Positions 1-64,000 of a DNA stretch of 64,000 bases are shown here, piece by piece. Source of the DNA: Catenuloplanes atrovinosus (GTDB lineage Bacteria > Actinomycetota > Actinomycetes > Mycobacteriales > Micromonosporaceae); assembly GCF_031458235.1 (NCBI RefSeq), contig NZ_JAVDYB010000001.1:2439001-2503000 (forward strand). Direction: 5' to 3'. The position numbers and the translations under genes are program-made. How positions within the stretch are numbered: position 1 is the stretch's first letter; each line of letters begins with the position of its first letter. The notes under the pieces were generated by a model. The model ran no database searches. It was not told the origin of the DNA and saw nothing but the letters and a program-made list of their open reading frames with translations.

Positions 1-994
1 GCCCCTGCAGGTGCGTGATCATTGCGCTGAAGTAGTTGAGCCGTTGCCAGCCGGTCAGCCCGCGCACGCGCAGCGGCGAGTCCGGGTGCCGGAACAGCAG
101 GCGCAGGCTGCCCGCGGCCCACCGCCGCCGGGTGCGGTAGTACTCGCGCAGGTTCTCCACCTCCAGGCCGTACGCCAGCGGCTCGCGCAGGTACACCGAC
201 CTCCAGCCGCGGGCGTGGATGCGCAGCGAGGTGTGGATGTCCTCGGTGGGCGTGTCCGGCGCGAACCCGTCCGTGGAGTCCAGCGCGGCGCGGCGCAGGA
301 TCGCGGACGTTCCGGTGTAGATCGCGCTGTTGGTGTAGTTCTTGGTCGGCTGGATGCCGCCGTAGAACATGCCCTGCTCGTGCCAGCCGCCGCGCCGGTA
401 CGTGAACGACTCCTGGTTGTAGAAGCTCTGCGGCGACTGCACGAACCCGACCCGCGGATCGTCGAAGTACCCGATGGTCCGCTCGATGAACTCCGGCAGC
501 GGGATGTGGTCCGCGTCCAGCGTGACCACGAACTCCGCGTCCGTGAAGCGCAGCCCGTTGTTGAGGTTGCCGGCCTTGGCACCCTCGTTCGTGGTCCGGG
601 CCACGTAGCGGGCGCCGTGCCGCGCGGCCATCTCGCGCACCTCCGGCCGGTCGCCGTCGTCGAGCACCAGCACGTTCCGCACGCCGCGCACCCGGACCGC
701 GCCGATCACGGTCGGTTCCAGCACCAGCGGCGGCTCGTTCGCGGTCGGGATCAGGATGTCGACGGTGCTGACGACCTCCGGGACGGTACGGGGTTCGGCG
801 CTGGCCGCGCGGCGCAGCGTGAGCATGAAGCACACCGAGGTGAGCACGCCGAACAGCTCGATCAGCCAGGCGACCGGGCCGTACCAGACGGTCCAGTCGA
901 CGACCGCGGTCCGCCACACGGCGAACGCGGCGGCGAGCGCGAGGAACGTCCAGAACAGCGCCGGGAACCAGCGCGGGTCACGGTGGACGATCAC
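1..994 (-). CDS. Cellulose synthase-like GT2 glycosyltransferase (3' end beyond window)
   Basis: Membrane-associated processive-type family 2 glycosyltransferase; 331 codons are visible and the C-terminus lies outside the window. Two N-terminal membrane segments (about residues 10-30 and 43-60) precede the catalytic domain. Catalytic elements in order: first Asp in VLDDGD (110-114), DAD (159-161) and TED (249-251). The acceptor motif reads TRRRW (287-291) where the family normally has QxxRW. The GTG start overlaps the TGA of the upstream GT2 gene by 4 bp, so it is translationally coupled and last of a four-gene operon visible here. The family makes cellulose, curdlan or related beta-glucans at the membrane; the actual polymer cannot be told. 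Family call is secure, substrate is not. Confidence 0.85.
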   Translation of the reverse strand, partial: MIVHRDPRWFPALFWTFLALAAAFAVWRTAVVDWTVWYGPVAWLIELFGVLTSVCFMLTLRRAASAEPRTVPEVVSTVDILIPTANEPPLVLEPTVIGAVRVRGVRNVLVLDDGDRPEVREMAARHGARYVARTTNEGAKAGNLNNGLRFTDAEFVVTLDADHIPLPEFIERTIGYFDDPRVGFVQSPQSFYNQESFTYRRGGWHEQGMFYGGIQPTKNYTNSAIYTGTSAILRRAALDSTDGFAPDTPTEDIHTSLRIHARGWRSVYLREPLAYGLEVENLREYYRTRRRWAAGSLRLLFRHPDSPLRVRGLTGWQRLNYFSAMITHLQG

Positions 995-2073
995 GAAGGG
1001 TCCTCCTCGATCACGGTACGGGCGACCCGGCGCGCCTCCGCGCGCACCGGGTCCAGGAAGCGCGGGCTCAGCCGCAGCACCGCCGGCAGCAGCCGCGCCT
1101 CGGCCAGCGCGCCGTCGGCGTACGGCAGCGCCAGCCCGGCGATCGGCAGCCGCTCGGCGACGGTGACCTCGGCGGCGACCTCGCCGGTGACGCCGATGCG
1201 CAGCACGCCGTCGTGCCCGAGCACCACGGACGGCCGGACCTCGCCCAGCTCGTCCAGCAGGGCCGGGTAGGCCGCGTTCGCCCCGACGTCGCCGAGCGCG
1301 CAGGCCAGCTCCACGTCGTGGCCGGGCCAGCGGCGCAGGAAGTAGCGGTAGTTGACGGCCTCGGTGCGCCGGTTGGCGGCCACGTCACGCACGTGCGGCA
1401 GGTGCACGCCGTAGAAGTCGCGGCCCATGATGATCGGCGTGCCGGCGCGGCTCACCCGGTACGCCCATTCCAGGTCCTCCACGCCGTAGCCGGTGAAGGC
1501 CTCGTCGAAGAACGGCGTGTCCGCCCGGCGCAGCGCGATCAGCGCGGTCCAGGCGAACGCCCACGGGATCACGTGCGGCACGTGCAGGCGCGGGTCCTCG
1601 TCGACGACCTCCCGCGCCTGCAACTCGTCGAGCGTCCTGCGGTAGTGCGCGTAGGGCCGGGCGTCGACCGCGGCCACGTCGCCGGTGTTGTTGTCGTAGC
1701 CGAGCAGCTGACCGGCCACGCAGACGCGCTGCCCGTACCCGAAATGGCGCTGGTAGAGGGTTTCCAGCGCGCGCGACGGCAGCGCCATGTCCACGTCCAT
1801 CAGCACCAGGACCTCGCCGGTGGCCTGCCGCAGCGCCAGGTTGCGGGCCTCGCCGACCCGCCACGGCGCGGCGGAGAGCACGGACACGATCGGCAGCCGC
1901 CCGGTGAACTCGCGGCAGATGCCCACGTACTCGTCCGTGTACTCCATCGCGCCGATCACGACCTGCGGCGTGAGCGTCTGGCCGGCCAGCGACTCCAGCG
2001 CCAGCCGCAGGTTGTCCGGCCGGTTCCGGTACGGGATCACCACGCTGATCCGGGGCTCAGGCAACGTGCTCAC
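991..2073 (-). CDS. GT2 family glycosyltransferase (soluble)
   Basis: A 360-residue GT-A fold glycosyltransferase. It opens with the family 2 core VVIPYRNRPDNL, has a DVD metal/nucleotide-sugar motif in LVLMDVDMALP near residue 95, and a catalytic-base type motif GYGVEDLEW near residue 200. No membrane segment is seen, so it should act at the cytoplasmic face. The GTG start lies inside the end of the dehydrogenase gene (17-bp overlap) and its stop overlaps the start of the cellulose synthase-like gene, which places it in the middle of a polycistronic sugar-metabolism operon. The donor and acceptor sugars are unknown. Confidence 0.85.
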   Translation of the reverse strand: MSTLPEPRISVVIPYRNRPDNLRLALESLAGQTLTPQVVIGAMEYTDEYVGICREFTGRLPIVSVLSAAPWRVGEARNLALRQATGEVLVLMDVDMALPSRALETLYQRHFGYGQRVCVAGQLLGYDNNTGDVAAVDARPYAHYRRTLDELQAREVVDEDPRLHVPHVIPWAFAWTALIALRRADTPFFDEAFTGYGVEDLEWAYRVSRAGTPIIMGRDFYGVHLPHVRDVAANRRTEAVNYRYFLRRWPGHDVELACALGDVGANAAYPALLDELGEVRPSVVLGHDGVLRIGVTGEVAAEVTVAERLPIAGLALPYADGALAEARLLPAVLRLSPRFLDPVRAEARRVARTVIEEDPS

Positions 2074-3094
2074 CCGGCATCAGCAGCACCTTGCAGCTCG
2101 CCTCCGGCGCGGGGCCGAGCCGGCGGGCGTCGAGGTCGCAGCCGAGCGCGGCGAACCCCTTGCGGTAGTCGGCCAGCGGCACCGTGTGGCTGATCAGCCG
2201 CTCGGCCGGCACCCGGCCGGACGCGATCAGGTGAAAAGCCTCCTCGAACGAGCCGTGCAACGAGTCGATCGAGCCGACGACGGTCAGGCTGCGGTCGCCG
2301 ATCAGCATGGTGTCGATCGACGCGATCCGCTCCTTCAGCCCGATCGACATGAACGTGCCGCCGGGCGCCATCCGCGGCAGCAGTTCCTCCAGCAGGTGCG
2401 AGGTGGTGTCGACCACGATGTCGAGCTCCTCGTCACCGCGCAGGTGCGGGATCGCGCGGCTGCCGGCCGGGAGCCGGCTGCGGGCGAAATCCAGCCGTGC
2501 GGGGGAGCGCTCGACCACGGTCGGGGTGAGGCCCCTCAGCGACAGCATCCAGGCGTAGAGCAGGCCGAGCGGGCCCGCGCCGATCACGTACGTGTTCATC
2601 GCCAGCGACGCCGGCTGGATGCGGCGCACGCCGGTGACGACGCAGCTGAGCGGCTCGGTCAGCGCGGCCGCGCGCAGCGGCACCCGGTCCGGCACCCGGT
2701 GCGTGAACGCGGACGTGGTCCGGTACCGGCCGGCGAACGCGCCGTCGTAGCTGACGCCGCTCTCCGTGCCGTGCTTGCGCTCGCAGTGGTTGATCCGGTT
2801 GGTCCGGCACATCCGGCACCGCCCGCAGTACGGCGTCGGGTTGATCACGACGCGGTCGCCCGGCGCGACCGTGCCGACCCCGGCGCCGACCTCCGCGACC
2901 ACGCCGGCCGCCTCGTGCCCGAGCGTGACGCCCGGCACCGCCACCGGGTACGCACCGGAGGCGATGCCCAGGTCGGTGCCGCAGACGCCGCAGTAGGCGA
3001 TGTCGACCACCACGTCGTCGTCGCCGGTCACGTGCAGGTCGGGCCGGTCGGCGAGGTCGAGCTCCCACGGCCCGGTGAAGGTGAGCGCTTTCAT
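2057..3094 (-). CDS. Zinc-dependent medium-chain alcohol/sugar dehydrogenase
   Basis: A 345-residue MDR-family oxidoreductase. The catalytic zinc site is visible as CGVCGTD (about 37-43) and GHEAAG (about 60-65). The structural zinc site is the four-cysteine cluster CGRCRMCRTNRINHC (about 91-105), and the Rossmann motif is GAGPLGLL. Threonine dehydrogenase and sorbitol/polyol dehydrogenases share this layout; the substrate may be a cyclitol or sugar alcohol given the adjoining aminotransferase and glycosyltransferases (inference). The ATG overlaps the aminotransferase stop by 4 bp. The open frame extends far upstream, but that part is antisense-type shadow of the aminotransferase; MKALTF is the natural family start. 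Confidence 0.88.
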   Translation of the reverse strand: MKALTFTGPWELDLADRPDLHVTGDDDVVVDIAYCGVCGTDLGIASGAYPVAVPGVTLGHEAAGVVAEVGAGVGTVAPGDRVVINPTPYCGRCRMCRTNRINHCERKHGTESGVSYDGAFAGRYRTTSAFTHRVPDRVPLRAAALTEPLSCVVTGVRRIQPASLAMNTYVIGAGPLGLLYAWMLSLRGLTPTVVERSPARLDFARSRLPAGSRAIPHLRGDEELDIVVDTTSHLLEELLPRMAPGGTFMSIGLKERIASIDTMLIGDRSLTVVGSIDSLHGSFEEAFHLIASGRVPAERLISHTVPLADYRKGFAALGCDLDARRLGPAPEASCKVLLMPGEHVA

Positions 3095-4320
3095 CGGCCG
3101 GCCTCCTGGCGGGTGAACGTGTGCAGGGCCGCGCGGAGCCGGGCCAGCAGCTCGCCGACCTGCTCGGGCGTGATGATCAGGGGCGGGCGGACCTTGACGG
3201 CGCGGCCGAACCCGTACCGGCTGCCGCGCATGATCAGCCCGTGGTGCTTGGCGATCGGCAGGAACCGGCGCACCGCGTCCGCGTCCGGCAGGTCGAACGC
3301 CTGCATCAGCCCGACGCCGCGCGGCCCGGACACGGCGGCGAAGTCGCGGTCGAGCGCGCGCAGCCCGTCCAGCAGCGGCCCGGACACCGCGGTCACGTTC
3401 TCCAGCACGCCGTGCTCGCGGATGTAGCGCACCGTCTCCGCCAGCGCGGTCAGCGACAGCGGGTTCGCGCCGGCCGTGCTGGAGTGCTCCCACGGCTCCA
3501 GCACGTCCAGGTCCTCGCGCATCAGCACGCCCGCGACCGGGATGCCGACGCCGCCCGCGCCCTTGGCGAACGTGATGATGTCCGGCCGCAGGTCGCGCGC
3601 GACGCCGGTGGAGGCGAAGAACGTGCCGGTTCGCCCGAACCCGGTCTGCACCTCGTCCGCGATGATCAGGATGCCGAGGTCGTCGCAGACCCGGCGCAGC
3701 TCGCGGAAATAGCCGTCCGGCGGCACCAGGTTGCCGCCGTTGCCGAGCACCGGCTCGATGATCAGCGCGGCGACCCGGCCGCTGGACGCGTACTCCGCGA
3801 AGTCCGCGACCCGGGTGGCGCAGAGCATGCCGCACCGGTCCGGCGTCTGCCCGAAGAAGCAGTCGCCGCAGTCCGGCGCCGGGATCTTGACCGAGCCGGG
3901 GAACGGCAGCGTGAACGACCGGTGCCGGAAGGCGTTGCCGGAGATGCCGGTCGCGGCCACGGACTGGCCGTGGTGGGACAGGAACAGCGAGAAGACGTCG
4001 GTGTTCCCGGTGGCCTTCTGGGCGATCCGGATCGCCGCCTCGTTCGCGGTGGAGCCGGTGATGTCCCGGAACCAGAACGCGCCGATGTGTGGCGGAAGAT
4101 ATTCGCGCATCGATTCAAATATGCGCGCCGAGGCGTCCCGGGTGTGATCGGAGGTCAGATGCGCGAGGCGGTCCAATTGGCGGTGCAGCGCGTCGACGAC
4201 CTCCTTGGCGGAATAGCCGAGCGACACGTTGAACGTGCCGGACGCGCAGTCGATGTACTGCTCGTCGTGTGCGGTCAGATAGATTCCGTTTCCGGTGTAC
4301 TCGGTGAGCATCGAGTTCAA
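3091..4320 (-). CDS. Class III PLP-dependent aminotransferase
   Basis: A 409-residue class III (ornithine/GABA-type) aminotransferase. Landmarks: TGSTANEAAIR cofactor phosphate region, DEVQTGFGRTG containing the PLP-ring Asp, and Schiff-base Lys in FAKGAGGVGIP. A Cys-rich stretch (DCGDC, then CGMLC) around 150-170 matches the extra loop of several members. TTG at 4320 is taken as the start because GAGGGGG sits 7 nt upstream; the ATG three codons later is 16 nt from it. First gene of the minus-strand operon with a dehydrogenase and two glycosyltransferases. Dehydrogenase plus aminotransferase would turn a hydroxyl into an amine on a sugar or cyclitol (inference). Confidence 0.9.
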   Translation of the reverse strand: MNSMLTEYTGNGIYLTAHDEQYIDCASGTFNVSLGYSAKEVVDALHRQLDRLAHLTSDHTRDASARIFESMREYLPPHIGAFWFRDITGSTANEAAIRIAQKATGNTDVFSLFLSHHGQSVAATGISGNAFRHRSFTLPFPGSVKIPAPDCGDCFFGQTPDRCGMLCATRVADFAEYASSGRVAALIIEPVLGNGGNLVPPDGYFRELRRVCDDLGILIIADEVQTGFGRTGTFFASTGVARDLRPDIITFAKGAGGVGIPVAGVLMREDLDVLEPWEHSSTAGANPLSLTALAETVRYIREHGVLENVTAVSGPLLDGLRALDRDFAAVSGPRGVGLMQAFDLPDADAVRRFLPIAKHHGLIMRGSRYGFGRAVKVRPPLIITPEQVGELLARLRAALHTFTRQEAGR

Positions 4321-4793
4321 CGGACGGCCCCCTCTTTCTGCATTCGGGCAGGATTCACCGGCGGTTTACCGCTGGTGAGGGATCGGAGTCTGGGCAGCGC
4401 GGATGCGGCGTTCACCCCCCTTGGGAACGCTTCCACGGCATCGCGCCGAATTCCGTACCGAAATCCGTGGCGATGCGCCAACAGTGCCCGGCGCGCATTC
4501 GCCTGACAAGACCGAACCGATCCCCATCGACCTTATTGAATAGGCGAGGCCATCGACCAGTGCCGACAATGATGGATACATCGGTGTGCGCTGCGTCACT
4601 GCGTAATGCGTGCCCGGTGACGACATTTCCGGCCGGGTGCGGGAATGGGTCGGTGTCGTTACCGCGATCGTCGGAATGGGGGCATATCGCGGAGGTCATC
4701 ACCGCACCGATTTATTGACAGCGATCAAGTCCGATGCGATGGTACGGCTCGGCGGCCCACCCCCGAGCCGCCGCTGTCGCGGAAGGAATCCCC
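4321..4793. other. Divergent intergenic region, no gene seen
   Basis: 473 bp between two divergent genes. It is less GC-rich than its surroundings and must hold the promoters of the aminotransferase operon (leftward) and of the secreted protease (rightward). Short open frames on both strands lack ribosome binding sites and recognisable products. I could not assign -35/-10 boxes with confidence. Confidence 0.5.
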
Positions 4794-5627
4794 ATGCAGC
4801 TTCGACGGGCCCTCGCGCTCGGCGCCGCCGCGGTCGCCGCCGCCGTCCTGATCGGACCGGCGCCGGCGCAGGCCGCGCCGCCGGCGCCACCGCTGGCCGC
4901 CACCACGCTCGCCTCGACGATCGAGCTCAGCAACTGCTCGGCGTCGCTGGTGCGCTACCCCACCTCGGCCGCCGGCGACCGCGCGATGATGCTCACCAAC
5001 GGCCACTGCTACGAGGGCGGGTTCATCAACGCCGGCACCGTGCTGCGCAACGTCTCCAGCACCCGGCAGGGCACCCTGCTGAACGCCGACGGCGGCGCCC
5101 TCGGCCGGGTCCGCGCCGACCAGGTGCTCTACGCCACGATGACCGGCACGGACGTCGCGCTCTACCGGCTGAACACCACGTTCGCGGCGCTGCAGACCCG
5201 GTACGGCGCCACGCCGCTGACGCTGTCGTCCGGCCGCGCGTCCGCGGGCACGTCGATGTCGATCCCGTCCGGCTACTGGAAGCGCGTCTGGACCTGCTCG
5301 GTCGACGGATTCGTGCCCACGCTGCGCGAGGACCAGTGGACCTGGCGTGACTCGATCCGCTACAGCACCGGCTGCGACGTCATCGGCGGCACGTCCGGCT
5401 CGCCGATCGTGAGCGCGGTCACCGGCCAGGTGATCGGCGTCAACAACACGCTCAACGAGTCCGGCGGCCGGTGCACGCTCAACAACCCGTGCGAGGTGGC
5501 GGCGAACGGCACGGTCACGGTGCTGCCCGGGCGCGGGTACGGCCAGCAGACGTACTGGTTCACCACCTGCCTGACCTCCTCGCGCACCATCGACCTGACC
5601 ATCTCCGGCTGCCTGCTGCCGCGCTGA
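4794..5627 (+). CDS. Secreted trypsin-like serine protease
   Basis: A 277-residue extracellular S1-family protease. A Sec signal peptide (charged MQLRR, hydrophobic Ala/Val core, AQA-A cleavage region near residue 25) precedes the mature chain. The triad is visible as His in LTNGHC, Asp in TGTDVALYRL and Ser in GGTSGSPIV, in that order. Several Cys residues could form disulfides. ATG at 4794 is chosen because GGAAGGAA lies 5-6 nt upstream and it starts directly at the signal peptide; an in-frame ATG at 4734 would put 20 extra residues before it. Stands alone, followed by a strong hairpin. Confidence 0.9.
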   Translation: MQLRRALALGAAAVAAAVLIGPAPAQAAPPAPPLAATTLASTIELSNCSASLVRYPTSAAGDRAMMLTNGHCYEGGFINAGTVLRNVSSTRQGTLLNADGGALGRVRADQVLYATMTGTDVALYRLNTTFAALQTRYGATPLTLSSGRASAGTSMSIPSGYWKRVWTCSVDGFVPTLREDQWTWRDSIRYSTGCDVIGGTSGSPIVSAVTGQVIGVNNTLNESGGRCTLNNPCEVAANGTVTVLPGRGYGQQTYWFTTCLTSSRTIDLTISGCLLPR

Positions 5628-5634
5628 TCCGTGC

Positions 5635-5660
5635 CGGGGGCCGGCTCGTCCCGGCCCCCG
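5635..5660 (+). terminator. Terminator hairpin after protease gene
   Basis: Perfect 10-bp stem (CGGGGGCCGG with CCGGCCCCCG) around a 6-nt loop, starting 8 bp after the protease stop. No T-tract follows, which is common for actinomycete terminators. Confidence 0.7.
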
Positions 5661-5689
5661 CCGCGGCCCGGCCGTGATATCGTCGTGGC

Positions 5690-5857
5690 GTTGCAGTTTT
5701 GATTTCCGTAGACGTTGTGTTGCGTGGATTACAGCGCCTGCCGGTCATGCTGACCTGGCCGGGCGCTTTTTTCATATTCGTCTTTTCCGGCGATCAGACG
5801 CGGCAACGTGAGGGTCCGCACGGTGCGGCCCTCTCACGGTTTCGCGAAGGAGAAGAC
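5690..5857 (+). promoter_or_regulatory. Long structured 5' leader of the cold-shock gene
   Basis: Between the preceding terminator and the cold-shock ATG lies a T-rich segment (TTGCAGTTTTGATTTCC at 5691-5707), then a two-tier hairpin and a T6 run, then a GAAGGAGAA ribosome binding site. The layout looks like a long untranslated leader of the kind cold-shock genes use for temperature-responsive translation. The transcription start is not known, so the leader length is inference. Confidence 0.5.
5733..5772 (+). terminator. Hairpin plus T6 tract inside cold-shock leader (attenuator candidate)
   Basis: Outer stem AGCGCC (5733-5738) with GGCGCT (5762-5767), inner stem GGTCA/TGACC, then six T residues at 5767-5772. 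This is the best textbook intrinsic terminator in the window, yet it lies upstream of the coding start of the cold-shock gene. It may be an attenuator or part of a thermosensor. Confidence 0.5.
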
Positions 5858-6061
5858 ATGGCCACCGGCACCGTCAAGTGGTTCAACGCCGACAAGGGCT
5901 TCGGCTTCATCGTCCAGGACGAGGGCGGCGCGGACGTGTTCGCCCACTTCTCGGCGATCGCCACCAGCGGCTACCGCAGCCTCGAGGAGAACCAGCGGGT
6001 CGAGTTCGAGATCACGCAGGGCCAGAAGGGGCCGCAGGCGGCCAACATCCGCCCGCTCTGA
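5858..6061 (+). CDS. cspA: Cold-shock protein, CspA family
   Basis: A 67-residue single cold-shock domain, the usual family length, that binds single-stranded RNA/DNA and melts RNA structure. RNP1 is KGFGFI and RNP2 is VFAHF; the start [10 protein letters not shown] is typical of actinobacterial members. The ribosome binding site is GAAGGAGAAGAC. Monocistronic, with a long leader carrying a hairpin plus T-tract upstream and a strong bidirectional terminator downstream. Function call is firm; whether it is cold-induced cannot be read from sequence. Confidence 0.95.
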
Positions 6062-6119
6062 CGTCGTCCGGGCGGCGGCGCGACCGGTTCGGCGCGCCAC
6101 CACCGCACGCGATCTGACC

Positions 6120-6166
6120 GGCCGCGGGGGTGCGGGTTCGTCCGTACCCCCGCGGCCGCTGCTTTT
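6120..6166. terminator. Bidirectional terminator between cspA and DoxX gene
   Basis: Perfect 12-bp stem (6120-6131 with 6146-6157) and 14-nt loop, followed by TTTT at 6163-6166 on the plus strand. It separates two convergent genes and ends right at the DoxX stop. Confidence 0.75.
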
Positions 6167-6167
6167 C

Positions 6168-6602
6168 TCAGGCCGTCGCCGGCTCCGCCGTGCGGCGGCG
6201 CACCATCGGCGTGAGCAGTGCGTCCACGCTGAACCGGCCAGCGCCGACCGCGGCGATCATCAGCGCGCCCACGCCGAGTGCCAGCACCAGCTCCGCGCCG
6301 CCGTCGGCGACGAACATCCCCTTGCCGGCGTGCACGAAGACGTACGCGCCCAGCATGTTGAGCGCGAGCAGCACGCCGAAGACCGGCGTGAGCAGGCCGA
6401 GGATCAGCGCGGCGCCGCCGCCGACCTCGAGCAGCGCGGCGAACCAGGCGGCCGCCGTGGGCAGCGGGATGCCGACGCTGCCGAAGAATCCGGCGGTGCC
6501 GTCCACGCCGTTCGTGACCAGCTTCTGCCAGCCGTGCGCGATGAAGACCGCGCCGATGCCGATGCGGGCGAGCAGGATCGCGAGGTCGCGGGCCAGGGTC
6601 AT
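6168..6602 (-). CDS. DoxX family membrane protein
   Basis: A 144-residue four-helix membrane protein of the DoxX/SURF4-like family. The N-terminal pattern LARIGIGAVFIAHGWQKL is characteristic, and helices follow around 45-65, 70-92 and 100-120. Members are linked to thiol/redox homeostasis, but the biochemical role is not settled. ATG at 6602 (GGGAG 6 nt upstream) is preferred; upstream in-frame ATGs would add a charged, non-membrane extension. Single gene facing cspA. Confidence 0.82.
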   Translation of the reverse strand: MTLARDLAILLARIGIGAVFIAHGWQKLVTNGVDGTAGFFGSVGIPLPTAAAWFAALLEVGGGAALILGLLTPVFGVLLALNMLGAYVFVHAGKGMFVADGGAELVLALGVGALMIAAVGAGRFSVDALLTPMVRRRTAEPATA

Positions 6603-6790
6603 CGAGGGCTCCCATCCTGGTTGAGACTTCAACATCTTGTCCGGCGAGATATTACCGGTATCGATGTCCGGAGGCTCGCAAACGTGATGTTTGCCGTTTC
6701 GGGGAACCACACGCCGCACACCCGTTCCAGGGCACAAAAAAGGGAGAAAGGGAAAAACCCTTCCTCCGCCACCTCCAACGTATATCAGAC

Positions 6791-6815
6791 CCCCGGTCTT
6801 GCCGCAAGACCCGGG
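6791..6815. promoter_or_regulatory. Rifamycin-associated element (RAE)-like palindrome
   Basis: Near-perfect 25-bp inverted repeat, 12-bp arms with one mismatch around a single C; core TCTTGCCGCAAGA. It lies 57 bp upstream of the helR start. RAEs upstream of rifamycin-inactivation genes and helR in actinomycetes are described as inverted repeats with a CTTGC-GCAAG-type core. I match it from memory of that core, not by alignment. Confidence 0.6.
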
Positions 6816-6872
6816 TGGTGCCGCAAAATCGCTGGTCGACGGCCAGATACGTGGCCACTTGGGGGGAATTGC

Positions 6873-8987
6873 GTGATCACCAGCGCGTTCGCACTACCGG
6901 ACACACTCGCGGCCAAGGCCGACCCGGCGCTGATCGACGCGGACGAACGGCACTTCGCGGCCATCGCGGCCGGCCTGCGGCGGCAGCTCGACGACCTGTC
7001 CGGGCGGCTGGACGAGGCGCGGAGGGCCGCGGCCGGCAAGGGGCGGCAGGCGGCCGACCGCGACGACGAGGTGCGCCGGCTCTCCGCCCGGCTGCGCACG
7101 CTGCGCCGCTACGGCCTGGACCTGTGCCTGGGCCGCATGGTCGACGCGGACACCGGCGAAACCGTCTACATCGGGCGGCTCGGGCTCACCGACGGCAGCG
7201 GCGGCCGGCTGCTGACCGACTGGCGCTCGCCCGCGGCCGAGCCGTTCTTCGGCGCCACGCACGCCAACCCGATGGGCCTGGCCAGCCGCCGCCGCTACCG
7301 GTGGACCGGCGGACGGGTCACCGACTACTGGGACGAGGTGTTCACGCCGGACGGGCTGGACGGGCACGCCGCGCTGGACGACCAGTCCGCGTTCATCGCC
7401 AGCCTCGGCGGCACCCGGACCGCGCGCATGCGGGACGTGCTCGGCACCATCCAGGCCGACCAGGACGCGATCATCCGGGCCGGGTCGCGCGGCGCGCTGG
7501 TCGTGGACGGCGGGCCCGGCACCGGCAAGACCGTGGTGGCGCTGCACCGCACCGCGTACCTGCTCTACTCCGACCCGCGGCTCGGCAACCGGCGCGGCGG
7601 CGTGCTCTTCGTCGGCCCGCACGAGCCCTACCTGGCGTACGTGTCCGACGTGCTGCCCAGCCTCGGCGAGGAGGGCGTGCTCGCCTGCACGCTGCGCGAC
7701 CTGGTCCCGGAGGGGGCCACCGCGACCGCGGAGAAGGACCCCGAGGTGGTACGCCTGAAATCGTCCGCGGACCTGGTGCGCGCGGTCGAGGCCGCGGTCC
7801 GCTTCTACGAGGAGCCGCCGGCCCGGGCCACGGTCGTCGCGACCGGCGACGGCGACCTGCGGCTCACGCCCGCGGACTGGGCCGAGGCCTTCGACGCCGC
7901 CACCGGCACCCCGCACAACGAGGCCCGCGGGCCCATCCTGGACGAGCTGGTCGCGATCCTGGCCGACCGGTACGACGCCGACCCGGACGAGCTGCGCCGG
8001 CACGCGGAGCTGCCGGCCGCCCTGCACCGCGCCTGGCCGCTGCTGGACGCCGCCGATCTGGTCGCGGACCTCTGGTCGGTCCCCGCCTACCTGCGCCGCT
8101 GCGCGCCCTGGCTGAGCCCGGCCGAGATCGCCACGCTCCAGCGCGCGGACCCGCGCGGGTGGACCGTCTCCGACCTGCCGCTGCTGGACGCGGCCCGGCA
8201 GCGGCTCGGCGACGCCGGCACCGACGCGCGGCGGCGACGGCGGGACGCCGCCGTCGCCACCCAGCGCGCCCGGATGGCCACGGTCATCGACGACCTGATC
8301 GCCTCGAACGTCCACGACGACGGCGAGGGCCTGATGACCATGCTGGTCCAGCAGGACCTGCGGGACGTGCTGGTCGACGGCACCGTGCTCCCCACCGCCG
8401 AGCCGGACCGGCTGGCCGGGCCGTTCGCGCACGTGGTGGTGGACGAGGCCCAGGAACTCACCGACGCGGAGTGGCGGATGCTGCTGCTGCGCTGTCCGTC
8501 GCGCAGCCTCACCATCGTCGGCGACCGCGCGCAGGCCCGGCACGGCTTCACCGAGAGCTGGGCGGAGCGGCTGCGCCGGGTCGGCCTGGACCAGGTGGAG
8601 ATCGCCTCGCTGACCATCAACTACCGCACGCCGGCCGAGGTGATGGCCGAGGCCGCGCCGGTCATCCGCGCCGTGCTGCCGGACGCGAACGTGCCGCGCT
8701 CCATCCGCGACGGCGGGCTCCCGGTCGTACACGCGCGGGTCGAGGATCTGGAGACGATCCTGGCGGAGCACGCGGCCGGCCCCGGCATCGCCTGCGTCAT
8801 CGGCCTGCCGTCCTTTCCGGGCACCGAGCGGGTGCGCTCGCTCTCCCCGGAACTGGCCAAGGGACTGGAGTTCGACCTGGTCGTCCTGGTCGATCCGGAC
8901 TCCTTCGGGGACGGCGTCGAGGGCGCGGTCGACCGCTACGTCGCCATGACCCGCGCCACCCGGCAACTGGTCGTGCTGACCGGCTGA
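6873..8987 (+). CDS. helR: HelD-type RNA polymerase recycling ATPase (HelR)
   Basis: A 704-residue UvrD/Rep-like superfamily 1 ATPase of the HelD class. N-terminal coiled coil (about 28-80) precedes a WRSPAAEPFF segment typical of HelD. Walker A is GGPGTGKT (213-220), Walker B VVVDEAQEL, and the C-terminal motifs are GLEFDLVVLVDP and YVAMTRATRQLVV. HelD proteins bind RNA polymerase, evict nucleic acid and recycle the enzyme; HelR can also displace rifamycins from it. GTG at 6873 with GGGGGG 6 nt upstream fits. The rifamycin-element-like palindrome in front supports the HelR identity and suggests induction by rifamycin-type drugs. Confidence 0.88.
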   Translation: MITSAFALPDTLAAKADPALIDADERHFAAIAAGLRRQLDDLSGRLDEARRAAAGKGRQAADRDDEVRRLSARLRTLRRYGLDLCLGRMVDADTGETVYIGRLGLTDGSGGRLLTDWRSPAAEPFFGATHANPMGLASRRRYRWTGGRVTDYWDEVFTPDGLDGHAALDDQSAFIASLGGTRTARMRDVLGTIQADQDAIIRAGSRGALVVDGGPGTGKTVVALHRTAYLLYSDPRLGNRRGGVLFVGPHEPYLAYVSDVLPSLGEEGVLACTLRDLVPEGATATAEKDPEVVRLKSSADLVRAVEAAVRFYEEPPARATVVATGDGDLRLTPADWAEAFDAATGTPHNEARGPILDELVAILADRYDADPDELRRHAELPAALHRAWPLLDAADLVADLWSVPAYLRRCAPWLSPAEIATLQRADPRGWTVSDLPLLDAARQRLGDAGTDARRRRRDAAVATQRARMATVIDDLIASNVHDDGEGLMTMLVQQDLRDVLVDGTVLPTAEPDRLAGPFAHVVVDEAQELTDAEWRMLLLRCPSRSLTIVGDRAQARHGFTESWAERLRRVGLDQVEIASLTINYRTPAEVMAEAAPVIRAVLPDANVPRSIRDGGLPVVHARVEDLETILAEHAAGPGIACVIGLPSFPGTERVRSLSPELAKGLEFDLVVLVDPDSFGDGVEGAVDRYVAMTRATRQLVVLTG

Positions 8988-9110
8988 CCGCTGTCGCACA
9001 CCCGACAGCGATGGGTCGTCCGGCTGAGCACCGCACCCCCGAACTACCGGCTGGCGAGCGCGGTCCGCGCGGGCAGAATGGCTGCGATCGCCGTTACGAG
9101 GGGGAGCACC

Positions 9111-9293
9111 ATGGAGGACGCGTTGCTGGCCTACAACGCCGGCCGCGTCGACGCGCTGGAGGGCCGCCGCGACACGGATCGCGCGGAGCATCCGGAGACC
9201 GGCGCCGACTATCGCCGCGGCTTCCTCGACGCCCGCATCGAGGTCGTCAACATGCACGCCGGCCTCCGCCGCCTCCTCGGCCACGAGGACTGA
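9111..9293 (+). CDS. Small hypothetical protein with two YxxGxxDA repeats
   Basis: A 60-residue charged soluble protein that I do not recognise. It contains two copies of one short motif: YNAGRVDA near residue 8 and YRRGFLDA near residue 39. The spacing of Y, G and DA residues is faintly like ribosome modulation factor, but this is weak. ATG at 9111 follows GAGGGGGAG at optimal spacing, so translation is likely. It ends 22 bp before the NACHT-like gene, so the two may be cotranscribed. Confidence 0.6.
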   Translation: MEDALLAYNAGRVDALEGRRDTDRAEHPETGADYRRGFLDARIEVVNMHAGLRRLLGHED

Positions 9294-9315
9294 CCGGGGG
9301 CCGTACTCTGCGTCA

Positions 9316-12285
9316 ATGGCGTCCACACAGGTCGGCTACTCGGATGCGGTGAAGCTGCTCGGTGGCGGGTCTCCGCTGATCACCGCGCTGGACCGCGCGC
9401 TCGGCGGGTTGCTGCTGGCCGCCACCGGCGGTGGGAGCGAGCTGGCGATCAGCCTGTTCGACGCCAAGACCGAGGCGGCCCGGCTCGGCCAGCAGCTGAT
9501 CATCGGATTGCGTGACCGGATCAAGGGCTATTCCCGGTACGACCGGACCCGGCGCCTGGAGGCCGCGCACGCGATCGTGGTGGTGACCGCGTTCTTCGAA
9601 GGGCTCGACGACATCGGGCTGCCGTTCGACGCGCGGCGGCTGCAGCTCACGGCGCAGGAGCGGGGACGCATCACCGGTGCCGGCTCCTCCGTCCGTGAGC
9701 TGCTGGTGCGGGGCACGCCGACGCCGGTGCCGCACCTGGACCACGACGCGTTCGCCGACACGCTCCTCGACTGGTACGCGACCGCGGCGTCCGGCCTCGC
9801 CGACTTCCTGCCCGGCCTCGCGATCTGGGACGAGTTGACCGAGACGGAGCGGCGCGCCGCCCGCCACGCCGTGCACTCCCTGCCCCGCGTCGCGCTCCGC
9901 CGCTACGAGAATCAGCAGCGCAGCCTCGCGGCCGAGGTCCCGGAATTCGGCTACTGGACCGCCGAGCTGCGGCAGCGCGAGATCGGCACGGCGCTCGCCC
10001 GGGTCGAGACCGTGCTGGCGTCGTTCGCCTCCGTGCACACGCCCGGCGACGTCGCCGGCACGCTCGTCCGCGCCTGGCGTGCCGCGCTCGACCGGCCCAT
10101 CCTCTCCGAGGGTGACGTCCCCGGCGACCTGACCATCCCCACGCTGGCCGCGGGCTACGTCGACCCGGACTTCCGGGTCCGGCCGGTCGACGCGGCCGGC
10201 TCCCCGGCCGAGGAGGCCTGGTGGGCACTCGCCCCGACCCGGTCGGACCTGGCCGAGTTCCTCGCCAGCCACCTGACCACGCCGGACGCGACTCGGGCGC
10301 CGCTGCTGGTGCTGGGCCAGCCCGGCGCCGGCAAGTCCGTGCTCACCCGGATTCTCGCGGCCCGTCTCGACGCGCGCGACTTCCTGCCGGTCCGGGTGGC
10401 GCTGCGCGAGGTGCCGGCCGAGGCGGAGATCCAGGATCAGATCGAGTACGCGGTGCGCACCGCCACCGGCGAGACGCTGAGCTGGCCGGCCCTGGTCCGC
10501 GCGGCCGGTCCGGCGCTTCCCGTGGTGCTGCTCGACGGCTTCGACGAGCTGCTGCAGGCCACCGGCGTCAACCACTCCGACTACCTCGGGCGGGTGGCCG
10601 CGTTCCAGCGCCGCGAGGCTGATCTCGGCCGCCCGGTCGCGGTACTGGTCACCAGCCGCACCGCGGTCGCGGACCGGGCCCGGCCACCGGCCGGCGCGCT
10701 CAGCATCCGGCTGGAACCGTTCCGGGCGGCACACGTCCGGCACTGGGTGGAGATCTGGAACGCGGCGAACACGGCCGCGCTGCACGGCCGTGGCCTGGCC
10801 ACGCTCGACGCCGGGGTGGTGCTGCGTCAGCCGGGCCTGGCCGGGCAACCGCTGCTGCTGATGATGCTGGCGCTCTACGACGCTGACACCAACGCGCTGC
10901 GCGCCGCCGGGGAGACCCTGGACGAGAGCTCGCTGTACGAACGGCTGCTGACCACGTTCGCCCGCCGCGAGGTCACCAAGACCCGCGCGACCGCCACGGA
11001 CGCGCAGCTCACCGCGCTCGTCGAGGCCGAACTGCTGCGCCTGTCCGTGGCCGCGTTCGGCATGTTCAACCGGAACCGCCAGTGGGTCACCGAGCAGGAG
11101 CTGGACGCGGACCTGCACGCGTTGATGCCGGACCGGCGCCCGGAACCGCCCGGCGACTTCCGCCAGCGGCTGGGCCCGGCGCAGAAGCTGGTCGGCCGGT
11201 TCTTCTTCATGCAGCGCGGCCAGGCCACCCGCGACGGCGAGCGGCTGCGGACCTACGAGTTCCTGCACGCCACGTTCGGCGAGTACCTCATCGCCCGGCT
11301 CACGGTTCGCCTGATCGAGGAACTCGCCGCGGAGGAGGAGGCGGCGTCGGCGTCCGTCTTCGGCCCGGCCGGCTGCCGCGACGGCCGGCTGCACGCACTG
11401 CTGTCGTTCGCGCCGCTGACCAGCCGCGAGCCGATCCTGGAGTTCCTGGCCGAGCGGGCGAAGAACTGCTCGCCCGGCGCCCGGCGGCTGCCGGTCACGC
11501 TGTTCCGCCGGCTCGACGATCGGGCCACGGACCAGGACGTACGCGACTACCTGCCGGCGACGCCGCCCGCGCCGGAGCGGCACGCCGCGTACGACCTCAA
11601 TCTTGTGCTCCTCGCGGTCGTGCTGAACGGCGGGGTACGGGCGAGCGAGCTGTTCCCGGACTCGTCCGACGCCGCGCTGGCCTGGCGGCGGCACGCCCTG
11701 CTCTGGCAGGCGATGCTGAGCACCGTCGCCTGGTGGGCGCTGGTCTTCACGCTGCAGACCCGCGGCACCTGGCGGGACGGGCGCCGTGATCTCCTGGTCG
11801 TGCTGGACCGGGACACCGCTCCGCCGCCGGTCGATCCGTACTGGCTCTACCGCGCCCACCCCGGTGATCCGAGACGCGCGGTCCTGGCCTGGCAGGACAC
11901 CCGGGCGGACGGGCTGTCCCGGCAGTGCAACCTGGTGCGGGACCGGGTCAACGAGACGCTGATGCACGCGGCGGAGCCCATGATGGAGCGGATCGCGGAC
12001 GCGGCCACCACGTTCGTGGCGCGGGACGCCGAGCGGTCCTACTCGATCGCGGCCGCGATCGGCCGGCTGCAGCTGGCGGTGCTGCTCAGCGAGGACGCGG
12101 CGGAGATCCGGCGGGCCGCGGACGACGCGGTGCACGCGGTCACGCTGTGCTGGCCGCCGAACGCGGAGGAGAGCGTGCGCCGCCGCGGCGCGCGGATCGT
12201 GCTCGTCCTCGTCGGCCTCGTGCGGACGCGTATGCCGAGCGACGTTCACGGGCGCTGGTCCGAGCAACTGCACAACGCCCTGTGA
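9316..12285 (+). CDS. NACHT-like STAND NTPase
   Basis: A 989-residue predicted signal-transduction ATPase. An all-helical N-terminal region (about 1-290) carries no recognised enzymatic effector. The P-loop is LGQPGAGKS (333-341), Walker B VVLLDGFDEL (403-412), followed by a VLVTSRT sensor-1 type strand. The C-terminal half is helical, with one hydrophobic stretch around 755-775 (Trp/Val rich). Bacterial NACHT proteins of this build are often antiphage NLR-like proteins; no phage assay or neighbouring defence gene supports that here, so the role is inference. The N-terminus may match one of the NACHT N-terminal helical families. Confidence 0.72.
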   Translation: MASTQVGYSDAVKLLGGGSPLITALDRALGGLLLAATGGGSELAISLFDAKTEAARLGQQLIIGLRDRIKGYSRYDRTRRLEAAHAIVVVTAFFEGLDDIGLPFDARRLQLTAQERGRITGAGSSVRELLVRGTPTPVPHLDHDAFADTLLDWYATAASGLADFLPGLAIWDELTETERRAARHAVHSLPRVALRRYENQQRSLAAEVPEFGYWTAELRQREIGTALARVETVLASFASVHTPGDVAGTLVRAWRAALDRPILSEGDVPGDLTIPTLAAGYVDPDFRVRPVDAAGSPAEEAWWALAPTRSDLAEFLASHLTTPDATRAPLLVLGQPGAGKSVLTRILAARLDARDFLPVRVALREVPAEAEIQDQIEYAVRTATGETLSWPALVRAAGPALPVVLLDGFDELLQATGVNHSDYLGRVAAFQRREADLGRPVAVLVTSRTAVADRARPPAGALSIRLEPFRAAHVRHWVEIWNAANTAALHGRGLATLDAGVVLRQPGLAGQPLLLMMLALYDADTNALRAAGETLDESSLYERLLTTFARREVTKTRATATDAQLTALVEAELLRLSVAAFGMFNRNRQWVTEQELDADLHALMPDRRPEPPGDFRQRLGPAQKLVGRFFFMQRGQATRDGERLRTYEFLHATFGEYLIARLTVRLIEELAAEEEAASASVFGPAGCRDGRLHALLSFAPLTSREPILEFLAERAKNCSPGARRLPVTLFRRLDDRATDQDVRDYLPATPPAPERHAAYDLNLVLLAVVLNGGVRASELFPDSSDAALAWRRHALLWQAMLSTVAWWALVFTLQTRGTWRDGRRDLLVVLDRDTAPPPVDPYWLYRAHPGDPRRAVLAWQDTRADGLSRQCNLVRDRVNETLMHAAEPMMERIADAATTFVARDAERSYSIAAAIGRLQLAVLLSEDAAEIRRAADDAVHAVTLCWPPNAEESVRRRGARIVLVLVGLVRTRMPSDVHGRWSEQLHNAL

Positions 12286-12307
12286 CGGCCCGGGAGCCGC
12301 CGGGCCG
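12286..12307 (+). terminator. Hairpin after NACHT-like gene
   Basis: Perfect 8-bp stem CGGCCCGG/CCGGGCCG with a 6-nt loop, starting right after the stop codon; no T-tract. Confidence 0.55.
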
Positions 12308-12351
12308 CGTCTCGGCGGGTGAGGACGTGCGAGATCCCATAGGGTACGGGT

Positions 12352-13485
12352 GTGAAGGTCTTGAACGCGGCGAAGAGCCGATCCGCGCTGCGTAACGCCG
12401 CGCTCGTCTCGGTGCAGACGCTCGTCGTCATGCTGCTCGGATATGTGCTGCTGCGGCTGCTCGGCTGGGCCTGGCCGGTGATCTGGCCGCTCACCGTCGC
12501 GCTGCTGATCACCACGCTGACCTGGCCGCCGGCTCGGTTCCTGCGCCGGCACGGCTGGCCGCCGGCGCTCGCCGCGGCCACCGTGACCGTGCTGTTCCTG
12601 CTGCTCGCGGGCGGGATCATCGTCGGCATCGTGGTGCCGGTGGCGGGGCAGTCCGGTGAGCTGGCCGACGGCGTCATCGACGGCATCAACCAGCTGCGCG
12701 AGTGGGCGTCCGGGCCGCCGCTGAACATCAACGACGCGCAGGTCGACTCCGCGTTCAACACCGGCATCGAGCAGCTGCAGAGCCGGGTCGGCAGCATCGT
12801 CAACGCGACGGTCGCGGGCGTCGGCACCGTGCTCAACGGCGTGGTGACGACGGTGCTGGCGCTGTTCCTGATGTTCTTCTTCCTCAAGGACGGGCCGCGG
12901 TTCCTGCCGTGGCTGAGCCGTCAGCTCCCCGGCCGGCTCTCGGTCGACATCCCCACGATCGCGGAGCGCAGCTGGAAGACGCTCGGCTCGTTCGTGCTGT
13001 CCCAGGCGTTCGTGGGCCTGCTGGACGCGGTGTTCATCGGCATCGGCCTGTGGATCGTGGGCGTGCCGCTGGTGCTGCCGCTGGCCGTGCTGACGTTCGT
13101 GGCCGCGTTCGTGCCGATCGTGGGCGCGCTGTTCGCCGGGTTCGTGGCGGTGCTGATCGCGCTGGTCTTCGAGGGATTCTGGGCCGCGGTGATCGTGCTG
13201 ATCATCATCCTGGTGGTGCAGCAGCTGGAGGGGAACATCTTCCAGCCGATGGTGCAGAGCCGCGGGCTGGGGCTGCACGCGGCCGTGGTGCTGCTGGCGG
13301 TGACGCTCGGCGGCAGCGTGGCCGGGATCGTGGGGTCGCTGCTGGCGGTGCCGGTGGCGGCCGTGCTCGGCGTGTTCTGGACGTACCTGCGCGAGCAGCT
13401 CAGCGATCCGGCCGGTCCCGAGCCCGCCTCCGACGACGCCGACCCGTCCGATCCGGACTCGCCGGAGCCGGTCGCGACGGCCTGA
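12352..13485 (+). CDS. AI-2E family transporter (UPF0118)
   Basis: A 377-residue polytopic membrane protein of the AI-2E exporter family (PerM/YdiK/TqsA type). Paired helices occur at about 20-55 and 60-95, a periplasmic or extracellular loop at about 100-160, and a cluster of helices from 165 on. Family-typical stretches are LFLMFFFLKDGPRF and IFQPMVQSRGLGLHA. The Asp-rich tail is likely cytoplasmic. The substrate is unknown, since family members carry AI-2 or act as ion antiporters. GTG at 12352 has a TAGGGT box only a few nt upstream, which suggests a leaderless transcript. Confidence 0.85.
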   Translation: MKVLNAAKSRSALRNAALVSVQTLVVMLLGYVLLRLLGWAWPVIWPLTVALLITTLTWPPARFLRRHGWPPALAAATVTVLFLLLAGGIIVGIVVPVAGQSGELADGVIDGINQLREWASGPPLNINDAQVDSAFNTGIEQLQSRVGSIVNATVAGVGTVLNGVVTTVLALFLMFFFLKDGPRFLPWLSRQLPGRLSVDIPTIAERSWKTLGSFVLSQAFVGLLDAVFIGIGLWIVGVPLVLPLAVLTFVAAFVPIVGALFAGFVAVLIALVFEGFWAAVIVLIIILVVQQLEGNIFQPMVQSRGLGLHAAVVLLAVTLGGSVAGIVGSLLAVPVAAVLGVFWTYLREQLSDPAGPEPASDDADPSDPDSPEPVATA

Positions 13486-13491
13486 CCGGGT

Positions 13492-13520
13492 GGCCGGCGG
13501 TGCCCGGGGCGCCGCCGGCC
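13492..13520 (+). terminator. Terminator hairpin after AI-2E transporter gene
   Basis: Perfect 9-bp stem GGCCGGCGG/CCGCCGGCC with 11-nt loop, 6 bp after the stop. Confidence 0.6.
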
Positions 13521-13629
13521 GCGACATCGTGACCGATTGCGCGGCATCCATGGTGATCATTGCGGGATGGCCGTTACGGTGGCTGCGGCGCCGGTGACGA
13601 GGCCGGCCGCGAGCCCCGGGGGAGTGCCG

Positions 13630-15243
13630 ATGAGCGGGCGTCTGCGTCGCGTGTGGGCCGCTGTGATGCTCGGCGCCGGGGCGCTGTTCGTGCCGGGGCC
13701 CGCCCACGCGACCGCGCCGCCGGTGTCGTGGGCGGACTGTGCCGACGGCCTGGAGTGCGCGACCGTGCCGGTTCCGCTCGACCACGACGAGCCGCGCGGG
13801 CCGGCCATCGGGATCGCGCTGATCCGCCTGCCCGCCACCGACCCCGACCGGCGCATCGGCTCCCTGCTGGTCAACCCCGGCGGCCCGGGCGGCTCCGGCG
13901 TCGACTTCGTCCGGTGGCACGCGGCGGCCATGATGCCCGCCGAGATCCGCGCCCGGTTCGACGTGGTCGGCTTCGACCCGCGCGGCGTCGCCCGCAGCGC
14001 GCCGCTGCTCTGCTTCGACTCGCTCGACGACGCGCTCGCCGCGCAGCCCGAGCGCTGGGTGCCGGACGACGTGGTCGCGCAGGAGCGGGCCCAGCGCGCG
14101 TCCGACGAGGTCGTCGCGGCGGCCTGCGCCCGGCGCGGCGGCCCGATCCGCGAGCACATGTCCACCGCCGACACCGCCCGCGACCTCGACCTGCTGCGCG
14201 CCGCGCTCGGCGACCGCGCGCTGACCTTCCTGGGCTATTCGTACGGCTCGGTGATCGGCCAGACGTATGCGAATCTCTTTCCGTCCCGTGTCCGCGCGCT
14301 GGTCGTCGACGGCGTGATGGACCCGGTCGCGTGGACCACGGGGCACGGGCGGGAGGGCACCCGCGTGCCGGTGGGTCACCGCGGGGGCGCGGCCGGCGGT
14401 GCCGAGGCCACGCTGGAGGAGTTCTTCCGCCTCTGCGACGCGGCCGGGCCGGGCTGCGCGCTGTCCGGCGGACCCGGCGCCGCCCGGCGGTTCGCGGAGG
14501 TCACGGCCAGGCTGCGCGCCGGGCCGGTCGAGGTGGTCGACCCGTTCGGCGGCGACGTCCGCCTCTTCACCTACGACGAGTGGCTCAGCACCATGCGGCT
14601 CACGCTGAACGAGCCGGGCATCTGGGCGTCGATGGCCGAGTTCTTCGCGGACCTGGCCGGGCAGATCGGCCCGGCGACCGCGCGGGTGAGCACCCCGCCG
14701 GAGGCGCCGGAGGCGCCGGAGTGGTACGAGAACATCGTCGAGGGCACGCTCGGCGTCACCTGCGCCGACTCGGTGAACCCGCGCGCGTTCGCCGACTGGC
14801 AGCGCGCGGCCGACGACGCCGAGCGGCGGTACGGCTACTTCGGGCGCACCTGGAGCTGGAACTGGTCGGCCTGCGCGGTGTGGCGGCCGGGCGCGGCCCA
14901 GGATCGGTACGCGGGACCGTGGTCGGCCCGCACCGCCGCGCCGGTGCTGATCGTGGGCAATCACTACGATCCCGCCACGCCGTATCACGGGGCGGTGGCC
15001 GCGTCCCGGCTGCTGCCGCACTCGCGGCTGCTCACCCACACCGGCTGGGGCCACGCCGCCGCCTTCCTGCTCGGCAACGACTGCGTGGACGGGTACGTCA
15101 CCGACTACCTGATCTCGGGCCGGACGCCGCCGCGGGGCGCCACGTGCGCACCGGAGGGCTCGCCGTTCACGCTCGCCGCCGCCGGTCACCGGGCTCAGGC
15201 GGACGTCGCCCGCCCCGCCCCACCGGGCGGCGCCTCGGGCTGA
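13630..15243 (+). CDS. Secreted alpha/beta hydrolase (tripeptidyl aminopeptidase/SlpD-like)
   Basis: A 537-residue exported hydrolase of the S33-like tripeptidyl aminopeptidase group. A signal peptide (Arg-rich start, hydrophobic core, AHA-T near residue 29) leads into the mature chain. The oxyanion region is NPGGPGGSGVDF, the nucleophile is Ser in GYSYGS, the acid Asp is in GNHYDPATPY and the His is in HTGWGHAAAF. A lid insertion sits between nucleophile and acid, and the C-terminal TAP-type domain is present. ATG at 13630 is taken because GGGGGAG precedes it and the signal peptide starts there. It faces a second hydrolase gene across a shared terminator. Confidence 0.88.
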   Translation: MSGRLRRVWAAVMLGAGALFVPGPAHATAPPVSWADCADGLECATVPVPLDHDEPRGPAIGIALIRLPATDPDRRIGSLLVNPGGPGGSGVDFVRWHAAAMMPAEIRARFDVVGFDPRGVARSAPLLCFDSLDDALAAQPERWVPDDVVAQERAQRASDEVVAAACARRGGPIREHMSTADTARDLDLLRAALGDRALTFLGYSYGSVIGQTYANLFPSRVRALVVDGVMDPVAWTTGHGREGTRVPVGHRGGAAGGAEATLEEFFRLCDAAGPGCALSGGPGAARRFAEVTARLRAGPVEVVDPFGGDVRLFTYDEWLSTMRLTLNEPGIWASMAEFFADLAGQIGPATARVSTPPEAPEAPEWYENIVEGTLGVTCADSVNPRAFADWQRAADDAERRYGYFGRTWSWNWSACAVWRPGAAQDRYAGPWSARTAAPVLIVGNHYDPATPYHGAVAASRLLPHSRLLTHTGWGHAAAFLLGNDCVDGYVTDYLISGRTPPRGATCAPEGSPFTLAAAGHRAQADVARPAPPGGASG

Positions 15244-15271
15244 GCGGCGGCCGGCGCGGAGCCGCGGCTCA
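15241..15271. terminator. Shared terminator between two convergent hydrolase genes
   Basis: An 11-bp stem with one mismatch (15241-15251 with 15261-15271) that contains both facing stop codons. Confidence 0.55.
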
Positions 15272-15994
15272 CGCCAGTTCGAGCAGCAGCGCGGCGAGGT
15301 CGTCGGGCACGGTGACCATGCAGTCGTGGCCGCTGCGCAGCTCACGTATCCGGGACGGGGAGCCGTTCGGCTGGGTCGCCGGGACCGGGCGCCGGGTGAT
15401 GCCGTCGACGTCGAGGCCGACGCAGTGGATGTGGGTGCGCGGGATCGCGTCCGCGGCCGGGTCGTCCATCCGTACCGGTTGGCGGTAGGCGAGCGCGGGC
15501 TCGTCGACCAGCATCGAGCGCACCCAGGCCACGTCGTCCGGGTCGGTGACGCCGAACAGGCCGTGCGGTGCGGGCAGTTCCGGCAGCGGCGGGACCCGCC
15601 ACGGTTCGTCCGAGGCCGCGGCCGCGTCGAGCAGCGTCTTGGTGATCGGCATGACGTCGACCGCGGTCTCGCCGTCGACCGGCACCATCGCGTCCAGGTA
15701 GACCAGGTGGCCGATCCGGTCCGGCACCCGGTTCGCCGCGGAGGAGACGACCAGCCCGGCGAAGCTGTGCCCGACCAGGATCACCTCGGTGAGGTCCTCC
15801 GCCAGGATCAGCGAGACGACGTCGTCGACGTAGGTCTCCAGGCCGACCTCGGGCGAGAGCAGGTGCGCGGTGTCGCCGTGGCCGGTCAGCGACGGCGCGA
15901 ACACCCGGTGCCCGGCCGCGGTCAGCAGCGGGACCACCCGGTCCCAGGCACGGCCACTGTGCCACGCGCCATGGACCAGCAGAAACGTACTCAC
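15269..15994 (-). CDS. Alpha/beta hydrolase (esterase-like)
   Basis: A 241-residue cytoplasmic hydrolase. It opens with STFLLVHGAWHSGRAWD, the nucleophile elbow is VGHSFAG, and the likely catalytic His is in RSGHDCMV near the C-terminus. Small salicylate-esterase/pyrethroid-hydrolase-like proteins have this layout; the substrate is unknown. GTG at 15994 has GGAAGGA 8 nt upstream. It overlaps the end of an 18-codon mini-ORF by 4 bp, so it should be translationally coupled. Divergent from the TetR gene with twin operators in between, so it is the probable TetR target. Confidence 0.85.
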   Translation of the reverse strand: MSTFLLVHGAWHSGRAWDRVVPLLTAAGHRVFAPSLTGHGDTAHLLSPEVGLETYVDDVVSLILAEDLTEVILVGHSFAGLVVSSAANRVPDRIGHLVYLDAMVPVDGETAVDVMPITKTLLDAAAASDEPWRVPPLPELPAPHGLFGVTDPDDVAWVRSMLVDEPALAYRQPVRMDDPAADAIPRTHIHCVGLDVDGITRRPVPATQPNGSPSRIRELRSGHDCMVTVPDDLAALLLELA

Positions 15995-16047
15995 GCGGGC
16001 CGTCCTTCCGCGCGGTGGGCCCGGTGCTGAGCCGATGATTCGCTCAT
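15991..16047 (-). CDS. Mini-ORF MSESS repeat, copy 1 (leader of hydrolase gene)
   Basis: An 18-residue open frame starting MSESSAQHR, with its stop overlapping the GTG of the hydrolase (GTGA). Its first 25 bp recur upstream of metI and of an ABC-2 permease gene. AAGGTCG lies 5-6 nt before the ATG. It is probably a coupling leader rather than a functional protein. Confidence 0.45.
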   Translation of the reverse strand: MSESSAQHRAHRAEGRPA

Positions 16048-16085
16048 GGGAGACGACCTTTCGTCGGGTCTGGCATGATGGAAAG

Positions 16086-16126
16086 CGGGACGCCGTCCCG
16101 GTTTGAACATACGGGACACTGTCCCG
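16086..16126. promoter_or_regulatory. Twin TetR operators
   Basis: Two copies of the palindrome CGGGACnnnGTCCCG at 16086-16100 and 16112-16126, with centres 26 bp apart (about 2.5 helical turns), each followed by GTTT. They lie between the divergent hydrolase and TetR genes, which points to autoregulation and control of the hydrolase. Confidence 0.75.
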
Positions 16127-16151
16127 TTTAACAACGGGGAGAGGTGGGATC

Positions 16152-16724
16152 GTGGCGGGCCACACGCCGGCCAAGCGGGCGGACGCACGGCGCAACGAGA
16201 AGGCGCTGCTGGACGCGGCCGCGGCGGTCTTCGTCACGTCCGGGGTCGAGGCGCCGATCCGGGACATCGCGGCCAGGGCCGGCGTCGGCACGGCCACCAT
16301 CTACCGGCACTTCCCGAGCCGGGCGGACCTGATCGTCGCCGTCTACCGGCACCAGGTGGAGGCGCTGGCCGAGGCCGGTCCCGCGCTGCTGGAGAGCAGT
16401 GCCACGCCGTACCGGGCGCTGCGCCGGTGGGCGGACGCGTTCGTCGACTTCGTCATCACGAAGCAGGGGCTGGCCACGGTGCTGCAGTCCGGCGAGCGCT
16501 GCTACGACCCGCTGCACGCCTACTTCCTGGAGCGGCTGGAGCCCGTCTGCGCGCGGCTGCTCGCCGCCGCGGCCGAGTCCGGCGAGATCCAGCCGGGTCA
16601 GGACGCGTACGAGCTGATGCGCGCGATCGGCGGCCTGTGCGCGGGTGCCCGGGCCGACCTCCGGTACGACCCGCGCCACCTGGTCGGACTGCTCGTCGCC
16701 GGGCTGGTCAACAGCCGAGAGTGA
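16152..16724 (+). CDS. TetR/AcrR family repressor
   Basis: A 190-residue regulator. The N-terminal helix-turn-helix spans about 14-60 and reads IRDIAARAGVGTATIYRHF at its core, which is canonical for the family. The ligand-binding C-terminal domain resembles those of small TetR proteins with a TetR_C_33/SbtR-like end. GTG at 16152 follows GAGAGGTGGG. The two operators just upstream fit autorepression, with release by an unknown ligand, possibly the substrate of the divergent hydrolase. Confidence 0.9.
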   Translation: MAGHTPAKRADARRNEKALLDAAAAVFVTSGVEAPIRDIAARAGVGTATIYRHFPSRADLIVAVYRHQVEALAEAGPALLESSATPYRALRRWADAFVDFVITKQGLATVLQSGERCYDPLHAYFLERLEPVCARLLAAAAESGEIQPGQDAYELMRAIGGLCAGARADLRYDPRHLVGLLVAGLVNSRE

Positions 16725-16761
16725 TACGTACATCACGGTCCGCGCGATTCCATTGATCGGT

Positions 16762-17469
16762 ATGGTTCGGCGCGTGATGACCGACCTAAGTGGACCCGTG
16801 CTGCCCGGTGAGGGAGTCAACGACTACGTGCGCTACATGCGCACCGATGAGCTGCTCGCGCTGCAACGCACGGCCGAGCAGTGGGTACACCCGGACGAGC
16901 TGCTGTTCCAGATCGCGCACCAGAGCACGGAGCTGTGGCTGAAGCTCGCCACGGCGCAGCTCGACCGCGCGGCCGCGCACGTGGCGGACGGCCAGCCCGG
17001 GCACGCGGAGCTGCTGGTGCACCGCGCCGCGACCGCGCTGCGCCTGGTCACCGAGCAACTGGACATCCTGCGTCACCTGACGCCGGCCGACTTCGCGCGC
17101 ATCCGGCCCGCGCTCGGCAACGGCTCCGGCGCGGAATCGCCGGGCTGGCAGGGGCTGCGCCGGGCGGCGCGCCGGCTGGGCCGCGCGTTCGACGGCCGGC
17201 TCGCCGCGGAGGGCACCGACCTCGGCGCGCTCTACCGCGGTGATCCGACCACGGCGGCGTACCGGCTGGCCGAGGCCCTGATCGAGCTGGACGAGCGGAT
17301 CGCGCTGTGGCGCACCGAGCACTACAAGATCGCGACGCGGATCATCGGGCACGCCGTGCTGGGCACCCAGGGCACGCCGGTGGACACGCTGGCGCGCCTG
17401 ATCGCGCAGAAGCTCTTTCCCCGGCTGTGGCAGGTCAGGACCGAGATCACCCGGGGGTACGGGTCGTGA
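16762..17469 (+). CDS. Tryptophan 2,3-dioxygenase superfamily protein, short paralogue
   Basis: A 235-residue heme-dependent dioxygenase-type protein. Family landmarks are FQIAHQSTELWLKL near residue 45 (distal pocket, His present) and WRTEHYKIATRIIG near residue 185 (proximal heme His region). The Gly-rich substrate loop that normally follows is replaced by HAVLGTQGTPVD. It is shorter than typical bacterial enzymes (about 270-290). No strong ribosome binding site is seen; ATG 16762, GTG 16774 and ATG 16777 are all possible. It overlaps the next gene, a second family member, by 4 bp. Confidence 0.75.
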   Translation: MVRRVMTDLSGPVLPGEGVNDYVRYMRTDELLALQRTAEQWVHPDELLFQIAHQSTELWLKLATAQLDRAAAHVADGQPGHAELLVHRAATALRLVTEQLDILRHLTPADFARIRPALGNGSGAESPGWQGLRRAARRLGRAFDGRLAAEGTDLGALYRGDPTTAAYRLAEALIELDERIALWRTEHYKIATRIIGHAVLGTQGTPVDTLARLIAQKLFPRLWQVRTEITRGYGS

Positions 17470-18599
17470 GCGCCGAGGTCGCGGCCGTGCGGACCTGGGC
17501 GGCCGGCGGCGGTGAGTTCCCCTACGCCACGGTGCTGTCCGCGTACCGCCGATGGGGTAAGGCCCTGGTCCCGTCCGGCCTGCTGGACGCGCTGTCCGAG
17601 GCCCGGCGGCGCGCCGGTGGCGACCTGCGGCCGTTCCTGGACGTGTTGCTGGACAAGCGCGACGGCACCTACGACTACCGCTCCTACCTGGCGTTGCCGC
17701 TGCTGGCGCCGCACCTGGCCGAGTCCGACGTGGTCATCGCGCTGCTGGTCGCGGACCTGGTGCGGTTCGAGCTGGCCGCGGACGACGATCCGGCCGGGCC
17801 GCTGCCGGTGATGCCGCCGGACGACGTCCTGGTGGAGAAGCGGCTGCGGCACGGGCTGCGGGTGATCCGCCCGGTGCTGGACCGGCTCGACCGGCCGGTG
17901 CGCCCGGCGGAACCGGGCGTGCGGGCCGAGGCGCGGGCGGTGTGGGCGGCGGTGGAGGCGCGGATGAGCGGCGAACAGCGGCTGCTGCTGCGCTGCACGA
18001 TGCTGCCGGTCGACATCGTGCACGACGAGTACCTGTTCATCCGGGTGCTGCAGACGTTCGAGACCGCGTTCGCCGGGCTGGTCCGCGATCTGGACTCGGC
18101 CGCCACCGCCCTGAGTGGACAATCCGCCACGCGCGCGGAGGACGCGCTGCGGCACGCGGCCGCTTCGCTGCGCGAGGTCAGTCCACTGTGGTCGATCCTG
18201 GCGACGATGCGGGTCGGCGCGTTCCGCCGGTTCCGGCAGTGGACCGAGGGAGCGAGCGCCATCCAGTCCCGGCACTACAAGCTGATGGAGAGCCTGGCCC
18301 GGCGGCCCGACGAGGCGCGCCTCGGCTCCGCCGCCTACGACCACGTGCCGGAGATCCGGACGCTGGTACGCACCGGCCTGCCCTCGGTGGACGCGGCGTT
18401 CCGGGCGGCCACGCTCGCGCCGGGGGAGCGCGCGGGCGTCGCCGGCGCGATGGCCGAGTTCGCCGCGGCCGTGGACACGTGGCGCCGTACCCATCATCGG
18501 CTGGCGACGCGGATGCTGGGTGCGCAGACCGGCGGCACCGGATACACCGGCGGCGTGTCCTACCTGGCCGGGGCGCGGGAGATCCCGGTCTTCGGCTGA
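17466..18599 (+). CDS. Tryptophan 2,3-dioxygenase superfamily protein, long paralogue
   Basis: A 377-residue protein of the same superfamily. The distal segment reads YLFIRVLQTFETAFAGL, so the usual distal His is Leu here. The proximal region WRRTHHRLATRMLG keeps His, and the substrate loop AQTGGTGYTGG is intact. GTG overlaps the upstream gene's TGA. The tandem pair could form a hetero-oligomer with complementary sites (inference). It is not accompanied by kynureninase or kynurenine formamidase genes, so a simple catabolic role is not supported. Related folds are used in secondary metabolism for aromatic oxygenation. Confidence 0.7.
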   Translation: MSAEVAAVRTWAAGGGEFPYATVLSAYRRWGKALVPSGLLDALSEARRRAGGDLRPFLDVLLDKRDGTYDYRSYLALPLLAPHLAESDVVIALLVADLVRFELAADDDPAGPLPVMPPDDVLVEKRLRHGLRVIRPVLDRLDRPVRPAEPGVRAEARAVWAAVEARMSGEQRLLLRCTMLPVDIVHDEYLFIRVLQTFETAFAGLVRDLDSAATALSGQSATRAEDALRHAAASLREVSPLWSILATMRVGAFRRFRQWTEGASAIQSRHYKLMESLARRPDEARLGSAAYDHVPEIRTLVRTGLPSVDAAFRAATLAPGERAGVAGAMAEFAAAVDTWRRTHHRLATRMLGAQTGGTGYTGGVSYLAGAREIPVFG

Positions 18600-18610
18600 C
18601 CCCGCGCGCC

Positions 18611-18649
18611 GATGATCGAGGTGTCCCACGGCGGGACGCCTCGATCATC
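18611..18649. terminator. Hairpin between convergent dioxygenase operon and BTAD region
   Basis: A 17-bp stem with one G-T mismatch (18611-18627 with 18633-18649) and a 5-nt loop; no T-tract. It terminates both the dioxygenase pair and the leftward reading frame ending at 18645. Confidence 0.7.
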
Positions 18650-18905
18650 GAGCGGGCGGGCCAGCCGATCGGTCCCCGCGGCCGGGGCCGGCCCGTTTCG
18701 CGGTGGCCGCCACCACGACGCCGCCGGCGCTCGGCACCAGGGCGTGCGCGATGTCGCAGCCTCCGGCGAAGTCGACGGGCGTGGTGCTGAACGCCGGGTC
18801 GGGCGCGCCGGTGGCGCGACCGGCGACGACCGGGCCGAGCCCGGCGGCGCGCAGGACGTGCGCGGGCCAGGATCGGGACGTGACGAGACTCCCCTCGGTA
18901 CCGAC
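18645..18905 (-). pseudogene. Orphan coding-like frame without start codon after the BTAD gene
   Basis: Directly downstream of, and in frame with, the BTAD regulator stop lies a stop-free stretch of 87 codons with almost only G/C third positions and protein-like composition (for example DFAGGCDIAHALVPSAGG). It has no ATG, GTG or TTG in its first half, although GAGGGGAG precedes the stretch starting LVTSRSW. It may be a truncated gene remnant, a product of stop-codon readthrough, or use an unusual start. I do not recognise the sequence. This is the only coding-like content of 18600-18905. Confidence 0.35.
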
Positions 18906-21900
18906 TCAGTCGCCGGCCAGGGCGGACCGGGGCCGGGCCGGCTCGGGGACGCCCAGCCGGTCGAACTCCGCCTGGGCACGCCGCCCGTAGTGCGCCGCCG
19001 CCTCGGCGTCGCCGTCGGCCCGGGCCGCCTCGGAGAGCCCGGCGAGCGCGCGCGCCACCTCGATCCGGTAGCCGATCTCCGAGGCTATCCGGTGCGCGTC
19101 GGTGTGCAGACCGAGCGCGGTGCCGGGCCGGCCGTGGTGCCGGTAGACGTCGCCGACCGTGTTCCGCACGGACGCCTGCCGGACCGGGGCGCGGGCGCCC
19201 TCGTCCTCCTCCAGCGCCCGCCGCGCGTGCCGCAGCGCCTCGGCCGGGCGGCCCAGCCCGTGGTGGGCGCGGGCCAGCAGCGCGTGCATGCGGGCCATCT
19301 CCGCCGCGGGCAGCGCCGCCGCGTCCGTCTCCAGCGCGCGGTCCAGGCAGCGGTGCGCCTCGTCCGGTTCCTCCTGCGCCAGGTGGATCGCGGCCAGGTC
19401 GGTCAGCGCCAGCGCCAGCACGTCCCACGCGCGGATGCCGTGACTGAGCTCCACCGCGTCCCGCGCCGCCGCGGCCGCCTCCGGGTAGCGGCCCCACTGC
19501 TCGTACAGCCCGCTCAGGTCGATCAGCGACTCGGCCTGGGCGCGCCGCTGGCCGAGCTCGCGCTTCAGCGCCACCGAGCGGCGCAGCGCGGGCAGCGCCT
19601 CCGGGTACCGGCCCAGCGTGGCCAGCAGCAGCCCGAGCATGCCGGTGCTCCGTGCCTCGCCGATCCGGTCGTCCACCGCGACCGCCAGTTCCAGGCTCTC
19701 CTCGGTCGCGGCCAGGCCGTCACCGAGCCGCCCCAGCCGCCAGTCCGCGGCCGCCACGTCCGAGAGGTTCTGCGACAGCAGCGACTCGTCCCCGACGCTG
19801 CGGGCCGACGTGACGCCGAGGCTCGCGGTCCGGTGGAAGTCGTCGAACCGGCCGCGGGCGTCCAGCACGTTCGCCGCGGTGTGGGCCAGCTCGGCCGCGT
19901 GCCGGTGCGCGCCGGAGTGCTGCGCCAGGTTCGCCGCCTGCACCAGGTTGTCGACCTCCCGGTGCAACCACGCGCGGGCCACGGCACGGCCGGTCAGCGG
20001 CGGCAGCGCGACCGCGGGACGGGACTCGGCGGCCCGCGTCCACCAGCCCGGGAACGCCTCGGCGCAGGCCAGCTCCGAGGCGGCGCGGTAGTACCCGAAC
20101 AGCCGCTCCACCGCGGCGTCCCCGGCACCGTCCCGGTCGCCGTCGCGCGCCCGGATCCACTGGGCGAAGCTGCGCACCAGGTCGTGGAACGCGTATCGGC
20201 CCGCCTCGTGCTGCTGCAACAGGTGCGTGTCGAGCAGGAACTCCAGGATCTCCTCCGCGCGCGCCGGGCCGGTGCCGAGCAGCGCCGCGGCGGAATAGCG
20301 GTCCAGGTCCGCGCCGGGATTGCGGCCGAGCAGCATGAACGCGGTCCGGTACGGTGCGGCCAGCCCGTCGTACGACAGCGTGAGGTTCGCGGTGACGCTG
20401 CGATCCCCGGCCTTGAGTTCGTCGAGCCGCCGGGTCTCGTCGCGCAGCCGGTCCACCAGGTGCCGCACCGTCCACCGCGGGCGGTTGCGCAGCCGGGCCC
20501 CGGCGATGCGCAGCGCCAGCGGCAGGTGCCCGCAGAGGTCGATCAGCTCGGCGATCGCGTCCGGCTCCCGCTCGGCGCGCTCGCGGCCGAGCATGGCGGC
20601 CATCATCGCGGCGCCGTCCTCCTCCGGCAGCATGCCCAGCGAGACCCACTCGGCGCCGTCCAGCTCGACCAGACGGGTCCGGCTGGTCACGATCACCAGC
20701 GTGTCGGCGGAGCCCGGCAGCAGCGGCAGCACCTGGCGGCTGTCGGCCACGTTGTCCAGCACCAGCAGCAGCCGGTATCCGGCCACCTGGCTGCGCCACA
20801 TGGCCAGCCGCCCGGCCGTGTCCTCCGGGATTCGCTCGCCGGGCACGTCCAGCATCCGCAGCAGTGTGCCGGCGACCGCACCCGGCGGCAGCGGCTCCTC
20901 GCCGGGCGTGTGCCCACGCAGGTCCAGGTGGAGGTGCGCGTCGGGATAGCTGTCCGCCAGCAGGTGCGCCATCCGGATCGCCAGCGACGTCTTGCCGCTA
21001 CCGCCCATGCCGTCGATCGCGACGATCCGCGGGCTCCAGCCGGGGCCGTGCGCCGGGCCCGGGCCACGCTCGCCGGTACGGCGGCCCGCGCCGTCGACCA
21101 GCCGGGCCAGCTCCTGCTGCCGGCCGGTGAAGTCCGGCAGGTCGTACGGCAGCGTGCACGGATGACGGCCGGGCGCGTCGTGGCGCGGCCCGGGCACCGC
21201 GCGCACCGGCGGACCGGCGGCGGCCAGATCGGGGCTGTTGCGCAGGATCGCCTGGTGCAGCTCGGTCAGCCGCTCGCCCGGGTCGACGCCCAGCTCGCCG
21301 GCCAGCAGCGTGCGCAGCCGGTCGTACTCCACCAGCGCCTCCGCCGGGCGGCCGGAGCGGTAGAGCGCCAGCATCAGCTGCCCGCGCAGCGTCTCCCGGA
21401 ACGGGTGGTCGTTCACCAGGTACCGCAGGTCCCCGACCAACTCGGCGCTCTCGCCGAGGCGCAGCCGCAGCTCGTAGAAGCGCTCGGCCGCGACCATCCG
21501 GCGCTCCTCCAGCGCGGCGGAGGCGGCCTCGATCTCCGTGCCGCCGGCGCCGGCCAGCACCGGGCCGCGCCACAGCGCGAGCGCGTCCCGCAGCGCTTCG
21601 ACCGCCGGGGCCGGGCGGCCCGCGTCGGCCTCGTCCTGGGCGCGGCGCACCAGGTCGGTGAAGATCGTCAGGTCGAGCTGGCCGGGGCCGAGCACGATCC
21701 GGTAGCCGGGGCCGTCCGTGACGATCAGCTTTCGGCCGCCGGGGATGCGGCCGCGCAGGCCGGCCACCGCCTTGCGTACCTGGTGGGCCGCGGTGGCCGG
21801 TGGGTCGTCGCCCCAGGCGGCGGTGACCAGGCGGTCGACGGTGATCACGCGGCCGGGGGAGAGCAGCAGGCAGACCAGCACCCGCTCCGGCACCGGGCCG

Positions 21901-21989
21901 CCGAGCGGGATGAGCTCGCCGTCCGCCGTGACGCACTCCAGGCTGCCGAGGATGTTGAACCGAACCGAAGCCTCGTCGGTGTGCGCCAA
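18906..21989 (-). CDS. SARP/AfsR-type transcriptional regulator (BTAD, NB-ARC, TPR)
   Basis: A 1027-residue multi-domain activator. OmpR-type winged helix (about 8-100), bacterial transcriptional activation domain (about 105-255), NB-ARC-like ATPase with P-loop DGMGGSGKTS (326-335) and LLLVLDNVAD Walker B, then a C-terminal TPR array to the end. AfsR-like proteins of this build regulate secondary metabolism and respond to nucleotide state or phosphorylation. TTG at 21989 is preferred: GAGGAGG lies 9 nt upstream and the domain then begins normally. The longer frame from 22061 also begins with TTG and has no good ribosome binding site. It may regulate a local pathway; the target is unknown. Confidence 0.88.
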   Translation of the reverse strand: MAHTDEASVRFNILGSLECVTADGELIPLGGPVPERVLVCLLLSPGRVITVDRLVTAAWGDDPPATAAHQVRKAVAGLRGRIPGGRKLIVTDGPGYRIVLGPGQLDLTIFTDLVRRAQDEADAGRPAPAVEALRDALALWRGPVLAGAGGTEIEAASAALEERRMVAAERFYELRLRLGESAELVGDLRYLVNDHPFRETLRGQLMLALYRSGRPAEALVEYDRLRTLLAGELGVDPGERLTELHQAILRNSPDLAAAGPPVRAVPGPRHDAPGRHPCTLPYDLPDFTGRQQELARLVDGAGRRTGERGPGPAHGPGWSPRIVAIDGMGGSGKTSLAIRMAHLLADSYPDAHLHLDLRGHTPGEEPLPPGAVAGTLLRMLDVPGERIPEDTAGRLAMWRSQVAGYRLLLVLDNVADSRQVLPLLPGSADTLVIVTSRTRLVELDGAEWVSLGMLPEEDGAAMMAAMLGRERAEREPDAIAELIDLCGHLPLALRIAGARLRNRPRWTVRHLVDRLRDETRRLDELKAGDRSVTANLTLSYDGLAAPYRTAFMLLGRNPGADLDRYSAAALLGTGPARAEEILEFLLDTHLLQQHEAGRYAFHDLVRSFAQWIRARDGDRDGAGDAAVERLFGYYRAASELACAEAFPGWWTRAAESRPAVALPPLTGRAVARAWLHREVDNLVQAANLAQHSGAHRHAAELAHTAANVLDARGRFDDFHRTASLGVTSARSVGDESLLSQNLSDVAAADWRLGRLGDGLAATEESLELAVAVDDRIGEARSTGMLGLLLATLGRYPEALPALRRSVALKRELGQRRAQAESLIDLSGLYEQWGRYPEAAAAARDAVELSHGIRAWDVLALALTDLAAIHLAQEEPDEAHRCLDRALETDAAALPAAEMARMHALLARAHHGLGRPAEALRHARRALEEDEGARAPVRQASVRNTVGDVYRHHGRPGTALGLHTDAHRIASEIGYRIEVARALAGLSEAARADGDAEAAAHYGRRAQAEFDRLGVPEPARPRSALAGD

Positions 21990-22199
21990 CCGCGCCACCC
22001 TCCTCTCCCGTGCCACGGAGCCCACGGCGTCCACGGTGGACGATAGCTCGAAGTAGAGCAATCCGTAACAATGCGTGGTCTGGAAGACATGCCGGTGAAC
22101 GGTCGACCTCGGGAGCGGTGGCGGTATCGGAACGGGAAGGCATCGGTAGGCGTGGTCGCGACGCTACCGACGATCACAGCCGAACACCGGGGAGTGACG

Positions 22200-22745
22200 A
22201 TGAGATTCCAGCTGGACCGGACGTTCCGCGACCGGCCGCAGCCGCACCGGGCCGACGCCCACCGCGCCTACTGGCGCCGGCGGTCCCTGCACGGATGGAC
22301 CTGGGCGGACACGCCGGGGGAGACGCTGATCGTGGAGGCGCACGACCGGGCCGCGCTGACCGGGCTGCTGGCCGGCGACCCGTACACCCGCGCCGGCCTC
22401 GTGACGCACACCGCGGTACGCCCGCTGGGCGAGCCGGTCACCACCCCCGACCGGACCCAGCCCCACCCGGTGCGAGACGACCGGTCCCGCCCGCCGGTAC
22501 GCACCATCTCCTCCCGCCCGGACCGGCTCAGCCCGCACGAGTGGCGGGTCGCCCGGATGATGCTCGACGGCCTCACCAACCGGCAGATCGCGGACCGGCT
22601 CGCGGTGTCCCCGCGCGCGATCGAACAGCACATCACCCGCATCTACCGCAAACTGTCCATCGACCGCCGCGCCCAGCTCGCCCTGGCCCTCCACGGCCAC
22701 CCCGGCGAGCCGTCCCCGGTCCGCGGCGGCACCGTCCCACGCTGA
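22200..22745 (+). CDS. YCII-like domain fused to LuxR-type helix-turn-helix
   Basis: A 181-residue regulator-like protein. Residues about 1-80 resemble a YCII (ferredoxin-like alpha/beta) domain, including GETLIVEAHDRAALTGLL and the family DPYTRAGLV motif with its conserved Asp. A proline-rich linker follows. The C-terminus is a LuxR/GerE helix-turn-helix: LSPHEWRVARMMLDGLTNRQ, then the recognition helix around SPRAIEQHITRIYRKL. ATG at 22200 follows GGGGAG with 5-nt spacing. Divergent from the BTAD regulator. The combination is unusual: the YCII part may sense a small molecule (inference). Confidence 0.75.
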   Translation: MRFQLDRTFRDRPQPHRADAHRAYWRRRSLHGWTWADTPGETLIVEAHDRAALTGLLAGDPYTRAGLVTHTAVRPLGEPVTTPDRTQPHPVRDDRSRPPVRTISSRPDRLSPHEWRVARMMLDGLTNRQIADRLAVSPRAIEQHITRIYRKLSIDRRAQLALALHGHPGEPSPVRGGTVPR

Positions 22746-23048
22746 CGACCTCACGCCGCCGATCCCGATTCCGACGTGTCACTCGCCCCGCGCGGCCCGT
22801 TCGGCAACGCGCGCCGCTGCCGCCGGTTCCGCGGTGCGACCGGTTGCCGCGGCGGGGCGTTCCGGCGGTGCCGGGCCGGTTCTCGTGCTGCCTCGGTGCT
22901 CGTGGCACGTCTGATTCCGGCGGCGAGGCCCCTCCGGCGGCACGCCGCCCCCGGCGGTATCGCGGGTGACGCGGGCGGACGGCACTCCGGCGGGAGTCCC
23001 CCACGGCACCGGGTGGTGCGGGCCGGCCGCACCAGCCGGGAGGATCGG
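22746..23048. other. Intergenic region, no gene seen
   Basis: 303 bp between convergent genes. Several GC-rich inverted repeats are present, the clearest being GGTGCGG/CCGCACC at 23015-23033, which can terminate the leftward operon ending at 23049. Open frames on both strands look like compositional shadows. Confidence 0.5.
23015..23033 (-). terminator. Probable terminator of the carrier-protein operon
   Basis: A 7-bp stem around a self-complementary GCCGG core, 16 bp beyond the SDR stop; no T-tract. Confidence 0.4.
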
Positions 23049-23825
23049 CTACAGCAGTGATCGGCTCGCGCCACCGTCGACCGGGAGGACCACGCCGGTG
23101 GTGCTCGCGGCCAGCGATGAGGCGAGGTATGCGGCCGCGGCGGCGATCTCGTCGGGTTCCGCCGGGCGGCCGAGGGGGATGTCGGCGCTGAGGCCGGCCA
23201 GGCCGCCGTCGAGTCGGTCGGCCCAGGCCTGCAGCGCGGGCGTGCGGGTCATGCCGGGCGCCAGGACGTTGACCGTGACCGCGCGTTCGCCGGCCTCCGC
23301 CAATTCGTGGACCAGGGATTTCGCGTAGCCGACGATGGCCGGGCGGACCGTGTTGGACAGTGCCAGGCCGGGGATGGGCTGACGGGCGGCGAGCGAGGTG
23401 TTGAAGATGATCCGGCCGTAGCCGGCGGCGCGCATGCGGGGCAGCGCGGCGCGGGTGAGCGCCACGGCGGAGAGCAGGTGCAGGTCCAGCGCGGCCCGGT
23501 AGTCGGCGAGGCCGAAACGGTCGGCGCCGCCCTCCGGCGGGCTGCCCGCGTTCGCGACGACCACGTGCGGGCCGCCGTGGGCGGTGGCGATCTCGTCGAC
23601 CCAGGCGGACACGGCGGTGTGGTCGGTCACGTCGAGCGTGGTGCCGTGGGCCGCGCCGTGCGCGAGCTCCTTCAGCTCGCGCACGGCGTCGCGCAGGCGG
23701 TCCGGGTCGCGGCCGCAGATCGCGACCGTGGCGCCCTCCCGGGCGAGCCGGCGGGCGATGGCCAGGCCGATGCCGCTGGTGGCGGCCGCGACCATGGCGG
23801 TGCGGCCGTGCAGTCCCAGATCCAC
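23049..23825 (-). CDS. Atypical short-chain dehydrogenase/reductase
   Basis: A 258-residue Rossmann protein. The cofactor motif is TSGIGLAIA (about 15-23), followed by CGRDPDR and NAG (VVANAGSP). Where classical SDRs carry YxxxK, this sequence reads LSNTVRPAIVGYAKSL, so the catalytic Tyr is missing in the expected register, while Ser in NTSLAAR remains. A subgroup of FabG-like SDRs shows this pattern. GTG at 23825 follows TGAGGGGGCAC. Last gene of the carrier-protein operon, 9 bp after the permease gene. It may reduce a ketone of the product or act as a non-classical reductase. Confidence 0.82.
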   Translation of the reverse strand: MDLGLHGRTAMVAAATSGIGLAIARRLAREGATVAICGRDPDRLRDAVRELKELAHGAAHGTTLDVTDHTAVSAWVDEIATAHGGPHVVVANAGSPPEGGADRFGLADYRAALDLHLLSAVALTRAALPRMRAAGYGRIIFNTSLAARQPIPGLALSNTVRPAIVGYAKSLVHELAEAGERAVTVNVLAPGMTRTPALQAWADRLDGGLAGLSADIPLGRPAEPDEIAAAAAYLASSLAASTTGVVLPVDGGASRSLL

Positions 23826-23834
23826 CGTGCCCCC

Positions 23835-25094
23835 TCAGGCGGTCGCGGCGTCGAGGGAGCGGGCCCACACCCGGGCGCCGCCGAGGGCGGCGATGCCGAG
23901 CAGCAGCGGTACGAGCAGCGCCCAGCCGCTGAACAGCAGCACCACGCCCATCACGCCGGCGGCCACGACCGCGCCCCACCAGACCGCGGAGCCGCGGGGC
24001 AGCAGCCACGCGCCGGCCACCAGGCCGGCCACGGTCACCGCGATGAAGCAGGCGGACGCGGCCAGCATCACCTGGGCCAGCGGCGTGCCGAACGTCAGCG
24101 CGACGGCGCTGACCAGCGCGCTCAGCACGAACAGCAGTGCCAGGCTGCGGTGCGGCACCCGGCCCGGCTCGTGGCCGGGCGCGAGCGCGGCGGGCAGCAT
24201 GCCGTCGCGGGCCAGGGCGGCGCCGAGCCGGGACGCGCCGGCCAGGTACGCGTTCATGGTGCCGAACGTGAGCAGCATGGCCATCGCGGCGGTGAGCACC
24301 GCGGCGACCGGGCCGAGGCCGTGCTCCAGCAGCAGCGTCAGCGGCGCGGCGCTGCCGGCCAGCGCCGGGCCGAGCACCAGCACGCTGGTGGCGGCCAGGC
24401 TGAGGTAGAGCACGCCGACGACCAGCAGCGTGGCCACCGTGACCCGGGGCAGGTCGCGCCGCGGGTCACGGAACTCGCCGGACAGGTGGGTGACCGCCTC
24501 CCAGCCGGCGAAGCTGAAGAACAGCAGGCTGGCGGCCTGGCCGACGGCGAGCCAGCCGTGCGGCGCGAACGGCGTCAGGTTCGCGGTGTCCGCGGCCGGC
24601 AGCGCGATGACCACGGCGACCGCGAGCAGCACCGCGAGCGCGCCGACCAGCACGAGCTGGATCCGGCCGGACAGCCGCAGCCCGGCCGCGTTGCTGGCGA
24701 ACGCGGCGAGCAGCAGCACCGCGGCCACGGCGAGCGCGGTACGGTCGCCGTGGCCGAGCGTGTGCGCGACGTACTGGCCGCCGACGTAGGCGGTGGCCGG
24801 CGCACCGGCCGGCAGCGCGAAGTAGAACCAGTACCCGACCGCGGCGGACGCGCGCGGCCCGAACGCCCGGGACACGAACGTCGCCACGCCACCACTGTCG
24901 GGGTAGCGCGCGCCGAGCGCGGCGAACGTGGCCGCCACCGGCACGCAGAACAGCAACAGCGTGAGCCAGGCCAGCAGCGACGCCGGTCCGGCGGCGTCCG
25001 CGGCGAGCGCGGGCAGCGCGAGGATACCGGCCCCCAGGATGGCCCCCACGTAGATGGCGGTCCCCTGCGCCAGGCCGATCCGGTGCGTGCTCAT
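23835..25094 (-). CDS. APC superfamily amino-acid permease
   Basis: A 419-residue membrane protein with about twelve predicted helices. It begins STHRIGLAQGTAIYVGAILG, the APC family motif in helix 1 (GAILGAGIL), and contains FAGWEAVTHLSGEF in the sixth helix region, typical of YjeH/amino-acid effluxers. AAGGGAG precedes ATG 25094. Located 11 bp after the transketolase gene inside the carrier-protein operon, so it probably exports the amino-acid product or takes up a precursor. Export is favoured by similarity to the YjeH layout (inference). Confidence 0.85.
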   Translation of the reverse strand: MSTHRIGLAQGTAIYVGAILGAGILALPALAADAAGPASLLAWLTLLLFCVPVAATFAALGARYPDSGGVATFVSRAFGPRASAAVGYWFYFALPAGAPATAYVGGQYVAHTLGHGDRTALAVAAVLLLAAFASNAAGLRLSGRIQLVLVGALAVLLAVAVVIALPAADTANLTPFAPHGWLAVGQAASLLFFSFAGWEAVTHLSGEFRDPRRDLPRVTVATLLVVGVLYLSLAATSVLVLGPALAGSAAPLTLLLEHGLGPVAAVLTAAMAMLLTFGTMNAYLAGASRLGAALARDGMLPAALAPGHEPGRVPHRSLALLFVLSALVSAVALTFGTPLAQVMLAASACFIAVTVAGLVAGAWLLPRGSAVWWGAVVAAGVMGVVLLFSGWALLVPLLLGIAALGGARVWARSLDAATA

Positions 25095-25105
25095 CGGTAC
25101 TCCCT

Positions 25106-26041
25106 TCAGGTCGCGGCGGGGACGCGCGCTTCGCCGCACGCTGCGAGCGCCCGCCACACCGCCGTCTCGGTCAACCCCAACTCGGTCAGGACGTCCTCGT
25201 GGCTGCCGCCGTGGCTCGGCCACCGGTCACCGGCGTCGGCGGAGCGGACCTCGCGGCCGGGCATCAGCAGCGCCAGCGCGGACGCCGTACCGCCGCCGGG
25301 CCGGTGCTCCTCCACCACCACGAACCGCTCGTAGCGCCGGGACAGCTCCGCCGCGGCCGTGCTCAGGTTCCCCCGGTCGAGGTAGCACAGGTGCGCGTGC
25401 GGCAGGTCGGGACGTTCCCGGCGGACGGCCAGGCACAGCTCGGTGCCGACCTCGCCCACGGAGACCAGGCAGACGCGGCCCGGTGCGGCGCCGTCGTCGT
25501 CCCAGACCACCGGCGGCGGCTCCTCGCCCTGCCAGGGCAGGCTCTCCGGGGCGGCGTTGCGGCCGGTCCGGACGTAGTGCGGGGCGCCGGTGCGGGCCGC
25601 GCGGCGGATCACCGCGCGCATCTCCCGCTCGCCGTACGGCGCCGCGATCGTGATGCCCGGCATCGCGGACAGCACCGCGACGTCCTCCAGGCAGTGGTGC
25701 GTGGTGCCGAACCAGGCCCCGGACACCCCGGCGTACGGCGCCACCACGGTGATCCCGGCGCCGTAGTAGCCCATGGCCAGCTTGATGCTCTCCGCCGCCC
25801 GCAGCGCGGCGAACGGCGCGAACGTGGACACGAACGGCCGGAAGCCGGCCGCGGCGAGCCCGGCCGCCATGTCGATCATGGCGCCCTCGGCGATGCCGAC
25901 GTTGAAGAACCGGTCCGGGAAGGCCTGCTGGAACGGGTGCCCGCGACCGCCGAGGTCGGCCTCCAGGCAGACGATGCGCTCGTCCTCGGCGGCGAGCCGG
26001 GTCAGCTCGTCGCGGTACGCGGCGCGGCCGGACAGCGTCAT
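25106..26041 (-). CDS. Transketolase, C-terminal subunit
   Basis: A 311-residue split transketolase half carrying the pyrimidine-binding and C-terminal domains. Landmarks are the catalytic Glu region FFNVGIAEGAMIDMAAGLA, FVSTFAPFAALRA, GTTHHCLEDVAVL and VVEEHRPGGG. With the adjacent N-terminal half it should form a thiamine-diphosphate enzyme that moves a two-carbon ketol unit. The ATG overlaps the N-half stop by 4 bp. In a LysW-type operon such a pair is the expected step that extends carrier-bound glutamate semialdehyde (known for the DADH route, inference here). Confidence 0.9.
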   Translation of the reverse strand: MTLSGRAAYRDELTRLAAEDERIVCLEADLGGRGHPFQQAFPDRFFNVGIAEGAMIDMAAGLAAAGFRPFVSTFAPFAALRAAESIKLAMGYYGAGITVVAPYAGVSGAWFGTTHHCLEDVAVLSAMPGITIAAPYGEREMRAVIRRAARTGAPHYVRTGRNAAPESLPWQGEEPPPVVWDDDGAAPGRVCLVSVGEVGTELCLAVRRERPDLPHAHLCYLDRGNLSTAAAELSRRYERFVVVEEHRPGGGTASALALLMPGREVRSADAGDRWPSHGGSHEDVLTELGLTETAVWRALAACGEARVPAAT

Positions 26042-26865
26042 CGCACGAGCTCCTTCCAGACGGCGGCGCGGGCCGCGTCGATCGTCACGTAGTGCGCGGA
26101 CGGCTTGCCCTCGACCGGGCGCACGCCCTTGCCCTTGACGGTGCGCGCGATCACGGCCAGCGGCCGGTCGGCGCCGTCCCGCGCGGGCGCCAGCGCGTCG
26201 CGCAGCGCGGCCAGGTCGTGGCCGTCCACCTCCAGGGTGTCGAACCCGAACGTGGCGAACCGGTCGGCCAGCCGGGGCAGCGGCGAGATCGCGTCCACCG
26301 CGCCGTCGTTCTGGCCGCCGTTGCGGTCCACCACCAGCACCAGGTTGCCGACCTTCTGCGCGGCGGCGACCTGGCACGACTCCCAGATCAGCCCCTCCTG
26401 CAGTTCGCCGTCGCCGGCCACCGCGATGGCCAGTCCGCCCCGGCCGGCCATCCGCCGGCCCAGGGCCCAGCCCAGCGCGTACGGCACGCCGTGCCCGAGG
26501 CTGCCGGTCGGGAAGCGCACGCCGGGCACGGCCGCGCCGGGGTGGCCGGTGAAGTGCCCGTCCGCGGCGCCGTAGCGCGGCACCGGGTCCTCGGCCAGGA
26601 TGCCGGAGACGTGCAGCGCGGCGTACAGCCCGGCGGCGGCGTGCCCCTTGCTCAGCACCACCTCCGTGCCGTCACCGGCGTTCGCCCGGTCCAGCGCCGC
26701 GATCAGGATGTCCAGCACGGACAGGCTGCCGCCGAGGTGGCAGCCGGTCGGCGACGCGGCCATGTCGATCACCATCCGGCGGGCGGCGCGCGCCCGCGCG
26801 TGCAGGTCGTCGAGGCTCGCCCGGCCGGTCCGGACCGGCGCGGGCGGCGCGAGGGTGACGGTCAC
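26038..26865 (-). CDS. Transketolase, N-terminal subunit
   Basis: A 275-residue thiamine-diphosphate-binding half. It shows GCHLGGSLSVLDIL, VLSKGHAAAGLYAAL, GSLGHGVPYALGWAL and the cofactor motif GDGELQEGLIWESC followed by DRNGGQ. GTG at 26865 follows GGAGG and overlaps the stop of the kinase-hydrolase fusion by 4 bp. Together with the downstream C-terminal half it makes one complete enzyme. Its place between the carrier-bound kinase/hydrolase and an exporter argues for a dedicated biosynthetic, not pentose-phosphate, role. Confidence 0.9.
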   Translation of the reverse strand: MTVTLAPPAPVRTGRASLDDLHARARAARRMVIDMAASPTGCHLGGSLSVLDILIAALDRANAGDGTEVVLSKGHAAAGLYAALHVSGILAEDPVPRYGAADGHFTGHPGAAVPGVRFPTGSLGHGVPYALGWALGRRMAGRGGLAIAVAGDGELQEGLIWESCQVAAAQKVGNLVLVVDRNGGQNDGAVDAISPLPRLADRFATFGFDTLEVDGHDLAALRDALAPARDGADRPLAVIARTVKGKGVRPVEGKPSAHYVTIDAARAAVWKELVR

Positions 26866-28736
26866 CGCGCACCTCCAGGGCTCCGCTCGCCCCCGCTGAG
26901 GGCGAAGAACTCCCGCACCGCCTCGCCCAGCACGCGGCGGGCGCGACGGTACTCGTCGGCGTCGAGGCGTTCGTCCCGGGTGTGGTCCAGGGCGGAGTCA
27001 CCCGGACCGTAGGCCACCATCGGCACGTCACGCCATGTGGTCGCAAGAGTGTTCATATCGGAAGTTCCCTTCTTGAGCAAGAACCTCGGCCGGCCGCCCG
27101 ACCGGGCGAACGCGCGCCCGAACGCCTTGGCCAGCACGGTGCTGCGCGGACCCGCGTGCCCGGGGGTGGCGCGCAGCACCTCGGTCCGTACGCCGTCGCC
27201 GCCGGCGTCCAGCGCGGCCGTGCGCAGCGCGTCGAGGTCCGCGCCCGGCGGCACCCGGAAGTTGAGGATGCCGACCGCGGACTGGCTGGCCGCGTCCGCG
27301 TCGCAGCGCAGGTCGATGACGGCGCTGAGCGCCTCGTCGGCCTCCTTGAGCACCGCGGCCCGGATCCGCTCCAGCGCGCCGATCAGCCGGTCCGGTGCGG
27401 AGACCGCCTGGAACCCGGCCGAGTGGCCGCTCGGCACGGTGGCGGTCACCCGCAGCTTGAACAGCCCGAAGTAGCCCAGCGTCAGCGCGCCCGCGCCGCT
27501 CGGCTCGCCGATCACGACGGCGTCGGCCGGGTAGTGGTCGCGCGCGTGGAACGCGCCCCGCGACGAGGACACCTCCTCCTCGACCGCGCCGACCACCCGC
27601 AGCCGCCAGCCGTCCGGGACCGGGGTGCCGGCCAGCACCTCCAGGAACGCGGCCAGCGAGCCCTTCGCGTCGACCGTGCCGCGGCCGTGCAGCACGGCCG
27701 GGTCCACGTCGTCCCAGCGCACCGGCCAGGTGAACGGCACGGTGTCCAGGTGGCCGAGCAGCAGCAGCGTGCGCGGGCCGGTGCCGCGCTCGGCGACCAG
27801 GTTCCCGGCCTCGTCGACGCGCGCGTCCAGGCCCCGGTCCCGGCACCAGCCGGCCAGGTAGGCGGCGAGTTCGCGTTCGTCGTACGAGACGGACGGGATC
27901 TGCGCGGCCCGGGTGAGCAGCGTCAGGTCCTCGGCGGGCTCCCGGGCGGCCCAGAACCGGGTCCACCCGGACTCCACGGCCATCGAGTGCGGGCCGGTGA
28001 TCGCCACGTCGGCCGTGCCGTCGAGGGCGAGTTCGGCGGCGCGGATCTTCTGCCGCATGCGGCCCTTCGCGTACCGCCCGCAGGTGCCGGCGTACGCGTC
28101 GCGCACGGTGGAGCCGCGGTCGGCCGGGTCGGCCAGCACGCCCGGCGTGCCGGTGACCAGGCGCAGGTGGTCCGCGCCGAGCGCGTTGGAGACGGCGGCG
28201 GCCAGCATGTCCGCGTCCACGTTGAGTTCGCCGCCGCCGGCTGCGTCGCGCACCGGCGGGCTGAGGCAGACCACGTCGTAGGCGTCGAGCAGCGCGCCGA
28301 GCCGGGCCGCGTCGACCCCGCTGACCGTACCCGCGCGGTGGTCCCTGACGATCTTGGGTTTGCCGTCCTCCACCGCGCGCAGCGGCCGGTTGAGGTCGCC
28401 GGTGACCAGGCCGCCGTCCGCGGCCACGGCGGTGAACACGCGCAGCCCGTGCGCGGCCAGCCCGGCCTCCACGGCCGGCAGCGTGATCTGCCGGTACGCG
28501 GCCACGATGTGCGGCATCTCGGTGGGCGGGCAGTAGCGGACGGTGTCGCCGTTGCCGAGCGTCAGCTGCGGCATGGCCCGGCCCAGCGACCGGTAGTGCC
28601 GCTCGATGCCCTCGGCGCCGCCGGCCACCACCAGCACGCGCGCGCCCCGGTTCCGGATCGCCGCGATCTCGGCGAAGATCTCCGGGTGCAGCAGCGTGCC
28701 GCTCCCGACCTTGATCACGTAGAGCGCCCGGGTCAT
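26862..28736 (-). CDS. Bifunctional LysW-amino acid kinase / LysW-carrier hydrolase (LysZ-LysK fusion)
   Basis: A 624-residue fusion of two enzymes of the LysW pathway. Residues 1-263 are an amino-acid kinase (ArgB/LysZ type): [41 protein letters not shown]. Residues 268-624 are an M20-family peptidase/deacylase (LysK/ArgE type): metal ligands in LLGHLDTVP (His329, Asp331), [10 protein letters not shown], catalytic EEE near 386 and GEPSGAG near 411, with the C-terminal His in [13 protein letters not shown]. The kinase would phosphorylate the side-chain carboxylate on the carrier; the hydrolase would cut the finished amino acid off. ATG overlaps the reductase stop by 4 bp. First and late steps fused in one chain is unusual. 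Confidence 0.88.
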
Positions 28737-29773
28737 GGCGTCACCGCCGTGAACGGCAGCGCCAGCGACGGCGCGAAGCCGTACACCGTGTTCAGCGCCT
28801 GCACGGCCTGACCGGACGCGCCCTTGATCAGGTTGTCCAGCGCGGCCACCGCCACGTACTGGTCGCCCTCCACGCTCACCGCGACCTCCGCCACGTTGCT
28901 GCCGACCACGCTCTTGAGCATGGGGAAGTCGGCGGGGGTACGCGCGGCGCCGCGGAACCGGACGAACGGGGTTCGCGCGTACGCGGTGCCGTAGGCGCGC
29001 TTGACGTCCTGCGCGGACACGCCCGGGCGCAGCCGGCCGTACGCGGTGACCACGATGCCGCGCGCGACGTCCAGGCTGTACGTGGAGAAGCGCAGCCGCG
29101 GCGCGGTGCCGGCGAAGTCGCCGAGCGCCTGGGTGATCTCCGGCGCGTGCCGGTGACCGTACGGTTTGTGCACCCGGAAGTTGCCGATCCGGTCCGCCGG
29201 ATGCTCCGCGGAGCGGCTCCCGCCCCCGCTGGCCCCGGTCTTCGCGTCCACCACCACGTCCTCGGTGGCCAGCCCGGCGGCGAACAGCGGCTGGAGCGCG
29301 TACAGCGTGGTCACCGCCATGCAGCCGGGCAGGTTCAGCAGCCGCTCCGGCACCGGTGACGCGCTGAACTCCGGGACGAAGTATCGGAACGGCTCGGTCC
29401 ACGACGCCGACTCCGGGTAGTGGACCGCGGCCTGGGCGGCGTCCCTGAGCCGGAAGTCGCCGGCCAGGTTGATGATCCGCCCGGCCCGCTCGGTGAGCTT
29501 CGGCAGTTGCGCGGGCAGCGCGCCGCCCGGCAGGCAGCCGAACGCCACGTCCACCTCGTCGCACGCCTCCAGCGGCCGGAACCGCAGCCCGGCCGCGCGC
29601 GGGTGGTTGCGCACGCCGGCCAGCACCGAGGAGACCGGCCGGCCGCTGTGCCGCTCGCTGGACAGGTAGGACAGCTCGACGTGCGGGTGGTCCAGCAGCA
29701 GGCGCACCAGCTCCGCGCCGGTGTACCCGCTGGCGCCGAGGACCGCGACCCGCACCTTCTCCTGCTCAGCCAA
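28733..29773 (-). CDS. LysY/ArgC-type acyl-phosphate reductase
   Basis: A 346-residue NADPH-dependent semialdehyde dehydrogenase of the N-acetyl-gamma-glutamyl-phosphate reductase family. Rossmann motif VLGASGYTGAELVRLL at the N-terminus, catalytic Cys in NLPGCMAVTTLYAL and the HRHAPEI His motif. In this setting the substrate is the carrier-bound acyl phosphate made by the kinase of the next gene, giving carrier-bound semialdehyde. TTG at 29773 overlaps the aminotransferase stop; the ribosome binding site is GAGAGGG at rather long spacing, so the start is somewhat uncertain. Confidence 0.9.
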   Translation of the reverse strand: MAEQEKVRVAVLGASGYTGAELVRLLLDHPHVELSYLSSERHSGRPVSSVLAGVRNHPRAAGLRFRPLEACDEVDVAFGCLPGGALPAQLPKLTERAGRIINLAGDFRLRDAAQAAVHYPESASWTEPFRYFVPEFSASPVPERLLNLPGCMAVTTLYALQPLFAAGLATEDVVVDAKTGASGGGSRSAEHPADRIGNFRVHKPYGHRHAPEITQALGDFAGTAPRLRFSTYSLDVARGIVVTAYGRLRPGVSAQDVKRAYGTAYARTPFVRFRGAARTPADFPMLKSVVGSNVAEVAVSVEGDQYVAVAALDNLIKGASGQAVQALNTVYGFAPSLALPFTAVTP

Positions 29774-31085
29774 GGCGGGCCGCCCTCTCGTAGGGCCGGC
29801 GGTACTCCCGCTCGGCGACGAGCTTGCGGATGGCGTCCGGGCGCGCGGCGACCTTGCGGAACGCGTCGGCGTAGCGGATCACGCGCTCGTACTCGACCGG
29901 GGAGCGCAGCTCGCGGCAGAGCACCACGGTGCTCTCCAGCATCGCCACCACGTTCGGGAAGTCGGCCGGCTCGTGGTCGCGGACCGCGTCCGGGTTCAGC
30001 GTGAACGGGTAGCCGTTGCCGAACCCGTCCCGCCGCCGGAACGGCAGGTGGCAGGGGATCGGCGTGTTCTGCCACTCGCGGGCCGGCACGCCCTCCGCGG
30101 TCAGCAGCTCGTGCACCGCCTGCTTGACCGCCCAGACCGGCAGGTCGTCCAGGCCGGCCGCGGCCGGGTTCAGCCCGATCCGGTACATGTTGTACGCGTG
30201 CACGTGCCCGTCCGGCACGTACGGCGCGGTGAACAGCCCGGTCGTGGCCAGCGCCTCGCCGAGCACGGCCGCGTTGCGGGCGCGGACCGCGTCGTAGTAC
30301 GGCAGCCGCTTGAGCTGCCCGGCGCCGAACGCCGCGGCCACCCACGACATCCGGTAGTCGATGCCGGTGCGCTCCAGGAACTCCGTCGCCCGGCCGTACG
30401 CCTCGTCCGTGGCGAAGAACGCGATGCCGCCCTCGCCGCCGAGCGGGAAGTTCTTGTCCGCCATCAGGCTCTGCCCGGCGGCGTCACCCAGCGAGCCGCA
30501 CATCCGCTCGCCGATCCGCGCGGAGTGCGCGTGCGAGGCGTCCTCGACCAGCGCCAGCCCGTGCCGGTCGCAGAGCCGCCGCAGCGCGGCCACGTCGGCG
30601 GGCAGGCCGTGCACGTGGACCGGCATGATCGCCCGGGTGCGCGGCGTGATGGCCTTCTCCGCCGCCTCCGGCGACATGCAGTACGTGCGCGGGTCGATGT
30701 CCACGAAGACCGGCACCGCCTTCGCCGCCACCACGGCCTGCGCGGTCGCGATGAACGTGAACGCGGGCACGATCACCTCGTCGCCGGGCTGCACGCCCGC
30801 GCCGATCAGCGCCAGGTGCAGGCTGGACGTGCCGCTCGCGGTGGGCAGCGCGTGCCGGGCGCCGACGTAGGCGCGGTACTCCTCGGCGAAGCCGTCCACC
30901 ACCTTCTCCGGGCTGGTGCGCTGCGCCACCATCATGGTGAACACGTCCTCCTTGGTGATCACCGGGAAGATCGTGCGGCGCATCGCGCGCGGAATGACGG
31001 CCGGGCCGCCGAACTGGGCGAGTTCGGCGTCGACGTCCCGCTCGTCGGGCAGCGGGAGCGGAGCCGACGGGAAATCCGTGATCAT
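29766..31085 (-). CDS. DegT/DnrJ/EryC1/StrS-type PLP aminotransferase
   Basis: A 439-residue fold-type I aminotransferase. It shows ASGTSSLHLAL, GDEVIVPAFTFIATAQAV, VEDASHAHSA (PLP Asp) and the Schiff-base Lys in MADKNFPLGGEGG. The family usually aminates nucleotide-linked or cyclic keto sugars. In the carrier-protein operon it is the best candidate for transaminating the ketone left by transketolase, a role filled in LysW lysine synthesis by the unrelated class III enzyme LysJ. ATG overlaps the preceding gene (a truncated relative) by 4 bp. Confidence 0.88.
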   Translation of the reverse strand: MITDFPSAPLPLPDERDVDAELAQFGGPAVIPRAMRRTIFPVITKEDVFTMMVAQRTSPEKVVDGFAEEYRAYVGARHALPTASGTSSLHLALIGAGVQPGDEVIVPAFTFIATAQAVVAAKAVPVFVDIDPRTYCMSPEAAEKAITPRTRAIMPVHVHGLPADVAALRRLCDRHGLALVEDASHAHSARIGERMCGSLGDAAGQSLMADKNFPLGGEGGIAFFATDEAYGRATEFLERTGIDYRMSWVAAAFGAGQLKRLPYYDAVRARNAAVLGEALATTGLFTAPYVPDGHVHAYNMYRIGLNPAAAGLDDLPVWAVKQAVHELLTAEGVPAREWQNTPIPCHLPFRRRDGFGNGYPFTLNPDAVRDHEPADFPNVVAMLESTVVLCRELRSPVEYERVIRYADAFRKVAARPDAIRKLVAEREYRRPYERAARLG

Positions 31086-31717
31086 CGCGGGTTACCTCCG
31101 GTCACTGCGGGCGTACGGGAACCGGCCTGCGCCAGCGCCATCCGGACACAGGCGGCGACCAGCGGGCTCAGCCGGTAGTTGAACTGGACGCCCGGCGCCA
31201 GGCCGGGCTCGGCCTCCTCCTGCGTCCACATGGTCCGCAGGTCGAAGGCGCCGAAGATCTTCAGCCGCTCGGCGCGGGCCCAGATCCGCTCGTCGTCGGT
31301 GAGCATCGCCGCGGCCGGGCCGAAGCCGAGGCCGGTCAGGTCCACGGCCAGCGCCGGCGCGGTCTGCCGGCGCGCCGCGCCGGCGAACTCGGCGGCGTTC
31401 TCCGGGGTCAGGCTCAGCAGCGCGAACGCCGGGTCGGTGCCGTCCGTGCGGCGGACGCCGAGCCAGGAGACGAAGCGCTCCGCCGCCGGGTCCAGCTCCG
31501 GCAGCGCGGCGGCGTCGCCGTGCCCGATGCCCTGGCCGCAGAGCGCGGCGTGGATCGCGGCGGTCCGGCTGTTCACCAGCACCGCGTGCGCGCGCCCGCT
31601 CTGCCTGGTGAGCCACCGCGACAGCGCCGGCAGCTCCTTGTCGTTCTTCTCGATGCTCATCACCACGCCGGACGTCAGCACCCGGGTGAGCACGAGCGCG
31701 GTGTCGAACTGATCCAT
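31082..31717 (-). CDS. Truncated DegT-like protein lacking the PLP lysine
   Basis: A 211-residue protein that looks like a shortened relative of the neighbouring aminotransferase. SRTAAIHAALCGQGIGHGD aligns by eye with SGTSSLHLALIGAGVQPGD, and NYRLSPLVAACVRMAL with the DYRMSWVAAAFGAGQL region. No segment equivalent to DKNFPLGGEGG is present, so it should not be catalytic. It may be a partner subunit or a carrier-protein docking factor. The ATG follows GGAAAGGAAG; coupled by overlap to the full aminotransferase. The relationship is my own visual alignment. Confidence 0.6.
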   Translation of the reverse strand: MDQFDTALVLTRVLTSGVVMSIEKNDKELPALSRWLTRQSGRAHAVLVNSRTAAIHAALCGQGIGHGDAAALPELDPAAERFVSWLGVRRTDGTDPAFALLSLTPENAAEFAGAARRQTAPALAVDLTGLGFGPAAAMLTDDERIWARAERLKIFGAFDLRTMWTQEEAEPGLAPGVQFNYRLSPLVAACVRMALAQAGSRTPAVTGGNPR

Positions 31718-31733
31718 CGGGGCTTCCTTTCCG

Positions 31734-31767
31734 CGGCCGCCCGCCCCGCGACGGGGGCGGGCGGCCG
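31734..31767. terminator. Strong intra-operon hairpin between ligase and DegT-like genes
   Basis: Perfect 14-bp GC stem (31734-31747 with 31754-31767) and 6-nt loop in the only sizeable gap of the operon. Read leftward no T-tract follows, and the next ribosome binding site starts about 6 nt away. It could attenuate, stabilise or process the mRNA. Confidence 0.55.
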
Positions 31768-31795
31768 TCGTAGAGATGTGGGGGAGGTGCCGGGC

Positions 31796-32677
31796 TCAGC
31801 CGGCGAGGACCATCCCGGACCGGACGACCGACGCCGCGTACGCGGCGCAGTGCGCGGCCACGTCGACGCCGTGCACCTCGGACGAGCGGGCGAACTCGGG
31901 GTTCGCGTTCACCTCGAGCACCGCCAGCTCGCCGGTCGACCGGTTCTCGAGCAGGTCCACGCCGTAGAAGCCGGGACCGAGCGCGGACACCACGTCGGCA
32001 CAGAGACCGTCGATGTCCGGCGTGATCTCGGCGCGCTCGACCCGCGCGCCGAGGTGGGTGTTGGTCCGCCAGTGTGCGCTGCGCCGCCGGAACGCCACCA
32101 CCGGGCGTTCACCCACCACGACCACGCGCAGGTCGTGATCGGGCTTGTCGACGTAGCGCTGCACCAGGACCGGGAACAGCTTGCCCGCCGCATCGGCGGA
32201 CTCGCGGCCCCCGGTCCACGCCTCCAGCTCGCCCTCGCTGGACAGCCGGGTCACGCCGCGGCCCCAGGAGCCGGACGGCGGCTTGACCACGACCGGCCAG
32301 CCGAGCTGCTCGACGGCGTCGCGGACCTGTTCGTGGGTGAACGCGTGCAGGGTGGCCGGGTGCGGGATGCCGTGCCGCGCGAAGAGCAGCGCCTGCAGCC
32401 CCTTGTCGCCGCACACCTCGATCGCGGACGCCGCGTTGACGGTGGCGATCCCGGCGCGTTCCAGCAGGCGCGCGGTGCTCAGCGCCTCCCGGTGCGACAG
32501 GTTCCGGATCCAGGCGAGCGTGGGCGGGGTGTCCCGCCGGGCCAGCACCCCGGCGAGGTCGGGCGGGAGCACGGGCTCGGCGGAGAGCCCCTGGGCGCGC
32601 AGGGCGTCCAGGAGCCGCCGTTCCTCGGGGCGCAGCACCGTCACCGACAGCAGTACATCGGTGGCCGCGCCGGTCAT
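31796..32677 (-). CDS. lysX: LysX-like ATP-grasp carrier-protein ligase
   Basis: A 293-residue RimK/LysX-family ATP-grasp ligase. Features: IEVCGDKGLQALLFARHGIP, the ATP-binding VVKPPSGSWGRGV loop, LVQRYVDKPDHDLRV, the LysX-typical WRTNTHLGARVE and metal site LEVNANPEF. It should join the alpha-amino group of glutamate (or a homologue) to the gamma-carboxylate of the carrier's last Glu. The ATG overlaps the carrier gene stop by 4 bp, as expected for the LysW-LysX pair. Whether glutamate or aminoadipate is loaded cannot be read by eye. Confidence 0.9.
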   Translation of the reverse strand: MTGAATDVLLSVTVLRPEERRLLDALRAQGLSAEPVLPPDLAGVLARRDTPPTLAWIRNLSHREALSTARLLERAGIATVNAASAIEVCGDKGLQALLFARHGIPHPATLHAFTHEQVRDAVEQLGWPVVVKPPSGSWGRGVTRLSSEGELEAWTGGRESADAAGKLFPVLVQRYVDKPDHDLRVVVVGERPVVAFRRRSAHWRTNTHLGARVERAEITPDIDGLCADVVSALGPGFYGVDLLENRSTGELAVLEVNANPEFARSSEVHGVDVAAHCAAYAASVVRSGMVLAG

Positions 32678-32865
32678 TCGCCCCAGTCCTCCTCCACCTC
32701 AGGCGCCAGCGCGACCTCCGGCCGGTCGTCGGTCCTGCCGATCAGCTCGTGCTCCTGACCGCAGGCCGAGCACTCGATGATCTCGCCCTTCTCGGCGTCG
32801 CCGTCGACGGTGAGCGGGCTGTCGCAGACGAGGCAGACCACGGCGTTGTCGGCGATTACCGGCAT
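32674..32865 (-). CDS. lysW: LysW-type amino-group carrier protein
   Basis: A 63-residue acidic carrier with a zinc ribbon (CLVC near 14-17 and CSAC near 33-36) and the diagnostic C-terminal EDWGE. The terminal Glu side chain is the attachment point for the substrate amino group in this family. Best single marker that the operon is a carrier-protein pathway. AAAGGATGA stands 5-7 nt before the ATG. The gene heads the operon; 115 bp separate it from the amidohydrolase gene on the same strand, where a promoter probably lies. Confidence 0.95.
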   Translation of the reverse strand: MPVIADNAVVCLVCDSPLTVDGDAEKGEIIECSACGQEHELIGRTDDRPEVALAPEVEEDWGE

Positions 32866-32980
32866 GACTCGTTCATCCTTTCTGATTCGCGGCTGTGTCC
32901 CGATGTCCTCGGACGTCTCGACGGTAACCAGCGTCGATGGATCAAGGCACTACGGAAACCCGTAGCTCGCGGCCACCGCG

Positions 32981-34438
32981 TTACGGGAACAGCCGCAGCG
33001 GTACGTCCGCCGCGCGGAACAGGTGGTCGCGCGAGGCCTCCAGCTCCGCGCGCAGGCGGCCCAGATCCGCGTCCAGCAGCGCGCCGCGCCACTTGCGGAC
33101 CCGGCCGGCGACGATCACGGTCTCCACGTTGGTACGGTCCATCAGCGTCACCACCGCGCCCGGCGCGCTGTTCATCGGCGCGACATTGAGCGCGGTCGCG
33201 TCGAGCAGCACGATGTCGGCCTCCTTGCCCGGCGTGAGCGAGCCGGTGCGGCCGCCCAGGCGCAGGTGCTCCGCGCCGTTGCGGGTGGCGAAGCGCAGCA
33301 CGTCGCGGTCGAGCAGCAGCGGCGGCGTGCCCGGCGCGGGCGTCGGCCAGAAGTTCTCCGGCGTGAGGTCGCCCTGGTCGAAGACGAGCTGGTTGACCAG
33401 CATGCGCTGCATCGTCATGGTGGACCGCATCAGCGTGAACGGGTCCGCGGCCATGGTGGTCTCGACGTCGGAGCTGAGCGACGGCTCCATGCCGAGCTCC
33501 TGCATGCGCAGCAGCGGCGGCGTGCCGTGCCGCATCGCCATCTCGATCGGCACCGCGAGCGACACCCCGACGCCGGCGTCCCGGGCCGCGCGCCAGACCT
33601 CGTCGGAGACGTGCACCATGTGGATGAGCAGCACGTCCGGGCCGAGCCCGAGGTCCCTGCCCGCGCCTCCGGTGCCGCGGGCCAGGTCCTCCAGCGCCGG
33701 CCGCATCATGATCGAGAACGCGTGCGCGGCGATCAGCAGGTCCAGCTCGCGGGCGATCGCCCAGGTGGCGCTGACCGCCTCCGGGCCGGCCGCGACCTCG
33801 CCGCCCATCGCCATGGTCAGCAGCTGGTCGTCCGAGGAGAAGTACCGCTCGCGGAGCCGGTACGCGTCCTGCGGGAAGCGGGACTCGGCGCGGCCGTCGC
33901 CCGCCCAGTAGCCGAACGCGGACCGGGCACCGGCGTCGGTCAGCGCCTGGACGGCCGCGTCGCTGTGCTCGGGCGTGTGGTGGATCTGCGAGGTGTCCAG
34001 CACCGTGGTGACGCCCGCGTCCAATTGGGACAGCCGGCCGTACAGCATGTTGATGTGCACGTCCTCCGGCCGGTAGACGGGCGAGAACCGGCCGATGATG
34101 TGGTCCATGTAGGACGGGTCGGCGCTCGGCGAGCCGGATCCGTCGTTGATCAGCAGGCCGTTCGGCAGGAACGAGCGCAGGCCGGTCTCGAACAGGTGGT
34201 GGTGGGTGTCGACGAAGCCGGGCATGACCACCCGGCCGCGCGCGTCGATCACGTCCGCGTCCGGGACGTCGAGCCCGGGGCCGACCGCGACGATCCGGCT
34301 GCCGTCGACCAGCACGTCCGCGGCCTCGAAGTCCCCGACGGCCGGGTCGAGGGACATCACGGTGCCGCCGCGGATGACGTAGCGGCGCCCGGGCCGTCCG
34401 GTGTCCGCGGGCGGGGTGGCCGGGAAGGTGTCTGACAC
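32981..34438 (-). CDS. Amidohydrolase family protein (cytosine/triazine deaminase-like)
   Basis: A 485-residue metal-dependent hydrolase of the TrzN/SsnA/cytosine-deaminase-like group. Metal ligands are visible in VDTHHHLFE (HxH near 78-80), a His in LIHMVHVSD, and Asp in LSSDVETT. The N-terminal beta-sandwich begins YVIRGGTVMSLDP and the C-terminal part has GSLTPGKEADIVLLD. GTG follows GGAGGACGAAC. It lies directly upstream of the lysW operon on the same strand; it may deaminate or hydrolyse a related compound but could be unrelated. Confidence 0.85.
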   Translation of the reverse strand: MSDTFPATPPADTGRPGRRYVIRGGTVMSLDPAVGDFEAADVLVDGSRIVAVGPGLDVPDADVIDARGRVVMPGFVDTHHHLFETGLRSFLPNGLLINDGSGSPSADPSYMDHIIGRFSPVYRPEDVHINMLYGRLSQLDAGVTTVLDTSQIHHTPEHSDAAVQALTDAGARSAFGYWAGDGRAESRFPQDAYRLRERYFSSDDQLLTMAMGGEVAAGPEAVSATWAIARELDLLIAAHAFSIMMRPALEDLARGTGGAGRDLGLGPDVLLIHMVHVSDEVWRAARDAGVGVSLAVPIEMAMRHGTPPLLRMQELGMEPSLSSDVETTMAADPFTLMRSTMTMQRMLVNQLVFDQGDLTPENFWPTPAPGTPPLLLDRDVLRFATRNGAEHLRLGGRTGSLTPGKEADIVLLDATALNVAPMNSAPGAVVTLMDRTNVETVIVAGRVRKWRGALLDADLGRLRAELEASRDHLFRAADVPLRLFP

Positions 34439-34496
34439 GTTCGTCCTCCAGAGGTAGGTGAGTTCACCCCCCCAGACGGATCGCGCGGACGCCGGT

Positions 34497-34916
34497 TCAC
34501 ATCGGCCCGGCGGCGGCGCCGCGCGCCACGACCCCGCACAAAACCGCCATGACCAGCGCGTACGGCCCCCAGAAGTACCGTTCCCAGGGACTCGACGACG
34601 CGATGTTCATCACGCTGCCGACGACCAGCAGCCCGCACAGCGCCCAGACGGCCCACCGGGTCACCGCGCCGGGCAGGGACAGCGGGCCGAGCCCGGCGTG
34701 GCTGAGCACCAGCGTCGCGGCGGCGGTCCAGACCAGCAGGGACACCACGCTGGCCACCCGCAGCTCGCGGGGGAGCGTGCCGGCGTGGGCGCCGCCCCAC
34801 GCGGCCTGGCCCAGCGGCGCGCCCAGCGCCAGGGCCAGCTGGAACAGCGCGATGCCGAGCAGGCCGGCGATCGCGGCGATCGTGGCCGTGCGCTCCATGG
34901 TCGTCATGGGTCTCAC
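34497..34916 (-). CDS. Small four-helix membrane protein
   Basis: A 139-residue membrane protein with four predicted helices (about 10-33, 52-72, 82-102 and 112-133). I do not recognise a named family beyond small actinobacterial integral membrane proteins. GTG at 34916 overlaps the PadR stop as GTGA, so the pair is coupled; ATG at 34907 or 34898 is also possible. It is the likely regulated partner of the PadR repressor, a common pairing for efflux or membrane-stress functions. Confidence 0.7.
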   Translation of the reverse strand: MRPMTTMERTATIAAIAGLLGIALFQLALALGAPLGQAAWGGAHAGTLPRELRVASVVSLLVWTAAATLVLSHAGLGPLSLPGAVTRWAVWALCGLLVVGSVMNIASSSPWERYFWGPYALVMAVLCGVVARGAAAGPM

Positions 34917-35464
34917 CGTCCGTCCGGGTCGAGGTGGTCCAGGGCCGCGAGGCTCTCGTCCGCCCAGGCGATCACCGCGTGGGCGTGGTGCCGGCCGGCC
35001 GAGATGGTCAGGTGCCAGAACGGCGCGTCGTCCGCGTACTGCGGCTCGGCCGCGGTGCGGGCGTCGAGCGCGTCGAACTCGCGCAGCCGCCGCTCCGCGT
35101 CGGCCCGGGCGCCGGCGATGAGCGCCCGGCAGGCCTCGGTGCCCAGCGCGCGGCCGAAGAACAGGCGCAGCAGCAGTCCGTTGCGCGCGGGCGCGGCCTG
35201 CACCGGCTCGGTGAGCAGTTCGCGCAGCCGCCGGCGGCCGGCCGCGGTGATCGCGAACGTGGACGCGCCGCGCTTGGCCGCGCCCTCGCGGCGGACGAAC
35301 CCGTCGCGCTCCAGGCCGGCGAGCGCGGGGTAGATCTGGCCGAAGCTCTCGCTCCAGAAGTGGCCGAGCACGTCGCGGATCGACTCGCGCAGCGCGTAGC
35401 CGCTCATCGGCTCGATGCTGAGCGCGCCGAGCACGGCCATGTCGGTCTGGCCGGATCGTGGCAT
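34913..35464 (-). CDS. PadR family transcriptional regulator
   Basis: A 183-residue winged-helix regulator. The PadR core is LGALSIEPMSGYALRESI, followed by FGQIYPALAGLERDGFV and the wing TFAITAAGRRRLRELL. The C-terminal half is the long PadR_C helical domain with several His residues near GRHHAHAV. ATG at 35464 follows AGAAGGGAGG. A 30-bp palindrome covers 35477-35506 just upstream, so autorepression is expected. Cotranscribed with the membrane-protein gene. Confidence 0.9.
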   Translation of the reverse strand: MPRSGQTDMAVLGALSIEPMSGYALRESIRDVLGHFWSESFGQIYPALAGLERDGFVRREGAAKRGASTFAITAAGRRRLRELLTEPVQAAPARNGLLLRLFFGRALGTEACRALIAGARADAERRLREFDALDARTAAEPQYADDAPFWHLTISAGRHHAHAVIAWADESLAALDHLDPDGR

Positions 35465-35476
35465 CGCCGCCTCCCT

Positions 35477-35506
35477 TCTATCTGGCAGATATATCTGACA
35501 GGTAGA
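35477..35506. promoter_or_regulatory. PadR operator candidate, 30-bp palindrome
   Basis: Near-perfect inverted repeat (26 of 30 positions symmetric) centred on CAGATATATCTG, with TCTA and TAGA at the ends. It begins 12 bp upstream of the PadR ATG and overlaps the likely -10/start region. Confidence 0.7.
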
Positions 35507-35656
35507 AGGTGCCATCCGAACGTTTCGTGGATGTTACGCACGGCACAGAAAGGCGGTAGATCGCGCGCCGGGCACCGCCGGATGGGCACAATGGTGCTGG
35601 TCGACGCCGTGTGGGTGGCCCGGCGGCCCGGGCGCCGTGAGTCGAAAGTCTCTAAA

Positions 35657-35671
35657 ACCTATCGGGTAGGT
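35657..35671. promoter_or_regulatory. Inverted repeat in metN promoter region
   Basis: ACCTATCGGGTAGGT, 5-bp perfect outer arms, followed by TAGTGTAACC which could include the -10. It lies about 57 bp upstream of the metN start. Possibly the operator of a sulfur-responsive regulator; no SAM riboswitch is visible in the 220-bp gap. Confidence 0.45.
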
Positions 35672-35727
35672 AGTGTAACCTGTGCGGTGCATATCCCCCG
35701 CACACCACCCCGACCAGGGACTCATTC

Positions 35728-36711
35728 GTGATCAGCATCAAGGACCTGCGCAAGGTCTACCGTGGACGGCACCGCGAGGTGACCGCGCTCGACGGCGTCT
35801 CGCTGGACGTCGCCGAGGGCGAGATCTACGGCGTGCTCGGGCGCAGCGGCGCCGGCAAGAGCACGCTGCTGCGCTGTGTGAACCTGCTGGAGCGGCCCGA
35901 CTCCGGCACCGTCACGGTCGGCGGCGTCGACCTCACCGCGCTGCCGGAGCGGCGGCTGCGCACGGAGCGGCGGCGGATCGGCATGATCCATCAGCACTTC
36001 GCGCTGCTCAGCTCGCGTACCGTCGCCGGGAACGTGTCCTTCGCGCTCGAGGTGACCGGCGTGCCGCGCGCCACCCGCGCCCGCCGGGTCGCGGAGCTGC
36101 TGGAGCTGGTCGGCCTGGAGGGGCGGGCGAACGCGTACCCGGCACAGCTGTCCGGCGGCCAGAAGCAGCGCGTCGGCATCGCCCGCGCGCTCGCCGCGGA
36201 CCCGGCCGTGCTCCTCTCCGACGAGGCCACGTCCGCGCTGGACCCGGAGACCACGGACTCGATCCTGGCGCTGCTGGCCGACCTCAACCGGCGGCTCGGC
36301 CTGACCATCCTGCTGATCACGCACGAGATGGACGTGGTCAAGCGGATCTGCCACTCCGCCGCGATCATGCGGGACGGGCGGTTCGCCGAATCCGGCCGGA
36401 TCGCGGACGTCCTGGCCCGGCCCGGGTCCGAGCTGGCGGCGGAACTGCTCCGGCTCGGTCCGGCGCCGGACCTGCCGGGGCAGACCGTGCTGGACGTGAC
36501 GGTCAGCGGCGACACGGCGGAACGGCCACTGATCGCGGAGCTGGCCCGCCGGTTCGAGGTGGACGTGCGCATCCTCGGCGGCACGGTCGAGCAGCTCGCC
36601 GCCACCCGCGCCGGCCGCCTCCGCCTGCTGCTGCCCGGCACCCCGGCCGACAACACACCCGCGCTGACCTGGCTGCGCGACAGCGGAATCCCGACGGAGG
36701 TGCGGGCATGA
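35728..36711 (+). CDS. metN: Methionine ABC importer, ATP-binding protein
   Basis: A 327-residue ABC ATPase. Walker A GRSGAGKST, signature LSGGQKQRVGIARAL, Walker B VLLSDEATSALD and the H-loop THEMD are all intact. The C-terminal part (from about 250) is a NIL ligand-sensing domain, diagnostic of MetN. It powers uptake of methionine or related amino acids with MetI and MetQ encoded next. GTG start. The stop overlaps the ATG of a 24-codon mini-ORF that separates it from metI. Confidence 0.92.
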   Translation: MISIKDLRKVYRGRHREVTALDGVSLDVAEGEIYGVLGRSGAGKSTLLRCVNLLERPDSGTVTVGGVDLTALPERRLRTERRRIGMIHQHFALLSSRTVAGNVSFALEVTGVPRATRARRVAELLELVGLEGRANAYPAQLSGGQKQRVGIARALAADPAVLLSDEATSALDPETTDSILALLADLNRRLGLTILLITHEMDVVKRICHSAAIMRDGRFAESGRIADVLARPGSELAAELLRLGPAPDLPGQTVLDVTVSGDTAERPLIAELARRFEVDVRILGGTVEQLAATRAGRLRLLLPGTPADNTPALTWLRDSGIPTEVRA

Positions 36712-36782
36712 GCCTCGCGAGCGAATCATCGGCTCGGCGCCGGCCACGCGGGGACCGCGGCGAGGCAGGAGGTGCGGCATGA
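36708..36782 (+). CDS. Mini-ORF MSESS repeat, copy 2 (between metN and metI)
   Basis: A 24-residue frame (MSLASESSARRR then Gly/Arg-rich) that overlaps the metN stop (ATGA) at its start and the metI start (ATGA) at its end. Its core matches the leaders at 15991-16047 and 54116-54178. AGGAGG for metI lies inside it. It is likely a translational bridge created by insertion of a repeat. Confidence 0.45.
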   Translation: MSLASESSARRRPRGDRGEAGGAA

Positions 36783-37435
36783 CCTGGGCGGACATCTGGC
36801 CGTTGCTCGGTGAAGGGCTGTGGGAGACCGTCTACATGGTCGGGATCTCCGCGGCGATCACCGCGCTCGGCGGGCTGCTGATCGGCGTGCTGCTGGTGCT
36901 GACCGAGCGCGGCGGGCTGCTGTCCGCGCCGCCGGTCAACGCGGTCCTCGGGCTGATCGTCAACGTCGGGCGGTCGCTGCCCTTCATCATCCTGCTGGTC
37001 GCGGTCATCCCGTTCACCCGCGCGGTGGTCGGCACCACGATCGGCACGGACGCCGCGATCGTGCCGCTGACCATCGGCGCGATCCCGTTCTTCGCGCGGA
37101 TCGTGGAGACCGCGATCCGCGAGGTGCCGCGCGACGTGGTCGACGCCGCGGTCGCGGCCGGCGCGTCCCGCTGGCAGATCGTCCACAAGGTACTGCTGCG
37201 CGAGGCGCGGCCCGGCCTGGCGGCCGGCCTCACCATCACGATCATCGCGCTGGTCGGCTATTCCGCGATGGCCGGCACCGTGGGCGGTGGCGGGCTCGGC
37301 GACCTGGCCATCCGGTACGGATACCAGCGCTTCGAGACCGAGATGATGATCGCCACCGTGGTGGTGCTGGTGCTGTTCGTCCAGGCCGTGCAGAGCGTCG
37401 GCGATCTCGTCGTGCGCCGTCTCTCCCACCGATGA
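36779..37435 (+). CDS. metI: Methionine ABC importer, permease
   Basis: A 218-residue membrane subunit with five to six helices and the BPD-transport EAA loop EVPRDVVDAAVAAGASRWQI. The start MTWADIWPLLGEGLWETVYM is typical for MetI. ATG is preceded by AGGAGG and overlaps the mini-ORF stop. It forms the channel with MetN and the lipoprotein MetQ. Confidence 0.93.
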   Translation: MTWADIWPLLGEGLWETVYMVGISAAITALGGLLIGVLLVLTERGGLLSAPPVNAVLGLIVNVGRSLPFIILLVAVIPFTRAVVGTTIGTDAAIVPLTIGAIPFFARIVETAIREVPRDVVDAAVAAGASRWQIVHKVLLREARPGLAAGLTITIIALVGYSAMAGTVGGGGLGDLAIRYGYQRFETEMMIATVVVLVLFVQAVQSVGDLVVRRLSHR

Positions 37436-37454
37436 ACCCTCAGGAAGGTAAGCC

Positions 37455-38273
37455 ATGATGCGTCGTACCCTCGTCGCCCTCACCGCGGCCGCCACGCTCC
37501 TGACCGGGCTGGCCGCCTGCGGCAACGACTCCGACAGCGGCGCTGCCGGCGGCGCTCTGAAGATCGGCGTCACGCCCGTACCGCACGGTGAGATCCTGAA
37601 GTACGTCAGCGACAACCTCGCCGCCGCGGAAGGGCTGACCATCGAGATAGTCGAGTTCAACGACTACGTCCAGCCGAACACCGCGCTCCAGGACGAGCAG
37701 CTGGACGCGAACTACTTCCAGCACGTGCCGTACCTGGAGGAGGAGATCGCGGCCAAGGGCTACACGTTCACGCCGCTCAAGCCGGTGCACATCGAGCCGC
37801 TCGGCGTCTACTCCAAGACCGTGACCGAGCTGACCGCGGTCCCGGACGGCGGCGTGGTCGCGATCCCCAACGACCCGTCCAACTCCGGCCGCGCGCTCAA
37901 CCTGCTCGCCGCCAACGGGCTGATCACGCTCAAGGACGGCGTCGGCGTCAACGCCACCGAGCAGGACATCACCGCCAACCCGAAGAACCTGACGTTCGAG
38001 CCGCTGGAGGCGGCGCAGCTACCGCGCAGCCTCGAGGACACCGCGCTCTCCGTGATCAACGGCAACTACGCGATCGAGACCGGGCTCAACCCGGCCGCGG
38101 ACGCGCTCGCGCTGGAGACCGGCACGGACAACCCGTACGCGAACCTGGTCGTGGTCCGCACCGGCTCGGAGACCGACGAGCGCATCGTCAAGCTGGAGAA
38201 GCTGCTGCACTCCCAGCAGGTCAAGGACTTCATCGCGCAGAAGTACAACGGCGCGGTGCTGGCCGCGTTCTGA
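37455..38273 (+). CDS. metQ: Methionine-binding lipoprotein MetQ (NlpA family)
   Basis: A 272-residue solute-binding lipoprotein. The lipobox is LAACG (Cys near 21) after a short signal. LKIGVTPVPHGEIL, NDYVQPNTAL and DANYFQHVPYL are NlpA-family hallmarks for methionine-type binding proteins. Follows metI by 19 bp and ends the operon at a strong terminator. Confidence 0.93.
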   Translation: MMRRTLVALTAAATLLTGLAACGNDSDSGAAGGALKIGVTPVPHGEILKYVSDNLAAAEGLTIEIVEFNDYVQPNTALQDEQLDANYFQHVPYLEEEIAAKGYTFTPLKPVHIEPLGVYSKTVTELTAVPDGGVVAIPNDPSNSGRALNLLAANGLITLKDGVGVNATEQDITANPKNLTFEPLEAAQLPRSLEDTALSVINGNYAIETGLNPAADALALETGTDNPYANLVVVRTGSETDERIVKLEKLLHSQQVKDFIAQKYNGAVLAAF

Positions 38274-38281
38274 CGACCGGC

Positions 38282-38307
38282 CGGGGGCGGGCTCCGGCCC
38301 GCCCCCG
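38282..38307. terminator. Bidirectional terminator after metQ
   Basis: Perfect 11-bp stem CGGGGGCGGGC/GCCCGCCCCCG with a 4-nt loop between two convergent genes. Confidence 0.75.
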
Positions 38308-38311
38308 AGCC

Positions 38312-40981
38312 TCAGAGCAGCCGCGACCGGTACGCCAGCGCCAGCTGCACACGGCCGAGGTTCGTCAGGTCCAGCCCGGTGGACGCCACCGCCGAGGCCT
38401 CGACCGACAGCCGCCACGCCGTCGCGGGACTCCGGCCCCAGAACAGGCTCGCGTCGTTGCCGACCGGGCCGCCGAACTGGTCCGCGCTGAACGCGGCGGC
38501 CAACGGGATGCGCCGCGCGGGTGACAGCGACTCCACCGTCACGCCGTCCAGGCGCCGGTTCACCGCGACGCCGGGATGCTCCAGCAGGACCGTGACCCGG
38601 GTGACCCCGGCGGTGGCGCCGACTAGCGACACGAAGGCCTCGGTGACCTTCAGCTCGTAGCGGCTGGGGTCGATGTCGGTCAGCGGCACCGTCAGCGTGG
38701 TGGTCAGGTGCGTGCGCAGCGCCTCCAGCACCACCGGGTCGTCGAACGTCCAGATCTGGAAGTTGCCGACGAGCTGCTGGGTGTAGGACACGTACCGGTC
38801 CCGCATGAACAGCACGTCCGGCAGCCGCGACCAGGACGTCACGTACGCCGACAGCAGCGCCGTCATGCGGCCGCCGTCGCCCCGCCGCAGCGCCGCGTAG
38901 GCGTGCTGCTCGATGTCCGGGTGCACGTACCCGACGTCGAAGGACAGGTGGCGCGCGTTGTCCTCGAAGGCCCAGTCGTCCAGGGCGCGCGCGGCCAGGT
39001 AGGCGTACTTCATCAGCACGTCGGCGTAGGCCTGCGCCTGCGTGACGAGCAGCCGGGCGAGCGCGCCGAGCTCGCCGAGGTTCGCGGTGAGCGCGCTCTG
39101 CTGGGCGTCGACGTCCCGCAGGCCGGACTCGGCGGCGGCCTGCCGCGCGTCGCAGACGGCCAGCTCGATCACCGCCCGGTCCTTCTCCAATTCGGCCAGC
39201 GCGCGGTCCAGGACGAGCTGGAGCCGCTGCTTGACCAGCTCCTTCTCCGCGTTGAGCAGTTCGCCGTCGACCTTGGCCTGAAGCAGTTCGCTGAGCACCC
39301 GGACGGCGGAGACGAACTCCGTGGTCTGCTTCACGGCGTCCTGGATGCCGCCGACGAGCGCCTGCGCCTCGGGCTTGAGGCGAGGGCCCGGCTGCACCGG
39401 CGGGTCGCCGGGGTTCGGGCCCGGCCGCGGCGCGGGCTTCCAGTCGACCCAGTCGGTCAGGTACGCGTCCCCGATCCGGTACGTGCCGGTCGTGGCGTCG
39501 AACGTGCCCGAACTCAGCGACTTCCCCAGCGTGGCGGTCAGGCCGATCGCGGAGACGAACGCGGCGATCGACGCGCCGCCGGTGTAGACGGCCGCGACCA
39601 GCGCCGCGACCGCGCCGATGATGGTGAGCAGATCGCCGACGACGTTGCCGTCCAGTTCCAGCCGCTGCTGGGCGAGCTTCTGGCGGATCTCGCGGACCGC
39701 CGTGTCGTTGTCGTTGATCCGCGCCTCCGCCTGCGCGATCCGGCTGTCCGCGATCTGCCGCTGCTTCAGCGCGCCGGTCCGTTCCAGGACCAGGACGGTG
39801 AGCGCGTTCCGCAGTTCCCGCGCCTGGCTCTGCAGGCGCAGCCGGTTGCCCGGCACGTCGGCCGCGTTGACGAGGATGTGCTGCGCGTCGCTGAACAGGC
39901 CCAGGACCATGCCGGCGTAGTCGGTCACCACCCGCTCGTACGCCGGGAAGTCGGGGATGACGTCGTCGCTGTACGCGATGCCGGCCGGCGTCTGGTCCGC
40001 GTTGATCTGCTGGGCGCGGCGCACCGCCCGGTCCGCGTTCGGCGAGAGCCGGATCGCCGCGAGGAACTCGTCCAGCGCCCGGGCCCGGCGGGTCGGCGCG
40101 GTCTGCTCGGCGCGCCGATAGGTGCGGAAGAGGTACTCGCCGACGCGGATGCGGTGCTGCGCCCAGTGTCCCGCCGTGGTGCCGAGCGCGAGCACGGCGT
40201 GCTGCCACCACTGGTCGATCGTGCCGCCGGTGCTGATCGGGTCCGTCGTGGCGCCGGCCGTGCCGGTGAGGCCGGGCGTGCCGGTCGCGCCGTCCGTTCC
40301 GGTGTCGGACAGGTCGTCCGGTTGCCCGGCGGCGCCGCCCGGACCGCCCGCGCCGCCCGGCCCGCCGGAACCGCCGGAGCTGTCCACGGTCACGCCGGCG
40401 CCCCGGGTGACGTACCGCAGGATGACCGATCCGGACCGGCCGCCCTCGCCGCCGGGGCCACCGTCCCCGCCGCGCCCGCCGTCGGTGGGCGGGCGGCCCC
40501 TGATCTTGCCGGGCACCTCGGCGACGCCGTCCATGCCGGTGCCGCCCGGACCGCCCGCGCCGCCGCGGCCGCCGGCACCGCCGGTGGCGAGCAGCCGGAC
40601 GCCGGAGATCTGCTGTGCGATCACGGTCAGCGGCCAGCCCGGGTGTCCCGCGGTCCCGGCGCCTCCCGGGCCGCCGGGACCGCCGGGGCGGCGCGTGCCC
40701 GCGGCCGCGAAGCCGTCCGGGCCCTTGCCGCCGGCGGTGCCGTCCGTGCCCGGCGAGCCGCCGCAGTCGACCGTGCCGCCGTTGCCGGCGTAGACGTCGG
40801 CCACGATGAGCAGCGCGTAGCCCTCCAGCCGGAGCAGGTAGCCGGGATCGTGGCGGATCTCGCGCGCGGCGAGGATGATCGTGGCGCCGGCGGGGGCCAC
40901 GCCGTGGTCGACCTCGGCCACGATCTCCCGGCGGAGGTCGTCGTTGACGATGATCAGGTCACGGATGAGTTCTATCGTCAT
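38312..40981 (-). CDS. Large glycine-rich, coiled-coil protein; pore-former/Tc-toxin A-like (tentative)
   Basis: An 889-residue protein with no signal peptide. Three GGxGGxGG/GPGG collagen-like blocks (66-113, 133-183, 202-245) precede a helical region. A coiled coil (about 375-445) leads into a long hydrophobic hairpin (448-487: LLTIIGAVAALVAAVYTGG and following), then a second coiled coil (about 545-640). The C-terminus has beta-rich segments ending LTNLGRVQLALAYRSRLL, reminiscent of the end of Tc-toxin A subunits. Helices around a hydrophobic hairpin resemble alpha-pore-forming toxins. ATG at 40981 (MTIELIRDL) is the only sensible start. The toxin-like reading is inference; structural or adhesive roles are alternatives. 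Confidence 0.6.
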   Translation of the reverse strand: MTIELIRDLIIVNDDLRREIVAEVDHGVAPAGATIILAAREIRHDPGYLLRLEGYALLIVADVYAGNGGTVDCGGSPGTDGTAGGKGPDGFAAAGTRRPGGPGGPGGAGTAGHPGWPLTVIAQQISGVRLLATGGAGGRGGAGGPGGTGMDGVAEVPGKIRGRPPTDGGRGGDGGPGGEGGRSGSVILRYVTRGAGVTVDSSGGSGGPGGAGGPGGAAGQPDDLSDTGTDGATGTPGLTGTAGATTDPISTGGTIDQWWQHAVLALGTTAGHWAQHRIRVGEYLFRTYRRAEQTAPTRRARALDEFLAAIRLSPNADRAVRRAQQINADQTPAGIAYSDDVIPDFPAYERVVTDYAGMVLGLFSDAQHILVNAADVPGNRLRLQSQARELRNALTVLVLERTGALKQRQIADSRIAQAEARINDNDTAVREIRQKLAQQRLELDGNVVGDLLTIIGAVAALVAAVYTGGASIAAFVSAIGLTATLGKSLSSGTFDATTGTYRIGDAYLTDWVDWKPAPRPGPNPGDPPVQPGPRLKPEAQALVGGIQDAVKQTTEFVSAVRVLSELLQAKVDGELLNAEKELVKQRLQLVLDRALAELEKDRAVIELAVCDARQAAAESGLRDVDAQQSALTANLGELGALARLLVTQAQAYADVLMKYAYLAARALDDWAFEDNARHLSFDVGYVHPDIEQHAYAALRRGDGGRMTALLSAYVTSWSRLPDVLFMRDRYVSYTQQLVGNFQIWTFDDPVVLEALRTHLTTTLTVPLTDIDPSRYELKVTEAFVSLVGATAGVTRVTVLLEHPGVAVNRRLDGVTVESLSPARRIPLAAAFSADQFGGPVGNDASLFWGRSPATAWRLSVEASAVASTGLDLTNLGRVQLALAYRSRLL

Positions 40982-41021
40982 CCATTCACCAGAGCGAGGC
41001 CGCGGCTCCGGGTCAACGCGG

Positions 41022-41513
41022 TCATGGACAGAACGGCGTGCCGGTGTTGTCGATGACGAGATCGGCGTGCGCGCGGACCTGGTTCGTGGCGTAGAACGCG
41101 TCCTCCTGGCGGGCCCAGCGGTCCCAGTGCGGGGCGTAGGCGTCCCCGTCGCGCTCCAGCGCACGCCGGCGCCGGACGGCCTCGGGCGCGTCGATCCAGA
41201 CCAGCCCGCTGCGGTACGGGGCGAGAGCGCGCGCTCCACAGCCGACACCCTCGACGATCAGGTCGGTGCCGACGGTCAACGGCTCCCAGTCACGGTACGT
41301 GCCCGCCGCCCAGTCCCAGCGCCGCCAGCGGATCGGGTCGCGGGCCGCGAGCGGCTCCAGGATCCACTCCCGCAGCGCGCCGACGCCGCCGAGCAGGCCG
41401 TCCCAGCCGGGGTAGAGGTCGTCCATCCGTACCAGCGGGGCATCCAGGGTGTGCGCGAGCGCGCGGGCGAGGCCGGTCTTGCCCGCCCCGGAACGGCCCT
41501 CGACCGCCACCAC
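41022..41513 (-). CDS. Uridine kinase-like P-loop protein (start unresolved)
   Basis: A 163-residue small-molecule kinase-like ATPase. Walker A is GRSGAGKTGLA at the extreme N-terminus, followed by VRMDDLYPGWDGL (kinase Asp region) and LIVEGVGCG (Walker B-like). The GTG at 41513 leaves only six residues before the P-loop. The same frame continues coding-like upstream (LAWAGTLSPAAGGVRVVAVEG) to near 41620 without ATG, GTG or TTG. Either the start is non-canonical or the 5' end is damaged. Substrate unknown. Divergent from a nucleotidyltransferase gene. Confidence 0.75.
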   Translation of the reverse strand: MVAVEGRSGAGKTGLARALAHTLDAPLVRMDDLYPGWDGLLGGVGALREWILEPLAARDPIRWRRWDWAAGTYRDWEPLTVGTDLIVEGVGCGARALAPYRSGLVWIDAPEAVRRRRALERDGDAYAPHWDRWARQEDAFYATNQVRAHADLVIDNTGTPFCP

Positions 41514-41641
41514 CCGGACGCCGCCGGCCGCGGGCGACAGCGTGCCCGCCCAGGCGAGAACGCGCGCCGCCTGGGCGGTCGCGGGATCGGAGCCGGTGGT
41601 GCCGTGTATCCCATGATCGTACGTTGCCCGTGGTTACTACG

Positions 41642-42391
41642 GTGTCGGCCGTGATCGATCCGCGGGACGTCGCCGCCGCCTACCTGGAGATCGCCGACCG
41701 GCACGCGCCCGGCCTGGTCGAGGGCCTGTACCTGGTCGGCTCCGTCGCGCTGGGCGACTACCACCCGGGCGTCAGCGACATCGACTTCGTGGCCGTGACC
41801 TCCTCGGCCCCGGACGTGGCCGCGATCCGCCGCATCCACGCCGAACTGCACACGCGCCACGCCGCCCCGGACTTCGACGGACTCTACGTCTCGTGGGACG
41901 ACCTGCGCGCCGACCCGGCCACGCTGCCACCCGGGATCGCCGCGCACGAGTGGCGCGTCTCCGCCGCCTCCGACTTCGAGCGAAACCTGGTCACCTGGCA
42001 CGTCCTCGCCCAGGGCGGCGTGCCGATCCGCGGCCCGGCCGCGGACGTGTTCACCGACTGGCCGGCCCTGGCCGCCTCGACGCGCCGCAACCTCGAAACG
42101 TACTGGACGCCGTGGGTGACGCAGCTGTCCCGGTCGCCGCTGGGGTTGTCGGAGTGGGCCACGACGTGGACGGTGCTGGGCGTGGCGCGGCTGCGGCACA
42201 CGCTCGCGGCCGGCCGCGTCACCTCGAAGACGGCGGCGGCCGCGTACGCGACCGCCACCTACGATCCGCGCTGGCACCGCGTCATCGAGGAGGCCCTGCG
42301 CATCCGCGTCGGCGGCCGCCCACGCTACCGCAGCCCTCTCCGCCGCCGCGCCGACCTGCTCGGCTTCGCCCGCGACGCCCTCCGCGGCTGA
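41642..42391 (+). CDS. Nucleotidyltransferase (aminoglycoside adenylyltransferase-like)
   Basis: A 249-residue protein. The polymerase-beta type motif LVGSVALGDYHPGVSDIDF holds the GS and DxD catalytic residues (near 30-50). The C-terminal helical domain (DUF4111 type) has WATTWTVLGVARLRHTL and CDS-ending Arg-rich helix. AadA-like enzymes adenylylate aminoglycosides; whether this one gives resistance is unknown. Several start codons (41624 TTG, 41630, 41642, 41651) lack a good ribosome binding site. Its last 49 bp are part of a 203-bp tandem duplication. Confidence 0.8.
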   Translation: MSAVIDPRDVAAAYLEIADRHAPGLVEGLYLVGSVALGDYHPGVSDIDFVAVTSSAPDVAAIRRIHAELHTRHAAPDFDGLYVSWDDLRADPATLPPGIAAHEWRVSAASDFERNLVTWHVLAQGGVPIRGPAADVFTDWPALAASTRRNLETYWTPWVTQLSRSPLGLSEWATTWTVLGVARLRHTLAAGRVTSKTAAAAYATATYDPRWHRVIEEALRIRVGGRPRYRSPLRRRADLLGFARDALRG

Positions 42392-42766
42392 CCTTTCCCA
42401 CGTCGTGGCCCGTTCCGCTGCCCGCAGCCGTCTCCGCCGCCGTGCTGATCGGCTCGGTTCGCCGGGCCGCCCTACAGGCCCTACGCCGCGGCGGGAGGTG
42501 CTCCTGGGAGCGGGGTGTCGCCGTCCGCTGCCGGTCCCCGGTGTGCCGCCGCGCCGACCTGCTCGGCTTCGCCCGCGACGCCCTCCGCGGCTGACGTTTC
42601 CCACGTCGTGGCCCGTTCCGCTGCCCGCAGCCGTCTCCGCCGCCGTGCTGATCGGCTCGGTTCGCCCGGCCGCCCTGCAGGCCCTACGCCGCGGCGGGAG
42701 GTCCTCCTGGGAGCGAGGGGTCGCCGTCCGCTGCCGGTCCCCGGTGTGCCGCCGCGCCGTCGTCCC
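42343..42766. repeat. 203-bp tandem duplication covering the 3' end of the nucleotidyltransferase gene
   Basis: Two direct copies, 42343-42545 and 42546-42748, plus the first bases of a third. Each copy begins with the gene's final codons and stop, so the 3' end of the gene is repeated downstream without a promoter or start. Copies differ at only about half a dozen positions by eye. It fills the 403-bp gap 42392-42794, which otherwise holds nothing recognisable. Confidence 0.8.
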
Positions 42767-42794
42767 TCCTGCCGCGGTTCTCGGACCGGGTCGG

Positions 42795-43397
42795 CTACGC
42801 CGCGCCGGGGTGAGGTGGCTCGCTGTCGAGGTGGGCGAGGACGGTCGCGTCGGTCCAGACCATGCGGAACTTGCCCGGGGTGCCGTTGAGGCGGGACGCG
42901 TCGCCTCGGGGTGGCGAGGCGGTGCCACGCTCGCGGTTCTCCGCGCCGCACGCCAGGTAGAACCGTTGCGCGGCCACGTTCTGCTCCAGCACCCACAGGT
43001 GCAGCACGTTCGAGTCCGCCGCGGTGACCGCGATCCGCGCCGCGCGGGCCAGCAGCCGCCGTCCCACGCCGGATCGGTGCCGGTGGTGCACCACGTGCAG
43101 GTTGTCGACCAGGCTGCCCCAGACCGGATCACGATCGAGCACCACGTGGACAAAACCGGCGATCCCGTCGTCACCGTCGTGCTCCGCGATGATCGTCGCC
43201 GTGCCCGCCGTGCCCGCCGTGCCCGCCGCGGCCGCGAGCCGCGCCGACCACACGGCCTGGCGGTCCGCCAGCACGTCACCGTCCAGGTAGGCGTCCGTGT
43301 ACGCTCCCCGATAGTGACGGCGCCAGCTATCCGCGTGCAGCGCGGCGATCGCGGGGACATCGGCGATCCCGGCCGTGCGTAGGGTGATGTCAGGCAT
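42795..43397 (-). CDS. GNAT family N-acetyltransferase
   Basis: A 200-residue acetyltransferase. The acetyl-CoA loop is HRSGVGRRLLARAA (Q/RxxGxG/A type), preceded by LVDNLHVV, and the C-terminus has NVAAQRFYLACGAENRERG, typical of GNAT motif B. A low-complexity stretch AGTAGTAGTA around residue 65 comes from 9-bp tandem repeats. ATG at 43397 follows GGAGGCGCAC. Acceptor substrate unknown. The frame extends upstream, but without support. Confidence 0.88.
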   Translation of the reverse strand: MPDITLRTAGIADVPAIAALHADSWRRHYRGAYTDAYLDGDVLADRQAVWSARLAAAAGTAGTAGTATIIAEHDGDDGIAGFVHVVLDRDPVWGSLVDNLHVVHHRHRSGVGRRLLARAARIAVTAADSNVLHLWVLEQNVAAQRFYLACGAENRERGTASPPRGDASRLNGTPGKFRMVWTDATVLAHLDSEPPHPGAA

Positions 43398-43952
43398 GTG
43401 CGCCTCCACGTCGCGGTGTTGCCCGGCGGGTCCGCCGGGCCCGGTCATCACCCGGGGCACCCCGACCGCGCGACGGAGGGTTGCCGGCCAGCGAGCCGGG
43501 GCTTCGCGCTGGCGCTCATGACCTTGCGTCAATCTATCAACCCCATCAAGTCGTTTAATCAACCCATCCAGACGTCAACCCTCCTGTATTGACGACGGCC
43601 GCGTATGGGCGTGGGTGGATCTCATCCACGCGCGGTGCCGCTGTGGGCCGGTGCTGAAGGCGAGTGCGGCTACCAGTGATGACGCGGTGGTTCCCACGGA
43701 TCGATCGTTGGTGATATATCGGGTGGCGCCGTGGTGTAGATCATCGGGTGGCGCTGGCCGGTTCGGGCGCTGGCCGGGTGGGTGCTGGCCGGGTGGGGCT
43801 TTGGCGGGCCGGGTGGGTGTTGGCCGGGTCGGGCATTGGCGGGCCGGGTGGATGCTGGCCGGTTCGGGCATTGGCGGGCCGGGTGGGTGCTGACCGGGTG
43901 GGGCACTGGCGGGCCGGGTGGGCGATGGGGGAGTGGGTGGTGGATGGGGAGG
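43398..43952. other. Intergenic region with AT-rich patch and minisatellite
   Basis: 555 bp between convergent-tail and regulator genes. 43520-43600 is notably AT-rich for this genome (several TCAA/TTAAT stretches), followed by a G/T-biased tandem repeat at 43750-43923. Open frames across it are low-complexity and unsupported. Confidence 0.5.
43750..43923. repeat. 35-bp imperfect tandem repeat
   Basis: Units 43800-43834, 43835-43869, 43870-43904 and a partial 43905-43923, with degenerate partial units before them from 43750. Each carries TTGGCGGGCCGGGTGG followed by a GCTGGCCGGGT-type half, so the unit itself is an internal near-duplication. Confidence 0.75.
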
Positions 43953-44801
43953 TCAGTCGGCGAAGGCGGTGGTCAAGGTGCGCATGCAGGGAGCGGGCAT
44001 GGCGGGGGAGGCCACCACGTACCCGTTGATGGTCATCGGCGGGTCGAGGGGGACGGCGCGGATGCGGGTGGAGCGGGTGTTGGCGAGGTGTTCGGCGGGG
44101 AGGACGGTCCAGGTGTGTGGGGCGGAGCCGACCTCGAAGAGGACGTTGACCGGGTCACCGGCGGGCTGGTGGGGGAGGCCGGGCGGGAGGGCGGCGACGA
44201 TCGCGTCGAGGAGGGCGGGGTCGTGGTGGCGGGCGGGGAGCCGGAGGCCGTCGGGAGCCAGGTCGCGCAGCGTGACCGTGGGGTGAGCCGCGGCCGGGTG
44301 CGCGCGGGCGAGCACCACGTGAAGTGGCTCGGACCAGGCGTGGGAGACGGTCAGGCCGGGGGCGGTGAACGTGCCGCGGATGAGGGCCAGGTCCAGGTCA
44401 CCGGTGCGTACGGCGTCGAGGCGGGCAGGGACGGGAAGGTCGATCAGGACCGGGTCGGCGGGGCGGGCGGCGTTGCGCAGGCGGGTGACGGCGCGGTCCA
44501 GGCGGTCGGTGACGCAGGACTCGACGCCGATGCGCAGTGGGGCGGCGTGTTCCCCGGCCACCACGCGCACGCGGGCGGCGGCGGCGAGCGTGTCGCGGGC
44601 GGCGTCGAGGACGCGGAGGCCGGCGGGAGTCAGGCGTACGCGCCGGGACGTGCGGTCGAGCAGCTGGACGCCGAGTTCCCGTTCGAGGCGGGCGATCTGC
44701 TGGCTGACGGCGGGCTGCACGATGTGCAGCCGCTCGGCGGCGCGGCCGAAGTGCAGTTCCTCGGCGACGGTCACGAAGTAGCGCAGTGCCCTCAGTTCCA
44801 C
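43953..44801 (-). CDS. LysR family transcriptional regulator
   Basis: A 282-residue regulator. The winged helix is [20 protein letters not shown], with recognition region [18 protein letters not shown]. The substrate-binding part begins near residue 90 ([13 protein letters not shown]). GTG at 44801 is the natural start; no ribosome binding site at proper distance is seen. It is divergent from an LLM oxidoreductase gene with an ATCAC-GTGAT palindrome between, so that gene is the probable target. Confidence 0.9.
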
Positions 44802-44813
44802 TCCACCTGATCT

Positions 44814-44828
44814 ATCACGGAATGTGAT
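44814..44828. promoter_or_regulatory. LysR-type operator candidate
   Basis: ATCACGGAATGTGAT, a perfect 5-bp inverted repeat with 5-nt spacer, 13 bp upstream of the LysR start and within the divergent promoter region. Confidence 0.5.
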
Positions 44829-44885
44829 CGCTGCCGAGTGGGGTTGACCATCGATCGGACGCCGGCGGGGCGATGTGATGTGCCC

Positions 44886-45740
44886 ATGCGTATCGGAACC
44901 GGCCTGCTCGTCACCGACTCTCCCGCCGACGTCGTCGCCGCGGCGGCGGACGCCGCACGTCGCGGGCTCGACAGCTTCTGGACCAATCAGATGGCGGGCG
45001 GATGGGATCCGCTGACGCTGCTGGCCCTGCTCCGCGAACGGCCGGCCGAGGTCGGTACCGCGATCGCGCTCACCTACCCACGGCATCCGGTGACCATGGC
45101 GACGGAGGCGCTGACGCTGCGGGCGGCCGGTGGCGGCCTGGCGCTGGGCGTCGGGCCGGGTCACGCATGGTACGTGGAACGGCAGCTCAAGATGTCGTAC
45201 CAGTCGCCGCTCGGGCATACCCGCGACTACCTGGAGACGCTCCGGCCGCTGCTGCACGGCGCACGGGCGGGCGACGCCGCACTGGACATCACCGCGCCGG
45301 CGCCGGACCTGCTGCTGGCCGCGCTCGGGCCGAAGATGCTCGGGCTGGCCCGTGAGCTGGCCGACGGCGTGGTGGCGACCTGGGTCACGCCGGAGATCGT
45401 CGCGGAGCGGCTGGTGCCGAGCCAGCCGGACGGCGCGCGGATCGTGGTGAGTCTGGTGGTGGCGCTGACGACCGATCCGGACACGGTACGCGAGCGGATC
45501 GCCCGCGACTTCGCCGGCGCGGGGGCGCTTCCGGCGTACCGGACCTCGCTGCGGCGCGCCGGGCTGGGCGGCGTCGCGGACACGGTCGTGGTCGGTGACG
45601 AGGCCGCCGTGGTGCGGGCGCTGGACCGGCTCCGGGACGCGGGGGCGACCGATGTGGTGCTGCTTCCGGTCGGCGAGCGGGCACGGACGCTGGACATCGT
45701 GACCCGCACCGCGACGCCGCGGGCCGGCGGCGCCACGTGA
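44886..45740 (+). CDS. LLM-class flavin/F420-dependent oxidoreductase
   Basis: A 284-residue luciferase-like monooxygenase-fold protein. It starts RIGTGLLVTDSPADVV, has LALGVGPGHAWY and GHTRDYLETLRPLL, and LLLAALGPKMLGLARELADG near 150-170, which is characteristic of actinobacterial F420-dependent members. Cofactor and substrate are not certain. ATG 44886 has only a weak ribosome binding site. Likely controlled by the divergent LysR gene. Confidence 0.87.
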   Translation: MRIGTGLLVTDSPADVVAAAADAARRGLDSFWTNQMAGGWDPLTLLALLRERPAEVGTAIALTYPRHPVTMATEALTLRAAGGGLALGVGPGHAWYVERQLKMSYQSPLGHTRDYLETLRPLLHGARAGDAALDITAPAPDLLLAALGPKMLGLARELADGVVATWVTPEIVAERLVPSQPDGARIVVSLVVALTTDPDTVRERIARDFAGAGALPAYRTSLRRAGLGGVADTVVVGDEAAVVRALDRLRDAGATDVVLLPVGERARTLDIVTRTATPRAGGAT

Positions 45741-45808
45741 CCCGCGGTGGGCCGGCGGCGGGCTCTATAGGGTCACACTCACGGATCATCGCGGAGGGGA
45801 CCTGATCA

Positions 45809-46444
45809 ATGGCGCGATCGGACGCGGCGCGGACCGCGCTGCTGGACACGGCGGAACGACTCTTCGCCGAGCACGGCATCGCGCAGGTGTCCGACCGGCG
45901 CGTCGCCGAGGTCGCGGGCAACACCAACCACTCGGCCGTGCGCTACTACTTCGGCGGGCGGGAGGGGTTGCTCCGGGAGCTGGTCGGCCGGCACGCCCGG
46001 GCGATCGAGGAGCGGTGCGTGCCGGCCACGTCCGACTCCGTGCTCGCGGACGTGCGCGCGCTGGTCGTACCGTCGATGGAGGTCTTGGCGGCTCTGCCCC
46101 GGCCGAGTTGGCGGGCGCGGTTCATCGGGCTGGCGGTGCACGAGCCGGGCGTGCGTGACCTGGTCCGGGACACGCTGACCACGCTCCCGGTCATGGTCGA
46201 GATCCGCCGCTCGCTGCGTGCCCGCCTCGCCGGACTCGACCCGGACGTGGTCGCCGGCCGCGCCGCGATGATCGGCCTGATCGTCACCACGGCCACGGCG
46301 GAGATCGAGGCGAGGGCCGAGCGGGACGGGTCCGCCCCTCGCTGGCTGGAGGCCGGCGACTTCCTGGCCGACGCCATCGCCGGCATGCTCACCGCCCCGG
46401 TCACCCGCTCCGGCCGCCTCAACCCACTGGCCGGAGCCCGCTGA
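45809..46444 (+). CDS. TetR family transcriptional regulator
   Basis: A 211-residue regulator. N-terminal helix-turn-helix: TALLDTAERLFAEHG, then VSDRRVAEVAGNTNHSAVRY, a variant with Arg-rich first helix and NTNHSAVRYYF recognition helix. C-terminal ligand domain from about 70. ATG follows GGAGGGGACC. It lies 68 bp after the LLM oxidoreductase gene on the same strand and may share its function. Confidence 0.9.
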   Translation: MARSDAARTALLDTAERLFAEHGIAQVSDRRVAEVAGNTNHSAVRYYFGGREGLLRELVGRHARAIEERCVPATSDSVLADVRALVVPSMEVLAALPRPSWRARFIGLAVHEPGVRDLVRDTLTTLPVMVEIRRSLRARLAGLDPDVVAGRAAMIGLIVTTATAEIEARAERDGSAPRWLEAGDFLADAIAGMLTAPVTRSGRLNPLAGAR

Positions 46445-46566
46445 CCGCGACCTTGCCGATGAAGGGTTTCGGCCGGGCTCGGCCGGACCTTGAGCCGCTG
46501 GGGAAGGGAAGCCCCGGGTCGGTCGCGCTGCGGGCTGCTGGTGGAGGGTGGCGGCTCGGGACCGTT

Positions 46567-47105
46567 CGCGCCGGAAGCTGCGGCCGGAACGTCGCCGCCC
46601 TGGTTTGAACGTGCCGGGACCCGCTGCGGGAACGTCGCCGCCCTGGTTTGAACGTGCCGGGACCCGCTGCGGGAACGTCGCCGCTCCGGTTTGAAGGTGC
46701 CGGGACCCGCTGCGGGAACGTCGCCGCTCCGGTTTGAAGGTGCCGGGACCCGCTGCGGGAACGTCGCCGCTCCGGTTTGAAGGTGCCGGGACCCGCTGCG
46801 GGAACGTCGCCGCTCCGGTTTGAAGGTGCCGGGACCCGCTGCGGGAACGTCGCCGCTCCGGTTTGAAGGTGCCGGGACCCGCTGCGGGAACGTCGCCGCT
46901 CCGGTTTGAACGTGCCGGGACCCGCTGCGGGAACGTCGCCGCTCCGGTTTGAACGTGCCGGGACCCGCGGCAGGAACGTCGCCGCCCCGGTTCGAACGTG
47001 CCGGAACCCGCGGCAGGAACGTCGCCGCCCCGGATCGAACGTGCCGAGAGCCGCGGCAGGGAGGCCGCCGTCGAGGATCGAACGCGCCGGAAGTCGCGCG
47101 GCCGG
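46567..47105. repeat. 43-bp minisatellite, about 12.5 units
   Basis: Twelve contiguous 43-bp units from 46567 to 47082 and a degenerate partial to 47105. Central units (46653-46953) are almost identical; the outer ones have drifted. Each unit holds a CCCGCTGCGGG hairpin and ends in GGTTTGAA. 43 is not a multiple of 3, so no repeated peptide is encoded. It occupies most of the 732-bp gap 46445-47176, where I see no gene. Confidence 0.9.
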
Positions 47106-47176
47106 ACCTGGCTGCGCCGGGAGCCTCGGACCCGGTGCTCGGCCGGAGGGATCGCCAGCCGCGCGGCCTGAACGCG

Positions 47177-47638
47177 CTACTCGGCGGCCAGCAGGCGCGT
47201 CAGCCGCTCATGGCCGCCGCGGATCAGCTTTCCGTAGTCGTCGTCCGGGAGTGCGTCCATGGTCGCCTCGGCCTGGTGCAGGTGGGAGTGGGCACGGTCG
47301 AGGTCGCCGAGTTTGCGGTGGCAGTCGGCCAGGTTGAGGTGGAGTGACGGGTAGAGCGCGGCCACGGACATCTGCACCCCGGCCGCCGCGACCCGCTCCT
47401 CCGTGAGCGTCCCGGCCGCGGTCAGGGCACGCTCGTCCCACAGGAGTTCCTGTCGTACGTCGTCCTGGACGTCGGCCATCGAGTGGGCGAGCACGCAGAC
47501 GTGCAGCGGGTCGCCGCGCTCGCCGTCGATGTCGTCCCAGATCTGCGCGAACAGCGCCCGCGCGCCCGCGCGGTCGCCGCGCGCATGGTGCAACTCCACG
47601 CCCCGCGCGATGCGGGCCATGACGTCGTCGGTCTCCAC
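47177..47638 (-). CDS. TPR-type helical protein
   Basis: A 153-residue soluble helical protein with tetratricopeptide-like repeats (ARGVELHHARGDRAGARALF, later LHLNLADCHRKLGDLDRAH). GTG at 47638 follows TTAGGAGCGCC. It closes a five-gene operon of WXG100/YbaB-type proteins, 8 bp after the large WXG-like gene. A chaperone or scaffold role for the exported proteins is plausible but unproven. Confidence 0.78.
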   Translation of the reverse strand: METDDVMARIARGVELHHARGDRAGARALFAQIWDDIDGERGDPLHVCVLAHSMADVQDDVRQELLWDERALTAAGTLTEERVAAAGVQMSVAALYPSLHLNLADCHRKLGDLDRAHSHLHQAEATMDALPDDDYGKLIRGGHERLTRLLAAE

Positions 47639-47646
47639 CGGCGCTC

Positions 47647-48705
47647 CTAACCCTTGGTGACGTCCAGCGCGTCCTCGATCTCGGTCGGCGTCATCTCCGG
47701 GTCGCCGGCGTCCTCGTTCTTCCACAGGCCGGTGATCAGGTTGTTGCCGCCGGGGCCGCCGTAGGAACGCGGGTCGGCGAGCACGTCGCCGGCGATCCGG
47801 GCGACGGTGGAGAGCGTGGCGGCGGAGCCCTTGAACTCGACCACGCTGTCGCCCACCTTGGACTTCAGCACGGCCGGCAGGACCTTGCGCAGCACCGCGC
47901 CCATCTTGTTGAGCAGCGACACCACCTTGTCGACGATCCGCACGGCACGGCTGGTCGCCACGGTCGCCTGCACGGCGGTGGCGGCGCCGGCCGCGGCCAC
48001 GGAGGCGCCGGCGGTCGGGACGGCCGCGGCCATCGCGATGCCCCACTCGATGATCATCCACTCGATCAGCGTGGCGAGGATGCCGATGATGATCTGCTGC
48101 GCCGCCCCCATGATCTTGGAGAACAGCGTGAGCAGGCCGCCGATCGACGTGGCCTCGCCGCCGGTCGCCTCGACCGCGTCCGCGAACTCGCGCAGCCGCG
48201 CCTTGGCGGCCTCCGCGTCCTTACCCTGCCACTCGAGCAGGTCGTCGTCCGCGGCCTGGCGGGCGGCCGCGGCCAGCGGGACCAGCGCGGTGCCGAGCTT
48301 CTCCCACTGCTCCGCGTACGGCTCCATCCGCTCCGCGTTGCCGGTGAAGAGGCTGAGCAGGTCCTCCAGCGGCTGCACGAAGTCGATCAGGAACGTCAGG
48401 CCGGCCGAGATCAGCCAGTTCAGCGGGTCGGCCCAGAACGAGACCGCGTTGGCGGTGATGTCCGCGGCGGAGGAGAACAGGTCCGACCAGTCACCCTCGG
48501 TGACGCCGGTGTACGCGTTCTTCGTCGCCTCGCCGAACGGCAGGACCGAGGCCGGGTCGGTGTCGACCACGCCGCCCGCGTACTGGCTGTCGTCCTTCGC
48601 GTCGTTGCTCACGTACGCGTCGGTCGCGGTGGTGTCGGGCGGCTGCGCCGCGGGTGGGACGGCCGGTGGCAGCGGCTGCGGACTCGGCACCGGCTGATCG
48701 GTCAC
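47647..48705 (-). CDS. WXG100/PPE-like large helical protein
   Basis: A 352-residue protein. A proline-rich N-terminal 40 residues is followed by long helices with WADPLNWLISAGLTFLIDF and later an amphipathic bundle (EQWEKLGTALVPLAAAARQAADDDLLEWQGKDAEAAKARL) with the helix-W-x-G-helix hairpin typical of type VII secretion substrates. Hydrophobic stretch near 215-245. GTG overlaps the preceding gene's stop. No signal peptide. Exported effector or structural partner of the small WXG protein (inference). Confidence 0.7.
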   Translation of the reverse strand: MTDQPVPSPQPLPPAVPPAAQPPDTTATDAYVSNDAKDDSQYAGGVVDTDPASVLPFGEATKNAYTGVTEGDWSDLFSSAADITANAVSFWADPLNWLISAGLTFLIDFVQPLEDLLSLFTGNAERMEPYAEQWEKLGTALVPLAAAARQAADDDLLEWQGKDAEAAKARLREFADAVEATGGEATSIGGLLTLFSKIMGAAQQIIIGILATLIEWMIIEWGIAMAAAVPTAGASVAAAGAATAVQATVATSRAVRIVDKVVSLLNKMGAVLRKVLPAVLKSKVGDSVVEFKGSAATLSTVARIAGDVLADPRSYGGPGGNNLITGLWKNEDAGDPEMTPTEIEDALDVTKG

Positions 48706-49028
48706 GATCCACCCGCCAGCTTGTCCTGGAACCGCTGGAACGCCGCGGCCAGCTCCTCGTCGAGCCGCCGGTACGCGTCCGCGTTCGCCGTGATCGCGCC
48801 GTGCTGCGAGTCGAACGCCTTGACGATCAGGCCGACGTGCTCGCGTACCTCATCGGCCTTGCCGTTGTAGTGCCCCATGAACAGCAGGCCGAGCCCGCCC
48901 CAGAGCACGCCCGGCGGGTCCGCCGCGGCCATCGCGGTCTGGATCTCCCCGGCGCTCGTGCTGAGCCCCTTGAGCACCTCGGCCGTGCTGGTCAGCTTGT
49001 CGGTCGGGACGATGACGCCGTCAGCCAC
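48702..49028 (-). CDS. WXG100-like small helical protein
   Basis: A 108-residue helical-hairpin protein of the ESX/WXG100 size and style: two long helices around a turn with WGGLG near the middle (VLWGGLGLLFMGHYNGKADEV). The start VADGVIVPTDKLTSTAEVLK has the usual N-terminal helix. GTG at 49028 has a very strong GGAGGAGGGAGGAG upstream and overlaps the YbaB-like gene by 8 bp. Such proteins form dimers and are secreted by type VII systems, but no EccC-type ATPase is in the window. Confidence 0.72.
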   Translation of the reverse strand: MADGVIVPTDKLTSTAEVLKGLSTSAGEIQTAMAAADPPGVLWGGLGLLFMGHYNGKADEVREHVGLIVKAFDSQHGAITANADAYRRLDEELAAAFQRFQDKLAGGS

Positions 49029-49422
49029 GAGTCTCCTCCCTCCTCCTGCGCTCGGCGATCCGGTCCAGCGTGTGCGCGGGGATCGCCGCACGCACCCGCT
49101 CCGCCGTGCCCGCGCCGTTCAGTCCCTCGCCCAGCTCCACCAGCTTGAGCGCGCGGTCGGCCTGCGCCTCCCGGATCGCCACCATGATCATCTCGCCGAG
49201 GTGGGCGCCGCGGCGCAACGCCCGGTCCGGGATGTCCAGCCGGGAGACGTACCCGTCCTCGTCGACCTCGGCGCGCACGCTGCCGTCCTCGGAGAAGCCC
49301 TCGCCGGTCAGCGCGCCGGCCTCCGCCAGGTATGCCTCCAGGTGGGCCATGTCCCGCCGGTTCCGCTCCCGGACCCGCTCGATCAGCGCGTGCACCTGCT
49401 CGGGGCTGTCGAAGACGGTCAT
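49021..49422 (-). CDS. YbaB/EbfC-like protein 2
   Basis: A 133-residue protein resembling YbaB/EbfC family members attached to actinobacterial WXG operons: long N-terminal helix, central beta segment VRAEVDEDGYVSRLDIPDRALRRG, then a helical C-terminus. EbfC proteins bind DNA, but operon-linked copies may be structural. ATG overlaps the upstream YbaB-like stop by 4 bp. Confidence 0.7.
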   Translation of the reverse strand: MTVFDSPEQVHALIERVRERNRRDMAHLEAYLAEAGALTGEGFSEDGSVRAEVDEDGYVSRLDIPDRALRRGAHLGEMIMVAIREAQADRALKLVELGEGLNGAGTAERVRAAIPAHTLDRIAERRRREETRG

Positions 49423-49736
49423 CGCCGCTCCTGCCGCAACTGGGTGCGCAACTCGCTCAGCGACGGGGACGGCGGGACCGGCGTGGAACCGCTCAGCGTG
49501 GCCCGGATCTCCGCGTCGACCTGCGCGTTCGCCTGGCGGATGGTGCGCACCACGACCTCGCCCAGCTCGGCGCCGGTGAGCTGGAACGCGCGCGAGCTCA
49601 GCCGCACGGACCGGACCGCGCCACCGGGGCCGGCGACCACGGTCACCGCGTGGTCCTCGCTGGTGACCTCTGCGGCCGCGTCCTCGACCGCCTCCCGTAC
49701 CTGCCGCAGGCGCGCGGCGACGTCGAACCGATCCAT
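49419..49736 (-). CDS. YbaB/EbfC-like protein 1
   Basis: A 105-residue protein with the same layout as the next gene: helix, then VTVVAGPGGAVRSVRLSSRAF as the beta core, and ELGEVVVRTIRQANAQVD helix. Opens the five-gene WXG-type operon. ATG at 49736; GGGAAACGGGG lies just upstream. Confidence 0.72.
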   Translation of the reverse strand: MDRFDVAARLRQVREAVEDAAAEVTSEDHAVTVVAGPGGAVRSVRLSSRAFQLTGAELGEVVVRTIRQANAQVDAEIRATLSGSTPVPPSPSLSELRTQLRQERR

Positions 49737-49793
49737 GAGCCCCGTTTCCCTCCGGCCCGGGACGGATCCACCCAGGCTGGTGCCACCCTAGAG

Positions 49794-49822
49794 CCCCGGG
49801 GCAAGGCGGCACAGCCCCGGGG
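49794..49822 (-). terminator. Terminator hairpin after LLM oxidoreductase gene
   Basis: Perfect 9-bp stem CCCCGGGGC/GCCCCGGGG with 11-nt loop, just past the stop of the leftward LLM gene and ahead of the WXG operon. Confidence 0.65.
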
Positions 49823-49830
49823 ACCCCGGC

Positions 49831-50730
49831 TCAGGACGTCGCGTCGCGCAGCGCCGCCATCGCGGCCCGCGCCTGGCCCTCCGGGTCGGTGCCGAGCGGC
49901 CGCAGCACCACCGTGCCCGCGCCCGCCGCCCGCAGCGCGGCCACCCGGCCCGGGATCGAGTCGGCCGGGCCGATCAGCGTGAAGAGATCCGCCACCGGTA
50001 CGCCGAGCCAGGCGGCCTGCCCGGCCAGCATCTCGCCGGTCTCCGCCGCCGCCCGCGCCGGGTCGTCGCCGACGTGCAGGTAGGCGAAGACGATCAGCTC
50101 GTGCTCCGGGCGGTCGCCGGCGTTCCGGCCGCGCTGGATGTGCGCGCGGGCCGCGGTCAGCGCGTCCGGGCCGTTGCCCTCCGCGATGATCGTGCCGTCC
50201 GCGACCCGGCCGGACAGCTCCAGCGACTTCGGCCGGACCACGCCGGTCACGATCGGCGGTACCACGGCCGGCGGGTGCACCAGCGACACGCCGTCGATCG
50301 TGACCTCCCGGCCGTGCATCGTGACCGTTTCGCCGGCCAGCAGCCCGCGCGTGGCGACGATCGACTCCTCCAGGCGGGCCAGCGGCGACGCCGGGGCCGC
50401 ACCGACCTGCCGCATCCAGTCGGTCACGCCGTGGCCCAGGCCGGCGACCAGCCGCTCCGGGTAGATCCGCGCCACCGTGGCCAGCTCCATCGCCAGCAGC
50501 GCCGGGTTGCGCAGCGCGACCGGTGCGATCCCGATGCCGACCCGCAGCCGCCGCGTCGCCGCGAGCGCGACCGTGGCCGCGCTGATCGACCCGGTCCAGC
50601 CGAGATCCTCGACCACCCAGAGGTCGTCGGCGCCGAGATCCTCCACCGTGGCCGCGAAGCCGGGCAGTTCCTCGGGCGAACGGTCACGATCGAACATGAA
50701 CCCGATGCGCGGGCGCGGGGCGTTGGTCAC
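49831..50730 (-). CDS. LLM-class F420-dependent oxidoreductase
   Basis: A 299-residue luciferase-fold oxidoreductase. It shows RIGFMFDRDRSPEELPGF, GLGHGVTDWMRQVGA and PPIVTGVVRPKSLELSGRVADG. GTG at 50730 lies close to a TAGGGT box on the same strand (about 8 nt), suggesting leaderless translation. Monocistronic between a hairpin and a repeat-rich gap. Substrate unknown. Confidence 0.87.
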   Translation of the reverse strand: MTNAPRPRIGFMFDRDRSPEELPGFAATVEDLGADDLWVVEDLGWTGSISAATVALAATRRLRVGIGIAPVALRNPALLAMELATVARIYPERLVAGLGHGVTDWMRQVGAAPASPLARLEESIVATRGLLAGETVTMHGREVTIDGVSLVHPPAVVPPIVTGVVRPKSLELSGRVADGTIIAEGNGPDALTAARAHIQRGRNAGDRPEHELIVFAYLHVGDDPARAAAETGEMLAGQAAWLGVPVADLFTLIGPADSIPGRVAALRAAGAGTVVLRPLGTDPEGQARAAMAALRDATS

Positions 50731-51077
50731 CGGCCCACCCTAGATCAGCCCCGGGTGACCGCGTAGCGTCCGGCGGCCTCCGCCGCGCGGCCAGATCTGG
50801 CCTGCGCTGGCTGCGGGGTCGTTCCTCGAAGGCTCAGTCAGGTGCGTGGCCGGTTCGGCCCGCGCTGGCCGCGCGGTCGTGCCTCGGAAGCGGCGTCAGG
50901 TGCGTGGCCGGTTCAGGCCTGCGCCGGCCGCGTGGCCGCTCCACGAATCTTGCGTCGGCGCGCGACCGGGCCGCGAGGCTTGCGTCTGGCCGTGTGGCTG
51001 GGCCGCGAAGGTTGCGTTGGCCGTGTGGTCGTGCCGGGAGGCTTGCGTCGGCCGTGTGGCCGGGCAGTGAAGCGGCG
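50731..51077. repeat. Repeat-rich intergenic region
   Basis: 347 bp with degenerate direct repeats of about 31-34 bp, built around GCGTCGGCCGTGTGG and around TCAGGTGCGTGGCCGGTTC (twice, near 50837 and 50908). No gene is supported. Confidence 0.5.
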
Positions 51078-51737
51078 TCAGCCGCGTGGGCGGACCAGGC
51101 CCGCGTTGAAGGCGGCGATGACCAGTTGGGCCCGGTCGCGGGCCGCCAGTTTCGCCAGCAGGTGGGTGATGTGGGTCTTGACCGTCTTGACGGAGATGAC
51201 CAGCGCGGTCGCGATCTCGTCGTTGGAGAGCCCGCCGCCGATCAGCGTCAGCACCTCCACCTCGCGCGCCGTCAGCCCGCGCAGCGCGGGAGCCGGCCGG
51301 CCGGGGCGGGGCGTGCCCACGTAGTGGCTGATGAGGCGGGTGAGGATGGACGGCGCGAACAGGGAGGCGCCCGCGTGCGTACGGTGGATGGCGTCGATCA
51401 GGTCCTCCGGCCGCGCGTCCTTGAGCAGGAAGCCGGAGGCGCCGGCGTGCAACGCCTGCCAGACGTACTCGTCCAGCTCGAACATGCTCAGGACCAGCAC
51501 CCGCGTGCCGGACAGCACCGGGTCGGCGCAGATGCGGCGGGTGGCCTCCAGGCCGTCGAGGTGCGGCATGCGCACGTCCATCAGCACCACGTCCGGCCGG
51601 GTGGCGCGGGCGCGCGTCACGGCCTGCGTGCCGTCCGCGGCCTCGCCGACCACCTCCAGCGCTGGCTCACTGTTGATGATCATGGCGAGGCTGCGGCGGA
51701 GCAGCGGCTGGTCGTCGACGAGCAGGACGCGCGTCAC
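51078..51737 (-). CDS. NarL/FixJ-type response regulator
   Basis: A 219-residue regulator. The receiver domain starts TRVLLVDDQPLLRRSL; the phosphoacceptor Asp is in VVLMDVRMP near 54, with switch Ser in VLVLSMF and Lys in LLKDARPEDL. C-terminal LuxR helix-turn-helix: LTAREVEVLTLIGGGLSNDE and VKTHITHLLAKL. GTG overlaps the kinase stop. With the upstream kinase it probably controls the divergent ABC transporter. Confidence 0.93.
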   Translation of the reverse strand: MTRVLLVDDQPLLRRSLAMIINSEPALEVVGEAADGTQAVTRARATRPDVVLMDVRMPHLDGLEATRRICADPVLSGTRVLVLSMFELDEYVWQALHAGASGFLLKDARPEDLIDAIHRTHAGASLFAPSILTRLISHYVGTPRPGRPAPALRGLTAREVEVLTLIGGGLSNDEIATALVISVKTVKTHITHLLAKLAARDRAQLVIAAFNAGLVRPRG

Positions 51738-52564
51738 GACGCCGTGTCCGGGATGCGGGCGGTGACGCGGAAGCCGCCGTCGACCGCGGACGTGAGCAGC
51801 GTGCCGCCCAGGCTGGTGACGCGTTCGCGCAGGCCGGCCAGGCCGTGGCCGGCGCCCGGCGTGGCGTGCCAGCCGGGTGCGGGCCCGCCGTCCGCGACCG
51901 TGACCACCACGTGCGGGCCGTCCCGGTGGACGTGCACGCGCACGTCGGTCGGGCCGGCGTGGCGGGCGGTGTTGGCCAGCGCCTCGCGGACCGTGCGCGC
52001 GACCGTGACCTGTACGCCGGGCGACACCGGGCCCAGATCGGTCACGATGAGCTGCGGGCGCAGCCCGGCCCGGCCCGCGTTCTCCACGATGCCGGGCAGG
52101 TCGTCGAGGCCGTCGACCGGGGTGAGCGCGCCGGCGGGCGCGCGCAGCACGCCCAGCATGCGGCGCAGCTCCGCGGTGGCCTGGCGGCCGGTCTCCTCGA
52201 TGTCGGTCAGCGCGTCCGCGACCTCCGGCGACTTGGGCAGGTGGCGGGTGGCGGCGGCCCGCACCGTGATCAGGCCCAACCCGTGCGACACGATGTCGTG
52301 CAGGTCACGCGCGATGTGCAGCCGCTCGGCGAGCACCGCCTCGGACGCGGCCCACGCGGTCAGGCGCGCCTCGTAGGCGGCCCGGTCGGCTCGCGCGCGC
52401 CGCACCGCCCAGATCGCCGCGCCGGCCGCGGCGCCCGCGATCACCGGCGGGAGCACGGACGCGAGGGGCCCGGACGCGCCGATCGAGCACATGCCCAGGG
52501 TGAGCACGACCGCGGTCACGACCGCGACGACCAGCACGGGGGACAGCGCGCGACGGGGTCTCAC
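51734..52564 (-). CDS. Sensor histidine kinase (NarL-partner, HPK7-like)
   Basis: A 276-residue kinase. Two short N-terminal membrane helices (about 8-28 and 35-52) lead to the dimerisation helix ERLHIARDLHDIVSHGLG, whose first His-Asp pair holds the phospho-His. The ATPase domain has VREALANTARHAG (N box) and GAGHGLAGLRERV (G box). GTG start. It pairs with the response regulator by a 4-bp overlap. Divergent from the ABC ATPase gene by 98 bp. Confidence 0.9.
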   Translation of the reverse strand: MRPRRALSPVLVVAVVTAVVLTLGMCSIGASGPLASVLPPVIAGAAAGAAIWAVRRARADRAAYEARLTAWAASEAVLAERLHIARDLHDIVSHGLGLITVRAAATRHLPKSPEVADALTDIEETGRQATAELRRMLGVLRAPAGALTPVDGLDDLPGIVENAGRAGLRPQLIVTDLGPVSPGVQVTVARTVREALANTARHAGPTDVRVHVHRDGPHVVVTVADGGPAPGWHATPGAGHGLAGLRERVTSLGGTLLTSAVDGGFRVTARIPDTAS

Positions 52565-52662
52565 CGCATCGACTGTAGTTCTCGGACCCAGGTCGGAGAC
52601 GGCCGCGGGATTCGGATCGCGGTCCGATGTGTACGCGCCGACCCGGCGGTTGACTGACCGGC

Positions 52663-53382
52663 ATGATCACTATCGATCGGGTCAGCAAGACCAAGGGCAG
52701 GACCCGGATTCTGTACGACGTGAGCTTCGAGGCCCGGCCCGGCCGGGTCACCGGCTTCCTCGGCCCGAACGGCGCGGGCAAGACCTCGACGCTGCGCGTC
52801 CTGCTCGGCCTCGACCGCGCGGACGGCGGCACCGCGCTGGTCTGCGGCCGCCGCTACCGCGACCTGGACCGGCCGCTCACCCGGGTCGGCGCGCTGCTCG
52901 ACGGCTCCGGCGCGCACCGGGCCCGGACCGCCCGCGCGCACCTGCGCTGGATGGCCGCCAGCAACGGCCTGCCGGGTTCGCGGGTGGACGAGGTGCTGGA
53001 GGTCGTCGGCCTGACCGCCGACGCCCGCAAGCGTGCCGGCCGGTTCTCGCTCGGGATGAGCCGCCGGCTGGGGCTGGCCACGGCGCTGCTCGGCGACCCG
53101 GAGGTGCTGATCCTGGACGAGCCGATCAACGGGCTCGACCCGTCCGGCATCCGCTGGATGCGGACGTTCCTGCGGGAGCGTGCGGCACAGGGGCGCACGG
53201 TCCTGCTCTCCAGCCACCTGATGGGCGAACTGGCCGAGACCGCGGACGACGTGGTCGTGATCGACAAGGGGCGGGTCGTGGTGTCCGGCTCGCTGGCCGA
53301 GGTCACGGGCGATCACCGTACGCTGGAGGACGCGTTCTTCGCCCTGACCGCCACGAGCGCGCCGGACGGTGCCGCGTGGTGA
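52663..53382 (+). CDS. ABC transporter ATP-binding protein (ABC-2 type)
   Basis: A 239-residue ATPase. Walker A GPNGAGKTS, a variant signature FSLGMSRRLGLATAL in place of LSGGQ, Walker B VLILDEPINGLDPSG, and H-loop SSHLM. Resembles bacteriocin/antibiotic self-protection exporters (NatA/BcrA-like). GTGA overlap with the first permease. Likely expressed under the divergent two-component system. Confidence 0.9.
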   Translation: MITIDRVSKTKGRTRILYDVSFEARPGRVTGFLGPNGAGKTSTLRVLLGLDRADGGTALVCGRRYRDLDRPLTRVGALLDGSGAHRARTARAHLRWMAASNGLPGSRVDEVLEVVGLTADARKRAGRFSLGMSRRLGLATALLGDPEVLILDEPINGLDPSGIRWMRTFLRERAAQGRTVLLSSHLMGELAETADDVVVIDKGRVVVSGSLAEVTGDHRTLEDAFFALTATSAPDGAAW

Positions 53383-54119
53383 CCGCGGAGCTGCGCAAAC
53401 TGCTCGGGCTGCCGACCGCGTGGGCCGGCCTGATCGTCGGCACGCTGCTGGCCCCACTGACCGTGCTGATCAACGCGCCGTCGATGCGCCGGGTGATCGC
53501 GGACGGCACCATCGACGACCTGTCCGACCTGGGCCTGCGCGACCTCGGCATCGGGCTGGTCGGCCCGATGGTGCTCGGCGTGGTGGTGATCAGCAGCGAG
53601 TTCACGCCGACCGGCGAGCACTCGCCCGGCGTCACGCAGCTGCACGCCACGCTGACCGCCATGCCGTCCCGGCTGCGGCTGCTCGCCGCGAAGACGGCCG
53701 CGCTGATCGTGATCGTGTTCGGGCAGGCGGTCGTGGTCACGACCGCGGTGCTCACGCTGACCCGCGCGCTGCACGGCGATGTGATGCCGCCGACCGACTG
53801 GGCCCGGGTGGTCTCGGCGGTGCTCTACTGGGTGCTGCTGGCGCTGCTGTCGTACGCGATCACGCTGATCGTCCGCAACGGCATCGTGACGCTCACCCTG
53901 CTGATCATCAACAGCACGTTCGTCTCCGTCTCGTACCTGCTGACCAAGGTGACCGATCTGGCGCACTACCTGCCGGACATCGCGGGCGCGCGGATGTTCA
54001 TCCGGGGTGGCGCGTTCGAGATGCCGATGTCGCCGCTCACCGCCGGCCTCACCATGACCGCCTGGGTGGTGGCGCTGCTCGCGATCGGCGGCTGGCTGTT
54101 CCACCGGCGGGACGCATGA
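53379..54119 (+). CDS. ABC-2 type permease 1
   Basis: A 246-residue membrane protein with six predicted helices (for example VGPMVLGVVVISSEFTP, ALIVIVFGQAVVVTTAVL). GTG at 53379 overlaps the ATPase stop; GTG one codon earlier is also possible. BcrB/NatB-like. Its stop TGA overlaps an ATG that begins the third MSESS leader. Confidence 0.85.
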   Translation: MTAELRKLLGLPTAWAGLIVGTLLAPLTVLINAPSMRRVIADGTIDDLSDLGLRDLGIGLVGPMVLGVVVISSEFTPTGEHSPGVTQLHATLTAMPSRLRLLAAKTAALIVIVFGQAVVVTTAVLTLTRALHGDVMPPTDWARVVSAVLYWVLLALLSYAITLIVRNGIVTLTLLIINSTFVSVSYLLTKVTDLAHYLPDIAGARMFIRGGAFEMPMSPLTAGLTMTAWVVALLAIGGWLFHRRDA

Positions 54120-54178
54120 GCGAGTCATCGGGTCGGCGCCGCCCCACGGCGCGACCGCACGATGGAGGACCGTCCGGC
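54116..54178 (+). repeat. MSESS repeat, copy 3 (in frame with downstream permease)
   Basis: 63 bp starting at an ATG that overlaps the permease 1 stop. It encodes MSESSGRRRP and runs without a stop straight into permease 2. Its 25-bp core (54118-54142) matches copies 1 and 2. GGAGGA inside it serves the ATG at 54179. If the upstream ATG is used, permease 2 gains 21 residues. Confidence 0.6.
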
Positions 54179-54745
54179 ATGAATCTCCTGGTCGCGGAGT
54201 CGATGAAACTGTGGACGCTGCCGTCGCTGCGGCTCACCGTGCTGCTCACGCTGGCCTCGACCGGGCTGCTGCGCTGGGCCGCCGGTGAGCCCGGCGCGCT
54301 GCCGCTCACGTACACGCAGGCGGGTTTCCTGATCCTGGGGGTGCTGGCGGCGTCGTCCGAGCACGAGGCCGGCGGCCAGTTCCGGTCCACGCTGCTGGCC
54401 GTGCCCCGCCGCGCGCCGCTGCTCGCCGCCAAGGCGGTCACGCTCGCCGCCGCCACGCTCCCGGCCGCCGCGGCCGCGGCGCTGACCTGCGGTCTCGGCG
54501 TCCCGGCGACCGCCTACCTGGTGCTGACCACGCTGCTGGCCGCCGCGTCCACGGTCGTGATCCGCCACGCGGTCCCGGCCGTGCTCCCGCTGCTGCTCGT
54601 CTACTTCATCGCGAGCCCGCTGCTCCGCGACCGCCTGGCCGACTGGCTCCCCGGCGACCCGGGCGACCTCGGTCCGGCGCTCCCGGCCTGGACCCTGACC
54701 GCCGCGGCGATCGCCGCCGTGACCTTCCACCGGCGGGACGCGTGA
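54179..54745 (+). CDS. ABC-2 type permease 2
   Basis: A 188-residue membrane protein with five to six helices, shorter than permease 1. It begins MNLLVAESMKLWTLPSLRL and ends AVTFHRRDA, the same FHRRDA ending as permease 1, so the two are probably diverged duplicates. GGAGGA precedes the ATG by 9 nt. Forms an exporter with the ATPase and permease 1. Confidence 0.82.
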   Translation: MNLLVAESMKLWTLPSLRLTVLLTLASTGLLRWAAGEPGALPLTYTQAGFLILGVLAASSEHEAGGQFRSTLLAVPRRAPLLAAKAVTLAAATLPAAAAAALTCGLGVPATAYLVLTTLLAAASTVVIRHAVPAVLPLLLVYFIASPLLRDRLADWLPGDPGDLGPALPAWTLTAAAIAAVTFHRRDA

Positions 54746-55003
54746 GCATGCTCCGCGGCGATGTGGAAGGTTGGTCACTCGCGCGGCGCGCGGGCGGTAG
54801 GCGACCGTCCGGTGCGGTTCAGAGATCTTGTCGACAGATACGCCTTGTGCTGCCTGGGGGATCGTAGGGGTGAATGTGAGGGGCGGCCGGATCGGCATCA
54901 TGTGAGGCCGGAGTCGAATCAGGGGCGCGACAGACGCCAAGGCTGTCGACGTGGACGGCGCGGTGGACACTTCAGGTATCGGAGACCCCGTCTGGAGGAA
55001 CCA

Positions 55004-55753
55004 ATGCCGCTATCGCCCATCCCCCGGAGGGTGGGCAGCCTTGGGCTGCTCAGAACGGTGATCGCCATAGTGGTCTGGACCGCTGCCTTGGCGCTCATGG
55101 CCACGGCTGTTCTCATTTCGCCGATGCTTCTCCTGCTCGTCGATACTGAAAGTGCCAACTTCGGTCGTTTGAGCGATATCGGTCAGGCCTATGGCCCGGT
55201 TTCCACGTTGCTGTCGGCGATTGCGGTGTGTGTGGCTGTGCTCGTCCAGCGGCGTCAGTTACGCCAAGAGCGCATGGTTATGGCGCGTGAACTGCATGCG
55301 GGTATCCTCAAGACCGCGATGGAGGAGCCGTCATACACACAGTGTTGGGGACCGAGGGTAGCGCCCACCGATGTCGATGAACGACTCTTCTACTACACCA
55401 GTTCGATCATCTCGACTTGGTACTACGGCTGGGACTGCGGCGAGCTGTCCGATGACACCGTGCGTGCGTATGTACGCGCAATGGCGGACAGTGAGATTCC
55501 AAGAATGTATTGGGCGTCGTACGGCGCATGGCGCTTGTCGGCGGCCAGAGGGCGTCAACGCCGGTTCATGGGGATGGTGGACACCGAGTTCCGGGCCGTC
55601 ATGGCTGCGGGCCCACCGTTGAGGAGGGCGGAGCCGGCCGTCGCGCGGCAGCAGGCGACGGAGCCCACGCGGCCCGTCACGTGCTGCCGCCCGGCTCGTT
55701 CCTATTCTGGCCGTTCCGCGGACCGTACCTTCGCGAGGAAGTGGCGCCACTGA
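55004..55753 (+). CDS. DUF6082 family protein
   Basis: A 249-residue protein with two N-terminal membrane helices (about 14-45 and 55-78, ending in a VLVQRRQLRQERMVMARELH helix). The remainder, with SYTQCWGPRVAPTDVDERLF and YYTSSIISTWYYGWDCGELS, matches the DUF6082 group common in actinomycetes. The C-terminal 60 residues are Arg-rich and less convincing. Function unknown. GGAGGAACCA precedes the ATG. Its 3' end overlaps a convergent DUF397 gene by 52 bp. Third positions are less GC-biased than in the main genome. Confidence 0.78.
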   Translation: MPLSPIPRRVGSLGLLRTVIAIVVWTAALALMATAVLISPMLLLLVDTESANFGRLSDIGQAYGPVSTLLSAIAVCVAVLVQRRQLRQERMVMARELHAGILKTAMEEPSYTQCWGPRVAPTDVDERLFYYTSSIISTWYYGWDCGELSDDTVRAYVRAMADSEIPRMYWASYGAWRLSAARGRQRRFMGMVDTEFRAVMAAGPPLRRAEPAVARQQATEPTRPVTCCRPARSYSGRSADRTFARKWRH

Positions 55754-55902
55754 TGCTTGCTGACCGTCAGCAGCCCGGTGGGCCGGGTCGAGTTGCGGAT
55801 CAATACATTGCCTTGCCACGAAGCGACCTCAACGCAATGAAGGTCTGACACGCAGCGGGTGCTCCGCTTCCAGGCCGGTGCGTTACTGCCTTGCTTCGTC
55901 AT
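55702..55902 (-). CDS. DUF397 (BldB-like) protein
   Basis: A 66-residue DUF397 protein: WKRSTRCVSDLHCVEVASW followed by VLIRNSTRPTGLLTVSKHQW and FLAKVRSAE matches the family's W-S-CVEVA-RDS-W-F pattern. Family members partner with XRE regulators in development and antibiotic control, but no XRE gene is adjacent. GAGAGG precedes the ATG. Overlaps the end of the convergent DUF6082 gene. Confidence 0.72.
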   Translation of the reverse strand: MTKQGSNAPAWKRSTRCVSDLHCVEVASWQGNVLIRNSTRPTGLLTVSKHQWRHFLAKVRSAERPE

Positions 55903-55924
55903 GGTTGCGAACCTCTCGGAGATA

Positions 55925-55966
55925 CGAAGAGGCGGCGCCGGAGATGGGACTCCGGCGCCGCCTCTT
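55925..55966 (-). terminator. Strong hairpin after the 55995-57547 gene pair
   Basis: A 17-bp perfect stem (55926-55942 with 55949-55965, 6-nt loop), followed on the leftward strand by CGTATC. Best seen as the terminator of the leftward pair. Confidence 0.7.
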
Positions 55967-55994
55967 GCGTGCGGTCGATCGATGGATGAGAAGG

Positions 55995-56984
55995 TTAGGG
56001 GGCTGATGGACTCTCGGAGGCGGGCAGTGGTGCCGGCGTTGTCGTGTTCGGGTGCGGCGGCTTGGGCGCCGGCGATGTTCCGGCCGGAGTCGGTGGCGGT
56101 GTGCCGATCGGGTCCACCGGATCGGATGCCGGGGAATCGGGCTGCTCAGTCGGCGTCGCCCACCCGGCGTAACCGCCGCTGAGAACCTGGCATCCGTCGT
56201 CCGGCCCGTCCGGTCCGGAAAAGACGGAGAGACCGGACGATTCTCCGACCGTGACCGCGGCCCTGACTTCTTCACCTGGTTGCAGGTTCACGGTTCCGGT
56301 GTCCGCGAGAGCCTCCTGGAGGGATCTCACGATGCGCCATTCACAGGCCTTGCTCGCCGGTGCCTTCAGGGTCACGACATATCTTCGGCCGGGCGGGCCG
56401 GCCAGCGTGACCTCGAGTTCCGGGTGGCCGGCTGAGGCGGGTACCGCTGGCGTCAGCGATGGCGCGGATGCGCTCGGTATAGGAGCGAAGCTCACCTTGA
56501 CCTCTGGTGGGACCGCGTGGTCCGGGCTGAGCGTCGCGCGAGCCGCACCGGGGCGTGTTTCTCCCGTCCCGGGCATGGATCCGGTTCGGTAGCCCAGTGC
56601 TGATGCGGCGGCCATCCCGGATACTACGAGAGCCACCATCGCGAACCTGTAACCGCGACCGCGACCGCGTGCGGCTGTGGTGTGGTCCCAGTACCGGGTC
56701 CACGCTCTGGCCGCTGATGTCGTCATCGCCGGTTCGCCCCAATCGGTGCTGCCCGGCTGGCGGCCGGTGGCTCGGCACAGTGTCAGATCGGATTCGGCTT
56801 CAGGATGCCCACATCGGGCAGCGAGGATTAAGAAGCCTAGGGCGATCTGCCACTGTCCATGCTTGAACAGCCGGAGGCAGATCCGGTAGGCATCCGCTGC
56901 GGCTGATAGTACGGAGATCATTTCTTCATGAGAGGCTCCATCTAGGTCGACGGATGCGATACGGCTTTGTTTGCCTTTGATCAT
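55995..56984 (-). CDS. Single-pass membrane protein with Pro/Thr/Ser-rich tail
   Basis: A 329-residue unknown. Cytoplasmic helical N-terminus (1-110) with AADAYRICLRLFKHGQW and LILAARCGHPEAE, which resembles a short TPR/Sel1-like unit; one membrane helix (about 113-132); an external beta-rich part (about 185-275) with two Cys (KACEWRIV and DDGCQVL); and a low-complexity tail rich in Pro, Thr and Ser. A sensor or regulated surface protein is possible. ATG overlaps the upstream gene's stop by 4 bp. Confidence 0.7.
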   Translation of the reverse strand: MIKGKQSRIASVDLDGASHEEMISVLSAAADAYRICLRLFKHGQWQIALGFLILAARCGHPEAESDLTLCRATGRQPGSTDWGEPAMTTSAARAWTRYWDHTTAARGRGRGYRFAMVALVVSGMAAASALGYRTGSMPGTGETRPGAARATLSPDHAVPPEVKVSFAPIPSASAPSLTPAVPASAGHPELEVTLAGPPGRRYVVTLKAPASKACEWRIVRSLQEALADTGTVNLQPGEEVRAAVTVGESSGLSVFSGPDGPDDGCQVLSGGYAGWATPTEQPDSPASDPVDPIGTPPPTPAGTSPAPKPPHPNTTTPAPLPASESPSAP

Positions 56985-57547
56985 CTTCGTTCCAGGGGTC
57001 GGCTGCGGTGGGCATCGCTTGCGATATGTGTGGCCGTGTTGCTGATGAGGGCCTTGATCTTATCCATATCGAATTTCGTGATTTTCTCGATGTCCCTGTA
57101 GCGGAAGTACAGCATTCTGGCTAGAAGATAAGCCCATTGCTCGTTGCGTGGTCGTTTCGTGAGCGCTTCGTGGAATCTGGGATAGCGTTTCTCATGGAGT
57201 CGTAATAGATGGTCAAGGGCTTCCTTGTTTCTGGCGGGATCGTTATAGGTGATGATCCAGTCCGGAACGAGGTCCCTCTGTGCCAAGTTGAGGCATGCGT
57301 CGATGTGGCCAGGGCGTGCCGCGGGGTCGTCGGGCGGGCTGAAGGCCTGGGAATGCCTCTTGGCTAGCTCCTGGATGTCGTCCGTAAACGGTGATTTGCG
57401 AGTCCGGAGACGGTATTCGACCTCGACAAAAAAATTCGCCCGTTCGGTGGCGAGGCAGCGCCATGACTCACTTTCGAATTCGCCTGAAGTCCTTCTTTTC
57501 TTTTGCGTGGTCTCGTGGTCGCGGTGTCTATCGTTGTCGACGACCAT
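56981..57547 (-). CDS. Hypothetical helical protein, lower-GC gene
   Basis: A 188-residue charged helical protein I do not recognise. Notable stretches: CLATERANFFVEVEYRLRTR and WAYLLARMLYFRYRDIEKITKFDM. Codon use is clearly less GC-rich at third positions than the rest of the window, a sign of transfer. ATG at 57547 is chosen (GGAG 7 nt upstream) over TTG 57565. A perfect 16-bp palindrome lies directly before it. Coupled to the next gene, so the two proteins likely act together. Confidence 0.68.
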   Translation of the reverse strand: MVVDNDRHRDHETTQKKRRTSGEFESESWRCLATERANFFVEVEYRLRTRKSPFTDDIQELAKRHSQAFSPPDDPAARPGHIDACLNLAQRDLVPDWIITYNDPARNKEALDHLLRLHEKRYPRFHEALTKRPRNEQWAYLLARMLYFRYRDIEKITKFDMDKIKALISNTATHIASDAHRSRPLERR

Positions 57548-57817
57548 TTGGTTGCTCCGATTCAAAGCGAACGGCCCGGCTGCTCAGCAGCCGGGCCGTT
57601 CGTCGATATATGTCATGGGGGTGGATGGTCGTGGGGTGCACGGGCATGTGGTGGCGTCGTCACCCCGATCGGCGCCGTTTCGGCGCCGACTAGGTCGGAT
57701 GTGGCAAACAGTACACGAACCGGGCAACTTGCGCAAAGCGGAATTTTTTTCGCCTCGAGATGGCTATGCGGTGCTGGCCGGTGTCGTAAGAGCAAACGAT
57801 CTTCTGGCGAGGAGGAC
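57548..57817. other. Lower-GC leader region with two hairpins
   Basis: Holds a 16-bp perfect palindrome at 57569-57601, in the leader of the leftward gene pair, and a second hairpin (TCGGCGCCG TTT CGGCGCCGA) at 57669-57689. No reading frame here is convincing. Confidence 0.5.
57569..57601. terminator. Perfect 33-bp palindrome upstream of the leftward gene pair
   Basis: GAACGGCCCGGCTGCT, one central C, and its complement; 22 bp from the start at 57547. It could be an attenuator in the leftward leader, or a terminator insulating the locus from the right. Confidence 0.6.
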
Positions 57818-57985
57818 ATGGCGACCCGGCCGCAGCGCCTGCTCGTTGTGCGGGGGTCCTGGCGCATCGGCCGGGTCATCCCTGGGGAGGCGGCCGGCGC
57901 GCCCGTCGACACGTGGTGTGACCGGGCGCACGGCGCGGGATATCGGGAATGCGGTCGCGTTCGCGGGACTTGTCGGCCACTGTAA
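57818..57985 (+). CDS. Possible small protein (55 aa)
   Basis: MATRPQRLLVVRGSWRIG..., 55 residues with four Cys in its second half. A strong GAGGAGGAC ribosome binding site stands 5 nt before the ATG. No family recognised and it ends 51 bp before the efflux gene. Kept as tentative because the Shine-Dalgarno is better than chance. Confidence 0.35.
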   Translation: MATRPQRLLVVRGSWRIGRVIPGEAAGAPVDTWCDRAHGAGYRECGRVRGTCRPL

Positions 57986-58036
57986 GGGCGGCGGTCCGGG
58001 CGGGTCGTTACGCGCAGTGACGGGGCGAGGAGAGCG

Positions 58037-59314
58037 ATGACGGCGACCATGGAACGGCAGGTGGCGGGGACCGCCACGCCGGGTGATCTGATGAGCGCGG
58101 GGGCGCGGGCACGGCTGGTGCTGGTGCTCGGCTCGCTCATCGCGATCGGGCCACTCACGATCGACATGTATCTGCCGGCGCTGCCGTCGCTGACCGCCGA
58201 GTTCGCCACGACGGCGGCGGCGGTGCAGCTGACGCTGACCGGCACGCTGGCCGGGCTGGCCGCGGGGCAGCTGGTGATCGGGCCGCTGTCCGACGTGGTG
58301 GGCCGGCGGATCCCGCTGCTGGCCGGCACCGCGGTGCACGTGCTGGCCTCGATCCTGTGCGTGTTCGCGCCGAACATCGCGGTGCTCGGCGGGCTGCGCG
58401 TGCTCCAGGGCCTGGGTGCGGCGGCGGCCGCGGTGGTGGCGATGGCGGTGGTGCGGGACCTGTTCACCGGACTGCCGGCGGCGCGCATCCTGTCCCGGCT
58501 GATGCTGGTGATGGGCGCGGCGCCGGTGCTCGCGCCCACGTTGGGCAGCGCGCTGCTGTCGCGTACCGACTGGCGTGGGGTGTTCGCGGCGCTCGCGGTC
58601 TTCGGCGTGCTCCTGATCGTGATGACCGCGCTGGCGCTGCCGGAGACGCTGCCGCGCGAGCGGCGCCGGCCGGCCACGCCGGGCAGCGTGCTGCGCGCCT
58701 ACGCGGGGCTGCTCCGCGACCGGGTTTATGTGGGCCTGGCGCTGGTGACCGGCCTGATGATGGCGGCGATCTTCGGGTACGTGGCCGGCTCCAGCTTCGT
58801 CATGCAGGGCGAGTTCGGCCTCAGCGAGCAGGAGTTCGGCGTGGCGTTCGGTGGCGGCGCGGCCGGCATGATCATCGCCACGCAGCTGAACGTGCGGCTG
58901 CTGCGCCGGTGGACGCCGAGCCAGATCCTGGTGAGCGCGCTGCTCGGCGGCCTCGCGGCGGCGGTGGCGCTGGTGGTGTTCGCGGTCGCCGACGTGGGCG
59001 GGCTGGCGGGCGTGCTGGTGCCGCTCTGGCTGGTGCTGGCTGCGGCGGGGCTGGCGTTCCCGAACGCGCCCGCGCTGGCGCTGTCCCGGCACGGCGAGGC
59101 GGCCGGTACGGCGGCCGCGCTGCTCGGCGCCGGGCAGTTCGGCATCGGCGCGCTGGCCGCGCCGGCGGTCGGCGTGCTCGGGTCGAACGCGACGGCCATG
59201 GCCGCGGTGATCGCGGGCAGCCTCGCGGCGGCGACGCTGGTGCTGTTCACGCTGGCGCGGCCGTGGCGGCTGGCCGAGCCGTCGGGCACGGACGCCGTGG
59301 TGGCGGTGCACTGA
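58037..59314 (+). CDS. Bcr/CflA-type MFS multidrug efflux pump
   Basis: A 425-residue transporter with twelve predicted helices. Family hallmarks: IGPLTIDMYLPALPSL at helix 1, GQLVIGPLSDVVGRRIPLL (motif A) after helix 2, and LRVLQGLGAAAAAVVAMAV with the antiporter-type motif. Exports drugs by proton antiport; the substrate is unknown. GGCGAGGAGAGCG precedes the ATG. Followed by a hairpin terminator. Confidence 0.9.
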   Translation: MTATMERQVAGTATPGDLMSAGARARLVLVLGSLIAIGPLTIDMYLPALPSLTAEFATTAAAVQLTLTGTLAGLAAGQLVIGPLSDVVGRRIPLLAGTAVHVLASILCVFAPNIAVLGGLRVLQGLGAAAAAVVAMAVVRDLFTGLPAARILSRLMLVMGAAPVLAPTLGSALLSRTDWRGVFAALAVFGVLLIVMTALALPETLPRERRRPATPGSVLRAYAGLLRDRVYVGLALVTGLMMAAIFGYVAGSSFVMQGEFGLSEQEFGVAFGGGAAGMIIATQLNVRLLRRWTPSQILVSALLGGLAAAVALVVFAVADVGGLAGVLVPLWLVLAAAGLAFPNAPALALSRHGEAAGTAAALLGAGQFGIGALAAPAVGVLGSNATAMAAVIAGSLAAATLVLFTLARPWRLAEPSGTDAVVAVH

Positions 59315-59317
59315 CCG

Positions 59318-59355
59318 CGCGGGGCCCGCACGCCGCAAAGACGTGCGGGCCCGCG
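59318..59355 (+). terminator. Terminator hairpin after efflux gene
   Basis: 11-bp perfect core stem (59322-59332 with 59342-59352) and 9-nt loop with an extended, bulged base. Confidence 0.65.
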
Positions 59356-59359
59356 ACTT

Positions 59360-59408
59360 GTTGACGCTACAACCTTCGCGGGCGTACCGTGTTGGTTGTA
59401 GGTACAAC
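59360..59408. promoter_or_regulatory. Operator-like repeats before LigB-type gene
   Basis: GTTGTAGGTACAAC (59395-59408) is a near-perfect palindrome and GTTGACGCTACAAC (59360-59373) a looser relative 35 bp upstream. Both GTTG...CAAC elements lie before the dioxygenase start at 59421 and suit a MarR- or TetR-type regulator, not encoded beside it. Confidence 0.55.
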
Positions 59409-59420
59409 AAAGGAGTCCGC

Positions 59421-60323
59421 ATGGCACCCGCCCCGCTCAGCACGACCGCGGCGGCCGACGCCCGCATCCCCGCGGGGCACCCGTTCGCCGCGCACCTGCG
59501 CCGCGCCGCCGACCTGCGCCGCGACGCCGCCCACCGGCCGTGGACCGCGGCCGACGGGCCGCTGCCCAGCCTGTACATCAGCCACGGCGCGCCGATGCTG
59601 TTCGAGATGACCGAGTGGATGACGCAGCTGCACAGCTGGGCGCGCTCGCTGCCCCGGCCGGCCGGCATCGTGATCGTCTCCGCGCACTGGGAGTCCGCGC
59701 CGCTCAGCGTCAGCAGCACCGAGCCGGGCGAGCTGGTCTACGACTTCGGCGGGTTCCACCCGATGTACTACCGGATGCGGTACGACACGCCGTCCGCCGC
59801 GCGCCTGGCCGAGCGGATCGCCGCGCTGATGCCGGACACCGAGCCGGTGCACGAGCACCGCGGCCGCGGCCTGGACCACGGCGCCTGGGTCCCGCTGAAG
59901 ATCATGTACCCGGAGGCGGACATCCCGGTCCTGCAGCTCAGCATGCCCACGCACGACCCGGACCGCCTGATGGACCTGGGCCGGCGGCTGCGCACGCTGC
60001 GCGAGTCCGGCGTGCTGGTGATCGGCTCCGGCTATATGACGCACGGCCTGCCGTTCGTCGACTGGCGCCGGCCGGACGCGGTGCCGGGCTGGTCCTCGGA
60101 CTTCGACGCCTGGGCCGCGGAGGCGCTGGGCCGCGGTGACGTGGACGAGCTCGCCGCGTTCCGCGACCGCGCGCCCGGCATGCCGTACGCGCACCCGACG
60201 GTCGAGCACTTCACGCCGCTGTTCGTGACGCTCGGCGCCGCCACCGACCCGGCCGCGCCGCCGCTGTCGGTGATCGACGGCTACAGCATCGGCCTGGCCA
60301 AGCGCTCCCTTCAGGCGGCCTGA
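59421..60323 (+). CDS. LigB-type extradiol aromatic ring dioxygenase (DODA-like)
   Basis: A 300-residue class III extradiol dioxygenase. Metal ligands and motifs: LYISHGAPML (His), VIVSAHWES (His), GLDHGAWVPL and PTVEHFTPLF (His). The family opens catechols or DOPA with non-heme Fe(II). Extended N-terminal 50 residues. ATG has AAAGGAG at ideal distance; an operator-like pair lies upstream. Specific substrate unknown. Confidence 0.9.
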   Translation: MAPAPLSTTAAADARIPAGHPFAAHLRRAADLRRDAAHRPWTAADGPLPSLYISHGAPMLFEMTEWMTQLHSWARSLPRPAGIVIVSAHWESAPLSVSSTEPGELVYDFGGFHPMYYRMRYDTPSAARLAERIAALMPDTEPVHEHRGRGLDHGAWVPLKIMYPEADIPVLQLSMPTHDPDRLMDLGRRLRTLRESGVLVIGSGYMTHGLPFVDWRRPDAVPGWSSDFDAWAAEALGRGDVDELAAFRDRAPGMPYAHPTVEHFTPLFVTLGAATDPAAPPLSVIDGYSIGLAKRSLQAA

Positions 60324-60372
60324 CCCCCGCCGTTCGTGTTTGTGCCGGTGACGGCGGGGAATCCGGGTCCGC

Positions 60373-60585
60373 ATGGAAGATCACAAGGCGCGGATCACGC
60401 CCTACGAGGACGGGCCGCTGCTGGTGCGCGGCGACTTCGAGCTGATGACGCCGGACGGGGAAGTGATCGACGCCGGCCGGTCCACGGTGGCGCTGTGCCG
60501 CTGCGGCCGGTCGGCGCTCAAACCCTTCTGCGACGGTACGCACAAGGTGGTCGGCTTCACGGCTGGGACAGGCCGGGAGCGCTGA
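60373..60585 (+). CDS. CDGSH iron-sulfur domain protein
   Basis: A 70-residue protein with one CDGSH-type 2Fe-2S site: CRCGRSALKPFCDGTH holds the three Cys and the His ligand. Actinobacterial versions often stand beside the diiron redox gene found next. Overlaps that convergent gene by 29 bp (60557-60585). Redox carrier or sensor; partner role is inference. Confidence 0.9.
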   Translation: MEDHKARITPYEDGPLLVRGDFELMTPDGEVIDAGRSTVALCRCGRSALKPFCDGTHKVVGFTAGTGRER

Positions 60586-61567
60586 CGCCGGGACGGAGTG
60601 AGCTGCGGCCGTCCGCCCACGCGTCCAGCAGGTGGCCGGCCCACAGCCCGTCCACGGCCAGGCAGGCCGCCGCGCCGAACAGCACGTCGCCGGTGAGCTG
60701 CGGCTCGGCCGCGCAGAACGACCCGCACAGGTCCGTGGCCGCGATCTGCTCGTGCACCGCGTCCGCCTCCACGTGCTCGTCGTAGAAGAGCGTGGCGTCC
60801 GTGCCGAAGCCGAGCCGGCGCAGGCCGTTGCCGTACCGCCGGTTGGGCAGCGACGACGTCATCTCGAACGCGGCCAGGTGCCCGATGATCGCGCCGCGCA
60901 GCCGACGGTGCAGGCCGAACAGCGACATCGTGTTGTTCGTGGCGAGCGTGACCGCGGGCACCGCGTCCACGTACGTGCCGTAGGTCGTGTCCAGGCCGAG
61001 CGCGGTCATCGTGTTCGCGAACAGCGTGGCGTGCATCCGCTCCGCGCGGCCCTGCCCGTACTCGTCGGCCTGGATCTCGATCAGCGCGGCCTTGGCGCGC
61101 CCGCCCAGCCGCGGGATCGCGAAGCTGTGCGGGTCCGCCTCGCGCAGATGGTAGACGGACCGGTGCGCCACGAACTCGCGGAACTCCGCCAGGCTGGACC
61201 CCTTCTGCAGGTGCTTGGCCAGCGACGGGCCGTCGTCGGCGTCGACGATGCCGGTCAGCGCGTGCGGCACCTCGGACGGGACCGTGTCCGGCTGCGGGCC
61301 CACCAGCTCACGCAGCTCGCGCTCGAACGGCGCCTCCAGCGCGGCGCGCAGCCGCAGCAGCGACGGCTCCCACTCCCAGCGCTCGTCCACCCCGTCCCAG
61401 CCGCGGAAGTGCAGCTCGTACGCGATGAACAGCGCCAGCTGCGCGTCCTCGTCGGTGAACGCGACCCGCTCGGGCAGCGACGGTGCGTCGTGCAGGTCGT
61501 GCGGGTCGCGGGCGAGTGCATCGACGAGGTACTCGCTGAGCGCGCCGCGGGGGATCGGCAGCTTCAT
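60557..61567 (-). CDS. Iron-containing redox enzyme (heme-oxygenase-like diiron protein)
   Basis: A 336-residue helical protein of the iron-containing redox enzyme family. Likely metal ligands lie in YELHFRGWDGVDE, IEIQADEYGQGRAERMH and YDEHVEADAVHEQ, the Glu/His/Asp pattern seen in heme-oxygenase-like diiron oxidases. GAAGGAGTAGCG precedes the ATG. Convergent and overlapping with the CDGSH gene, which could supply electrons. Substrate unknown. Confidence 0.88.
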   Translation of the reverse strand: MKLPIPRGALSEYLVDALARDPHDLHDAPSLPERVAFTDEDAQLALFIAYELHFRGWDGVDERWEWEPSLLRLRAALEAPFERELRELVGPQPDTVPSEVPHALTGIVDADDGPSLAKHLQKGSSLAEFREFVAHRSVYHLREADPHSFAIPRLGGRAKAALIEIQADEYGQGRAERMHATLFANTMTALGLDTTYGTYVDAVPAVTLATNNTMSLFGLHRRLRGAIIGHLAAFEMTSSLPNRRYGNGLRRLGFGTDATLFYDEHVEADAVHEQIAATDLCGSFCAAEPQLTGDVLFGAAACLAVDGLWAGHLLDAWADGRSSLRPGVSAPGLSQP

Positions 61568-61943
61568 CGCTACTCCTTCAAAAGCATCTGCGCAGGTCGC
61601 ACGCGAATTCCCCGGGAGGCGCGGGCTAAACGATCAATCGCCGTGTGTCGATGGGCTGTTTTCGCCATAAACGCGTACATACCCGGCACGGTGGCATTTT
61701 TCAGGAACCGGCGCCGGTGAGCGGCCGGGCCGGCCGCCCGTGGAGGCGACGACGAGGGTACGTCGACGCCGAGCGCCCGGCGGAGTAGTCACGCTGTCCG
61801 CCGGCCGGCTCCTGCTCCCGGCGTGCCGATTCCCCGCGCTGGAGATCCTGTCCGGGGGTGATCGGCGCGCGCGATCGGGCGCCGGCCGGCCTCGCGTCCT
61901 AATAGGAGTGCGCCGGCGGCCGGTTCGCTGCCAGGATCGGGCC
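61568..61943. other. Divergent intergenic region, no gene seen
   Basis: 376 bp between the diiron redox gene and the iminopeptidase gene. The centre is less GC-rich (61640-61700). Divergent promoters must lie here; I could not name boxes. No supported frame. Confidence 0.5.
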
Positions 61944-62897
61944 GTGACACGCGATCTATATCCCCCGATCGAACCGTACGACAGCGGCATGCTCGACGTC
62001 GGCGACGGCAACCACGTCTACTGGGAGACCTGCGGCAACCCGGACGGCAAGCCCGCACTGGTGGTGCACGGCGGCCCCGGCTCCGGCAGCACCGACGGCA
62101 TGCGGCAGCTGTTCGACCCGGAGCGCTACCGGATCGTCCTGTTCGACCAGCGCGGCTGCGGCCGGAGCACGCCGCACGCCGCCGACCCGGCCACCGACCT
62201 GCGGCACAACACCACGCAGCACCTGATCGCCGACATGGAACGGCTGCGCGAGCACCTCGGCATCGACCGCTGGCTGCTGCACGGCGGCTCGTGGGGCTCC
62301 ACGCTGATCCTGGCCTACGCGCAGACGCACCCGGCGCGCGTGTCGGAGATCGTCATCGCGGCCGTCACCACCACGCGCCGCTCCGAGATCGACTGGCTCT
62401 ACCGGGGTGTCGGCCGCTTCTACCCGGAGCAGTGGGAACGGTTCCGCGACGAGGCGGGCGGCGGCGACGACGTGGTCGCGGCCTACGCCCGGCTGATGGA
62501 GGACCCCGACCCGGCGGTACGCGAGAAGGCCACCACGGACTGGTGCGCCTGGGAGGACGCGGTGCTGTCCGGCGAGCCCGGCGACACGCGATACGTCTAC
62601 GGCGAGCGCCCACCGGCCGCGCGGCAGGCGTTCGTGCGCCTGTGCGCCCACTACTTCTCGCACGGCGCGTGGCTGGAGGAGGGCGCGCTGATCCGGGACG
62701 CGGGCCGCCTCGCCGGCATCCCCGGCGTGCTCGTCCACGGCCGCCTCGACCTGGGCGGCCCGCTGCACACCGCCTGGGACCTGCGCAAGGCCTGGCCCGG
62801 CGCCGAGCTGGTGGTGGTGGAGAACGCGGGCCACGCCGGCACCACCGAGACCCGCGCCCACGTGCTGGACGCGCACGACCGCTTCGCCGCGGCCTGA
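61944..62897 (+). CDS. pip: Proline iminopeptidase
   Basis: A 317-residue S33 peptidase. It opens DLYPPIEPYDSGMLDVGDGN, has the oxyanion HGGPGSGS, FDQRGCGRSTPH, nucleophile GGSWGST and GHAGT as the His region near the end; Asp in GRLDLGGPLH. The exact family architecture removes N-terminal proline from peptides in the cytoplasm. GTG at 61944 gives the natural family start; AGGATCGG lies upstream. Confidence 0.93.
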   Translation: MTRDLYPPIEPYDSGMLDVGDGNHVYWETCGNPDGKPALVVHGGPGSGSTDGMRQLFDPERYRIVLFDQRGCGRSTPHAADPATDLRHNTTQHLIADMERLREHLGIDRWLLHGGSWGSTLILAYAQTHPARVSEIVIAAVTTTRRSEIDWLYRGVGRFYPEQWERFRDEAGGGDDVVAAYARLMEDPDPAVREKATTDWCAWEDAVLSGEPGDTRYVYGERPPAARQAFVRLCAHYFSHGAWLEEGALIRDAGRLAGIPGVLVHGRLDLGGPLHTAWDLRKAWPGAELVVVENAGHAGTTETRAHVLDAHDRFAAA

Positions 62898-62906
62898 CGG
62901 CCCGGC

Positions 62907-62936
62907 GGCCGGGCGCCCCGCCGCGAGGGCGCCCGG
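62907..62936. terminator. Bidirectional terminator after pip
   Basis: Perfect 11-bp stem GCCGGGCGCCC/GGGCGCCCGGC with 8-nt loop between two convergent genes. Confidence 0.7.
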
Positions 62937-62948
62937 CTCCGGGACACG

Positions 62949-64000
62949 TCAGAACGCGCGGATCACGGTCTGGGTGAGCGTGTTGCCGGCCGTGTCCCGG
63001 GCGGTGACGCGCAGCGAGACCGGCTCCCGGCCGCCGCGCGGGATCAGTGCCAGCCCGCCGAGCGTGACGGTCCGGCGCCAGGTGCGGCCCTCGTCCGTGG
63101 AGAACTCGGCCGTGAGCGACGACAGCGGGGCGGTGAAGTCCAGACGTACGCCGAGCGGGCCCGGGTCGTAGTCCACGCCGAGCAGCGGCAGGTCGCCGGT
63201 GCCGGTCGCGGACGTGAAGCCCCACTCGGTGTCCGTCCGGGTGCCGTACCGCCAGTCCTCGCCGCCACGTTCGGTGGTGACGCGCAGTTGGTACGCGGAC
63301 CGGCCCGGCGTGGTGGTCACGTCCTGCGCGCCGGTCGGCAGGTCGGCCACCTTCACGCCGTCCCGCCAGAGCGCGGCCGTGGACTCGCCCGGATAGGCGC
63401 CGGTGTGGTGGCCGTCGCCGTCGACGAACTCGGCCACGCGGAGCCGCAGCACGTCGCCGTCGCGGCGGGAGGACACGTCGGCCGGGCGGACCACCGGCGC
63501 GGCCCAGGTCTCCTCGCCGGTGCCCGGGCGGTAGGCGGTCACCGGGCCGGTGAAGCCGTCCTGGAGCGCGCCGATGCCGTTCCACGGGTACGCGTGGTGG
63601 ACCAGGTGCTGCCAGAGCGAGTCGCCGGCGGACACCCACTCCTCGCGCACCGACGGCGTCCGCGCGATGCGTGACGTGTCGTTCCACGCGTACTCCTGCC
63701 ACGGCCGCCACCCGAAGCGCTGCTCGCGGATCCAGTCCAGGCCGCCGTTGTGCGCGTACCGGGTGGTGATCCGGTGGGTGTTCGCGGTCGTCACCCGGTG
63801 CGTGATCCGCTCCGGAATCCGGTCCGGCGAGACCTGCATGACGTCGTAGAGGTACGGGCTGGACACGGTCAGCGTGAGGTCCAGCGCCACCGGGCGGCGC
63901 AGCAGCCGCCGGCCGTCCTCGTGGGACACCGCGATCGCGGGCAGCGGCAGCCTCTCCGCCGCGGACGGGTCCCAGCCGGTCCACGGGTCGACGCCGGGCT
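62949..64000 (-). CDS. C-terminal part of a large secreted peptidase-like protein (5' beyond window)
   Basis: 350 codons of an open frame entering from the right edge and ending at 62949. The frame continues in register through 63930-64000, so the ATG/GTG candidates inside are not starts. The sequence is beta-rich and extracellular in style: SSPYLYDVMQVSPDRIPERI, later TAEFSTDEGRTWRRTVTLGG and SLRVTARDTAGNTLTQTVIRAF, an Ig/fibronectin-like ending seen in large subtilisin-like (S8) proteins of actinomycetes. The catalytic domain is not in the window, so the peptidase call is inference. Confidence 0.62.
   Translation of the reverse strand, partial: PGVDPWTGWDPSAAERLPLPAIAVSHEDGRRLLRRPVALDLTLTVSSPYLYDVMQVSPDRIPERITHRVTTANTHRITTRYAHNGGLDWIREQRFGWRPWQEYAWNDTSRIARTPSVREEWVSAGDSLWQHLVHHAYPWNGIGALQDGFTGPVTAYRPGTGEETWAAPVVRPADVSSRRDGDVLRLRVAEFVDGDGHHTGAYPGESTAALWRDGVKVADLPTGAQDVTTTPGRSAYQLRVTTERGGEDWRYGTRTDTEWGFTSATGTGDLPLLGVDYDPGPLGVRLDFTAPLSSLTAEFSTDEGRTWRRTVTLGGLALIPRGGREPVSLRVTARDTAGNTLTQTVIRAF

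Follow-up and report, generated by a model that had tools for sequence, protein, structure and literature searches.

The 64,000-nucleotide stretch of Catenuloplanes atrovinosus DNA analysed here (the window) carries, on its minus strand between positions 23049 and 32865, a run of genes headed by a LysW-type amino-group carrier protein (AmCP), and the question raised by this locus is what such a carrier system makes when it is encoded together with a transketolase and an aminotransferase. Judging from the identities of the encoded proteins, which were assigned by comparison with known families, an unusual amino acid is probably assembled by the operon on this small carrier protein. All of the genes named in a preliminary description of the sequence, from LysW through to the SDR, are found, although that list omitted a degenerate pseudo-aminotransferase gene (D2, 31082-31717), and the LysZ and LysK functions that it treated as two genes, while both present as domains, lie in one open frame (26862-28736). 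The genes are tightly packed, but ‘nearly all 4-bp overlaps’ proved too strong: the nine junctions comprise five 4-bp overlaps, one 8-bp overlap and three gaps (9, 11 and 78 bp). A promoter scan returned no sigma-70-like site, and the three terminator-like sites found in the same scan (1.2 expected) all fall within genes.

The carrier system is complete. LysW (63 aa, 32674-32865) is a zinc-ribbon carrier with four cysteines and a C-terminal glutamate (EDWGE), and is the sole match in the genome to PF21344 (41.3 bits, cut-off 27); among 95 relatives, 91 have the four cysteines, with EDWGE in 69, ETWGE in 22 and ESWGE in one. The adjoining LysX-type ATP-grasp ligase (293 aa, 31796-32677), predicted to load the amino acid onto the carrier, has solved LysX-type structures among its homologues and scores over the cut-off of TIGR00768 (208 bits, cut-off 143.4) and under that of TIGR02144 (226 bits, cut-off 275.6). 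LysY (346 aa, 28733-29773) is a LysY/ArgC-type acyl-phosphate reductase. The fused protein (LysZK, 624 aa, 26862-28736; PF00696 and PF01546) consists of a carrier-bound acyl kinase (residues ca. 1-252), for which a homologous structure is 3wwm, and an M20 carrier hydrolase (ca. 265-618) homologous to the [LysW]-lysine hydrolase 5xoy. The NCBIfam models for LysW, LysX, LysZ and [LysW]-lysine hydrolase all score under their curated cut-offs. The fusion occurs in 72 of 73 loci with D2, whereas in 30 loci of the same family without D2 kinase and hydrolase are separate in 22, fused in four and represented by one hit only in four.

The remaining core genes encode a transketolase in two halves and an aminotransferase that appears, from its sequence, to be split as well. 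The N-terminal transketolase half (TKN, 275 aa, 26038-26865) matches PRK05899 over residues 15-264, and the C-terminal half (TKC, 311 aa, 25106-26041), with the pyrimidine-binding domain, matches PF02779 and, over residues 4-165, PRK05899. The DegT aminotransferase AT (439 aa, 29766-31085) would be the working half and the DegT-fold D2 (211 aa) the helper half. AT retains Lys211 and Asp182 and has Asp243 where asparagine is usual, and in D2 the segments with the PLP lysine and the PLP-binding aspartate are deleted while the motif FNYRLSP is conserved. The nearest solved aminotransferase, ahead of Fic25 (8gyh, E 5.6e-72), is a two-subunit Serratia enzyme: AT matches chain A of 8y96 (E 4.5e-168) and D2 the second chain of that entry (E 5.8e-50). 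The printed alignments show the same residue swap there (GLDYRMS in chain A, QFNFRLSP in chain C). In the window the genes for the catalytic and the degenerate chain are adjacent, with the lysine in one and the motif asparagine in the other. According to a paper cited on this position, Lys215 and Tyr229, which lie shortly before it, are supplied by the partner subunit.

The swap recurs across this aminotransferase type. Position 243 is aspartate in 73 of 74 AT rows from D2-type clusters (the remaining row has a gap) and asparagine in all 23 ATs of other carrier clusters, and the D2 alignment columns hold asparagine in 73 of 74 rows and lysine in none. In these counts L036 and L038, whose D2 hits lie inside their own ATs, stand with the non-D2 group, L153 is frameshifted or poorly read and alignment A2 has a first row without the initial methionine. 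AT and D2 are adjacent in all 68 loci fetched by the D2 search; since that search itself retrieved them, the constant association is independent only for the family loci found through LysW, where all five D2-type ATs have a neighbouring D2 and none of the 23 other ATs has a detected one. Two of the 68 loci (L108 and L119) apparently come from genomes already represented by two family loci (L056 and L048), and thus two genomes are counted twice in the alignment rows.

Taken together, these genes probably encode a carrier-protein route to an acid of the 2,6-diamino-5,7-dihydroxyheptanoate type formed through AT:D2, followed by SDR action and export. From this gene set we infer that LysX would attach glutamate to LysW, and that LysY together with the kinase domain of LysZK would turn the carboxylate of the side chain into an aldehyde. 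The split transketolase would lengthen this aldehyde by a two-carbon ketol unit to a seven-carbon 5,7-dihydroxy-6-oxo chain. AT:D2 would then aminate C6, with AT holding the lysine and the PLP machinery and D2 supplying the asparagine that AT has lost, and the hydrolase part of LysZK would free the C7 amino acid. The SDR (23049-23825) may alter the released acid. An APC-superfamily permease (23835-25094; PF13520) would export it, although it might instead import; its closest named model is the L-methionine/branched-chain amino acid transporter PRK11021 (208 bits, cut-off 284). A LuxR/GerE-domain regulator encoded divergently on the plus strand (22194-22745; PF00196) is the probable control. 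A precedent for the chemistry is the azinomycin route, in which, as described in PMC9570651, N-acetylglutamate passes through its semialdehyde, a transketolase two-carbon extension and a transamination to DADH, with the suggestion that glutamate might instead ride an AmCP, after vazabitide; the Fic25 structure carries an N2-acetyl-DADH adduct.

The SDR is the point at which this route could be read differently. It is assigned by SDR models, and in its motif the catalytic serine is kept while the tyrosine is replaced by serine and the lysine by arginine. SDRs from four encapsulin-like clusters and from two ordinary carrier clusters share 45-48% identity with it, and because neither AT nor D2 was detected in these encapsulin-like clusters, its substrate may be something other than a 2,6-diamino product. 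The C6 ketone might accordingly not, or not only, be aminated; after release, the 2-amino group would close a ring and the SDR would reduce the imine, giving a 5-hydroxy-6-hydroxymethylpipecolate-like acid. Consistent with such an outcome, one Family 3 encapsulin cluster, from Myxococcus, yields peptides with 6-chloromethyl-5-methoxypipecolic acid, according to PMC8346489, where Family 3 clusters are also described as containing SDRs, sulfotransferases and AmCPs, and the LysZK proteins of the encapsulin-like clusters are nested within the actinobacterial D2-type clade (support 100/99*). We nevertheless regard the pipecolate outcome as unlikely, given that the window retains an intact AT:D2 pair and that AT and D2 occur together throughout the D2 loci, most of which lack an SDR at least 50% identical to that of the window.

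The encapsulin-like label itself needs qualification. A gene without a Pfam match beside the sulfotransferase in three genomes (G119, G283 and G042) was considered as an aziridine-forming enzyme, but its matches are weak and to capsid proteins (phmmer E 1.3e-4 to 7.8e-4; Pfam capsid families E 0.0015 or weaker, in all three proteins); on these matches the gene is read as encapsulin-like, and the assignment of the loci to Family 3 rests on them together with gene content. The scan of 36 window proteins gave no HK97-fold capsid, and the G119 capsid-like protein has no match in the C. atrovinosus genome, a weak negative given that distant capsids could escape. In the LysZK tree, rooted like the others at its midpoint, the side with the SDR branch and the encapsulin-like clusters is supported at 75/91, below the starred level; it includes L086 and L068, the tails of which are out of view (a contig end and a decayed cluster, respectively), while L035 is a hybrid whose LysZK groups with the D2-type clade and whose LysX groups with ordinary clusters.

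Comparison of loci shows the order LysW-LysX-D2-AT-LysY-LysZK-TKN-TKC in 64 of the 68 fetched loci, spanning Actinomycetota, Bacillota and Pseudomonadota, which rules out chance. The tails differ. An L-amino-acid ligase at least 60% identical to the G007 enzyme is found in 25 of the 68 loci and a weakly ligase-like gene in 31 more (28 after the block, three before), with an LAL_C2 domain in five sampled ligase or ligase-like proteins. A smaller branch, in which the window falls, has an amino-acid permease, the atypical SDR and, in most cases, the divergent LuxR gene. Five Streptomyces clusters of this branch have permeases 79-81% identical to that of the window and a LuxR gene in the same place and orientation (41-59% identical over the matched part), and this conservation of place is the reason for including the latter. 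In L150, which shares the SDR, a ligase match (30%) lies upstream of the block. A large BTAD/NB-ARC/TPR regulator adjoining the cluster (18906-22061, minus strand; Pfam) is a possible second regulator; among the matches listed, relatives at 33-46% identity occur in four other D2-type loci and three encapsulin-like regions, and the protein type is a common one. The upstream amidohydrolase (32981-34438), a 136-aa gene and a PadR gene (32981-35440 overall) were rejected as members, there being no counterpart beside the block in branch relatives and one weak amidohydrolase match (26%, L152) among the 68 loci.

Ligase-bearing clusters likely make dipeptides. The amino acid released in C. atrovinosus could likewise be joined to another by a ligase encoded elsewhere, and the genome does contain a partial ligase match (34% identical, C1:2641841). 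That match lies about 170 kb away and covers only residues 73-319 of 417, no L-amino acid ligase is found among the operon proteins, and the fetched flanks of the five Streptomyces permease-SDR clusters show none either, which makes a dipeptide quite unlikely.

The proposed starter can be weighed against 2-aminoadipate, which would make the carrier-bound product one carbon longer (C8). LysY scores over the argC cut-off (TIGR01850, 258.7 bits, cut-off 233.6), being a second copy besides the canonical argC, and this favours a glutamyl substrate; in addition, AT is related to Fic25, the enzyme solved with the DADH adduct, and no homocitrate synthase scores over cut-off in the genome. Against a settled glutamate starter, the LysX motif TNTHLGA is intermediate between the Thermus LysX motif (TNTARGG), with which it shares Thr-Asn-Thr, and that of the 3vpb enzyme (ANVALGG), and the top-scoring model for the kinase half of LysZK is aminoadipate kinase. 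The LysX tree suggested in the preliminary description set the window apart from Thermus LysX, 5k2m and 3vpb without separating glutamate from aminoadipate specificity: a branch supported at 99* has on one side the window, the D2-type clusters and three encapsulin-like clusters, and on the other the ordinary carrier clusters of the family together with those three reference enzymes. On balance, an aminoadipate starter seems highly unlikely.

Finally, while LysW, LysX, LysY, LysZ and LysK all belong to primary arginine or lysine pathways, such a role, or a remnant of one, can be virtually dismissed, as canonical argC (1352678), argB (1354932) and the DAP-pathway lysA (8719621) are encoded elsewhere in the genome, the operon contains a transketolase and AT:D2, and LysW occurs in just 36 of 300 family genomes. 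The operon is hence not the sole source of argB, argC or lysine genes, and the earlier proposal of a carrier protein and transketolase pathway for a secondary metabolite is supported.

That eight genes keep a fixed order across three phyla while their tails are exchangeable suggests a single building block used in differing end products. A bolder and tentative extension, possible rather than probable, is that the eight-gene cassette has spread horizontally and serves to make a carrier-bound C7 diamino acid, so far undescribed, by way of an obligate split aminotransferase, and that the window represents the branch that exports an amino acid. In that reading the SDR without its usual tyrosine and lysine would make a new, probably cyclic, secreted free amino acid, and encapsulin-like clusters would have arisen from this lineage by loss of AT:D2 and gain of capsid and sulfotransferase genes. 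The gene set offers direct tests of how one active site is shared by a split aminotransferase and of whether intermediates are channelled when the second and last carrier enzymes are fused. It also bears on the origin of capsid-bearing biosynthetic clusters, and the building block itself may be most quickly isolated through the permease-SDR branch.

Compared with the azinomycin, ficellomycin and vazabitide systems, the window shares a two-part transketolase and a Fic25-related DegT aminotransferase, and, as reported for vazabitide, carrier-protein logic. The comparison with the vazabitide and azinomycin clusters is one of description, and vazabitide or s56-p1 type clusters are at most candidates for the closest relatives. 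The window differs in its fused LysZK, its D2 and its own SDR and permease, and neither an NRPS, as the preliminary description had noted, nor a sulfotransferase is found in a scan that took in 36 of the 56 predicted window genes (Pfam or NCBIfam; the other 20 encode at most 345 aa). AmCP-bearing clusters of the natural product encapsulin type (Family 3) resemble the window in the clade of their fused LysZK and in the atypical SDR motif; their capsid-like gene and sulfotransferase, and the lack of any detected AT or D2, set them apart. For the ligase-type D2 clusters (Streptomyces, Paenibacillus, Chromobacterium and others) no product came up in paper searches, and no paper on the cluster, its product or 8Y96 was recognised in the open-licence literature, outside which most subscription papers fall. 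These ligase-type clusters have the same core block and order as the window, but carry a ligase or ligase-like gene and, where sampled, an MFS transporter in place of the permease, SDR and LuxR genes. The Serratia sp. ATCC 39006 enzyme (PDB 8Y96, 8Y97 and 8Y98), which the titles of 8Y96 and 8Y98 call a heterooligomeric aminotransferase, comes from another phylum, and in the alignments its two chains are homologous to AT and D2, respectively.

The operon at 23049-32865 lies on the minus strand and encodes, in this order, the carrier protein LysW, the ligase LysX, a 211-residue degenerate DegT-fold protein without the PLP lysine (D2), a catalytic DegT aminotransferase (AT) with which D2 presumably forms a two-subunit enzyme (AT:D2), a LysY/ArgC reductase, a LysZ-LysK fusion (LysZK), two transketolase halves, an APC permease and an SDR. 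Nearly all of the genes had been described preliminarily as joined by 4-bp overlaps; the packing is indeed tight, but such overlaps occur at only five of the nine junctions, the others being one 8-bp overlap and three gaps (9, 11 and 78 bp). Likewise, the LysZ-type kinase and LysK-type hydrolase are both present, although as one fused protein rather than two.

The operon does not belong to primary metabolism. The 8.9-Mb genome, assembled in one contig, contains a single LysW match, and encodes elsewhere neighbouring canonical argC (365 bits) and argB (255 bits) genes (C1:1352678-1355648) and a DAP-type lysA (8719621; 476 bits), while a model search of the genome returned no homocitrate synthase over the cut-off, which upholds the earlier view that simple lysine or arginine synthesis is unlikely. 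The proposed lack of an NRPS was also borne out as far as the scan went: it covered 36 of the window's 56 predicted genes and detected no NRPS domain, and the other 20 genes encode at most 345 residues. Of 300 family genomes, 36 contain a LysW match; among the five same-genus genomes listed, only that of the window does.

LysX, LysZK and LysY resemble enzymes known from carrier-bound synthesis, either solved or named, with several of the named models scoring below cut-off. A relative of AT is Fic25, whose structure was determined with an N2-acetyl-DADH adduct (DADH, diamino-dihydroxy-heptanoic acid). In the azinomycin route, as outlined in PMC9570651, N-acetylglutamate is activated and reduced, a transketolase lengthens it by two carbons and a transamination then yields DADH; the glutamate might ride on an amino-group carrier protein, as for vazabitide (PMC9570651). 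By analogy, the window operon would carry out the same activation, reduction, extension and transamination to DADH. The LysX motif is intermediate between those of Thermus LysX and the 3vpb enzyme; in the LysX tree a branch with support 99* separates the window, D2-type and three encapsulin-like ligases from ordinary carrier clusters, Thermus LysX, 5k2m and 3vpb. Glutamate appears the likelier LysX substrate, since LysY passes the argC cut-off.

Comparison by tblastn with the loci of 35 other LysW-bearing family genomes revealed three kinds of locus. Five (L048, L056, L062, L064 and L068) contain the window's block at 57-90% identity, D2 included; in L059, L063 and L066 LysZK is fused and an SDR is present, with AT and D2 not detected; and 25 are ordinary clusters at approximately 31-48% identity, in some of which not all genes were found. 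The hybrid L035 combines a LysZK fusion and SDR like those of L059, L063 and L066 with other genes like those of ordinary clusters, and L069 fits none of these kinds clearly. Kinase and hydrolase are separate in all 22 other family loci where both were found. The closest family relative of the block, L068 (80-90% identity), appears decayed: its hydrolase match stops early and tblastn found neither transketolase half.

The D2 alignment, used to scan a collection of genomes, detected 68 loci, from Streptomyces, Kitasatospora, Nocardiopsis, Saccharothrix, Actinoallomurus and other Actinomycetota, Paenibacillus and other Bacillota, and Chromobacterium, Chitinimonas, Kosakonia and Enterobacter. The order of all nine domains is identical in 64; in three of the exceptions a contig end cuts the block at D2 or shortly before it, and in L153 no LysW was found. 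The LysZK fusion is an open frame in 67 of 73 D2-type loci and has its sole stop at the end in five more, L153 being the exception. The block genes of L153 (Enterobacter sp. EA-1) match in several pieces, and this locus is either decayed or poorly sequenced. Beside the block stand a ligase of at least 60% identity (25 of the 68), a ligase-like gene of weak similarity (31, of which 28 follow and 3 precede the block), the U441 gene set (3), permease and SDR (6) or one of these two (2); in one locus the contig ends and nothing is seen. Conserved proteins of 447 and 441 residues (L070:17362-18705 and L074:14749-16074), without a Pfam match, are encoded next to the ligase or MFS genes of clusters of the D2 type. 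The window falls in the permease-SDR branch, as do Streptomyces sp. S465, CoH27, S. gossypii, S. bohaiensis and S. spiramenti, which share with it the permease (79-81% identity), the SDR (67-77%) and a divergent LuxR gene (41-59%). In a phylum sample, AT matches at E <=1e-60 occurred in 3 of 396 genomes, the window's own and two at 38-40% identity.

The best model for the permease, at a score below its cut-off, is a methionine/branched-chain amino acid transporter, a type whose E. coli member is an exporter. The window SDR retains Ser, with Ser for Tyr and Arg for Lys, and this pattern recurs in its branch's SDRs, in those of four encapsulin-like loci and two ordinary loci, and in a 30% identical SDR near L120; two other nearby SDRs (L036, L065) have the usual motif.

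Elsewhere in the window, overlapping neighbours at 16798-17469 and 17466-18599 (both plus strand) each match tryptophan 2,3-dioxygenase in part and are possibly another split or two-subunit enzyme. A haem-oxygenase-like iron-containing redox enzyme (PF14518; 60557-61567, minus strand) belongs to a family common in natural product pathways, and a 978-residue protein (9349-12285, plus strand) carries NACHT N-terminal helical domain 7, often tied to defence.

L059, L063, L066 and L035 (genomes G119, G283, G042 and G210) are carrier-protein clusters with a fused LysZK, a sulfotransferase family gene, the same atypical SDR and a further gene with HK97-capsid matches, weak ones only; G119 additionally encodes, upstream of LysW, CysD/CysN-like proteins and a 2OG-Fe oxygenase-like protein. 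These four look like natural product encapsulin clusters, and the gene content of L059, L063 and L066 fits the Family 3 clusters, which are described as containing amino-group carrier proteins, SDRs and sulfotransferases (PMC8346489). In the fused-LysZK tree the four are nested within the actinobacterial D2-type clade (100/99*), which makes the D2-type cassette the probable ancestor of these clusters, or at the least of their LysZK and SDR, AT:D2 having been lost. The side uniting them with the SDR branch has support of only 75/91, and L035 LysX differs in placement from L035 LysZK.

The operon is well defined and apparently intact, and represents a variant of carrier-protein biosynthesis that is widespread but, as far as literature searches reach, poorly described. 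The Thermotoga SDR 1o5i has a similar pattern in alignment, so the atypical SDR pattern is itself not new, and the split aminotransferase is not new in kind, because a structure has already been deposited.
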